In this document: in pieces, positions 1 through 35,431 of the stretch
How positions within the stretch are numbered: position 1 is the first letter of the stretch
How the letters are laid out: each line of letters begins with the position of its first letter
Virus record (IMG/VR): IMGVR_UViG_3300047550_003795
Coordinates: 1-35,431 of that record
Source: a virus
DNA length: 35,431 nt
Direction: 5' to 3' (one strand)
Program-made: the position numbers and the translations under genes
The notes under the pieces: generated by a model
The model's database searches: none
The model's input: the letters and a program-made list of their open reading frames with translations, nothing else
What the model was told of the DNA's origin: nothing

Positions 1-33
1 AAGGTATTCGTAAGCATAGAAAGACTAAGGTAA
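1..33 (+). CDS. 3' end of an upstream gene (partial, unidentified)
   Basis: The first 33 bases are open in frame 1 and encode the last ten residues, KVFVSIERLR, before a TAA whose last base is the A of the gp6 start codon (TAATG). That overlap is typical of the tight coupling throughout this window, so this is probably the end of a real gene. Too little is visible to name it. A gp25-like wedge protein would be plausible, because gp25/gpW-type genes often precede gp6/gpJ-type genes in contractile tail clusters, but this is inference only. Confidence 0.45.
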   Translation, partial: KVFVSIERLR

Positions 34-1868
34 TGCCAAATCGCGTACTAACACCAGTAACGGAACTAGATTTCGACAGGATAAAAGAAAACCTGAAGAA
101 TTATCTTTCCACCACAGAAGAATTCTCCGATTACAACTTTGAAGGCTCTGGAATGAGCGTTCTGCTTGATCTTTTGGCATACAATACCCATTATACGGCA
201 ATGTATGCGAACATGTTGGCAGCAGAGTCATTTCTTGATTCGGCAGTCCTGCGAAAGTCAATAGTTTCACTCGCAAAAAATCTGGGATATGTGCCAAACT
301 CAATGAGTGCTGCAAGTGCAACCGTTGATGTGGCAATGGGGACAACAAGCGGAGTCCCATCCTCAATTCCAGCAGGATCGAAGTTTTCGGCATCGAAGGA
401 CGGAATAAACTATCCATTCACACTGATAGAATCGTTTTCAATAGACAAGAGTTCAGAACCCTACAAGGCAAAAAATGTGGTGATTCGGCAGGGACAGTTC
501 AAGAGTGTTTCTTTCATATATGATCCGGATAGTAATTCCGTTAAGTTTGAGATTCCAAGTAGAAACATAGACAAGAGTCTGACGAAAGTCTATGTCATGA
601 ATTCGTCTGTTGATCTTGGAAGTGCGGATGTATCTTGGAAGGAAAACAGCGATTATCTGGAACTTACTCCAACAACCAAGGTTTACTTCATAAATGAAAA
701 TCATAAGGGAAACTATCAGATATCCTTCGGTGACGGAATACTTGGTGCCACACCCACAAAAGGTAATTACATAGTAGTGCAGTATTTTGAGACATCCGGC
801 TCCGAAGGAAATGATATAGGAAGACAAGACACCATCGCCTCCTCGTTTGTGTTTTCGGGAATACAAGGAAATGATTTCGACTCAACTATCACCACCGTAT
901 CCTATTCAAGTGGTGGTTCGGATAGGGATAATGAGGAGAAGATAAGATACACGGCAACAAAATACTACCAATCACAGGATCGGGCTGTTACTACCTCCGA
1001 TTATGAAAGCATAATACTGAAGGAGTATCCTGTAGCCGATGCAGTTAGGATATGGGGTGGAGAGGATAATGATCCACCAGAATTTGGAAAGGTTTTCATT
1101 TCCGTTCTTCCAAAGAATTCTCCAACACTAAGCGATTCACAGAAACGGCAGTTGGTATCGGATGTTCTAAACAAAAAGAAGATGCTTGCCGTTTCGGTTG
1201 AGTTGGTCAATCCAGACTACACCTACATCATGGTCGATTGTTTTGGAACATATGACTCAAATAAATCGATAACCAATGAAATGGTCGTTAAGAATGCCAT
1301 AAGATCTTCGATATTGAGATATTCTGGCTCCTTCTTGGAGACATTCGGAAATGTGTTCCGTTATTCAGTCCTATCAAGACAGATCGACCTATCCAGCAAT
1401 ACCCTGTTGAGCAATAGGATAAGCACACGGCTGATGAAGAAATTGATACCCCTTCCTGGTAATGGAAACTATGTTCTTAATTTTGGTGCTTCCTTAAATC
1501 ATCCATTTGATGGAAATATGTCTGTAATATCCACAAATACATTCTCATATAGGAACTCTGTGGGAAATGTGGTCAGTGCCTACATCGAAGATGATGGATA
1601 TGGTGTTCTTTCGGTATATGGCAGCGAGGCTGGTCAAAAGATCGTAATAAAGGAGAGTGTAGGCACAGTGGATTATTCAACCGGAAAGGTTAGTCTGGTT
1701 TCATTCTTCCCTGTTTCAACGGGATCAGTGCCTTACATCAGAATTCAGGCGATTCCAGATCAAAAATTCGATATAGTTCCCAAGAGAAATCAGATACTTC
1801 TTGTCGATTCAAGCATACCGGATTCAATCGTGATTCAACTTCAGGATGCTGCCACTAGGAATATTTGA
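33..1868 (+). CDS. 6: Baseplate wedge subunit gp6
   Basis: This 611-aa protein is close in length to T4 gp6 (about 660 aa). gp6 dimers link the wedges into the inner baseplate ring; the family is related to P2 gpJ. The N-terminus is the family signature: VTELDFDRIKENLKNYL, then a region around residues 45-100 containing LLDLLAYNTHY, an AESFLDSAV stretch and KNLGYVP. The central part includes a DREVTTSDYE-like segment (DRAVTTSDYE, around residue 320) typical of gp6/gpJ proteins. The start ATG overlaps the upstream stop; an AAGG lies only two bases before it, so translation is probably coupled. The stop overlaps the gp7 ATG. Assignment is by recognised family pattern and by position ahead of gp7 and gp8. 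Confidence 0.9.
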   Translation: MPNRVLTPVTELDFDRIKENLKNYLSTTEEFSDYNFEGSGMSVLLDLLAYNTHYTAMYANMLAAESFLDSAVLRKSIVSLAKNLGYVPNSMSAASATVDVAMGTTSGVPSSIPAGSKFSASKDGINYPFTLIESFSIDKSSEPYKAKNVVIRQGQFKSVSFIYDPDSNSVKFEIPSRNIDKSLTKVYVMNSSVDLGSADVSWKENSDYLELTPTTKVYFINENHKGNYQISFGDGILGATPTKGNYIVVQYFETSGSEGNDIGRQDTIASSFVFSGIQGNDFDSTITTVSYSSGGSDRDNEEKIRYTATKYYQSQDRAVTTSDYESIILKEYPVADAVRIWGGEDNDPPEFGKVFISVLPKNSPTLSDSQKRQLVSDVLNKKKMLAVSVELVNPDYTYIMVDCFGTYDSNKSITNEMVVKNAIRSSILRYSGSFLETFGNVFRYSVLSRQIDLSSNTLLSNRISTRLMKKLIPLPGNGNYVLNFGASLNHPFDGNMSVISTNTFSYRNSVGNVVSAYIEDDGYGVLSVYGSEAGQKIVIKESVGTVDYSTGKVSLVSFFPVSTGSVPYIRIQAIPDQKFDIVPKRNQILLVDSSIPDSIVIQLQDAATRNI

Positions 1869-3898
1869 TGGGAATACAGTTACCGCTACTTCTCAATACT
1901 TCCGGTGGAACACTGGCACCTTCGCCAGTTGCCACAATATCTCTCTCGGAAGAATCTCCGCGAGTAATAAAGAGATTTGGTCCAAGCAATCTCATTGTCG
2001 ATCAAGTTCCGGATTTTGTGAACAAAGATCACGATACATTCAGAAGATTTGTAGAGGCATATTATGAGTGGCTTGAACAGTATCAGAATGCGTTCGGAAT
2101 AATAGATGCATTTACAGAACACAGTGATATCGATCAATCTATTGGTTTGTTCATAGACGATTTCAGGGCGATGTATTTGGTTAATTTTCCCTCAAGACTG
2201 GCTTTTGATACAAGTGGAAAAATAGTTAATGAGGCAAATTTTCTTAAGAATGCAAGAAGATTTTATGGATCAAAAGGAACGGAGAAGGCGTTTAGATTTC
2301 TTTTTAGATTGATATACAACACTTCGATGGAATTTAAATACCCTTCAAGGGATATTTTAAGATGCTCTGCTGGTGAGTGGACGGAAAAGAAATCGGTTAA
2401 GACCACCAGCACTGGTGGAACCGCAAACTTTGGTATGGTGGGAAATCAAATATATCAGATTGATGATGTATCTGGTAAGGTGCTATCCTATGCCACGGTA
2501 TCAGATGTCATTCAGTATAGTGTTAGACACTACTCTGTTACCGAAATATTCATAAAGGATCTCTTTGGAACATTTTCTCCAAATAAGACAATTTATGTCG
2601 GTACTACATCTGGAACCCTTTCCGAGAATGTATTTCCAGTTCTTTCCGATGTGATCATAGATGATTCGGGACTTGGATATCGAATTGGTGATGCTGTTGG
2701 AATCACCAATGTGGGAGAGGGAATAGGAATGTCTCTTTCTATTGATGCGATTGGTTCTGAAGGTGAAGTAAAACGGATACGGGTGAATGACTCTGGTATC
2801 GGATACTCATCCCCAACCCTGAGCGTGTTGTCCAGTGGTGGAAACGGAAAGGCACGGATACGGGCGGTAATTGGTGGAGTAACATCATATCCTGGTTACT
2901 ACTCAAGCAATAAATCAAGATTGAGTTCCACTGGTAGATTGTTCGATGGAAATTACTATCAGGATTATTCCTATGTCCTGAGAAGCGAGATATCGCTGAC
3001 AAGATACAAGGAACTATATCGAAAACTCGTTCATCCTGCTGGATTCAAGATGTTCGGTGAAATTCTACTCAAGAGGAATATCATCGATTCACTTCCATTC
3101 CATTCTGAAATGCAGAGATATGAGGTTCCGTACATAGGACACTACACACCATACAGAATGGGTACTACTGCCGACCTTTACTCGAAGTATCCAAATGGAT
3201 TCAATCCAAGAGGGAATACCTACAGCGATTCACAGAACTACGGATTGACTGGTGGTAAGTTGTTCATTAAACCTAGAGTGCTTGGAACATCATTCGACAG
3301 TTCATTTTCATGGACAACAATAGGGGCATCTGGTTCTACTGGTGGCGGAATAACCGGAATGGTTTTTGAGTTTGAGAACTTGAACTCTGGTGGTACATAT
3401 GCCGCAATACTGCTCAAGAAGATAGATTTCAATATATCGGTTCCGGCTGTTACTGGTGCAGGATTCGTTGAAGGAAGCACCATGTTCATGTACAGTCCTT
3501 CTCTCTTGGTGGGATTCACAGCAACCATAGACAGAATTAGATACGGAATAGGAATAGTACAGGAATATGGATCGATCACTCATGATGCACAGGGACTTGC
3601 GCTTGGTTCAACCAACACGGTTGAGGGATACATAGAAGCAAGGGGATTGAGTTATTCATATTGGTCGATATTCCATCATCCAAATACAAGATCAATAAAG
3701 GGATTGACTGGTGTTCTCAATGGAGTTTGTGGTCCAGGGGCTTCTTTTGGTGCTATTGCTCTCAACCCATTCTTTAGAATGCCAATAGGATATCACTTCC
3801 ACTCGAATGCAAATGGAACTCCATATCAGGGAACAACAGGAACCAATAATGAATATGGATTGATCGAAGGAACAAATCTAACATCACCGAACTATTAA
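1868..3898 (+). CDS. 7: Baseplate wedge protein gp7-like (rearranged, short)
   Basis: A 676-aa protein. gp7 nucleates the wedge in T4, where it is about 1030 aa. Residues about 40-175 (DTFRRFVEAYYEWLEQ, then NARRFYGSKGTEKAFRFLFR) and about 362-400 (a stretch ending KLVHPAGFKMFGEILL) match the pattern of the C-terminal part of T4 gp7 as I recall it (EAYIQYL, YDFYSTKGIEASYKFLF, RFVHPVGFGF). Here this module begins the protein, and the long T4 N-terminal part is absent. Residues about 264 and 306 carry two DSGxGY repeats in a beta-rich insert. Residues about 440-676 are Gly/Ser/Thr-rich and unrecognised. The ATG at 1868 (in TGATG) is chosen over a TTG three bases upstream because AGGA at 1857-1860 sits seven bases from the ATG. 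It lies between gp6 and gp8, as expected. Confidence 0.75.
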   Translation: MGIQLPLLLNTSGGTLAPSPVATISLSEESPRVIKRFGPSNLIVDQVPDFVNKDHDTFRRFVEAYYEWLEQYQNAFGIIDAFTEHSDIDQSIGLFIDDFRAMYLVNFPSRLAFDTSGKIVNEANFLKNARRFYGSKGTEKAFRFLFRLIYNTSMEFKYPSRDILRCSAGEWTEKKSVKTTSTGGTANFGMVGNQIYQIDDVSGKVLSYATVSDVIQYSVRHYSVTEIFIKDLFGTFSPNKTIYVGTTSGTLSENVFPVLSDVIIDDSGLGYRIGDAVGITNVGEGIGMSLSIDAIGSEGEVKRIRVNDSGIGYSSPTLSVLSSGGNGKARIRAVIGGVTSYPGYYSSNKSRLSSTGRLFDGNYYQDYSYVLRSEISLTRYKELYRKLVHPAGFKMFGEILLKRNIIDSLPFHSEMQRYEVPYIGHYTPYRMGTTADLYSKYPNGFNPRGNTYSDSQNYGLTGGKLFIKPRVLGTSFDSSFSWTTIGASGSTGGGITGMVFEFENLNSGGTYAAILLKKIDFNISVPAVTGAGFVEGSTMFMYSPSLLVGFTATIDRIRYGIGIVQEYGSITHDAQGLALGSTNTVEGYIEARGLSYSYWSIFHHPNTRSIKGLTGVLNGVCGPGASFGAIALNPFFRMPIGYHFHSNANGTPYQGTTGTNNEYGLIEGTNLTSPNY

Positions 3899-3899
3899 T

Positions 3900-6200
3900 A
3901 TGGCAAATACCGCTTTAAAAACATCAATGAAAACCGAGTTGATAGAGATGATCAACGAAGGTCTGTCGAGCAGCAATCGATATTATCTCTTTGTTGGAAG
4001 GATACTGCCATACGAAGATGATGCAAATACAGTGAGTGTGGAGGGAGATACAAATCCACCCTCACTGGGACAGACTGCAAGAAGTGCCTATGATGCTGCT
4101 AGAAACATGCTGTTCATGAAGAGAATACAGACGGATAATATCAGGATAGTGATAGACAGACATGATTGGACAAGTGGAACCGCATATGATCAGTATTCAG
4201 AATCAAATGACATGAGTGGAAAAGTATTCTATGTCATGACCAGTGAGTACAATGTTTATAAATGTATTTCCGCGAGTGGTAAATCAACCATAATGCCCAC
4301 GGGAAAGTCCCCAAATCCAATCACTCTTCTTGATGGATATGTCTGGAAGTACATCTATACTGTTCCAGAGGATTATATCGGATTCATCACACTTGAGTAT
4401 ATTCCTGTATTCATAGGAGATGAAAAATATCAGGATCAGAGGTTAGTCGAATCAACTGCCAAACCAGGATCCATAGATTCCATTTCATTTAATTCATCAT
4501 ATTCTCCGGAATTCTCCAAGGCATACAAATATGGAAGATTCTGCACTAACATAACATCTTTCTATTCTGATACTGGAAAAACTTCGAATGCTGCTGGATC
4601 CTCTTACATAACCTTTGATGTGGTTGGAGAAGCCAGCAGCCCAGGAGACTCCTATTGGAACGACTATGCGTTGCATGTTACGGATGGGCCAGGAATAGGT
4701 CAATATTTCAGGATAATCAATTTCTACAAGGGTGGTGCTGGATCCAGTTACTACTATGCCAATGTGTACCCATCGATTGAAAGAGACTTGACAACATCAT
4801 CAGTTGTAAAAGTAGTTCCTTATCTGGTTATTGATGGAGATGGCAGTGATTCTCTTGTAACTCCTGTTGTATCCCTGAATAAGAAGATAACTGGTCTAAG
4901 CATAGTAAAATCTGGCATAAACTATACCTACGCGAAACCCAGAGTAGTGACCGAGGCTGATAGTGCCACAATAGGATCTCAGATCACACAACTAAACAAT
5001 TCGATGTCGGCAAGTCTTTCCATACCAAGGGGTCATGGGTTCAATGCAATTCGTGAACTTGGTGGAGCCAATTTGATGATCGCTGTCGATATAGCGAATA
5101 CTGAAGGTGGAAGAATATCTTCAAGAAACGATTACAGACAGTTTGGCATAATCAAGAATCCAATGCTGTACGGTGGAATTACCCTTGCTGGAGACGAAGA
5201 GGTTGTTTCTTTGAAAGCATTGATAATAAAAGAACCGACAAAACAAGACATCTACTCAATTTCCACTTTTGCACCAGGAAACTACATCTTTGGTAAGGAG
5301 ACTGGAGCAAACGCAAGAATACTGAGTTCGGAGAGGATTTCTGGATCAAAATACCACAGATTGTATCTAACCGATGTATCAGGTAATTTTAGATTTACCG
5401 ATCCAAACTCTCTCGCAAGTAGAGTTTACTACTCGTCATCCTATTCACCCGCGTCTCCACTTGCTACTGGAGATAATGCATATCAATACATTTCAAATGG
5501 TGGAATAACATTGTCTGCTCAAGGAAAGGTTCGTTCGTTGGATGGATCTGGTAGGACCATATTGATTGATACATCATACGGCTCCTTTCAATCCGGACTT
5601 AATATATCATTTAGTTCTGCTTCAACTCTAAGTTCTGCAAACATAGTAAATGTTGATCAGGAATATGGAGAAGTCCTTGCACAAATGGTAAAGGGGCAGA
5701 CTAGTGGAAGTAGATTCCTGACTTTCGGTGGAGATGAAAATTTTGGTAGATTGGCATCGACATCCCTGATTCCAACCCAAGTAGATGAAGTTGGAGAATA
5801 TAGGGCCACGACCAGACTTGCAGTCACTTCCGGTGGCGCGGCATTCAATGATAGGATTCTGTCTGGAGTAAATTGCCTTGATGGACAGATAAGACAAACA
5901 GATTCCACCACACTTAGGATTACAACTGGAGATATAGTTGATTTTGTGGTTTCGAGTGGAGTTGGTGTCACAGGAACCCTGCATCTTTGCAATGTCACCG
6001 GTTCATTTAATTTAAATGATCCATTGAGATTTGTCGAGAAAGGAACCACCGCAGAATTGTCACAAAATATGACCACCACATCAATCACCCGACCTGAAGT
6101 TGATATAGGTTCTGGAGATTTGTTATACATAGAAAATGTACGACCTATAGAGAGAAATGTCGAGCAATCTGAAGAATTCAAGATTGTAATCGGCTTCTAG
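3900..6200 (+). CDS. 8: Baseplate wedge subunit gp8 (expanded)
   Basis: A 766-aa protein, more than twice the length of T4 gp8 (334 aa). gp8 is a wedge protein that bridges gp7 and the peripheral baseplate. The N-terminal 200 residues carry the recognised pattern: YYLFVGRILPYEDD, AYDAARNMLFMKRI, DNIRIVIDRHDW, YNVYKCIS and LLDGYVWKYIYTVPEDYI. The extra length is beta-rich and includes an INYTYAKPRV segment resembling the GxGY repeats of the preceding protein, and a FGKETGANARILSS segment. The C-terminus (RPIERNVEQSEEFKIVIGF) resembles the end of marine T4-type gp8 proteins. The start is one base after the gp7 stop with no clear Shine-Dalgarno, suggesting translational coupling. Confidence 0.85.
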   Translation: MANTALKTSMKTELIEMINEGLSSSNRYYLFVGRILPYEDDANTVSVEGDTNPPSLGQTARSAYDAARNMLFMKRIQTDNIRIVIDRHDWTSGTAYDQYSESNDMSGKVFYVMTSEYNVYKCISASGKSTIMPTGKSPNPITLLDGYVWKYIYTVPEDYIGFITLEYIPVFIGDEKYQDQRLVESTAKPGSIDSISFNSSYSPEFSKAYKYGRFCTNITSFYSDTGKTSNAAGSSYITFDVVGEASSPGDSYWNDYALHVTDGPGIGQYFRIINFYKGGAGSSYYYANVYPSIERDLTTSSVVKVVPYLVIDGDGSDSLVTPVVSLNKKITGLSIVKSGINYTYAKPRVVTEADSATIGSQITQLNNSMSASLSIPRGHGFNAIRELGGANLMIAVDIANTEGGRISSRNDYRQFGIIKNPMLYGGITLAGDEEVVSLKALIIKEPTKQDIYSISTFAPGNYIFGKETGANARILSSERISGSKYHRLYLTDVSGNFRFTDPNSLASRVYYSSSYSPASPLATGDNAYQYISNGGITLSAQGKVRSLDGSGRTILIDTSYGSFQSGLNISFSSASTLSSANIVNVDQEYGEVLAQMVKGQTSGSRFLTFGGDENFGRLASTSLIPTQVDEVGEYRATTRLAVTSGGAAFNDRILSGVNCLDGQIRQTDSTTLRITTGDIVDFVVSSGVGVTGTLHLCNVTGSFNLNDPLRFVEKGTTAELSQNMTTTSITRPEVDIGSGDLLYIENVRPIERNVEQSEEFKIVIGF

Positions 6201-6212
6201 GAGCAGCAATAG

Positions 6213-9200
6213 ATGCCTTCTTACGATCCAAATTTGTTCAATGTAAATCCATACTACGATGACTTCAACGAGGACAAGAAGTTCATTAGGATGTTGTTCC
6301 GTCCCGGATATGCCGTGCAGTCCAGGGAACTCACTCAATTGCAAACTATCTTGCAGAATCAGATCGAAAGATTTGGAAATCACATCTTCAAGGATGGATC
6401 AAGAATAATAGGAGGTGAGATATCAACTCAAACATTGTCCTATGTTAGGTTGGAACCGTCAACCGTTGATATCCCGGCATCTTTGATTGTGGACAGCGAC
6501 ATTGTAGGTTATGATCTTATAGAACGGGATTCTGGCGGAAATATTTCCGTTCGTGCGAGGGTTGTGGACTATATTCCAAAGGAACATGAAGAGGATCCAT
6601 ATGGAATTGCGGTGGTTACATATCTTACTGGCGGAGAATTTAGCGAAGAAAAGAATCTTGAGAGTAGCAATTCAAATAAGACCATAACCGTAAAGACTTC
6701 TCCATCCACGGCAACAATTTCTCACGCTGGAGATTGTAGAGTTGTTGGTACAAACGAGGGAATCTATTATATCAATGGATTCTTTATAAAAACAGACAAT
6801 CAGTTTCAACCTGCATATAACACAATCAATGGAATACGACAATTCGGTAGTCCAACTGGAGTGATGGGTTTTGATGTAAGTACACTGATTATATCAGAAG
6901 CAGATGACTATACTCTCAAGGATCCTGCTAGCGGAAACTATAATTACAATGCACCAGGATCCCATAGGTATAAGATAGATTTAGTCCTTTCATTTGTTGA
7001 TAGTATCGCAAACAAGAACTTCATAGAACTGGTGACTTATGCAAGTGGAGTAATAACAAAGAAGGTTGAAGATACCCAATACTCCGATCTAATTCGTCTA
7101 TTTGCACAGAGAACATTTGATGAGAGTGGTAATTACATTGTAAGACCATTCGATGTGTCATTTAGAAATGCAACTGGAAACACATTCTTTGCAGATATTG
7201 GTTCTGGTAAAGCCTATATCTTCGGATATGAATATGAAACCAAGTTCAAGGATACAATCTCCATTCCGAAGGCAAGGACATCTAATCTCTATGAGGATTA
7301 TGTTGTTGACAACTACTTTGGAAATTACATAGTAGGTAAATACAATACATCAAATCTGGCTCAGTTGAATTCGATATTCACAAACATAAGGTTGTCCATA
7401 GGAGAGAACACAACTGCTCCGGTGGTATATGGCGCCAGTGTTGAGGCTACTGGTCCAGAGTTGTCAAATGCAGTTTTCTCTGCAAAACTATTGAAGGTCG
7501 AGAGCAACGATTCGGTCAATAGCAGTGAGTCTGGACAAACGATGGATTTCCGTGCCTATATTGCCGATGTTTCTTATATTAATGTAACACCAGTTAGTGG
7601 TCCTTATTCAACAAATCTATATCTTTTTGATCCTCGCACCAATGTATCGTATAAATTGCTCGACAAGATAACGATGCTTCGTGACATATCATCGACAAAT
7701 TCTGTGCTCCCCGCCTTCAGTGGAACCGACAGACAATCTCTGATATTCCCATTGAATGGAAATACTCCAGCGACAATGGTCAAATCGGTTGAAGAACTAT
7801 CCTACATTCATGAGGTATTCCGTGGTTTTGTGGTAAGCAGTTTGAATCCATATCCAACTATATCCCTTGCACAGGGAGCAGAATTCAACTGGTGTCTTTC
7901 CTCTGGATTTGTCCCAAGTGGAAATGAAATAGAATTATCCTCGGTTGATGGCTACTACCTTGTATATGCTTCTGGTACGGCTTTCCCAATAGGAACAGTG
8001 ATCAAGATAGTTTCATCAACAGCCACGGTTGCATCCGGTGAGACTAAAATAACCGCAAAGATAAGTGGTGATGGTGATACCGTTGTCATCACCAGCAATA
8101 TTCCATATGGATCATATTATCTTGTAGGAAAATCAAAGAATATAAGCATCGGTCTATCAACCACCACAGATCCCGCTACGAAGATAAGAAAAAAGACTCT
8201 TACTTCATATAGTGAGACCGTGACAAACCTGACAAATACGATAGACACTTTCAAGCGAGTTGTAACAAGAAACAGCGCAAACTCCATATCTGCAATTCAT
8301 TTTGTCCTCAATAGATCGGATGTTTATTCTATAACATCAGTGGTTGATGGATTTGGAAATGATGTTAGTGGAGAATTCTTCTTTGATAATGGTCAACGGG
8401 ATGCGACATATGATCTGGCAAAATTGCATGTTAAACCACAGTATTTTACGAAATATGAACCAGGAAAGACATTTCAGATAGTTGTTTCGTATTCATATTT
8501 TGAACATTCTGGCTACGGTCCATTCCTCAAGGAATCATACTTCGGAATTACATATGACAATATACCGATGTATGTGAGTCCAACCACTGAAAACACCATT
8601 CATCTTGCAAATGCAGTTGACTATCGATATCAGGCCAAAATCGTTGGTTACATAGCAACAGGGGCCACTGCTGGCTCTACGGCATCGGAAACACCAACTG
8701 TTGTATTCAATCGACCGATTGTTTCCTATTCCAACGGATTTATTCCGATGCCATTCACGATCAAGCATTCACATAATGCGTATCTTCCAAGAATAGACAA
8801 GATGGTGATAGCAAGGAATATATCAAGTGATGGTGATATAACCACATTGCAGAGAATTCCAGGAATACCAAGCGATAGTCCGATTGTACCAGAAGATCTT
8901 GGTGATTCAATGACCCTATTCGTATTGAGCATACCAGCATATACATTCAATGCAACTGATGTAAAGGCAGACTCGGTTGGAAATTCTAGATTCACCATGA
9001 AGGATATAGGAAATATATCGAAGAGAGTTGATGATCTGGAACAATTTGCCGTACTGAATGAGCAGGAACTTGATGTTGTTTCTAGAAACATAGTCAAAAC
9101 AAACGGAGTCAACGGAATAAAGACCGCAGTTCTGGTTGACACATTTGACGGTCATTCCGTGGCCGATGTGGCCGATTCAGACCATCGTTGCTCAATTGAC

Positions 9201-11435
9201 CTTGAGAAAAGGGAACTAAGGCCATCATTCAATGCCAATTCCTACAAATTCCAGTATTCTGGTGCTGGTAGTGGAATAACCCTCACCACAGACAATATAC
9301 TATGTCTTGATTACACAAAGTATTCCACGCCAATACTTTCACAGGAAAAGGCAAGTTCCACCATAAAGGCAAATCCATTCAATCTACCAAACTGGGTTGG
9401 AAACATAAAGATAACCCCTGTGGCGGACAATTGGTTTGATAGGACGGAAAGACCTATTGTGAAGTCAAATGACAATAGTGTAAATGATGCCTGGCTTGTA
9501 AGCAACATGAACGACTCCCGTGGATATGGAACTCAGTGGAATGATTGGGAGAGCATTTGGTCTGGAATATCAATTGAATTGACGGAGGCCGAATCCAAGA
9601 AGAATAATCAATTCTTCTCAAAGCCACGAACCGTAAAGACCACCAAGGTTGTAGATGATAAGTTTACTTCAGTTTATGGAATACAGAGGTTCACCAGTTC
9701 TGTAGATAAGGTCAAGAACAATTACATAAACGATTTCAGAAAGAAGAACTTCTACTCCGAGGTTGCATCGAATACGATAGTTAACAAGAGTATCGCTCCG
9801 CTGGTTAGGGAGAATACGATAACATTCAATGTGTACAACATGAAGCCGAAGGTTTCGGTTCATGTATTCTTTGATAATGTAAATGTCGATCAGTATTGTT
9901 CAGTTGCAGGACAGACCGGATCATTTGTGACTGATTCTGAGAACGGGTCTCTGCTGAATGTTGTGTTCACCATACCAGAAGGAGTTTTTGAGGTTGGTGA
10001 GAAAATCCTGCGAGTTGTTGATGATATAAACAATACCGTTGAGAACGCGACCACAATTGCCGAGACTGTCTATCACTGTACGGGTATTAAGGAGGACGAC
10101 TATCTTGGAATATCATCCGTAAGACCTGCTGAAATAAGAAAGAAGACTCCAAACAGCAGTAAGATAGTCTCGAATCCCCTATATCCACAGAAGAACATAA
10201 ACACATCAAAGTATAACCTATGGATCGATCCACTTTCACAGACATTTGAGATATCCGAGTCTTCATATCCAAACGGAATATATCTGGAAAGCATTGATCT
10301 ATTCGTTGCAAACAAGGATGACAATCTTCCACTTACGGTGGAAATTTGCCCAACTGTCAACGGAATTCCAAACTCATCGGTGATTATTCCCTTCAGTACA
10401 GTGGTGAAGAATCCATCTGGTATATCGGCAGACAATGTTAATCCCACCGCAACCAATTTTAGGTTCTCTTCGCCAGTTTATCTTTCTCCAGGAACATATG
10501 GAATTCTGATAAGGACAAACACATCAAACTATTCGCTGTTCACCGCGAACATAGGAGAACTGGACATTCTAACCAATGAAAGAATATCCAGCACATTTGC
10601 TGGTGGAGCGTTGTTCAAACCACAGAATAGTGCTGATCCGCAGGGAGATTCGAGCACCGATCTAATGTTCCGTCTCAACAGATGCCAGTTCTCAACTCCA
10701 TCTTCCAGTGCAATAGTCCTAAGCCATGTTGCACAGGGTGGAAGCAATTATGCAAATCTCGTTCAACCATCAATATTTGCATTCACTCCACCAGGCGTTT
10801 CGGTGCAAACCAAGGTGAAGTTTGATGCGGATGAATACGAAGCGATCCCAAACAGAAATCTGTACCTACAGAAGACTTATACCATAACCGACTCTTCAGT
10901 TTTTGAACTAAATGTTTATCCAAATGTTGTGTTTAACAACACATCAACATTCATGATTGACATGGACAGAACATCGGCAATTGTTGTGGAGAACATCGTC
11001 AACAGCAGCGATAGCACTACGCAAGAGACATCTCCATCATCAGGAAAAACCGACTCAACCGCAAGATACATCAGCAAGAGAGTTACCTTGCCCGCAGGGA
11101 AGGTGGCATACGAACTGAAGGTCATACTTGATGCTAACATACCACAAAACACATTCATCAAGGTATATGGAAGGGCATTCAACAATTCACAATTGAATGC
11201 ATCGGTTGATAATCAGCCATATGGACTCATGACTGAGGATACTCCAAGTGGATTCCTTGCTGGCGGAAATAGATCATATTCTCTGAATTCACAGGATTTC
11301 CGTGAAGCATCATTCACATACAATACTCCAGAATCCTCTTCGTTCGATACATTTTCGGTCAAGGTATGCATGTATTCCTCCGACAAATCAAAGGTTCCTG
11401 TGATCAAGAATCTTAGAATAGTGGCTCTTCAATGA
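6213..11435 (+). CDS. Large DUF4815-type baseplate/tail structural protein
   Basis: At 1740 aa this is the largest gene in the window. The N-terminus (FNVNPYYDDFNEDKKFIRML, then FRPGYAVQSRELTQLQTIL and QNQIERFGNHIFKDGS) is the DUF4815 signature of long virion proteins in marine T4-like phages. Around residues 1325-1440 is a second family-like segment (LWIDPLSQTF, SIDLFVANKDDNLPLTVEI, VYLSPGTYGILI), and the C-terminal 150 residues are beta-rich, ending KNLRIVALQ. It occupies the position of T4 genes 9-11, so a role as a peripheral baseplate protein that receives the fibres is likely, but no T4 equivalent is established from sequence. AGGAG at 6199-6203, nine bases before the ATG, is a strong ribosome binding site. 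The stop overlaps the next ATG (ATGA). Confidence 0.8.
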   Translation: MPSYDPNLFNVNPYYDDFNEDKKFIRMLFRPGYAVQSRELTQLQTILQNQIERFGNHIFKDGSRIIGGEISTQTLSYVRLEPSTVDIPASLIVDSDIVGYDLIERDSGGNISVRARVVDYIPKEHEEDPYGIAVVTYLTGGEFSEEKNLESSNSNKTITVKTSPSTATISHAGDCRVVGTNEGIYYINGFFIKTDNQFQPAYNTINGIRQFGSPTGVMGFDVSTLIISEADDYTLKDPASGNYNYNAPGSHRYKIDLVLSFVDSIANKNFIELVTYASGVITKKVEDTQYSDLIRLFAQRTFDESGNYIVRPFDVSFRNATGNTFFADIGSGKAYIFGYEYETKFKDTISIPKARTSNLYEDYVVDNYFGNYIVGKYNTSNLAQLNSIFTNIRLSIGENTTAPVVYGASVEATGPELSNAVFSAKLLKVESNDSVNSSESGQTMDFRAYIADVSYINVTPVSGPYSTNLYLFDPRTNVSYKLLDKITMLRDISSTNSVLPAFSGTDRQSLIFPLNGNTPATMVKSVEELSYIHEVFRGFVVSSLNPYPTISLAQGAEFNWCLSSGFVPSGNEIELSSVDGYYLVYASGTAFPIGTVIKIVSSTATVASGETKITAKISGDGDTVVITSNIPYGSYYLVGKSKNISIGLSTTTDPATKIRKKTLTSYSETVTNLTNTIDTFKRVVTRNSANSISAIHFVLNRSDVYSITSVVDGFGNDVSGEFFFDNGQRDATYDLAKLHVKPQYFTKYEPGKTFQIVVSYSYFEHSGYGPFLKESYFGITYDNIPMYVSPTTENTIHLANAVDYRYQAKIVGYIATGATAGSTASETPTVVFNRPIVSYSNGFIPMPFTIKHSHNAYLPRIDKMVIARNISSDGDITTLQRIPGIPSDSPIVPEDLGDSMTLFVLSIPAYTFNATDVKADSVGNSRFTMKDIGNISKRVDDLEQFAVLNEQELDVVSRNIVKTNGVNGIKTAVLVDTFDGHSVADVADSDHRCSIDLEKRELRPSFNANSYKFQYSGAGSGITLTTDNILCLDYTKYSTPILSQEKASSTIKANPFNLPNWVGNIKITPVADNWFDRTERPIVKSNDNSVNDAWLVSNMNDSRGYGTQWNDWESIWSGISIELTEAESKKNNQFFSKPRTVKTTKVVDDKFTSVYGIQRFTSSVDKVKNNYINDFRKKNFYSEVASNTIVNKSIAPLVRENTITFNVYNMKPKVSVHVFFDNVNVDQYCSVAGQTGSFVTDSENGSLLNVVFTIPEGVFEVGEKILRVVDDINNTVENATTIAETVYHCTGIKEDDYLGISSVRPAEIRKKTPNSSKIVSNPLYPQKNINTSKYNLWIDPLSQTFEISESSYPNGIYLESIDLFVANKDDNLPLTVEICPTVNGIPNSSVIIPFSTVVKNPSGISADNVNPTATNFRFSSPVYLSPGTYGILIRTNTSNYSLFTANIGELDILTNERISSTFAGGALFKPQNSADPQGDSSTDLMFRLNRCQFSTPSSSAIVLSHVAQGGSNYANLVQPSIFAFTPPGVSVQTKVKFDADEYEAIPNRNLYLQKTYTITDSSVFELNVYPNVVFNNTSTFMIDMDRTSAIVVENIVNSSDSTTQETSPSSGKTDSTARYISKRVTLPAGKVAYELKVILDANIPQNTFIKVYGRAFNNSQLNASVDNQPYGLMTEDTPSGFLAGGNRSYSLNSQDFREASFTYNTPESSSFDTFSVKVCMYSSDKSKVPVIKNLRIVALQ

Positions 11436-11602
11436 AAGACTATATCAGAGATCCAAAAACTGGAGCCTTGTTCTTCAACAATCCACAAAAGGAAGAGGAA
11501 ATATTGAGGAATAGAAATCTAAATGCCGAGATGGAATCCATGAAAGAGGAAATAAATAGTCTTAAGAGACTCTTAAACGAACTACTAGTAAAGAGAAATT
11601 GA
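11432..11602 (+). CDS. Small helical protein, 56 aa, unknown function
   Basis: A short gene overlapping the end of the DUF4815 gene by an ATGA, with its stop one base before the next ATG. The 56-aa product starts MKDYIRDPKTGALFFNNPQK and continues as a charged amphipathic helix (KEEEILRNRN, then MKEEINSLKRLLNELLVKRN) with heptad-like leucine and isoleucine spacing, so a short coiled coil is likely. The exact fit between its neighbours argues that it is real. Proteins beginning with a similar DPKTGALFFND phrase are, as I recall, found in tail clusters of other myoviruses, but no function is known to me. A chaperone or a small trimerisation or linker component of the fibre base is conceivable (inference). 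Confidence 0.7.
   Translation: MKDYIRDPKTGALFFNNPQKEEEILRNRNLNAEMESMKEEINSLKRLLNELLVKRN
11551..11558 (+). promoter_or_regulatory. Candidate T4-type late promoter (AATAAATA)
   Basis: AATAAATA followed by GT matches the T4 late promoter TATAAATA at 7 of 8 positions and ends 45 bases before the 868-aa fibre gene. It lies inside the 56-aa gene. The same octamer, followed by GG, precedes gp19 and the prohead core gene. Chance occurrence in AT-rich coding DNA cannot be excluded. Confidence 0.3.
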
Positions 11603-11603
11603 A

Positions 11604-14210
11604 ATGCCGACAGGTCCATCAAGCAGCAGTTACATAATCCCACCACTCACTCTTTCCGATACCTTCTATGAATGGTATAAGTTGACCAACGATGAGATAA
11701 TCGATAAATTAAATCGTCTCAAGGTCTACACTACCGCTGGAAGCACTGGTATAGAGACATTGCAAGGTGACGATGGAATTGCGACGATATACATCGCCCC
11801 TGTAATTCCAGGCGACCACACATTCACTGGAAACATAACATTCGATGGATCGGTTACAACCGTAAATACAAATTTCCTTACAGTAGACGATTACAACATT
11901 GTTCTTGGTGCAGTTGGAACTGGTGGTTCGAATACTGGTGGAACAAGTGACGACAAGATAACTCAGGAGGGTGGAGGAGGAATAGTAATCGCGGGAGCCT
12001 GCGGAAACAAGTATTTTCTATGGAAGGCTTATGAAGGAGTCGGTAGGACATATTCCGCATGGAGAATAAGTGATTCGCTGGCATTCAGTGGTGATGCTAA
12101 ATTCTATTCAAACAACAATTCATTTTCCTTTGTCGAGGGTGATGATTCAACTCCTGCATCATCAATGACAATAAAGACATACAGTAGTGGAAGCACCATA
12201 GATGTTCAGACATATTTTGACATATCTGGTGGGACAACATACACCAATGCAGTATATCTCAGGGATGGATCATCCAGATTGATAGATTCATCGCTGATCA
12301 AGAGATTCAGCAGTATATCCAACATAACATCAATAGGAATCACATTTGGCTCATCGGTAAGACACGATGTCTCAAGTGGTGGATTGACTCTGGCACAAGC
12401 GAACAATGTGTCAAATGCGGAATCCCTTGGTGTTGTAGTAGGATTCAGTATTCCATCACAGACTGTCGATGTGTGTCTGCTGGGATATGTCGGAGGAACC
12501 TTCTCGGGTTCAATAGCATCCGCTGATGCAACAACTGTTCTCGGAACAGGAGAATTCTATTTTCTTTCGGACTCAGAGGCTGGAAAGATAACAAAGAATG
12601 CCCCAACTCTGACAAATACCGTCAGAAAACCACTTCTATATGCCCTTGGTTCAAATAAGGCCATGGTGATGAACTATGTTGGAAATAAGATAGTTGATAT
12701 AGATTCAATCTATTCAAAGATAAACTCATCTACCGTAATAATAAATCATACTGATGGATATTTCTCAATCGGTGATGTCGTTAGATTCGAAGAGGGAATC
12801 ACATCTTCTTCCAGACCACATGGATCGTATGTTAAGGCAAGTTCAGCAAGTCCAGAGGAATCCGAGGCTCTTGGAGTAATATCAAAGATAAATTATGGTG
12901 GCAGCGGTTCATCCTCACTCATGACAGTCTCGGGATTCATAGATCTCAGCGGAATGACTGGTTCAACCCTATCTCCGGGTATGGTTTACTATCTCGGAAT
13001 AGATCCTGGTAGGTTGACCGAAACACCACCGGCATCAATAGGAACCGTTAGAAAACCAATACTTGTAGCCGTAAGTCCCAATACTGGAATTGTTCAGAAC
13101 TATGTTGGTCTTGTAGTGGGAACGGATACATCTTCCTCTGGAACAACCACCGTTAGTAACGGTGCCGCAAGAACAACCAATAAACTGATAAACGGAAATT
13201 TCGATGTATGGCAGAGGGGAACAACCTTTGGATATAGATCCGTAACAACGGAACTTGATCGATACTGTGCCGATAGGTGGAAAGTTGTAAACAGCGGAGC
13301 ACTTGCTTCAGACAGACTTTCCATGCAAGTAAATCAAATTGCTCTTTCGCTTGGCGATCTTGAGGGAAGCAATGTATATTCGAAATACGCATTGGAATTC
13401 GACATAGGCACTGGTGGATACACAAGTGATAGTGAAACCTATCTGTTCCAGAGAGTGGAGGGAATAGAACATCTCCCCAGAGGTTATGCAACCGTATCAT
13501 TCTATGCCAAGTCAACAGTAAGCAATTCTCGCCTTGGAGTTTCTTTCAGAAGAGATTTCGGTGGAGGAACCGCCCCAGACTATCTGACCACAGGAGTGAC
13601 AAATTCCCAATATGTTCCTGGGTTTGTAATAACACCCCCAACATACTGGAAGAAGTTCACATACACATTTGCACTTCCTGATTGCGATGGTGGAGTTATA
13701 GGAAATCTACAAAATGATGGACCTGAATTGAGATTCCATCTTCGGGCAGGAACCACATTTGCAGGAAAATCCGTCAGTGAAGCAATCAATCCGAATATTG
13801 CTGGAGTCAACAACTACAAGATTCAGATAGCACAGGTTCAATTCGAGGAAGGTCTTGCTGCAAATCCATTTGTAGAACTTGATCCACAATCAGAGTTCAC
13901 AAAATGTCTTAGATACTATCAAACAACTTCATCTGTGATTCCCTTCAGACAATTGACCGCCAGTAGTGTCACCGGTCCAGATTCAATAATGGCAATCGGA
14001 TTGGGACTTAATAGTTTCATTACCCCAAGATATCCGGTGGAGATAAGAAATCCATCTTCATCCAGCATAAGCATAGCGGATCAGACGGCATCTCCACCAT
14101 CATCAAATTTCAGTATACTGCAAAGGGGAAGCAAGGGATTCCGCGCTCAAAGAATTGCTGGTTCACCTGGAAATCTAGAGTATCAATATCAAGTAGAATC
14201 GGAACTATAA
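11604..14210 (+). CDS. Tail fibre/adhesin with C-terminal carbohydrate-binding-like region
   Basis: This 868-aa fibre-type protein begins the host-recognition cassette. The N-terminal 110 residues (FYEWYKLTNDEIIDKLNRLK, then GNITFDGSVTTVNTNFLTVD) resemble the virion-anchoring start of marine T4-like fibre proteins. Residues about 272-362 and 420-505 are two copies of a module with the pattern LGVV...G...YYLS...GK.T...RKP(V/I/L)L...NYVG. A third copy lies in the next gene. Residues about 525-868 (NKLINGNFDVWQRGT, YRSVTTELDRYCADRWKV, IQIAQVQFEEG, FVELDPQSEFTKCLRYYQTT) form a C-terminal region widely seen on phage tail fibres and probably a beta-sandwich carbohydrate-binding domain. The start is one base past the previous stop. 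The receptor is unknown. Confidence 0.75.
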   Translation: MPTGPSSSSYIIPPLTLSDTFYEWYKLTNDEIIDKLNRLKVYTTAGSTGIETLQGDDGIATIYIAPVIPGDHTFTGNITFDGSVTTVNTNFLTVDDYNIVLGAVGTGGSNTGGTSDDKITQEGGGGIVIAGACGNKYFLWKAYEGVGRTYSAWRISDSLAFSGDAKFYSNNNSFSFVEGDDSTPASSMTIKTYSSGSTIDVQTYFDISGGTTYTNAVYLRDGSSRLIDSSLIKRFSSISNITSIGITFGSSVRHDVSSGGLTLAQANNVSNAESLGVVVGFSIPSQTVDVCLLGYVGGTFSGSIASADATTVLGTGEFYFLSDSEAGKITKNAPTLTNTVRKPLLYALGSNKAMVMNYVGNKIVDIDSIYSKINSSTVIINHTDGYFSIGDVVRFEEGITSSSRPHGSYVKASSASPEESEALGVISKINYGGSGSSSLMTVSGFIDLSGMTGSTLSPGMVYYLGIDPGRLTETPPASIGTVRKPILVAVSPNTGIVQNYVGLVVGTDTSSSGTTTVSNGAARTTNKLINGNFDVWQRGTTFGYRSVTTELDRYCADRWKVVNSGALASDRLSMQVNQIALSLGDLEGSNVYSKYALEFDIGTGGYTSDSETYLFQRVEGIEHLPRGYATVSFYAKSTVSNSRLGVSFRRDFGGGTAPDYLTTGVTNSQYVPGFVITPPTYWKKFTYTFALPDCDGGVIGNLQNDGPELRFHLRAGTTFAGKSVSEAINPNIAGVNNYKIQIAQVQFEEGLAANPFVELDPQSEFTKCLRYYQTTSSVIPFRQLTASSVTGPDSIMAIGLGLNSFITPRYPVEIRNPSSSSISIADQTASPPSSNFSILQRGSKGFRAQRIAGSPGNLEYQYQVESEL

Positions 14211-14220
14211 AGGATAAAAC

Positions 14221-16137
14221 ATGGGAACAAGTGCATTCGATCCTGTAGTGTTGGCTGATGTTCGTTCTGTGAAGAACAAGATCGATATTTCTGGCCTAAC
14301 GAGCGGAGTAACAACATTCTCTCCTGGAGATGTGATTCGATACGATCCCTCGACCGACAAGTATCTTCTTGCAAAGGCAGATACGCAGGTCAATGCCATG
14401 ATATTGGGTGTTGTCGAAACCATAAATGGAAATGACATGACAATAGTCTATTCTGGTGAGATAAATCTACCAGATTCGGTCTACACCTCCATGACAGGAG
14501 CAACGGCTGCACAGGTTCTGTATCTTTCGGATACAAACGCAGGCAAGTTGACTGCAACCCCACCGTCAAATCAAGGAAGTGTGATAAAACCAGTTGTGGT
14601 TGTCAGCGGAACTCTACAGAGTTCATCTCCAAGTCCCTTGGGAAACATAGATGGAATCGTGGTGAACACCACAGGAACAATAATAACTGGTGACTCGACA
14701 GTGGATCTGAGTGATATACAACCTGTGGGTTCAATAAGTGCTTTTGCTGGCTCGACTGCAAGCATTCCTTCGGGATGGCAACTATGTGATGGTGGACTTC
14801 TTAGCATTTCTCAATATCCCGATCTATATGCTGCGGTAAATGAAGGAAAACTCTATGGATTTGCACAGCAAATCACACTAACATATGACACTGCCAATTC
14901 TTCCACACCACTAAATTCATCGAATCTGGTTGGTGCAAGATTTACTGTGTCGAGGCCGTCCATAACATTTCTATGCACCATATTAAGTGGAACTGTAACA
15001 TCAACCGGAAACATAGACAACGCCGAAGTGCTAGTAGAGCCTACGGACAGCAATTCCGGAAACTATCACAACAGTCAGGTGATAACCAATGATGTGGCAA
15101 GAATGGAAGTTCTCGTTGGTGGGGTGTATACTTCAATCAGTTCCATATACACGGTTTCCGCATCTGGTGGTCAGCCAAAGACTAAGTTCAGAAAGCCCGA
15201 TATAAGATCAAGATTCATAATAGGCGACTCAACCGGTTATACCGGTGAAATGAATACCACATTCGATTCGTATACTCTAGGAATGTATGGAGGAGAAGAA
15301 GAACATACTCTCAGCACATCGGAACTTGCCTTACACGATCATTCTTCTTCTGGACTCTTTGTCTCCATAGCAAATAATCCAACCGTGACACACAATCTTA
15401 CCACCGCAGTTGCTGGTGCTCATAGCCATGTGGTCAGACTATTGAATCCAGTAAATGGAAGAACCAATCTCGGTACATTGAATCAGTTCAATTATTTCGG
15501 TTCAACACAGGTTCCGGCGGTAACTCCAGGATCAGTGGATACATCACCAAATAATCAGGTAATCACCGAAACCATCACTGGTCATAGTCATGCAGTAACA
15601 GGACAAATAACGGTAAACACCGCAAGTCTATCCCCAACTGTCAATGGAACTGTATCAAGCACTGGTTCTGGATTACCCCACAATAATGTTCCGCAGCACA
15701 TAGTAATGCTGTGGATAATAAAGGTTCGAAAAGATTCATATGCCAAGATACTGAAACTCGGTCCTTCGAGTGGGGGTGCTGTTCTGGCAAAAAACACCGC
15801 CAAGAAATGGGCGAGAATGAGTTCCGGTGCTGGAGCAACGATAGACATAGCATATGGTTCATGGGGAACAGTCAATAGAATTGGTAACGGAAATTATATT
15901 CTGAATCACAACTACATAAATGATGTTGATGGAAACAGTGCAGAAGCCACCAAATACATAATTGAGACAACGATAAGCAAGACACAAGGCTCAACCGCCA
16001 TGTTGTTTGCGAATCCATATGGAACTACGGGTGGATACACATTTGGAATTCAGATTTACGATGTTGTTGGTGCTACACATAGTGATAAATTTGATTATCT
16101 AAACATAGTAATGTACGGTGGGGGAACCGCTGTATGA
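14221..16137 (+). CDS. Tail-collar fibre (gp12-like short tail fibre)
   Basis: A 638-aa protein with a phage tail-collar domain: PVGSISAFAGSTASIPSGWQ followed by LCDGGLLSISQYPDLYAAV near residues 167-205, and the partner segment FRKPDIRSRFIIG near residue 323. About 115 residues are inserted between halves that are normally close. Downstream are His pairs LHDH (about 369), AHSH (about 400) and GHSH (about 454), reminiscent of the metal-binding HxH of T4 gp12, then VPQHIVMLWIIKV (about 490-503), the usual end of the collar module. Residues 505-638 form an additional unrecognised tip domain. Residues about 57-147 carry a copy of the module found twice in the preceding fibre. AAGGA six bases before the ATG supports the start. 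The likely role is receptor binding or baseplate attachment. Confidence 0.8.
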   Translation: MGTSAFDPVVLADVRSVKNKIDISGLTSGVTTFSPGDVIRYDPSTDKYLLAKADTQVNAMILGVVETINGNDMTIVYSGEINLPDSVYTSMTGATAAQVLYLSDTNAGKLTATPPSNQGSVIKPVVVVSGTLQSSSPSPLGNIDGIVVNTTGTIITGDSTVDLSDIQPVGSISAFAGSTASIPSGWQLCDGGLLSISQYPDLYAAVNEGKLYGFAQQITLTYDTANSSTPLNSSNLVGARFTVSRPSITFLCTILSGTVTSTGNIDNAEVLVEPTDSNSGNYHNSQVITNDVARMEVLVGGVYTSISSIYTVSASGGQPKTKFRKPDIRSRFIIGDSTGYTGEMNTTFDSYTLGMYGGEEEHTLSTSELALHDHSSSGLFVSIANNPTVTHNLTTAVAGAHSHVVRLLNPVNGRTNLGTLNQFNYFGSTQVPAVTPGSVDTSPNNQVITETITGHSHAVTGQITVNTASLSPTVNGTVSSTGSGLPHNNVPQHIVMLWIIKVRKDSYAKILKLGPSSGGAVLAKNTAKKWARMSSGAGATIDIAYGSWGTVNRIGNGNYILNHNYINDVDGNSAEATKYIIETTISKTQGSTAMLFANPYGTTGGYTFGIQIYDVVGATHSDKFDYLNIVMYGGGTAV

Positions 16138-16151
16138 TAAAGGATCATTGA

Positions 16152-18020
16152 ATGGCTGAATTTTCGGCACATAGAGTAACGCTTCCTGCTGGAGATCGTG
16201 TGGCTATTGCCACTGATTTGAATTTATATGTGTCTCCCTATGGAGACGATGTAATCAATACTGGTACGGATTCAAGTTCTCCATTTAAAACAATTGAACG
16301 AGCCATTCAATGGTTAGGAGACAAGTATATTTCAAAAACCGGATTTGTCACCATAAATTTTGCGGCTGGAATATACGATCTGACCAGCGAATTGGTGTTG
16401 GACCATCCAGAGGGAGAAAGAATAGCACTTGTGGGCGCAGAGCCAGAAACATTGATTCTTCAGAGTGTGGATTCGTACAAGACAAGAGGATTCACGGCTG
16501 ATCAATTCTCTCCATTCTATTCAAACACTAGACATCTTATTGGTATAAAGTGCGTGAGACCGGATGATTCAGCAGGTTATGCTGAAATAGATACGGGAGT
16601 TGGATCTCTGAACTCCATGGGATTGGTTGAAAATGGATATGGAGTGATAGTAGAAGATTATGATTTTGTATACAACAATTCTTACAATCCAATTGGATTT
16701 TATACATCTTTTCCAAACAATGCCAGAAATCTAATTGTTCGCGGTGCATCGATAATGGGTTGTCATAAACTGATTGGTGCAAGTGGTAATGGTTCATTCT
16801 TGACGCTTGAATCAACGATTCGCGACGATTGGATGGCTGTTCCGTCAATTAGTTCTGGTCAAACTATTAGATATTTTTGGGGAAACGCTCAAAATGGAGT
16901 TACTTATGACTTTGCTGGCATCCCCGGCGGATATTGTGGCAATGCTTCTGATGTCAGTGAAGATATTAGCAATAATTCATTAAATAATGCTAGATATAAA
17001 CATACATTTAGCACAGTTCCCATTGGATACTATGGAACAGTTAGTACTTCGGGAATACCAGCATCAGCGGTGGCAAATGTCATTGGATTGACACTTCCAC
17101 TGGGTCAACTATCTCCATCTGTTGGTGGAACAGCAAATTTTACACAGAATACTATTTATGAGGGAAACGGAACAAATAGGAGTGCGTCCTATTCCTATGC
17201 TTGCGGAAGCACATATTCTTTCATAAATGACACAATTTTGTTGGGAAATGGAAATAACCATCATAAATGGGATGCTCTTGTATCTCCACCAGGATCTCCA
17301 CCAGGATTTGGAAATACTTTGTCACTTAGAACAAATAATTCCAACAGAATAACCGTTAAGGTAATACCAACCGTATTCAGAAGATTTGGAAACATAATCT
17401 CAATACCGACATCTGGACTTAGAAAAATAAAGAACATATTCTTCAATGGAAAGAATATGTGCTATCACTATGGAATGATTTCTAGCGGACTTTCGTCAAC
17501 TGAAAGTTACAGCAACAAGATGGCTATCCATGCATCCAATTCAAAGTTGGGTGAGGCAGTCGAAAATGAACCATCAGGACTTGGATCTGGCCTATGCACA
17601 AATGTCGGTATAGCAAATTTTCATACCGCGGTATTCTGCGACAATCATACTCGTTGCAATTTGGGAAAGATAGTGGCATCAAACTGTTCGTTTGGCATAT
17701 ATGCAAATGATGGTTCTTCGGTGCAGACTTCTGGTAGTGTATGCACTGGTATTGCATCAAATGCATTTTCTGCACTTAATTCCTCAACCATGACATTGGA
17801 AAGATGCTATTCAGCATTTACGGGACAATCACTTGTCACTCTTAAACTGAAGAGCGGTGGAACTTTTGCCGAGAATTCCTTTATTCCTGGTCAGACATAC
17901 TCCTCTCCAGATGGAAAAATAACGGGAACCGTATGGGATTGGAATTCAAGGGATAGGGTTCTCAATATAGCAGTAAGGGTTGGTTTAGCCGAAGGTGGCG
18001 ATCCAAAGACACAGAGATAA
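16152..18020 (+). CDS. Beta-helix tail fibre/tailspike-like protein
   Basis: A 622-aa protein. Residues 23-60 (NLYVSPYGDD, then SSPFKTIERAIQWLGDKY) and the following INFAAGIYDLTSEL and GERIALVGAE are the entry to a parallel right-handed beta-helix of the pectate-lyase-like type, in which YVSPxGxD...TSPFxTIxxA is typical. Asn/Gly/Ser-rich coils follow (YGVIVEDYDF, NLIVRGASIMGC, FGIYANDGSSVQ). Such folds serve as fibre stalks or as enzymatic tailspikes that cleave surface polysaccharide. I cannot identify catalytic residues, so enzymatic activity is unproven. AAAGGA lies seven bases before the ATG. Three neighbouring genes are also fibre-like. Confidence 0.7.
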   Translation: MAEFSAHRVTLPAGDRVAIATDLNLYVSPYGDDVINTGTDSSSPFKTIERAIQWLGDKYISKTGFVTINFAAGIYDLTSELVLDHPEGERIALVGAEPETLILQSVDSYKTRGFTADQFSPFYSNTRHLIGIKCVRPDDSAGYAEIDTGVGSLNSMGLVENGYGVIVEDYDFVYNNSYNPIGFYTSFPNNARNLIVRGASIMGCHKLIGASGNGSFLTLESTIRDDWMAVPSISSGQTIRYFWGNAQNGVTYDFAGIPGGYCGNASDVSEDISNNSLNNARYKHTFSTVPIGYYGTVSTSGIPASAVANVIGLTLPLGQLSPSVGGTANFTQNTIYEGNGTNRSASYSYACGSTYSFINDTILLGNGNNHHKWDALVSPPGSPPGFGNTLSLRTNNSNRITVKVIPTVFRRFGNIISIPTSGLRKIKNIFFNGKNMCYHYGMISSGLSSTESYSNKMAIHASNSKLGEAVENEPSGLGSGLCTNVGIANFHTAVFCDNHTRCNLGKIVASNCSFGIYANDGSSVQTSGSVCTGIASNAFSALNSSTMTLERCYSAFTGQSLVTLKLKSGGTFAENSFIPGQTYSSPDGKITGTVWDWNSRDRVLNIAVRVGLAEGGDPKTQR

Positions 18021-18031
18021 CGGAAATATAG

Positions 18032-19045
18032 ATGCCAATAATAAAAGAAACATCTTCTGGCGTAATTGAAACATATGGTGTTCCGAAGGACATTGCAGAT
18101 GCAAATACCACAACCACAACAGCCAGCGGATATGGCACTGAAGTAACATCCGTGAATGTTGGATCTATAAGTTTTCCATATCAATATGATATCATAACCA
18201 CACAGAAGGTTGTTGGAAATGGATATGTCTCGTCTGGATCATCAAGTATCAAGTGCAGTTCTTCCGTCGCACTTCTATCAAGAAATTTTGCATTTACAGC
18301 ACTGAGAAACTCTTCCTTGGAAATGAGTTCCTGCGCAACAAATATCGCGCAAAGAGGAATTTGTGCTCTTTATTCATCAACCGCAACCGTAAAAAATTGT
18401 GTTTCATGTCTATCGGAAGTAAATTACCTATCCGCCAATTGTTCTTCGTTGATATTACAGGCATCTGCATCAATGCTTCCATTCAGATATGGGGTTGACA
18501 CTCAGTATGACTCAAGCGTATCGCTTCAGGATTTTGAGACAGTAACTGCAAATTTTGCTGGAGCATTTGCCATACAGAGTTCCAACATACCAGTTCCAAC
18601 TCATTTCAGAAGCATATACAATTCTTTTGTTGAAAATACATCGTATTCTCTAACTACAAAACCACTTGCTTCAGGTTTTTCTGGGCCAGAGTTTGATTCC
18701 AAGCCATTGAATCTTGTTTGGTCTCAAATAGCATTTGGGGTTGGTATTGCTTCTGGTAGTACTGCTGCAACAAACATACTAGGAACTCCAGTGGCGAGTT
18801 ATAGATATGTTCCATTTTCACATAGTCTTGATTGGTCCAATGTATATCCTGCATCTCTGGTTGCAGCAAGTACAGCGATAAACACACCAGGATTTGTATC
18901 AATGCTAACTAGACCAAGAAACAATTATAGTTCAGTAAAACCACCGGCGACCATATTTAAAGCGGAGGATAACTCGGGGTTGATTGGAACTAATACTGGA
19001 TTGACTGGCGATTTTTCAATATTCGATCTGATAAATTCGCTTTAG
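18032..19045 (+). CDS. Beta-rich structural protein of the fibre cassette, unknown
   Basis: A 337-aa protein that I do not recognise. The N-terminal third is Thr/Ser-rich (IADANTTTTTASGYGTEVTS). Residues about 70-150 show short repeated strands with Ser and Cys (NSSLEMSSCATNIAQRG, STATVKNCVSC, CSSLILQASAS) that look like beta-helix coils similar to those in the upstream 622-aa protein. The rest contains LVWSQIAFGVGIASGSTAATN and ends IFDLINSL. Cysteines are concentrated in the coil region, which is unusual in the window. Only a weak CGGAAA lies before the ATG. Position between two adhesin-type genes suggests a fibre component or partner of the upstream protein (inference). Confidence 0.6.
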   Translation: MPIIKETSSGVIETYGVPKDIADANTTTTTASGYGTEVTSVNVGSISFPYQYDIITTQKVVGNGYVSSGSSSIKCSSSVALLSRNFAFTALRNSSLEMSSCATNIAQRGICALYSSTATVKNCVSCLSEVNYLSANCSSLILQASASMLPFRYGVDTQYDSSVSLQDFETVTANFAGAFAIQSSNIPVPTHFRSIYNSFVENTSYSLTTKPLASGFSGPEFDSKPLNLVWSQIAFGVGIASGSTAATNILGTPVASYRYVPFSHSLDWSNVYPASLVAASTAINTPGFVSMLTRPRNNYSSVKPPATIFKAEDNSGLIGTNTGLTGDFSIFDLINSL

Positions 19046-19061
19046 TCGGGAGAAACTCAAG

Positions 19062-21008
19062 ATGGCTTACAGGCTATGCACGCTAGACGCAGATGGAAAG
19101 ATAACTTCTGTTTCATTGGAAAGTTATGCTGACTCAATAAATCCGGATGTTAGGCTGTCCGCTAATCGAACCAGTTATCATTTCATCAATGAAGATTCAT
19201 TATCATCTTTGTTGACAAGTCCTGTCGTTGGAATTGATGATCAGTCCACGATTTCAATAGGTCAGGATGGATCAGTAGCAATTCGTATTCCCGATTCACC
19301 ACCTTCTATTTTAGCACAATACGATCCAAGAACAGAGGTGGTTCTCTATACACCAGACACACCATTGCAGTTCACTCATGGTGACAGAATTGTGCAGGAT
19401 GTAACTAAAGTAACGACTGTTTACAATTCTCTCGACACAACTACGATACCATACCATTCCACAACACAAAAGAAATTTGGCCTGTCATCGGGTAAATTCA
19501 CAAAAAATATAAACGGATATACTGGTTCTGGCTTGGTTGTTTCAAACATAAGCAAGACGAACTACACGGGCGGATATACCGCACCACACAATAACCTTGC
19601 TGCCAATTCGACTGCCTCATATTCAATGGAGTTGTTTTTTAGACCAGAGAGCATAGCAACAAATTTCACTTTGATGCAGAAGGGTCCAACGGGAGCATCT
19701 GCAAACTGGAAACTTGGATATGATAGTTCCGCAGGATTCCTGCAATTTGCCTGGCAATCCTATGGTTATGCATCCGGATACAACTATTCGGAAAATATAG
19801 TGAATACCGCAGGCTTGACACTGAACACCTGGCATCATGTGGCTGTTTCCGTAATAAGAAATGTAACCTCTGGAACAGGATATCTCATATCGGGATATTT
19901 CAATGGTAAGAATGTGTTTACGCGAAGCGTTACTGCATCCTCTTTTCCGGAGATGAGATATGATAATCCAATATACATCGGATGTGACCATCTTGGAAAC
20001 GAATATTTTGACGGATATATTGACTCGACAAGAGTTCTGGAGTCTGGAAGCACATATGGAATATTCGGAAAAACCGGATATGGATTTCTTCCTCACGCAT
20101 CTGGAACTCTTTCAGTTCCAACCACGCAGGGATTTACAAGAAATCCTGAAACTGCATTCATATTGAACTTCAATGGTATCGAAGGAAGCAGTGCTTTTTA
20201 TGGAGAAAGCAAGGATTTTTTCTCTGGAACAGTGACGAGATTGGCAAACCTTACTCTAGGCCCAACAGGACCAGCATATGCCAACAAGAGTGAAATAGGA
20301 GTAAGGAATGTCGTTCGGTATACTCTGGGTTACACTGGTGCAACTGGATTCTCCGATCCAACTGGTTACAGTCTATCCTATGGACATATAGTTCTTCCTT
20401 ATGTCGCTGCATATGGAAACACCACATCTCATGGTTATGATTTCATATACAATCTGTCTGATGTTTACGATAATGATCTGAGCATAGGAGTTTTCAGACA
20501 GAATTACAGGATAGATGCAGTCTATGATGCAAGTAGATCCCTGGTTGCGATGATAGAAGGTGCATATGGAAACATCGGCTCATGTGGAAGTGTATTTCAG
20601 ACTCAGTACGGTACGAATCCATTCGTAAGGCTTTTTTCAAATGGTGGGGGAATGTCGTATGGAATAGGGTTGTCGCACAATTCCCTGTACATAGATCCAC
20701 TTAATCAGAATACCATGAGGTACATAATGGATAGTGGTTATCTTGCTAGCCAAGGTATAACTGCTTCGACTTATTCATTCATAGATGGTAGAGGAATAAC
20801 CAGAAATATAAATTCTACCGATATGATAAATCTTAGACTTGATCTAATTTCTTATCAAAATAGCCTTATTAATCAAACTGATACAACCATAGCATCGATA
20901 AATTCGGCAGCAACGAAAAATGAAGTTAAGTTTGCCAAACTGAATAAATCTTCTGGCTCCATTTATTCCATAATAAGTCCAAAGGAAGAATTCAATACCT
21001 ACGAATGA
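19062..21008 (+). CDS. LamG/concanavalin-like domain fibre protein
   Basis: A 648-aa protein. Residues about 187-325 have the pattern of a LamG/concanavalin A-like jelly roll: YSMELFFRPES, FTLMQKGPTG, LNTWHHVAVSVIR, GYFNGKNVF, PIYIGCDHLGNEYFDGYIDS. Such domains commonly bind glycans. The N-terminal 110 residues include ISIGQDGSVAIRI and are unrecognised. The C-terminus (MINLRLDLISYQNSLINQ, TTIASINSAATKNEVKFAKL) is predicted by eye to be helical and could be a trimeric coiled coil. GGGAGA eight bases before the ATG supports the start; the stop overlaps the next ATG. It is probably another tail fibre or a decoration adhesin. Confidence 0.7.
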   Translation: MAYRLCTLDADGKITSVSLESYADSINPDVRLSANRTSYHFINEDSLSSLLTSPVVGIDDQSTISIGQDGSVAIRIPDSPPSILAQYDPRTEVVLYTPDTPLQFTHGDRIVQDVTKVTTVYNSLDTTTIPYHSTTQKKFGLSSGKFTKNINGYTGSGLVVSNISKTNYTGGYTAPHNNLAANSTASYSMELFFRPESIATNFTLMQKGPTGASANWKLGYDSSAGFLQFAWQSYGYASGYNYSENIVNTAGLTLNTWHHVAVSVIRNVTSGTGYLISGYFNGKNVFTRSVTASSFPEMRYDNPIYIGCDHLGNEYFDGYIDSTRVLESGSTYGIFGKTGYGFLPHASGTLSVPTTQGFTRNPETAFILNFNGIEGSSAFYGESKDFFSGTVTRLANLTLGPTGPAYANKSEIGVRNVVRYTLGYTGATGFSDPTGYSLSYGHIVLPYVAAYGNTTSHGYDFIYNLSDVYDNDLSIGVFRQNYRIDAVYDASRSLVAMIEGAYGNIGSCGSVFQTQYGTNPFVRLFSNGGGMSYGIGLSHNSLYIDPLNQNTMRYIMDSGYLASQGITASTYSFIDGRGITRNINSTDMINLRLDLISYQNSLINQTDTTIASINSAATKNEVKFAKLNKSSGSIYSIISPKEEFNTYE

Positions 21009-21292
21009 TTTTGCATAGAATTGGTGAAATGTTGACTATAAATGGAGAGAGATTCAACCTCTCCGATCTTGTGAATGTCCTTCCTCAATATGATAAGGGG
21101 AGTCACATTGTTCATTATTATGACGGAAAAAAACATTATGTTTCTGACGGAAGAAAGCAAGTTGGTTGTGGATTGCCATATCCACTAGCGGAAAAAATAA
21201 GTTTTCACATAAACGAGATGAGGATGTGTAGAAGTCAGCGTGAGATGGATGATAAGTATTTTGAGAATTTAAGAAAAGGAACACGCCAATGA
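21005..21292 (+). CDS. Conserved-context small protein, 95 aa, unknown
   Basis: A short gene with ATGA overlaps on both sides (with the LamG-like gene upstream and gp13 downstream), which strongly supports translation. The product begins MILHRIGEMLTINGERFNLS and contains HIVHYYDGKKHYVSDGRK and GLPYPLAEKISFHINEMRM. It is basic, has no obvious signal peptide or membrane segment, and has one Cys near the middle. I do not recognise a family. Its place between fibre genes and the neck gene could mean a small tail or neck component or a fibre-assembly helper; this is inference. Confidence 0.65.
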   Translation: MILHRIGEMLTINGERFNLSDLVNVLPQYDKGSHIVHYYDGKKHYVSDGRKQVGCGLPYPLAEKISFHINEMRMCRSQREMDDKYFENLRKGTRQ

Positions 21293-22059
21293 ACATTTCC
21301 TCAAGAGAACAGTTGAAGGATTATGCCCTTAGACGGCTAGGATTTCCTGTAATTGAAATAAATGTCGATGATGCTCAGGTAGAGGATAGAATAGACGATG
21401 CATTGCAATTCTTCTCACAGTATCATTTTGATGGTGTTGAGGAGGCATATCTTCCATATGTGATAACACAAACTGACATTGATAACAGGTACATAAACAC
21501 GAATAACATATCAACAGGTTCTTCTGGTGGAGAAATAGTAAGCATTGAGAAGGTCTTCATAGTCGATAACGCTGTTCAGAGTGGAATGTTCAGTGTTCAG
21601 TATCAACTCATGTTGAATGACTACTTCAATGGATTTCTAACAGGAACATCGAATCTTAACTACTACGATACTACAAAGCAGTATCTGTCCCTGTTGCAAC
21701 AGTTTCTAAGTCCAGAGAAGCAGATAACATTCAGTCGTGTTACAAACAAACTAAAGATAGAAACATCCTGGTCTGAGACTTTCAAGGCGGGTGACAAACT
21801 GATGGTTCGTGCTTTTGTGGCTCTTAATCCCGAGACATATCCCGAGATATACAACGATATCCTATTGAAACGATATGTTACGGCATTGATCAAGCGACAA
21901 TGGGCTGCGAATCTCAGTAAATTCTCCAATATAGCATTGCCTGGTGGGATGAGATTCGATGCAGCAACGATGTATACAGACGCCACAACAGAACTTCTTG
22001 AAATAGAAAATAGCGTTCAGAGTAAATACGAACTTCCAGTGGATTTCATGGTGGGTTAA
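21289..22059 (+). CDS. 13: Neck protein gp13 (head completion)
   Basis: A 256-aa protein against about 309 aa in T4. gp13 and gp14 form the head-neck complex that seals the filled head and accepts the tail. The N-terminus is the family signature: REQLKDYALRRLGFPVIEIN, then VEDRIDDALQFFSQYHFDGV. Further typical elements are FKAGDKLMVRAF and ETYPEIYNDILLKRYVTALIKRQWAANLSKF, followed by LPGGMRFDA near residues 215-230. The ATG overlaps the stop of the preceding gene (ATGA), and the stop directly abuts the gp14 ATG. Gene order 13-14-15 supports the call. Confidence 0.92.
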   Translation: MNISSREQLKDYALRRLGFPVIEINVDDAQVEDRIDDALQFFSQYHFDGVEEAYLPYVITQTDIDNRYINTNNISTGSSGGEIVSIEKVFIVDNAVQSGMFSVQYQLMLNDYFNGFLTGTSNLNYYDTTKQYLSLLQQFLSPEKQITFSRVTNKLKIETSWSETFKAGDKLMVRAFVALNPETYPEIYNDILLKRYVTALIKRQWAANLSKFSNIALPGGMRFDAATMYTDATTELLEIENSVQSKYELPVDFMVG

Positions 22060-22914
22060 ATGGCAAGAAACAATTACTTCAAGGTTTCTTCCAGAGAATC
22101 GGACCTGTTTCAGCAACTTGTAAGAGAGCAGATACAGATCTTCGGATTTGATGTTCATTATATCTTCAGAAAATTTCAAAATCTTGACTATCTGTTTGGA
22201 GAAGATCCAGTATCAAAATTCAATAAGAGTTTTCAGATAGAGATGTTTGTCAGCAACTATGAGTTCTTTGAGCATCAGAACAAGATAATCGATAAGTTTG
22301 GAATCAACTTGCAAGACTCACTGACACTGATGGTTTCAAAAAAGAGATTTACCGAAGAATCATCCAAGTATGGGACGGATATTGCTCCAAATGAGGGAGA
22401 CATAATTTATTTTCCGGAGTATGGAGGTCTGTATGAGATCAAGTATGTACAGACCAGAAATTCATATTTTGCCTATGAACTATCCTGTGAACTATTCCGT
22501 TACAGTGGTGAAAACATAGACACGAAGATCAAGGAAGTTGATGTTATAGAAAAGAACCTTATGCATCCTGTGAAGAAGTTCACACTATCTGGAACTGGAA
22601 AAACCTTCTATGATGGAGAAACCATATATCAAGGAAACTCGCTGGCAACAAGTACATACAAGGCAACAGTGCTCAATTTCAATGGTGCAAGTGGAGCAGT
22701 TGAAGTTCACAGTGAAGTAGGCTCTCCGTCTATAACCACATATCTGAGTGGCTACTCATCCGGAGTAACTGCATTCTATACAACATATAGTGGAACGGAT
22801 AAGGTCTTCTCTGATTCCATGAATGAAAACACATCGACAATAGAACTCGAAAAGATAACAAAAGATATATTTGATTTTACGGACAAGGATCCTTTCTCCG
22901 AGGGTAACTACTGA
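22060..22914 (+). CDS. 14: Neck protein gp14
   Basis: A 284-aa protein (T4 about 256 aa), partner of gp13 in the neck. The diagnostic pattern is present: QLVREQIQIFGFDVHYI, DYLFGEDPVSKFNKSFQIEM, FEHQNKIIDKFGINLQDSLTL, then NEGDIIYFPEYGGLYEIKYV, which parallels EGDLIYFPMDNSLFEI in T4 gp14. Residues about 180-250 hold a beta-rich stretch (GETIYQGNSLATSTYKATVL) of a type I have seen in other marine T4-like virion proteins. The C-terminus (DFTDKDPFSEGNY) resembles the SPFDNDFMD end of T4 gp14. The start abuts the gp13 stop; the end overlaps gp15 (TGATG). Confidence 0.92.
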   Translation: MARNNYFKVSSRESDLFQQLVREQIQIFGFDVHYIFRKFQNLDYLFGEDPVSKFNKSFQIEMFVSNYEFFEHQNKIIDKFGINLQDSLTLMVSKKRFTEESSKYGTDIAPNEGDIIYFPEYGGLYEIKYVQTRNSYFAYELSCELFRYSGENIDTKIKEVDVIEKNLMHPVKKFTLSGTGKTFYDGETIYQGNSLATSTYKATVLNFNGASGAVEVHSEVGSPSITTYLSGYSSGVTAFYTTYSGTDKVFSDSMNENTSTIELEKITKDIFDFTDKDPFSEGNY

Positions 22915-23573
22915 TGTTCAGGTATTTCTATCACGGAAGCATGAGGAAACTGGTCGTTGCATTCGGTTCTTTATTCGATGATATCTACATCTCAAGGAAG
23001 AATCAGGATGGAAGCGAACAAACCAAAATAAAGGTTCCCATATCCTATGGACCAAAGGAAAAATTCTTCCGCAAGATAGAGGAATTGTCGCAGACTTCAA
23101 GAGAAGCAGTTGAGAACATTCTTCCGAGAATAGGATTTGAAATCACTTCAATGTCATATGATCCAGGCAGAAAAGTAAATAGCCTGAACAGATCCTTTGC
23201 CACCAGAACGGAAACTGGAATCACTGCTGCATATTCCTATAGTGAGGTTCCATACAACATAGATTTCAGTCTGAATGTTATGACAAGAAACATAGATGAT
23301 GGATATCAGATATTGGAACAGATACTTCCGTATTTCACTCCAGATTTCACAGTTACCATGAACTTCACCGAGATAGACAGAAAGGTTGATGTGCCTATAG
23401 TCCTCACATCGGTGAACACCACCGAGGATTATGAAGGAGATCTTGAAACCAGAAGAGTCGTAACACACACTCTCTCGTTCCAGGCTAAGTCCTACATCTT
23501 TGGGCCGATAGTATCAAATAGACTGGTGAGAGAAATAACATTGAACTTCTTTGATTTGGATGGAATGACATGA
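22914..23573 (+). CDS. 15: Tail sheath terminator/stabiliser gp15
   Basis: A 219-aa protein; T4 gp15 is about 272 aa and forms the hexamer that terminates the tail tube and sheath and joins the tail to the neck. The family pattern is clear: MFRYFYHGSMRKLVVAFGSL, FDDIYISRKN, VPISYGPKEKF, IEELSQTSREAVENILPRIGF, YQILEQILPYFTPDFTVTMNF and RRVVTHTLSFQAKSYIFGP. T4 gp15 has an extra Pro-rich tail that is missing here. The start overlaps the gp14 stop by one base, and the stop overlaps a small downstream ORF (ATGA). Confidence 0.92.
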   Translation: MFRYFYHGSMRKLVVAFGSLFDDIYISRKNQDGSEQTKIKVPISYGPKEKFFRKIEELSQTSREAVENILPRIGFEITSMSYDPGRKVNSLNRSFATRTETGITAAYSYSEVPYNIDFSLNVMTRNIDDGYQILEQILPYFTPDFTVTMNFTEIDRKVDVPIVLTSVNTTEDYEGDLETRRVVTHTLSFQAKSYIFGPIVSNRLVREITLNFFDLDGMT

Positions 23574-23701
23574 CAGCAGATGATGTATCTCTCAATTCCT
23601 TTTTGGTCAACTATAAAGTTGGAGCGACCATGATCAATGTTCATGGTCTAACACTAGATCATCTTCTCGGGAGAATAGTGATCGGTATAACAGCAGTGTG
23701 A
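23570..23701 (+). CDS. Tiny ORF (43 aa) between gp15 and gp16, unknown
   Basis: An ATGA overlap with the gp15 stop opens a 43-codon frame that fills the otherwise empty space before gp16. The product reads MTADDVSLNSFLVNYKVGAT, then MINVHGLTLDHLLGRIVIGI, ending TAV. It is mildly hydrophobic at the C-terminus (LLGRIVIGITAV) but too short for a confident membrane call. Support is positional only: translational coupling and complete filling of the gap. It could be a real small protein or simply leader sequence for gp16. I know no homologue. Confidence 0.45.
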   Translation: MTADDVSLNSFLVNYKVGATMINVHGLTLDHLLGRIVIGITAV

Positions 23702-23716
23702 ACTTGGAGTAGTGAT

Positions 23717-24196
23717 ATGAGTAGAATGGATCAAAATCTATCCGAAATATTGAATATGAATCCAGATTCACAGGCAATCGCTGTGAAACCACCAAATGCC
23801 ATTGAGGTCAAAGTGGATATGGATGATGCGGACAAAGATTTCCAAAAGGCAAGGGAAAATCTAAAGGAACTTGTTAATCTCGGATTTCAAGCCATCGATG
23901 GTGTACTTAAGGTTGCGAGCGAGGGAGATTCTCCTAGAGCCTATGAAGTGGTGGCTCAGATGATCAAGGCAGTTGCCGAAACCAACAAAGATCTTGTTGA
24001 ACTTCATCAGAGAATGAAAACCATAAAGCAGGACAAATACGAGACCAAGACTACCAACAATACAACAAATGCAATATTTCTTGGATCAACCAAGGAGTTG
24101 CAGGAACTTATTAATCCAAAGAGAAGTTTTGCGAAAGCATTGCAGGAAACCGATGTGATTATCGATACATCGAAAAAGATCATTGACAATGGCTGA
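23717..24196 (+). CDS. 16: Terminase small subunit gp16
   Basis: A 159-aa protein, close to T4 gp16 (164 aa). gp16 forms rings that recognise DNA and stimulate the gp17 motor. The product is largely helical with long charged heptad-like segments (DADKDFQKARENLKELVNLG, VAQMIKAVAETNKDLVELHQ), typical of the central oligomerisation coiled coil. The C-terminus (NAIFLGSTKELQELINPKR) is an element often seen in T4-type gp16. GGAG at 23706-23709, seven bases before the ATG, supports the start. It overlaps the start of gp17, the usual partner gene. Confidence 0.88.
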   Translation: MSRMDQNLSEILNMNPDSQAIAVKPPNAIEVKVDMDDADKDFQKARENLKELVNLGFQAIDGVLKVASEGDSPRAYEVVAQMIKAVAETNKDLVELHQRMKTIKQDKYETKTTNNTTNAIFLGSTKELQELINPKRSFAKALQETDVIIDTSKKIIDNG

Positions 24197-25847
24197 TACA
24201 AAGAACAACAAGAACTATCTTGGTAATCCCAATCTGAAGGCAACGGATGTTAGGATAGATTGGACAAAAGAGCAACTTGAAGAATACACCAAGTGTTCTA
24301 GAGATCCAATCTATTTCATTCAGAAGTATGTGAAGATCATCTCCTTGGATAGGGGTCTTGTACCGTTCGAACTTTATGATTTTCAAGAGGAGATGGTTCG
24401 AACAATCCATAACAACAGATTCGTGATCGCCAAGTTGCCCCGTCAGAGCGGCAAGTCCACCACGGTCACGGCATACATGCTACATTACATCCTGTTCAAT
24501 CAGAGTGTCAATGTAGCCATACTAGCCAATAAACTAAGCACGGCTAGAGAACTGTTATCTCGCCTAAAATTGGCATATGAATATCTTCCAAAATGGTTGC
24601 AGCAGGGTATTCTTGAGTGGAACAAGGGATCGATTCAACTGGAGAATGGCTCAAGGGTTCTTGCATCAGCCACCTCATCATCTGCCGTCCGTGGTGGATC
24701 CTTCAACATGATCTTCCTTGACGAGTTTGCCTATGTTCCTCAGAATGTGGCAGAGGAGTTCTTCTCCTCAGTCTACCCCACCATCTCGTCAGGTCAGGAG
24801 ACGAAGGTGTTCATCGTCTCCACTCCCCATGGAATGAACCTCTACTACAAGTTGTGGACGGATGCCACCAATCAGCGAAACTCATATATTCCAATCGATG
24901 TGCATTGGTCGGATGTGCCTGGTCGTGATGAGAAGTGGAAGGAAGAGACCATTGCCAATACCTCCGAGGAGCAGTTCCGCACGGAGTTTGAGTGTGACTT
25001 CGTTGGATCCATTCATACCCTGATATCCCCGTCAAAGTTGAAGACCTTGGCATATGTCGATCCGATCTATAAGAACGGAGAAGGGTTCAAGGTCTATGCA
25101 AAGCCAGAGGAGAAGCACACCTATGTCATCTGCGTGGATGTCTCGCGTGGACAGAACATCGACTACTCTGCATTCACGGTCATGGACATCACTACCACTC
25201 CTTACAGATTGGTGGCAACATTCAAGAACAACTCAATGTCACCAATGGTATTTCCCAATGCCATCCATGCTGCGGCAAAGCAATACAACAATGCATATGT
25301 ACTGGTCGAGATCAATGACATGGGTGGCCAGGTTGCCGAGATTATTCACAGTGAACTTGAGTATGAGAACCTATTGTCTGCCACTCTTCGTGGTAGGAAG
25401 GGGCAAGTTCTTGACGGTGGATTCGGCGGTGGAGTAAGTCAGTTCGGAGTCCGCATGAGCGAGGTGGTCAAGAGGACAGGATGCTCCATCCTCAAGTCTC
25501 TAGTTGAGGGGGAGAAGATCGTCATACAGGATTTCGATGTGATCAAGGAGATGTTTGCTTTTGTTGCCAAGAAGAATTCCTTTGAGGCAGAGGTGGGATA
25601 TCACGACGATCTGGTTATGACCCTGGTGATATTTGGTTGGCTTTCCAGTCAGCCATACTTCAAGGATCTTTCTAATCTGGATATTAGAAAGGATATCTAT
25701 CAGGACAAGATCAAGCAGGTGGAAGAAGAGATGACCCCATTTGGATTCGTGGACGATGGTATTGAAGATATGGATGCGGTGGAGAAAACTCCCGATGGAA
25801 CTCTTTGGTTCAAGCAAAGGGAACAGGATATGAATTCCTGGTACTGA
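24189..25847 (+). CDS. 17: Terminase large subunit gp17 (packaging ATPase/nuclease)
   Basis: A 552-aa protein (T4 610 aa). It powers DNA translocation through the portal and cuts the concatemer. Near residues 83-91 is the Walker A motif LPRQSGKST, and near 174-182 the Walker B motif with catalytic Glu, MIFLDEFAY. The motif IVSTPHGMN follows. The RNase H-like nuclease begins at VICVDVSRG (Asp near 317), with VLVEINDMG and a late YHDDLVMTL. All key residues expected are present. The ATG at 24189, inside the gp16 end, is preferred to an in-frame TTG six bases upstream; neither has a strong Shine-Dalgarno. Base composition is odd: several 60-base rows between 24421 and 25560 are 50-62% G+C, against 30-40% in adjacent genes. 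Confidence 0.97.
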   Translation: MADTKNNKNYLGNPNLKATDVRIDWTKEQLEEYTKCSRDPIYFIQKYVKIISLDRGLVPFELYDFQEEMVRTIHNNRFVIAKLPRQSGKSTTVTAYMLHYILFNQSVNVAILANKLSTARELLSRLKLAYEYLPKWLQQGILEWNKGSIQLENGSRVLASATSSSAVRGGSFNMIFLDEFAYVPQNVAEEFFSSVYPTISSGQETKVFIVSTPHGMNLYYKLWTDATNQRNSYIPIDVHWSDVPGRDEKWKEETIANTSEEQFRTEFECDFVGSIHTLISPSKLKTLAYVDPIYKNGEGFKVYAKPEEKHTYVICVDVSRGQNIDYSAFTVMDITTTPYRLVATFKNNSMSPMVFPNAIHAAAKQYNNAYVLVEINDMGGQVAEIIHSELEYENLLSATLRGRKGQVLDGGFGGGVSQFGVRMSEVVKRTGCSILKSLVEGEKIVIQDFDVIKEMFAFVAKKNSFEAEVGYHDDLVMTLVIFGWLSSQPYFKDLSNLDIRKDIYQDKIKQVEEEMTPFGFVDDGIEDMDAVEKTPDGTLWFKQREQDMNSWY

Positions 25848-25900
25848 TTCAAATACCAAAAATCCTACATATCTCATAGATTCATCGGGAGAACACATAA

Positions 25901-27799
25901 ATGAGCAGACTACCAGTACAACTTAGCCCCGGTGTGAACTATTCGGAAATAGACCTCACAACCACGGTTCCAAATGTCGCCACTGCGATTGGAGCATTTG
26001 CGGGGGTCTTTCAATGGGGACCAGCGGAAAAAATTACCACAATCACCTCCGAGGATGAACTAAAGGCAGTCTTTGGTCAACCTCCAAGAGGAGAAGATGG
26101 AATAGATTTTCATTGTGCAGCGAATTTTCTTCAGTATAGTAGAAATCTGAAGGTTGTTCGTGTTGTCGGAACAGACGAAACCAATGCAAATTCTTCGGGA
26201 ATAACAGGTCTTCGATATGTAAATGAAGATGTCATGGCTTCTCTTGGATCTGGTTTGACATATCCATTCTATGCAAAATATCCTGGAGTTTTAGGAAATT
26301 CTCTCAAGGTTGTGATGATAGATGGCGATGGAGAGACAACTCTTACGACCACATCAGCAGCAGCAGTTGCCACAAATGTGCTTACATTGAGTGCAAGCGT
26401 TGGTGGAACATTTGAAGAAAATGATAAATTGATTTATCAAACTTCAAACTTTTCACAAACATTCTTGGTTGATTCCGCATCTGGAAACAATGTCACTCTT
26501 AAGAACTATGTCTCAAGTACGATTCCTTCTGGAGCCACAATCAAGTATCGAAGCAAGTATGCAGATTTATTCCAATTGTCTGCGAGTACAAGCACTCAGA
26601 CTGCTACCAGGGGTGGAAACAATGATGAAGTGAATGTGGTTGTTGTCGATGAAGATGGAAACTTCACTGGAACCAGAGGAGCGATTCTTGAGGTTTTTGA
26701 AAATGCCTCCAAGGCATATGATGCCAAGAATAATGACGGGGTTCCGAATTATGTTGCCAGTGTCATAAATAACAATTCAAATTATGTCTGGGCATCGAAT
26801 GTTGAATCTCTGTGGAATCAGACAATTCCAAGGGATATGACTACACAATTTGCGGACATTTCCGGAGGATACGCAACCGTATCAAGATATAGTTTCAGTG
26901 GTGCAACAGCATCTGCAAACAACAATTCCATGTTGTGGATTGGTGGATATAGTAAGTTTGCCGATAGAGATAATGTTGATATATCCCTACTGATCTCTGG
27001 TAGAGCAGATTCAAATAATGTTAAATTGCTTGCAGATCTTGCCAATGATAGAAAGGATTGTGTTCTATTTGTATCTCCTCTATTGAGTGATGTGCTAAAT
27101 AAGACTCAATCACAGGCAGCCAGCAATGTAATAACAACTAGAAACACGACATATGGAATCAATTCCTCTTATGTCGTTATGGATAGTGGTTGGAAATACA
27201 TTTATGACAAGTATAACGATATTTTCCGTTATATTCCATTGAATGCGGACATCGCTGGATTGTGTGCTCGCACGGAATTCAACACACAATCATGGTACTC
27301 ACCTGCGGGTTTGAATCGGGGAAACATCAAGAATGTCATTAAACTGGCATTCAATCCAGATCAGGCAGCACGCGATCTTCTCTATGTGGCTGGAGTAAAT
27401 CCGGTTGCCACATTCAGCGGAGAGGGAACTCTTCTATATGGTGACAAGACTCTTCTCAAGAAACCAAGTGCCTTTGACAGAATAAATGTCCGTAGGTTGT
27501 TCATAACAATTGAGAAGGCTATTTCAGCAGCCGCTAAATATTCCTTGTTTGAGGTAAATGACGAATTTACCCGTTCCCAATTTAGGAACCTTGTAATTCC
27601 GTACCTCCGTAATGTTCAAGCACAGAGGGGAATAACTGACTTCAAGGTTGTCTGTGACGAGACAAACAACACCGCTGAAGTAATCGACAACAACCAATTT
27701 GTTGCTGACATTTATGTGAAACCAAATAGATCTGTAAACTTCATTCAACTGAATTTCATTGCGACAAGAACAGACAGCACATTCACTGAGATTATCTAA
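25901..27799 (+). CDS. 18: Tail sheath protein gp18, copy A
   Basis: A 632-aa protein, close to T4 gp18 (659 aa). It polymerises around the tube and contracts at infection. The N-terminus (LSPGVNYSEIDLTTTVPNVA, GAFAGVFQWGPAEK) and C-terminus (DKTLLKKPSAFDRINVRRLF, EFTRSQFRNLVIPYLRNVQA, ETNNTAEVIDNNQFVADIYV) are the conserved sheath core. Residues about 140-240 form a variable, beta-rich middle. GGGAGA eight bases before the ATG supports the start. The 53-base gap after gp17 is one of the longest in the window and shows no clear promoter or terminator. It is the standard-length member of a tandem pair and probably the main sheath subunit (inference). Confidence 0.95.
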   Translation: MSRLPVQLSPGVNYSEIDLTTTVPNVATAIGAFAGVFQWGPAEKITTITSEDELKAVFGQPPRGEDGIDFHCAANFLQYSRNLKVVRVVGTDETNANSSGITGLRYVNEDVMASLGSGLTYPFYAKYPGVLGNSLKVVMIDGDGETTLTTTSAAAVATNVLTLSASVGGTFEENDKLIYQTSNFSQTFLVDSASGNNVTLKNYVSSTIPSGATIKYRSKYADLFQLSASTSTQTATRGGNNDEVNVVVVDEDGNFTGTRGAILEVFENASKAYDAKNNDGVPNYVASVINNNSNYVWASNVESLWNQTIPRDMTTQFADISGGYATVSRYSFSGATASANNNSMLWIGGYSKFADRDNVDISLLISGRADSNNVKLLADLANDRKDCVLFVSPLLSDVLNKTQSQAASNVITTRNTTYGINSSYVVMDSGWKYIYDKYNDIFRYIPLNADIAGLCARTEFNTQSWYSPAGLNRGNIKNVIKLAFNPDQAARDLLYVAGVNPVATFSGEGTLLYGDKTLLKKPSAFDRINVRRLFITIEKAISAAAKYSLFEVNDEFTRSQFRNLVIPYLRNVQAQRGITDFKVVCDETNNTAEVIDNNQFVADIYVKPNRSVNFIQLNFIATRTDSTFTEII

Positions 27800-27808
27800 G
27801 GAGAGAAA

Positions 27809-30550
27809 ATGGCTAGTCCTATTCCTACTCAACTAAGCCCGGGCGTAAATGTATCTGAAATCGATCTCTCTGAATTTGTTCAGCCACAGGCTGCAAACAG
27901 TGCTGGAATGGTTGGAGTTTTCAACTGGGGTCCGGGTTCAATAGCAACAACTGTTTCAAGTGAATCTGAATTGGCTGGAATTTTTGGAAAGCCAACACTT
28001 GATCCATCAGATACCTTGAGCGAAGACGATTTTCTTTCTGCATCAAATTTTCTAAGATATTCCAACAATCTCAAGGTTATCAGGATTGTTCCTGCGCTTG
28101 ATGCAAATGCCGCATCTCTTGATCCAGGAATATCTTCGATCAGCAACTGCACCTACAGAATAATCAAGAATGAAGATGAATTCAGAAATATCGGTGGTTT
28201 TTCTGCAAGCGATGGAATAGAACCGATTGCAAGATTCCGTGCAAAGTATCCAGGTAATTTTGGAAATTCACTTAAGGTTATAGTTTATGATGGATCAACT
28301 GCTGAGAGCAGCAGTCCACAATACATTGACTATATTCTTGCAAGAGGATACACTCTTGGAACCACGGGTATTCAGGAAGGAACTATTGGATATACCTTCT
28401 CATATGATTATACAAATGGAATATCGTTTGATGGAAGTGTAATAAGTTCTGTTGGTGTTACAGCAAACAATTCATTGAAGTATTTGATGATCACTTTGAT
28501 GAATCCAGGTACATCTGCAAGTGCTTTCATAGATCAACTATCGAATCCAAGCGGATTTTCCACTCTATATGCCACGGGAACAACAACAGCAAACTATACA
28601 CTTACTCAGAATGGAACGAATCCAACAGGCAACTACACCAATTATCATGAAATTGAGGATGCAACTCTTGGAAATGGAACCAAGTACAATCCTTTTGCAA
28701 AATACAACATCAGTTCCGCCAGCAATATAAATCCAAAGAATGTGTTTGCAAGACCAAGTCAGATAATAAATGATGCAGTTGACATCATTCTTATCGACGG
28801 TGACAACACCAACATGAACTATGGGGCAAGGCTTGGCTCGACATACCATGGAGTAACTGCACCAATAACAAGATTGCATGGATTCACTTGGATAAATCAG
28901 GCAGGAAGTCCTTCAATAACCCACTTTGGTGAGTTGATATTCAACGAAACCTTGTTCGAACTGTATCGAAACACCTGGTCTAGGGTCTACAAGGATCTGT
29001 TTAATGTTGAAAAGACAAGTCCATCAGTAAATACCTTCAACAATGGATGGGCATTGCTTGCTGGTCTAACAACTCCATCTTCCGTGAACAAACTATATGA
29101 GACGGTGAATGGAGTATCGACTGCAATAATTGGATTGACATTCATGGCTGATGGAACATGTGGTGGCATCAGGCAGGATTTTACCTATGCACTTAAGCAG
29201 TTTGGTCGTTCAACTGCAAGAACATCGGTCGAGAATAAGGAAGATTTCTCCATTGTTCGTATATTCGACAAAGTTCCTGGAACATCGGATTATGCAAAAA
29301 GCCTTGGTGGTTTAAACGATGAATTGAGCATTGCCGTAATCGACGCTGGTGGTAAGTTTGGACCAAAGAATTCGGTTCTTGAAAAATTTGAGTTGTTGTC
29401 AAAGGCTGTTGATGGAAGAAATCTAAACAATGAAAATGTATTCTATAGAGATTATATCAACAGAAATTCATCCTATGTCTATCTAACTCGTCCATTTGGA
29501 TTTGCTGGTGGTGGTTCAACTCTTTCAACTGCATCTACATCGTTTGGTGATATAACAAGCAGATATGCTCTTCCAGATGGAATAACATACACCATCAATG
29601 GCTACTACGAGTCTTCATTCGGATTTGGAAGTTCAAGCACCAGCAATCCAACATTGCAGGAAAAATTGAATGCTTATTCTATCTTTGCAGATGATAACTC
29701 TTCCGTTGACATACTATTCATGCAGGAATCATCGGTTGCAAACGATTCGACAAACGAAACCGCTGCACTTGAGCGTTCTGTGTATGATGCAGTTATAGAC
29801 AAGAGGAAAGACACGATTTTTGTTCTTCCCACACCAAAGCCAAGTTCATTCACACAGCATTCATCACAGGCAACATCTAATGCAATAAACTATAGAAAGG
29901 CTTTGTTGAATCTTCCCCCAAACTCATATACTGTGCTGGTCGCTGGAAGAAAATTGTATTTTGATGCATTCAATAATCAAATTCGTAGAATGGCATTGTC
30001 ATCTGATGTGGCAGGTATTTTATCTGCTCAGGAAATACCATGGGAGTCACCAGCAGGATTCTCGCGCGGAGCATTGAGAAATGTAATAAGACTTGAAACA
30101 AACTACAGCAAGACGAATAGAGATGACTTGTACAAGAATCAAGTAAATACATTCGTAGAGTTCAATGACGGATCTGGAACAGTATTGTTTGGCGACAAGA
30201 CCTTGTTGACAAAACCAAGTGCATTTGATCGTATCAATGTTCGCCGTGTATTCGTAGCGATTGAAAAGGCTATTGCAAAGTCAGCAAAGTATTCTCTGTT
30301 CGAGTTCAATGACGAATTCAGCAGATCTCAGTTCAGAAATCTTGTGAATCCATTCCTTGCAACCATTCAGGCACAAAGAGGAATACTTGATTTCAAGGTT
30401 GTCTGTGACGAGACAAACAATACTGCTGAAGTAATAGACAAGAATCAGTTTGTTGCGGATATCTATGTCAAGCCAGCCAAATCAATTAATTTCATTCAGT
30501 TGAACTTTATTGCAACAAGAAGCGATTTCAATCTAACAACCACCGAATAA
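27809..30550 (+). CDS. Tail sheath protein gp18 paralogue, copy B (enlarged)
   Basis: A 913-aa second sheath protein directly after copy A, with AAGGAG six bases or so before the ATG. Its start (QLSPGVNVSEIDLSEFVQPQ, MVGVFNWGPG) and end (DKTLLTKPSAFDRINVRRVF, EFSRSQFRNLVNPFLATIQA, ETNNTAEVIDKNQFVADIYV) follow copy A closely, and 29 bases (27641-27669 and 30392-30420) are identical. The conserved blocks AKYPGxxGNSLKV and NDELxxxVxDxxGxF are about 340 residues apart here and about 105 in copy A, so roughly 235 residues are added near residues 165-500. That insert matches no domain I recognise. Both conserved halves are intact with no stop, so it looks functional. It could co-assemble with copy A or cover part of the tail. 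Confidence 0.9.
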   Translation: MASPIPTQLSPGVNVSEIDLSEFVQPQAANSAGMVGVFNWGPGSIATTVSSESELAGIFGKPTLDPSDTLSEDDFLSASNFLRYSNNLKVIRIVPALDANAASLDPGISSISNCTYRIIKNEDEFRNIGGFSASDGIEPIARFRAKYPGNFGNSLKVIVYDGSTAESSSPQYIDYILARGYTLGTTGIQEGTIGYTFSYDYTNGISFDGSVISSVGVTANNSLKYLMITLMNPGTSASAFIDQLSNPSGFSTLYATGTTTANYTLTQNGTNPTGNYTNYHEIEDATLGNGTKYNPFAKYNISSASNINPKNVFARPSQIINDAVDIILIDGDNTNMNYGARLGSTYHGVTAPITRLHGFTWINQAGSPSITHFGELIFNETLFELYRNTWSRVYKDLFNVEKTSPSVNTFNNGWALLAGLTTPSSVNKLYETVNGVSTAIIGLTFMADGTCGGIRQDFTYALKQFGRSTARTSVENKEDFSIVRIFDKVPGTSDYAKSLGGLNDELSIAVIDAGGKFGPKNSVLEKFELLSKAVDGRNLNNENVFYRDYINRNSSYVYLTRPFGFAGGGSTLSTASTSFGDITSRYALPDGITYTINGYYESSFGFGSSSTSNPTLQEKLNAYSIFADDNSSVDILFMQESSVANDSTNETAALERSVYDAVIDKRKDTIFVLPTPKPSSFTQHSSQATSNAINYRKALLNLPPNSYTVLVAGRKLYFDAFNNQIRRMALSSDVAGILSAQEIPWESPAGFSRGALRNVIRLETNYSKTNRDDLYKNQVNTFVEFNDGSGTVLFGDKTLLTKPSAFDRINVRRVFVAIEKAIAKSAKYSLFEFNDEFSRSQFRNLVNPFLATIQAQRGILDFKVVCDETNNTAEVIDKNQFVADIYVKPAKSINFIQLNFIATRSDFNLTTTE

Positions 30551-30553
30551 ATA
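30546..30553 (+). promoter_or_regulatory. Candidate T4-type late promoter before gp19
   Basis: AATAAATA followed by GG overlaps the stop codon of sheath copy B and lies 19 bases before the gp19 ATG. It matches the T4 late element TATAAATA at 7 of 8 positions and repeats the ten-base AATAAATAGG seen before the prohead core gene. The tube protein is needed in large amounts, so a dedicated late promoter would make sense. Confidence 0.4.
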
Positions 30554-30572
30554 GGGATAGAGGAGTAACTAA

Positions 30573-31142
30573 ATGAACATCAAGAACTTTGCCAATGCAA
30601 TGCAGGGATCGGGCGTAAAGCCATCTCTATTTGAAGTTCAGGGATCGATAGGCGGAACCGAAAGTCCACTGACGCCGTTCCTTGTTCGTGCAGCATCTTT
30701 GCCTGGCACTGCATTGGGGACAATCGAAATACCATATCGTGGAAGAAGAATAAAGGTTCCTGGCGATAGAACCTATGCTGATTGGCAGATAACAATCATC
30801 AATGACAACAAGTTCCAACTGAGAAATCTGTTTGAACTTTGGGTCAATGCCATACAGTCAGCAGAAAGAAATGTTGCTACGAATGAATTCATAAATTTTG
30901 CACAACCAGTATTCTGCAATTGGACTGTCAATCAATTGAATCGTGCAGGAAAGCCAGTCAAGGCTTATACCCTGATAGGTTGCTTCCCAACTGAAATATC
31001 ACCAATAGAACTAAGTTATGACGCAAACGATCAGATAGAGGAATTCTCCGTTTCATTGGCATACTCGTACTTTACATCGAATGTTGGAACACCAGATGCA
31101 AATCCAAAGCCTGGTTTGAATTCCTTTACGCCTGGTGGATAA
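30573..31142 (+). CDS. 19: Tail tube protein gp19
   Basis: A 189-aa protein (T4 gp19 163 aa) that stacks as hexameric rings to form the DNA-conducting inner tube. Family pattern: RPSLFEVQ-like start (VKPSLFEVQGSIGG), PFLVRAASLPGTALGTIEIP, YRGRRIKVPGDRTYADWQIT, NAMP-like FELWVNAIQSAERN, then YTLIGCFPTEISPIELSYDA and IEEFSVSLAYSYF. AGGAG at 30561-30565, seven bases before the ATG, is strong. The C-terminal Pro/Gly tail (PDANPKPGLNSFTPGG) is longer than in T4. It follows the sheath genes and precedes the portal as in T4. Confidence 0.95.
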   Translation: MNIKNFANAMQGSGVKPSLFEVQGSIGGTESPLTPFLVRAASLPGTALGTIEIPYRGRRIKVPGDRTYADWQITIINDNKFQLRNLFELWVNAIQSAERNVATNEFINFAQPVFCNWTVNQLNRAGKPVKAYTLIGCFPTEISPIELSYDANDQIEEFSVSLAYSYFTSNVGTPDANPKPGLNSFTPGG

Positions 31143-31164
31143 TATAGATTTATTGGAGAGATGA

Positions 31165-32853
31165 ATGGCATTTGAACTTTTTGGTTTTTCATTCGGTAGA
31201 ACTGGTAAAACAGAGCCAACCTTGAAACAGGACGAGGTGACTGCAAATGCTTCGTTTGCACCTCCAGATTTTGAAGATGGTGCTTTTCCTATTTCATCTG
31301 GTGTATATTTCAGTTCATACATGGATTTTGACGGAGGAATAAAATCTTCCGCAGACATGATAAAGAAATATCGCGAGATGGCTTTGTATCCAGAAGTTGA
31401 GATGGCTATAGATGACATATGCAATGAAGCAATTGTATATGATGATACAAAAAAGCCAGTTGAAATAGAGGTGGAAGGGAAAAGCCTCTCTCCCAAGATA
31501 CAGGAAAAGATAGTAGAGGAATTTCATGAAATTCTTCGACTGTTGAAATTTCAGGACAAGGGATACGAGATATTCAGAAAATGGTATATCGATGGCCGTT
31601 TATATTATCACAAGATAATAGACAAGGAAAATCCGAAGAGAGGTCTTGTTGAAATAAGACCAGTTGAATCTACTCACATCAGAAAAGTAAGGAATGTCCT
31701 CAAGAAAAAGGACAAGGATACGAGTGCTGATGTGGTTGCAAAGGTAGAGGAGTTCTTTCTCTATAATGATAGGGAAGAAATATCAAACAGCACTGCTGCA
31801 TTTACCAATACTGCTCCTGTGAAGGGTGTGAAGATAACTACAGATTCAATTTGCTATGTTCATAGTGGATTGTTTGATTCTGGAAAAAAGAGGGTTCTAT
31901 CTTATATTCATAAGGCATTAAAACCGTTGAATCAACTCAGGATGGTTGAAGATGCAGTGGTGATCTATAGATTATCCCGTGCTCCAGAAAGAAGAGTATT
32001 CTATATTGATGTCGGAAATCTCCCAAAGAACAAGGCAGAGCAGTATCTTCGTGAAATAATGAATCGCTATCGAAATAAACTCGTCTACGATGCCTCCACG
32101 GGGGAATTGAAGGATGAGCGTAGGCACATGACCATGCTTGAGGACTTCTGGTTGCCAAGACGAGAAGGTGGTAAGGGAACAGAGATAAGCACCTTGCCAG
32201 GTGGTCAAAATCTTGGACAGATGGATGATGTGCTGTATTTTCAGAAAAAACTCTATAAGTCCTTGAATGTTCCAACTTCCCGTCTTGAGACTGATCAAAA
32301 CGGATTCAATATGGGAAGACAGGCTGAGATAACCAGAGATGAACTCAAGTTCTTCCGCTTTGTCGAGCGTTTGCGCAAGAAGTTTTCCGAATTGTTCCTA
32401 GAACTATTGAAGACGCAGTTGATTTTGAAGGGTGTAATCACCAAGGATGATTGGGAATATCTACATCCTCTGATTCGATTTGATTTCCGCAAGGATTCGT
32501 ATTTTACGGAATCGAAGGAAAATGAGATATTGGGAACACGATTGAATCTTGTCATGTCTGCGGACCCGTATCTCGGAAAATACTTCTCAAAGAGATATGT
32601 CCAAAAGAACATAATGAGAATGGCGGATGATGAGATTGAGGATATTGATAATCAAATACAGAGCGAAAAAGCGATTGATCCAGAGTCATCAATGCCAACT
32701 CAGGTAACTACACAGGTTGATACTCAAAGACTTCTCGGTGATGTGGAGAATCAACAGCAATTCCAGGCACAACATGATGAATTGATGCTACAGAAGACAA
32801 TCGGTGTTGACAAGGAAAAGACCAAGAAATCTCAAACATCAAAGAAAAAATAA
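31165..32853 (+). CDS. 20: Portal protein gp20
   Basis: A 562-aa protein (T4 524 aa). The dodecameric portal starts prohead assembly and is the DNA channel used by gp17. Distinctive segments: KYREMALYPEVEMAIDDICN (around 70-90), RPVESTHIRKVR, then near residue 275 RVFYIDVGNLPKNKAEQYL, MNRYRNKLVYDASTGEL, LEDFWLPRREGGKGTEISTL, PGGQNLGQMDDVLYFQKKLY and SLNVPTSRLE, a very close match to the T4 pattern. The C-terminal 60 residues are Gln/Lys-rich and probably disordered. A GGAGAG lies just upstream. An ATG four bases earlier (31161) is followed by a stop after four codons and is not the start. Confidence 0.96.
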   Translation: MAFELFGFSFGRTGKTEPTLKQDEVTANASFAPPDFEDGAFPISSGVYFSSYMDFDGGIKSSADMIKKYREMALYPEVEMAIDDICNEAIVYDDTKKPVEIEVEGKSLSPKIQEKIVEEFHEILRLLKFQDKGYEIFRKWYIDGRLYYHKIIDKENPKRGLVEIRPVESTHIRKVRNVLKKKDKDTSADVVAKVEEFFLYNDREEISNSTAAFTNTAPVKGVKITTDSICYVHSGLFDSGKKRVLSYIHKALKPLNQLRMVEDAVVIYRLSRAPERRVFYIDVGNLPKNKAEQYLREIMNRYRNKLVYDASTGELKDERRHMTMLEDFWLPRREGGKGTEISTLPGGQNLGQMDDVLYFQKKLYKSLNVPTSRLETDQNGFNMGRQAEITRDELKFFRFVERLRKKFSELFLELLKTQLILKGVITKDDWEYLHPLIRFDFRKDSYFTESKENEILGTRLNLVMSADPYLGKYFSKRYVQKNIMRMADDEIEDIDNQIQSEKAIDPESSMPTQVTTQVDTQRLLGDVENQQQFQAQHDELMLQKTIGVDKEKTKKSQTSKKK

Positions 32854-32856
32854 ATA
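32849..32856 (+). promoter_or_regulatory. Candidate T4-type late promoter before the prohead core gene
   Basis: AATAAATA followed by GG overlaps the gp20 stop and ends 18 bases before the next ATG. It is the same ten-base string and the same arrangement (across the upstream stop codon) as before gp19. It is one mismatch from TATAAATA. The AT-rich gp20 tail makes a chance match possible. Confidence 0.4.
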
Positions 32857-32874
32857 GGAATACTGGAGAAAAAA

Positions 32875-33243
32875 ATGTCTACTTCTAAAGAACTAATAAG
32901 AACTATCATGGACGAGGATTTTGTAACCGCAAAGGAATTGACGAGCAATCTTGTATTTTCTGCTGTTGCCGATCAGTTGGAAATGGCCCGAAAGGAAGTG
33001 GCAGCAAATCTATTTGGCTGTGATGACTGTGAAGAAGAAATGAATGAAGGTTACATGTCTGCCAATCGTTATAGCGGTGGAACCCTACCAAAGAAAAAGG
33101 TTTCCAAGGACTATGACAAGGATGGTCAGATCGAATCGCCAAAGGATGAAGTTCTTGGTTCCCGAATCAATGCAGCAGTAAAGGCCGGAAACCTGACTCC
33201 AGCACAGGCAGCAAAAACCAAGAACAAGGGCAAGTACCGCTAA
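32875..33243 (+). CDS. Prohead core protein (gp67/gp68 position), EF-hand-like loop
   Basis: A 122-aa protein lying where T4 has genes 67 and 68, between portal and protease. The N-terminus (KELIRTIMDEDFVTAKELTS, then DQLEMARKEVAANLFG) matches the helical pattern of small prohead core proteins in T4-like phages. Residues 79-88, DYDKDGQIES, resemble an EF-hand/dockerin calcium loop (DxDxDGxIx), followed by SPKDEVLGSRINAAVKAGNL. C49 and C52 form a CxxC. The Lys-rich C-terminus (KTKNKGKYR) is basic, as expected for an internal head protein. GGAG lies six bases before the ATG. The role as scaffold core is inferred from position and N-terminal pattern. Confidence 0.65.
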   Translation: MSTSKELIRTIMDEDFVTAKELTSNLVFSAVADQLEMARKEVAANLFGCDDCEEEMNEGYMSANRYSGGTLPKKKVSKDYDKDGQIESPKDEVLGSRINAAVKAGNLTPAQAAKTKNKGKYR

Positions 33244-33255
33244 AAGGAGCCGAAG

Positions 33256-33903
33256 ATGCTACTGATCACCGAACATACGGAAGACAACATTCAGACCCTA
33301 TCTGAGGATGCCGGTGGTGGTAGGAAGAACTACTTCATTCGTGGCATCTTCATGGAGTCCGAGCGCGTCAATAACAACGGAAGAATATATCGTAAGCCAA
33401 TCATGGAGCGAGAAGTTGAGCGTTACAATGACAAGTATATCAAAACTAGTCGTTCACTTGGAGAACTTGGTCATCCAGAAGGTCCAGGAATCAATCTGGA
33501 TAGGACTTCCCATATAATCAAGGAACTGAAGATGGATGGAACCACTGTCTATGGTAAGGCAAAGGTTCTTGACACTCCGTATGGAAAGATAGTTCAGAAT
33601 CTAATAGACGAAGGAGTTCGTCTTGGAGTGTCATCCAGGGGTATGGGTTCATTGAAACAAGTCAATGGAATCAATGAAGTTCAGGATGATTTCAATCTTG
33701 CCACAGTTGACATAGTTGCCGATCCTTCAGCCCCAAATGCCTTCGTCAACGGAATAATGGAAGGTAAGGAATGGATATGGAACAATGGTGTTCTATCCGA
33801 GAGGCAGATAGCCTCCTATAAAAATACAATCAGAAATAGTAGTTCTAGAAATCTAGAAGAAGCAAAGTTGAAAGTCTTCAAGGATTTCATTTCTAAACTT
33901 TAA
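33256..33903 (+). CDS. 21: Prohead maturation protease gp21
   Basis: A 215-aa protein, nearly the same length as T4 gp21 (212 aa). This serine protease of the herpesvirus-assemblin-like clan cleaves scaffold, core and capsid proteins during head maturation. The fold is marked by YFIRGIFMESERVNNNGRIY, the catalytic His in GELGHPEG (H73), and the catalytic Ser in VRLGVSSRGMGSL (S126 or S127), then FNLATVDIVADPSAPNAF. AAAGGAG six bases before the ATG supports the start. It precedes the scaffold gene as in T4. A likely substrate site is visible at the start of gp23. Confidence 0.95.
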   Translation: MLLITEHTEDNIQTLSEDAGGGRKNYFIRGIFMESERVNNNGRIYRKPIMEREVERYNDKYIKTSRSLGELGHPEGPGINLDRTSHIIKELKMDGTTVYGKAKVLDTPYGKIVQNLIDEGVRLGVSSRGMGSLKQVNGINEVQDDFNLATVDIVADPSAPNAFVNGIMEGKEWIWNNGVLSERQIASYKNTIRNSSSRNLEEAKLKVFKDFISKL

Positions 33904-33907
33904 CTTT

Positions 33908-33915
33908 TATACATA
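33908..33915 (+). promoter_or_regulatory. Weak late-promoter-like element before the scaffold gene
   Basis: TATACATA matches TATAAATA at 7 of 8 positions and lies 22 bases upstream of the 33938 ATG, in the 34-base gap between gp21 and the acidic ORF. It differs from the AATAAATA candidates at another position, so the shared-motif argument does not apply. Low confidence. Confidence 0.25.
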
Positions 33916-33937
33916 TGGAAAGATAAAGGAGATTCTA

Positions 33938-34195
33938 ATGCCACAGCCAGAAGAGTTTTTCGAAGAAGAAGAAATCCTTGAAGATGAAGATACCATCAGC
34001 GAAGAAGAAATCGATGATGATGAGGAATTCGTTGATGAGGATGAGGAAACCCTAGAAGACGATGATGATACCATCTCCGAAGAAGAGGAAGATGAGGAGT
34101 TCATCGATGATGAAGAAGAGAATGAAGACCTCAGTGAGGAATATGAGGTTGTCGTTGATGCAGAAACCTATTCACAGGATCTTGAGGCAAGATAA
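33938..34195 (+). CDS. 22: Acidic N-terminal ORF of scaffold gp22 (frame-disrupted)
   Basis: An 85-codon frame preceded by a strong AAAGGAG six bases before the ATG. The product is extremely acidic (MPQPEEFFEEEEILEDEDTI onward), with a repeated DTISEEE unit at residues 18-24 and 44-50, each followed by a DEEF(V/I)D stretch. It stops at 34193-34195, but the scaffold frame (34309 onward) is open upstream to 34186, just after an in-frame TGA, with no ATG, GTG or TTG. A -1 change of frame inside 34186-34195 would join the two into one protein of about 378 aa. I therefore read this as the N-terminal part of gp22 rather than an independent gene. The alternative is a separate acidic core protein. 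Confidence 0.6.
   Translation: MPQPEEFFEEEEILEDEDTISEEEIDDDEEFVDEDEETLEDDDDTISEEEEDEEFIDDEEENEDLSEEYEVVVDAETYSQDLEAR
34186..34195 (+). other. 22: Frame junction within the scaffold gene
   Basis: The ten bases GGCAAGATAA are the only place where the upstream acidic frame and the downstream scaffold frame are both open: the downstream frame has TGA at 34183-34185 and the upstream frame ends with TAA at 34193-34195. One extra base here (for example a third A in CAAG) would restore continuity, giving ...LEAKIKAKKSSDAEDK.... No canonical X-XXY-YYZ slippery heptamer is present, so a single-base loss, in the phage or in the assembly, seems likelier than programmed frameshifting. Confidence 0.6.
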
Positions 34196-34308
34196 AGGCC
34201 AAGAAATCCTCAGACGCCGAGGATAAGTCTGCACAGAACAAGGCATCCATTTCATCAAAACTTCCTTTCAAGGGTAAAGCAAAGATTCCAGATAAGACCG
34301 ACTTCACC

Positions 34309-35073
34309 ATGAGCGAGCACATGACCGCCATGTTCGATGGAGAGGAACTTTCGGAAGATTTCAAGAACAAGGCTGTGGCAGTATTTGAAGCCGCCGTCAA
34401 TGAGAGATATGATGCCATAGTTGCGAAACTTGAGGAATCATATGAAAAGACCATTGAGGAAAATACCTCAATGATTCTTGACGAACTTGCAAATCGTGTC
34501 AATGATTATATTTCCTACATCGCAGAGGAATGGATGAAGGAAAATCGCATTGCTGTCGAGAGTGGCATAAGAAGCGAGATTGCAGACAATTTCCTTAGAG
34601 GAATTCGCGATATATTCGAGCAGAACTACATACAAGTTCCCGAAGATAAGGTAGATCTCATCGATGAGATGGATATTACTGTAGATGAACTCAAGAATGA
34701 AATCAATGAAAAGGTCACGGAGAACATGGAACTACGAAAGCAGATTCTTGCTCTTCGCTGCAATGATATCTTTGAGTCATATTGCAATGGTCTAGCAGAC
34801 ACTCAGATTGAAAAACTTCGCACTCTTGCGGAGGGAATTGAATTTGACTCGGAGCAAATGTTCGAGCAAAAACTCTCTGTATTGAAGGAATCATATTTCG
34901 GCAACAACAGGCGAGTTCGCAAGGCTGCTCCTGTGTCAACCGAACTATCGGAAGAGGTGATTCTTGAGTCTGGTGAAGACGAGCAGGAATCAGCCGAGGA
35001 ACCAGCATCAACCAATCCAATCATGCAGAACTATATTTCTGCTCTTTCACGCAAAGGTCTTAAGAACAGATAA
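34309..35073 (+). CDS. 22: Prohead scaffold (core) protein gp22, main part
   Basis: The 254 codons from the first in-frame ATG form the body of the scaffold, close to T4 gp22 in size (269 aa). Family pattern: MFDGEELSEDFKNKAVAVFE, then AAVNERYDAIVAKLEESYEK, YISYIAEEWMKENRIAVESG, IRSEIADNFLRGIRDIFEQN, YIQVPEDKVDLIDEM and the C-terminal NPIMQNYISALSRKG, which parallels VNVYAKALSRF in T4. It is acidic and helical throughout. The ATG at 34309 has no Shine-Dalgarno, and open sequence encoding LPFKGKAKIPDKTDFT, which looks like ordinary family sequence, lies upstream. The true start is therefore probably 33938 with a frame break in between. The scaffold is digested by gp21 during maturation. Confidence 0.85.
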   Translation: MSEHMTAMFDGEELSEDFKNKAVAVFEAAVNERYDAIVAKLEESYEKTIEENTSMILDELANRVNDYISYIAEEWMKENRIAVESGIRSEIADNFLRGIRDIFEQNYIQVPEDKVDLIDEMDITVDELKNEINEKVTENMELRKQILALRCNDIFESYCNGLADTQIEKLRTLAEGIEFDSEQMFEQKLSVLKESYFGNNRRVRKAAPVSTELSEEVILESGEDEQESAEEPASTNPIMQNYISALSRKGLKNR

Positions 35074-35080
35074 ACTGTTC
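35064..35080 (+). other. Perfect 6-bp hairpin at the gp22 stop codon
   Basis: GAACAG, a five-base ATAAA loop, and CTGTTC form a perfect inverted repeat whose loop contains the gp22 stop codon (35071-35073). It ends eight bases before the gp23 ribosome binding site. There is no following U-run, so it is not a classic intrinsic terminator. It may influence mRNA stability, processing or relative translation of scaffold and capsid; this is inference. Confidence 0.45.
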
Positions 35081-35102
35081 AAATTAACAGGAGTAAAAAG
35101 AA

Positions 35103-35431
35103 ATGGGAACATTCACACTAGTAGAACAACTTGAGCGAAAGTGGAAGCCAGTCATGGAGCATGACAGCCTCTCTCCGATCAAGGACAACTATCGCCGTGC
35201 AGTCACGGCAATCCTTCTTGAGAATCAGGAACAGGCTCTCCGCGAGGCTGCTCCCGCAAACAATGTTGGAGCAGATGTAAATCTAACATACAATAGTACC
35301 GCATCAAGTGGTCTTGCAGGATATGATCCTATCCTCATCTCGCTTGTTCGTCGTTCAATGCCAAATCTAATGGCATACGATGTTGCATCGGTTCAGCCAA
35401 TGACCTCGCCAACTGGACTCATCTTTGCGAT
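35103..35431 (+). CDS. 23: Major capsid protein gp23 (5' part, cut by window end)
   Basis: The first 109 codons of the capsid gene are present. The start has AGGAG at 35089-35093, nine bases before the ATG. The N-terminus MGTFTLVEQLERKWKPVMEH and the later GYDPILISLVRRSMPNLMAY, DVASVQPMTSPTGLIFA match the T4 gp23 pattern strongly. Residues 46-49, LRE/A, fit the gp21 consensus (L/I)-x-E followed by a small residue, so removal of a 48-residue propeptide is predicted (about 65 in T4). One sampled row (35161-35220) is 53% G+C with many C-ending codons, which could reflect selection for high expression. The rest lies beyond the window. Confidence 0.95.
   Translation, partial: MGTFTLVEQLERKWKPVMEHDSLSPIKDNYRRAVTAILLENQEQALREAAPANNVGADVNLTYNSTASSGLAGYDPILISLVRRSMPNLMAYDVASVQPMTSPTGLIFA

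What the first reader, a model, noticed from the sequence alone, without database searches (positions are those of the whole stretch)
12421..14670. One fibre module present three times across two adjacent genes
About 90 residues with the pattern LGVV..., G...YYLS...GK(I/L)T...(R/K)KP(L/I/V)..., often ending NYVG, occur twice in the 868-aa fibre (about 12421-12700 and 12865-13120) and once near the start of the collar fibre (about 14394-14666). Sharing between neighbours suggests module duplication and exchange, a route to new fibres.
Basis: seen in the sequence. Interest (0 to 1): 0.5.

Follow-up and report, generated by a model that had tools for sequence, protein, structure and literature searches.

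The report
Old repeated module in phage fibres
Two neighbouring fibre genes of an uncultured T4-related phage share three distant copies of one barrel-shaped building block that were duplicated long ago and have since stayed in their own places, so this is an ordinary case of ancient fibre-part reuse rather than recent swapping.

Summary
The 868-aa fibre (11604-14210) carries two tandem copies of a ~125-residue module, and the next gene, a collar-domain fibre (14221-16137), a third near its start. They share 30-33% amino-acid identity (alignment z 11.7-13.2). The module is longer than described, and "NYVG" ends only two copies. Recent exchange is not supported: copies are only 41-46% identical in DNA. 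In a tree of 66 modules the collar-gene copies form one well-supported group, the second fibre copies one weaker group, and one group for the first copies is not rejected. Both module genes are present and adjacent in 31 of 38 related loci; the other 7 are cut by the end of the stretch held. So the duplications predate this phage family. Pfam, PHROGs and PDB sequence searches give no clear family. A confident model (pLDDT 93.9) is a beta-barrel whose nearest solved structures are mostly phage capsid-shell chains and phi29 appendage or head-fibre domains, at modest scores; 42 predicted viral proteins match at E<=0.001. Most likely it is a structural, probably trimeric, bead between virion anchor and tip (inferred). 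T4 gp10/gp11/gp12 are the known precedent.

The parts
11604..14210 (+). 868-aa fibre gene: N-terminal anchor-like region, modules A and B, distal tip
   Evidence: open frame and translation; residues 509-818 match phrog_4492 tail fiber protein, E 7.9e-38
11604..11933 (+). N-terminal anchor-like region (residues 1-110) conserved in relatives; the anchor role is inferred
   Evidence: 72% identical in each of four near relatives, 51% in L012, 29-30% over the 89-103 aligned residues in four distant ones; invariant I/W/N/KLN and G columns in 11 sequences
12324..12695 (+). module A
   Evidence: HMM domain; AlphaFold2 model pLDDT 93.9
12732..13109 (+). module B
   Evidence: HMM domain
13128..14057 (+). 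distal tip region (residues 509-818), found in many phages that lack the module
   Evidence: phrog_4492; 71 of 80 loci kept match only from residue 455 or later and show no module in the stretch held
14221..16137 (+). 638-aa collar-domain fibre gene, adjacent and same strand
   Evidence: Pfam Collar PF07484 at residues 170-206, E 5.9e-12
14284..14658 (+). module C
   Evidence: HMM domain

Best explanation
A single beta-barrel structural module was duplicated in an ancestor of this phage family. It gave a tandem pair (A, B) in one baseplate or tail fibre, and a single copy (C) near the start of the neighbouring collar-domain fibre. Since then each copy has been inherited in its own slot. SHOWN: homology of the three, slot-wise grouping, conserved gene pair, confident beta-barrel model, and, in far relatives, distal parts that vary more than modules A and C (module B varies about as much as they do). 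INFERRED: the barrels act as rigid, probably trimeric, beads that space and align the chains between an N-terminal virion anchor and a C-terminal receptor-binding or collar part.
For: Pairwise z 11.7-13.2. A+B in the fibre and C in the next gene in 8 of 9 of L004-L012 (L010 is cut before the second gene), and module genes adjacent in 23 of 29 loci L086-L114 (6 cut by the end of the stretch held). Tree of 66 modules: C one group 99/96, B one group 70/90, A as one clade not rejected (p-AU 0.15). Fold: pLDDT 93.9. VIA-align best Z 8.6 to a mycobacteriophage Adjutor chain, then Borrelia phage BB1, Patience, HFTV1, XM1, Pam3, phi29 gp12, and lower T1, Sf11 and phi29 gp8.5 (that the capsid chains are decoration proteins is my reading, the titles name only capsids). 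42 BFVD matches at E<=0.001, most of them uncharacterised, two named tail or tail-fibre proteins and others bearing major-tropism-determinant or intramolecular-chaperone names. In four far relatives module A keeps 32-37% identity and residues 651-868 keep 17-21%. In the L160-type contigs (5 of 5) two consecutive genes carry the module, one of them diverged, and in L160 the tip (phrog_4492) is a separate gene right behind them, as expected of separable parts. T4 precedent: gp10, gp11 and gp12, sequential and all trimers, superimpose on one fold (PMC3004832, passages seen). Beta-tulip decoration proteins form trimers on capsids (PMC7602432, passages seen).
Against: No experiment and no trimer prediction. 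PDB fold scores are modest: Foldseek best E 0.054, and VIA Z 5-8.6 lies in the range that tool calls common for weak matches. Support for B (70/90) and A is not strong, and long branches are present. Module B keeps only 17-24% identity in four far relatives, no more than the tip. Copy B is not detected by the plain HMM in 25 of the 29 wider loci (at least L100 and L109 do not hold that stretch). Clean profile comparison supports a diverged B only moderately (P 1.6e-4 to 7.1e-4, full-length register, 1.7-2.0 times the best of 20 column shuffles), and it is no closer to the B profile than to A or C (P 1.3e-4 and 9.9e-4).
Confidence: 0.7

Rival explanations
1. Recent duplication or ongoing gene conversion between the neighbouring genes.
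For: Adjacent genes share the module; two of 18 within-genome pairs have an identical run longer than expected, 12 nt (P 0.019) and 15 nt (P 0.002).
Against: Within-genome DNA identity 40-46% against 59-70% for window orthologues in four of five relatives; modules group by slot; blastn between copies gives at best E about 0.04.
Confidence: 0.04
2. The modules are receptor- or glycan-binding domains, several per fibre for avidity.
For: They sit in fibres, are beta-rich, and repeated domains can raise avidity (general knowledge); module B varies about as much as the tip in far relatives.
Against: Modules A and C are better conserved than the distal stretches in far relatives; the nearest solved folds are capsid-shell and appendage domains; no lectin match.
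Confidence: 0.12
3. Homologous modules dock the two gene products onto each other, the way T4 gp12's N terminus sits coaxially on gp10's N-terminal domain.
For: Both genes carry the module in 31 of 31 loci where both can be seen; C lies near the N terminus of its protein; T4 precedent of coaxial attachment (PMC3004832, passages).
Against: No co-folding was done; co-conservation is equally expected from linkage.
Confidence: 0.12
4. Chance or low-complexity Gly/Ser/Thr similarity.
For: The proteins are rich in G, S and T (by eye).
Against: Shuffled copies of the same composition reach at most 65 against 104-116; one profile recovers the slots in dozens of loci.
Confidence: 0.01

Closest known systems
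T4 baseplate proteins gp10, gp11, gp12
   Same: [quoted passage not shown] the window genes lie between gp8-like/DUF4815 genes and head-tail adaptor (gp13-type) genes, the part of the T4 gene order where I recall 9-12 and wac.
   Different: T4 sharing is visible only in structure; here it is visible in sequence. The module did not match gp10, gp11 or gp12 in the sequence or fold lists, which does not exclude a distant relation.
Beta-barrel (beta-tulip and similar) capsid decoration proteins and phi29 gp8.5/gp12 domains
   Same: Overall barrel; best VIA-align rows are phage capsid-shell and phi29 chains.
   Different: Those capsid proteins are mostly small single proteins; no sequence similarity; phage lambda (8xqb) and phage 21 SHP chains score only Z 2.1-2.6.
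Pfam PF07484 Phage Tail Collar domain (second gene only)
   Same: E 5.9e-12 at residues 170-206, after module C.
   Different: Collar is a separate domain; the L086, L089, L091 and L098 partner genes carry a module but no Collar match at E<=0.01.
PDB 8keg neck fiber gp82N
   Same: Best PDB sequence for the module profiles, E 0.056 and 0.022.
   Different: Borderline only; partial coverage.

Membership tests
Paralogous repeat family within these fibres | Significant similarity beyond composition | tested here: met
Recently duplicated or converted repeats | DNA identity between copies at or above that between orthologues | tested here: not met
   40-46% within genomes against 59-70% for window orthologues in L004, L008, L009, L011 (42-49% in the remote L012)
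Phage Tail Collar (PF07484), second gene | Score above Pfam gathering cutoff | tested here: met
   45.8 bits against 24
Beta-tulip decoration-protein fold | Five-stranded antiparallel barrel with a helix between strands 3 and 4 | tested here: inconclusive
   model has 8 strands, a helix at residues 4-7 and a three-residue turn between strands 5 and 6; Z 2.1-8.6 to phage capsid-type chains; definition from PMC7602432 passages
Beta-tulip decoration-protein fold | Homotrimer | not testable with these tools
   only single-chain prediction offered
T4 gp10/gp11/gp12 type shared-fold baseplate genes | Neighbouring fibre or baseplate genes share a domain by old duplication | tested here: met
   that these genes are baseplate parts is inferred from gene order
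T4 gp10/gp11/gp12 family proper | Shared 'flower' motif of T4 gp10/11/12 | tested here: inconclusive
   not listed among fold or sequence matches of the module; only L012's collar gene, of 9 partner or module genes scanned, has a sub-threshold Gp10_C match, E 0.006
Known curated family (Pfam, PHROGs) | Module itself matches a family model | tested here: not met
   Pfam: no match over the window's modules; of three relatives' modules one sub-threshold End_beta_barrel row, E 0.06. PHROGs: 5 families, each hit by 1 of 18 members, best E 0.0023; one further row at E 0.062

The most novel reading that the evidence does not exclude
The shared module is a heterotypic docking interface: barrels of the fibre and barrels of the collar fibre stack on a common threefold axis, so the two adjacent gene products assemble into one composite fibre. 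The ancient duplication would then have turned a self-assembling shaft bead into an adaptor between two fibres.
Probability: 0.12. Interest if true: 0.45.

Novelty: new member of a known kind. Interest (0 to 1): 0.25.

Why it matters
It gives a sequence-visible example of what T4 shows only in structures: neighbouring baseplate or fibre genes built from copies of one domain. It also defines a fibre module without a curated family in the libraries searched, with a possible fold link to capsid decoration proteins. It does not show active fibre shuffling.

Tried and rejected
Recent conversion: tested and rejected. Composition artefact: rejected. tblastn of six module queries in 50,697 phage records found none: E<=1 for the three window copies, E<=0.1 for L012 B, L085 A and L160. 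This search is weak for short divergent queries, since the predicted-structure library does list proteins of Sphingomonas phage MMDA13 and Synechococcus phage S-N03. Six annotated phage regions picked around DUF4815 or tip homologues (L166-L171) had no module; best profile E was 0.31. A genome-contig scan with the L160 module found no relative. Module C alone found none in viral contigs, although relatives are there, so that kind of search misses relatives. First structure model (18 rows) was poor, pLDDT 61.6, and its fold search is not used. An N-terminal anchor profile gave only weak PDB matches, best E 0.087. Phage lambda and phage 21 SHP chains score only Z 2.1-2.6, so I do not file the module as beta-tulip.

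Two labels were corrected. In some searches the second copy of L087 was counted as a first copy, and a module of L160 stood among the C copies. The tree was rebuilt and the profile comparison redone with controls. The stronger values for the distant second copy (P 4.3e-8 and 3e-6) are withdrawn in favour of 1.9e-4 and 3.3e-4.

Papers: PMC3004832, PMC7602432 and PMC6775164 were seen as passages only; all others only as search listings (one search listed none). The original gp10 structure paper was not read. I did not find this module described, by the searches in that library only.

Full report
WHAT THE WINDOW IS. The window is a 35,431-base record of an uncultured virus. Homologues of T4 baseplate, neck, terminase, sheath, tube, portal, protease and scaffold proteins lie on the + strand: gp6-like 33-1868, baseplate wedge or structural 1865-3898, gp8-like 3900-6200, a 1740-aa DUF4815 protein 6213-11435, then fibre-cluster genes 11604-21008, and head-tail adaptor to scaffold genes 21289-35073. 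I read it as a T4-superfamily myovirus fragment.

CHECK OF THE OBSERVATION. Three copies exist and score far above shuffled copies of themselves (104, 109, 116 against maxima of 59-65 in 1000 shuffles). No fourth copy was found in the window. Bounds from a profile are A 12324-12695, B 12732-13109 and C 14284-14658. The module is about 125 residues. C lacks the NYVG ending.

RECENT OR OLD. In the window the copies are 30-33% identical in protein and 44-46% in DNA over aligned codons. On a 29-row alignment the DNA figure is 40-46% for 18 within-genome pairs of six genomes, 41-44% in the window itself. Window orthologues in L004, L008, L009 and L011 are 59-70% identical in DNA; L012 is remote at 42-49%. 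Of the 18 within-genome pairs, window A-B (12 nt, P 0.019) and L009 A-C (15 nt, P 0.002) have an unexpectedly long identical run, the latter near the edge of significance after correction for 18 tests; L009 B-C has P 0.035. A tree of 29 modules placed A, B and C each on one side of a branch (supports 79/65, 92/90, 75/58). A tree of 66 modules, after one label error was corrected, kept C (26 rows, 99/96) and B (10 rows, 70/90) as groups and did not reject A as one (30 rows, p-AU 0.15). So the copies most likely separated before these phages did, and the trees show no slot-to-slot exchange.

DISTRIBUTION. The best 80 of 149 loci found with the fibre protein split in two. Nine (L004-L012) carry modules; 71 match only from residue 455 or later and hold no module within the stretch fetched. 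A second search from a distant relative (best 80 of 258) gave 30 loci with modules (L086-L114 and L160) and 50 without. Among the 38 loci L004-L012 and L086-L114, both module-bearing genes are present and adjacent in 31; in the other 7 the stretch held ends inside or before one of the genes (L010, L094, L095, L100, L105, L109, L112). Several of these loci are near-duplicates (for example L097/L098, L091/L099), so these counts overstate independence. DUF4815 homologues lie just upstream in 9 of 9 of L004-L012, but tblastn finds none in the 29 others or in L160.

SECOND COPY IN DISTANT RELATIVES. The profile finds copy B in 10 of 10 of the window and L004-L012, but in only 4 of 29 of L086-L114 (L087, L097, L098, L105). 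At least L100 and L109 do not hold that stretch. Profile-profile comparison of the stretch after copy A in two subgroups (9 and 7 distinct sequences) with the A and C profiles gives P 1.6e-4 to 7.1e-4 over 95-103 columns, 1.7-2.0 times the best of 20 column shuffles. Ten control comparisons with other fibre regions align over at most 33 columns, though one of them (tip against C, 33 columns) reaches P 9.5e-4. These stretches are no closer to the B profile (P 1.3e-4 and 9.9e-4). I take a diverged second copy there as likely, not proven.

FOLD. With 57 diverse rows the model of module A is confident (mean pLDDT 93.9, pTM 0.87). PDB Foldseek has no match at E<=0.001; the best is cyanophage Pam3 capsid chain G at 0.054. 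VIA-align, on 189 chains, ranks mycobacteriophage Adjutor (Z 8.6, 3.5 A over 114), Borrelia phage BB1, Patience, HFTV1, XM1, Pam3, then phi29 gp12 and further phage capsid chains, with a herpesvirus capsid chain (Z 5.1) and a designed protein (Z 3.0) lower down. These scores are modest by the tool's own note; the coherence of the list is the argument, and that the capsid chains are decoration proteins is my reading of them. In predicted viral structures 42 match at E<=0.001, most of them uncharacterised. No Pfam or PHROGs model clearly covers the module.

ARCHITECTURE AND MECHANISM. The fibre reads: anchor-like N terminus (residues 1-110), a variable stretch, barrels A and B, then a tip that other phages carry without barrels. 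The collar fibre reads: about 20 residues, barrel C, Collar domain, further distal part. In four far relatives (L086, L091, L102, L107) module A keeps 32-37% identity, residues 503-650 keep 23-28%, residues 651-868 keep 17-21%, and module B only 17-24%; so A, not B, stands out. In four near relatives A keeps 65-74%, B 62-71% and residues 651-868 keep 44-58%. In the second gene the module keeps 30-36% in six far relatives, the collar stretch 27-46% and residues 216-430 13-21%; in four near relatives residues 216-430 keep 38-42% but the last 130 residues 56-71%, as much as the module (54-72%). Some partner genes have no Pfam Collar match (L086, L089, L091, L098). In 5 of 5 contigs of the L160 group (L172-L176) two consecutive genes carry a module, one of them diverged, and a stand-alone tip gene follows in L160. 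The module therefore looks like a structural part next to exchangeable ends. That it trimerises and spaces anchor from tip is inferred from fibre biology and from the trimeric decoration proteins (PMC7602432, passages).

COMPARISON. T4 gp10, gp11 and gp12 are sequential in the genome, trimeric, at the baseplate periphery, and superimpose on one fold (PMC3004832, passages). The present case works like that precedent, with a module not matched to theirs here and with the relation still readable in sequence. It is a new member of a known kind.

Noticed in passing
25901-27799 and 27809-30550: Two tandem tail-sheath genes, 632 and 913 aa, 41% identical over 498 aligned positions plus 45% over a 162-position N-terminal stretch; an older duplication of the sheath, which might form a two-protein sheath.
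   Followed up: partly
19062-21008: Another fibre-cluster protein carries a Laminin_G_3 (concanavalin A-like lectin) domain, E 1.7e-16, a good receptor-binding candidate.
   Followed up: no
L160 887-8292: In another phage group two consecutive genes each carry the module (one diverged) and in L160 the phrog_4492 tip is a separate 353-aa gene behind them.
   Followed up: partly
13128-14057: The tip region is widely shared with phages in which no module was found by tblastn, including Stenotrophomonas, Rhizobium and Synechococcus phages.
   Followed up: partly
16152-19045: Two further fibre-cluster proteins (622 and 337 aa) have almost no family match: one weak PHROG (E 0.0015) for the first, none for the second.
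   Followed up: no
L012 9737-11041: The L012 collar gene has a sub-threshold match to Gp10_C, the T4 gp10 C-terminal domain (E 0.006), hinting that the collar fibre is gp10/gp12-like.
   Followed up: no

Follow-up and report, generated by a model that had tools for sequence, protein, structure and literature searches.

Tandem tail sheath genes in a clade of uncultured T4-like phages, the second carrying a hypervariable insert

The sheath locus and its two genes

The DNA analysed (the window, 35,431 nucleotides, IMG/VR virus record IMGVR_UViG_3300047550_003795) is a fragment of the genome of an uncultured T4-like myovirus. PHROG and Pfam matches revealed a T4-like gene order, with baseplate wedge genes followed by the large genes of the fibre region, gp13-gp17, two tail sheath genes (sheath A and sheath B), gp19, gp20, gp21 and the scaffold gene. 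Judged by gp17, the nearest among known phages was Melnitz (63.5%). The sole match in genome_contigs was a MAG contig with a 45% relative, which is too distant for a host to be named. The features of the locus are as follows.

24183..25847, + strand: gp17, large terminase, in T4 order (PHROG terminase large subunit); adjoins sheath A upstream
25887..25891, + strand: Shine-Dalgarno-like GGGAG before sheath A, from the sequence; a GGAG-type site is present in the relatives listed
25901..27799, + strand: sheath A, canonical gp18, 632 aa (PHROG 23 tail sheath, E 5e-123)
27455..27796, + strand: sheath A domain IV, the tube-side C-terminal domain (PF17482; 77% identity to that of B)
27798..27803, + strand: Shine-Dalgarno AAGGAG of sheath B, overlapping the stop codon of A, from the sequence
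27809..30550, + strand: sheath B, enlarged paralogue, 913 aa (PHROG 23 tail sheath, E 5e-87)
27809..28297, + strand: N-terminal core of B, residues 1-163, aligned to A 1-143 (dN/dS 0.015-0.17)
28298..29233, + strand: hypervariable insert of B, residues 164-475, at the position of T4 gp18 domain I; no family matches
29234..30547, + strand: C-terminal core of B, residues 476-913, aligned to A (dN/dS 0.07-0.23)
30206..30547, + strand: sheath B domain IV (PF17482; 77% identity to that of A)
30573..31142, + strand: gp19, tail tube (PHROG 45)
31165..32853, + strand: gp20, portal, the downstream neighbour (PHROG 213)

The two sheath genes are 9 bp apart and each has its own ribosome site. In all 19 pairs among those listed, an AGGAG ribosome site was found directly 5' of B, at or next to the stop codon of A. 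Across the clade, too, only a short gap separates A from B. The T4 late promoter TATAAATA was not found in the window, an absence that is uninformative.

The original prediction was of two complete sheath genes lying side by side, and this was borne out, with both open reading frames exactly as it described and both matching PHROG 23. Pfam Gp18_domIII_N, Phage_sheath_1 and Phage_sheath_1C were found in that order in A and in B, the Phage_sheath_1 score of B (28.5 bits) falling slightly below the 31.4 cut-off. These domains, the PHROG 23 matches and the gp17-gp19 locus place both proteins in the T4 gp18 tail sheath family. The similarity of A and B is far above chance (E 8e-96), with an identity of about 41% distributed unevenly over the domains: 62% in the N-terminal arm, 44% in the N half of domain III, 32–34% in the C halves of domains II and III, and 77% in domain IV. 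By this alignment the two cores are clearly homologous yet not near-identical; that earlier description was too strong, with 77% in domain IV and 32–44% across most of the remaining core. T4 gp18 is closer to A than to B, the identity over the C half of domain III being 45% for A and 30% for B.

The predicted structure of A (pLDDT 78.8) was matched best in the PDB by the variant sheath of Klebsiella phage KP1 (9f4a_SA; Z 34.6, rmsd 4.3 over 461 residues, 37% identity), with 9ev2_S1 close behind (Z 34.4, rmsd 4.1, 471 residues), and the model thus gives A a T4-type sheath fold. The model of B was poor (pLDDT 55.5, pTM 0.40), with residues from about 171 to 470 at 56–89 per ten-residue block, and its match to 3foa_D (Z 14.3, rmsd 3.2, 188 residues) comes from a model too poor to add much. 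Foldseek and VIA searches using the whole B model found sheath proteins, along with weak matches to unrelated entries.

The enlargement of B by about 235 residues was correctly anticipated: 312 aa in B (residues 164–475) lie opposite 70 aa in A, a net gain of 242. The insert was likewise as unrecognised as had been proposed, with Pfam, PHROG and PDB-sequence matches all absent. A search for its relatives in Pfam, PHROGs, PDB sequences and 50,697 phage records also returned none, which argues against its having been borrowed from another phage protein. Searching viral contigs with the insert recovered 31 loci, nearly all on contigs already known for the A-B pair. An origin as an internal repeat of the sheath core was rejected (hhalign probability <5%).

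In an alignment to T4-type gp18, the insert falls opposite about T4 residues 126–208 and itself shows little identity. Domain I of T4 gp18 (residues 98–188) protrudes outwards and takes no part in contacts between subunits; its binding partners are the baseplate and the long fibres in their retracted state (PMC3004832). Since the insert is aligned with this protruding domain, it most likely lies on the exterior of the sheath. As the model of B is poor, surface exposure rests on the T4 alignment, and on that alignment the suggestion that the insert between conserved blocks is a surface addition gains support, for it sits where the outward-facing domain of T4 gp18 does.

Distribution, age and selection

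When viral contigs were searched using A and B, about 40 were found to contain the same tandem. Both sheath genes were flanked by gp17 upstream and gp19 downstream in 28 viral contigs, which rules out an assembly artefact as the source of the pair, and a single sheath gene lay between gp17 and gp19 in 89 other T4-like contigs. Two sheath genes, and no more, were found in the 156.6-kb genome G001, against one apiece in the single-sheath relatives G015 (157 kb) and G016 (161 kb). Within the clade, A ranges from 630 to 638 aa and B from 892 to 1010 aa.

In a sheath tree built on 482 core columns, the A proteins formed one clade and the B proteins another, each with support of 100/100. When long-branched rows, including those of CPt10, were removed, A and B shared one side of a branch separating them from the single-copy sheaths, with moderate support (92/78, not starred); in the full tree, which includes the CPt10 rows, the stem of B was unplaced among long branches. 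The uniting branch is consistent with a duplication that took place on the stem leading to this clade. Sister pairs in the A and B subtrees largely match (W+L121, L107+L109, L004+L117, L087+L098, L101+L106 and L005+L104), which indicates that A and B have been inherited together. The stem of B is about 1.2 changes per column long against about 0.5 for A, and in this tree B is the derived copy. The question of whether the duplication was ancient or local, raised with the original prediction, is answered by the 28 flanked contigs and the fully supported A and B clades: it is old within the clade. No sign of gene conversion between the two was detected, as the A-B identity was equal within and between genomes in every core block.

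In close pairs, dN/dS was 0.04–0.10 for A, 0.015–0.17 for the N-terminal core of B and 0.07–0.23 for its C-terminal core. By this measure the cores of both copies are under purifying selection and neither is decaying, in line with the earlier argument from their intactness; relaxed selection on one copy, which was half of the refuting condition given with the original prediction, was found in neither. Values for the insert were mostly 0.15–0.56, none of that range exceeding 1. The sequence evidence thus gives partial support to the earlier reading, namely in the intact paralogues without decay and in the insert at an outward-facing position.

The B frame was broken in its downstream part in one genome (G002, L085; 850 + 72 aa) and split in L114. 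Near relatives of the broken-B records are intact (G001 and G007 have an open frame in the case of G002), pointing to assembly error or recent mutation.

Variation and exchange of the insert

Across 11 genomes, mean identity was 35% for the insert, 38–66% for the fibre-region and gp10-like genes, and 72–90% for gp13-gp17, gp20 and gp21. No other segment measured in the head and tail module is as variable as the insert of B. Motifs of its own, such as YATGTT and PxGN, are kept through most of the clade, which suggests that it is one homologous domain with variable parts.

The manner of this variation is clearest in close pairs. Between L005 and L102, dS was 0.056 in A and 0.047 in the N-terminal core of B against 1.21 in the insert, which retained 60% amino-acid identity. 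Along B, the nucleotide identity of this pair was 97–100% over the first 160 codons, 54–73% over most of columns 200–600 and again 97–100% from about column 720. As L102 and L104 show a normal level of divergence in the insert (dS 0.30, against 0.29 in A), the replaced allele is that of L005. In another pair, L001 and L086, A is 97% identical and the insert 58%. A mid-protein drop of more than 0.2 was found in 10 of 16 close pairs for B, in none of 35 for A and in none of 40 for single-copy gp18. These pairs are non-independent and a sign test on sister pairs is the fairer version; in it, the insert of B was less conserved than the middle of A in all seven sister pairs (p 0.016). On these identity profiles, the insert of B is exchanged by recombination, and A and single-copy gp18 are without such a pattern.

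The variation of the insert includes synonymous changes, reflected in high synonymous divergence, and many indels. The insert was also considered as the target of a diversity-generating retroelement, and this was rejected. No reverse transcriptase (RVT_1) was found in eight records, which include the 156.6-kb G001 and of which several are fragments, and the pattern of synonymous divergence and indels is the wrong one, as point changes confined to template adenines, with neither synonymous divergence nor indels, would be expected.

In 11 genomes, A and the core of B co-vary to a degree for which gp17 and gp20 do not account (partial r 0.54, p 0.003), and the same holds for the core of B and gp19 (partial r 0.48, p 0.001). 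This fits three proteins that need to match one another, and linkage of neighbouring genes alone could also yield it. Between G004 (L210, L211) and G005 (L212, L213), nucleotide identity was about 0.91–1.00 in gp16-gp17 and gp20 and 0.48–0.92 in A, B and gp19. In the same two genomes, nearly identical gp16-gp17 and gp20-gp21 surround the diverged A-B-gp19 block. Here a sheath-tube cassette of A, B and gp19 appears to have been exchanged as a single unit.

Variation was also seen elsewhere in the module. Five adjacent large genes (868, 638, 622, 337 and 648 aa) occupy positions 11604–21008 of the window, their order kept throughout the clade and their sequences very variable. The last of these fibre-region genes includes a lectin-like Laminin_G_3 domain (Pfam) and the second a tail collar domain, and two have no family match. 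A gene of 821 aa lies between gp15 and gp16 in G003 (L178, L179) and G012 (L180), and several other members have a gap of about that size there; the gene is absent from the window and from its nearest relative, G009. In G013 (L217), at about 8779–12307, gp17 is apparently interrupted, with a 393-aa piece preceded by extra sequence, possibly an intron, intein or homing insertion.

A possible two-subunit sheath and comparison with known systems

The account that we favour, with confidence a little above even, is that one contractile sheath is built from two kinds of subunit, A and B, with B showing a hypervariable surface module in probable contact with the host envelope. A would be an ordinary gp18, and B an old duplicate that has retained the tube-side, lattice-forming domain and taken up a 312-residue module at the place of the outward domain I of T4 gp18. 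Translated via its own conserved ribosome site just after A, B would assemble with A on the same tube, either mixed or in rings of its own, putting the module on the tail exterior. We infer such co-assembly and surface display of the insert. Like proteins that contact receptors, the module would owe most of its diversity to homologous recombination, and its most likely role is therefore an accessory contact with some variable surface, the host envelope being the probable one. Host contact is put forward here as a proposal. The divergence of the insert, once core divergence is removed, does not track the fibre-region genes and so gives no help to a host-range role shared with them. The dN/dS of the insert, mostly 0.15–0.56 and not above 1, also weighs against the account.

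It appears unlikely that B is instead a position-specific subunit forming one or a few rings near the baseplate or neck, with A making up the trunk and the B domain docking to the baseplate rim or collar. The strong, separate clade of B fits a specialised role of this kind, and PVC and AFP particles have multiple sheath proteins (PMC8894135), paralogues that may be ring-specific; in a PVC-type baseplate entry, chain 6j0n_V has 393 residues against 352–354 in the sheath entries 6j0b and 6j0c. However, a domain docking to conserved proteins of the baseplate or neck would be expected neither to vary more than any other segment of the module nor to be swapped between phages that are nearly identical. 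If the insert varies to escape recognition of the sheath, by a defence sensor of the bacterium or by a surface trap, and not to bind a receptor, alleles exchanged on a conserved scaffold would likewise be expected. We consider this improbable, as no such sensor is known from these data and escape alone leaves unexplained why a 312-residue domain absent from A was gained and is retained in every pair.

Docking of the phage's own retracted fibres, with the domain changing as the fibres change, seems quite improbable. In its favour, domain I of T4 gp18 binds the retracted long tail fibres, three mutations there block their retraction (PMC3004832), and the fibre-region genes at 11604–21008 form the module's other highly variable part. 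Partial Mantel tests of the insert against the five fibre genes and the gp10-like gene nevertheless gave r from -0.53 to 0.07 with all p >0.35, in 7–11 genomes and with low power. That A and B are alternatives, one virion using mainly one of them so that two particle types arise, is highly improbable. The authors of the work on CP220 were unable to tell mixed from separate Gp18 types per virion (PMC2853527), but the genes here are 9 bp apart with their own ribosome sites, no obvious switch was noticed, and their cores co-vary beyond the flanking genes. Finally, a redundant B heading for loss, as its faster evolution (a stem of about 1.2 against 0.5 for A) and broken frame in G002 might suggest, is scarcely credible when B is kept in 28 of 28 flanked two-sheath loci with core dN/dS of 0.015–0.23 and is open in the near relatives of G002, G001 and G007.

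In contractile phages the sheath is viewed as a conserved motor. Under the two-subunit account, the presence of a paralogue would have allowed the outward domain to be uncoupled from that motor in one lineage, with A staying fixed and the module of B varying more than the genes of the fibre region. Should B be part of the tail, the shaft too would be involved in recognising the host or evading it, and the clade would show, as a natural experiment, how two kinds of subunit are accommodated in a helical motor. It is tentatively possible that the tail shaft is a polymorphic host-contact organ, a heteromeric sheath in which the second subunit carries a recombining adhesin domain matching no described family. 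The insert also serves as a marker separating otherwise near-identical phages.

Among known systems, the Pseudomonas phage PaBG/Lupandier group has a two-component sheath that arose by duplication within the group, with both proteins found in the structural proteome (Kurochkina 2018, cited in PMC7412058). As here, these are two complete paralogues from a duplication in one clade, with 38% identity there and about 41% here. The PaBG lineage is a different one, its genes (gp76 and gp213) are non-adjacent by number and their products are about equal in size (57.9 and 58.5 kDa), and the accessible part of the published account makes no mention of a hypervariable insert. The AFP and PVC extracellular contractile injection systems also have multiple sheath proteins; they are not viruses, and a comparable hypervariable domain goes unmentioned in the accessible part of their description (PMC8894135).

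Protein sequencing or mass spectrometry has revealed several Gp18 proteins in mature virions of Campylobacter phage CP220 (PMC2853527) and three in IBB_35 (PMC3322345). Like the phages described here, CP220, CPt10 and IBB_35 (Firehammervirus) are T4-related and have several gp18 homologues with one adjacent pair. The adjacent ORFs of CPt10 differ, however, in matching complementary parts of gp18, the N-terminal part with Ig-like repeats in 0501 and mostly the remainder in 0511, and the pair may be a split gp18 with Ig-like repeats rather than two full copies. At positions 6004–9360 of CPt10 (L162), these two 'sheath' ORFs complement the single gp18 of Vibrio phages.

Large sheath proteins commonly have extra domains, which are often Ig-like and for which an adhesive role has been put forward as a hypothesis (PMC9230969). 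T4 gp18 and the single enlarged gp18 of cyanophages (S-CAM9, 885 aa; S-WAM1, 932 aa) share the family of A and B. In S-CAM9, gp18 lies just after gp17, as the sheath genes do in the window, but there is one copy at that place, and the insert of B has no sequence match in any phage record. Two-component phage sheaths are thus already published, in PaBG and the Campylobacter phages. New here, judged against the open-access literature, is a conserved tandem pair with a hypervariable, recombining module in the second copy only.
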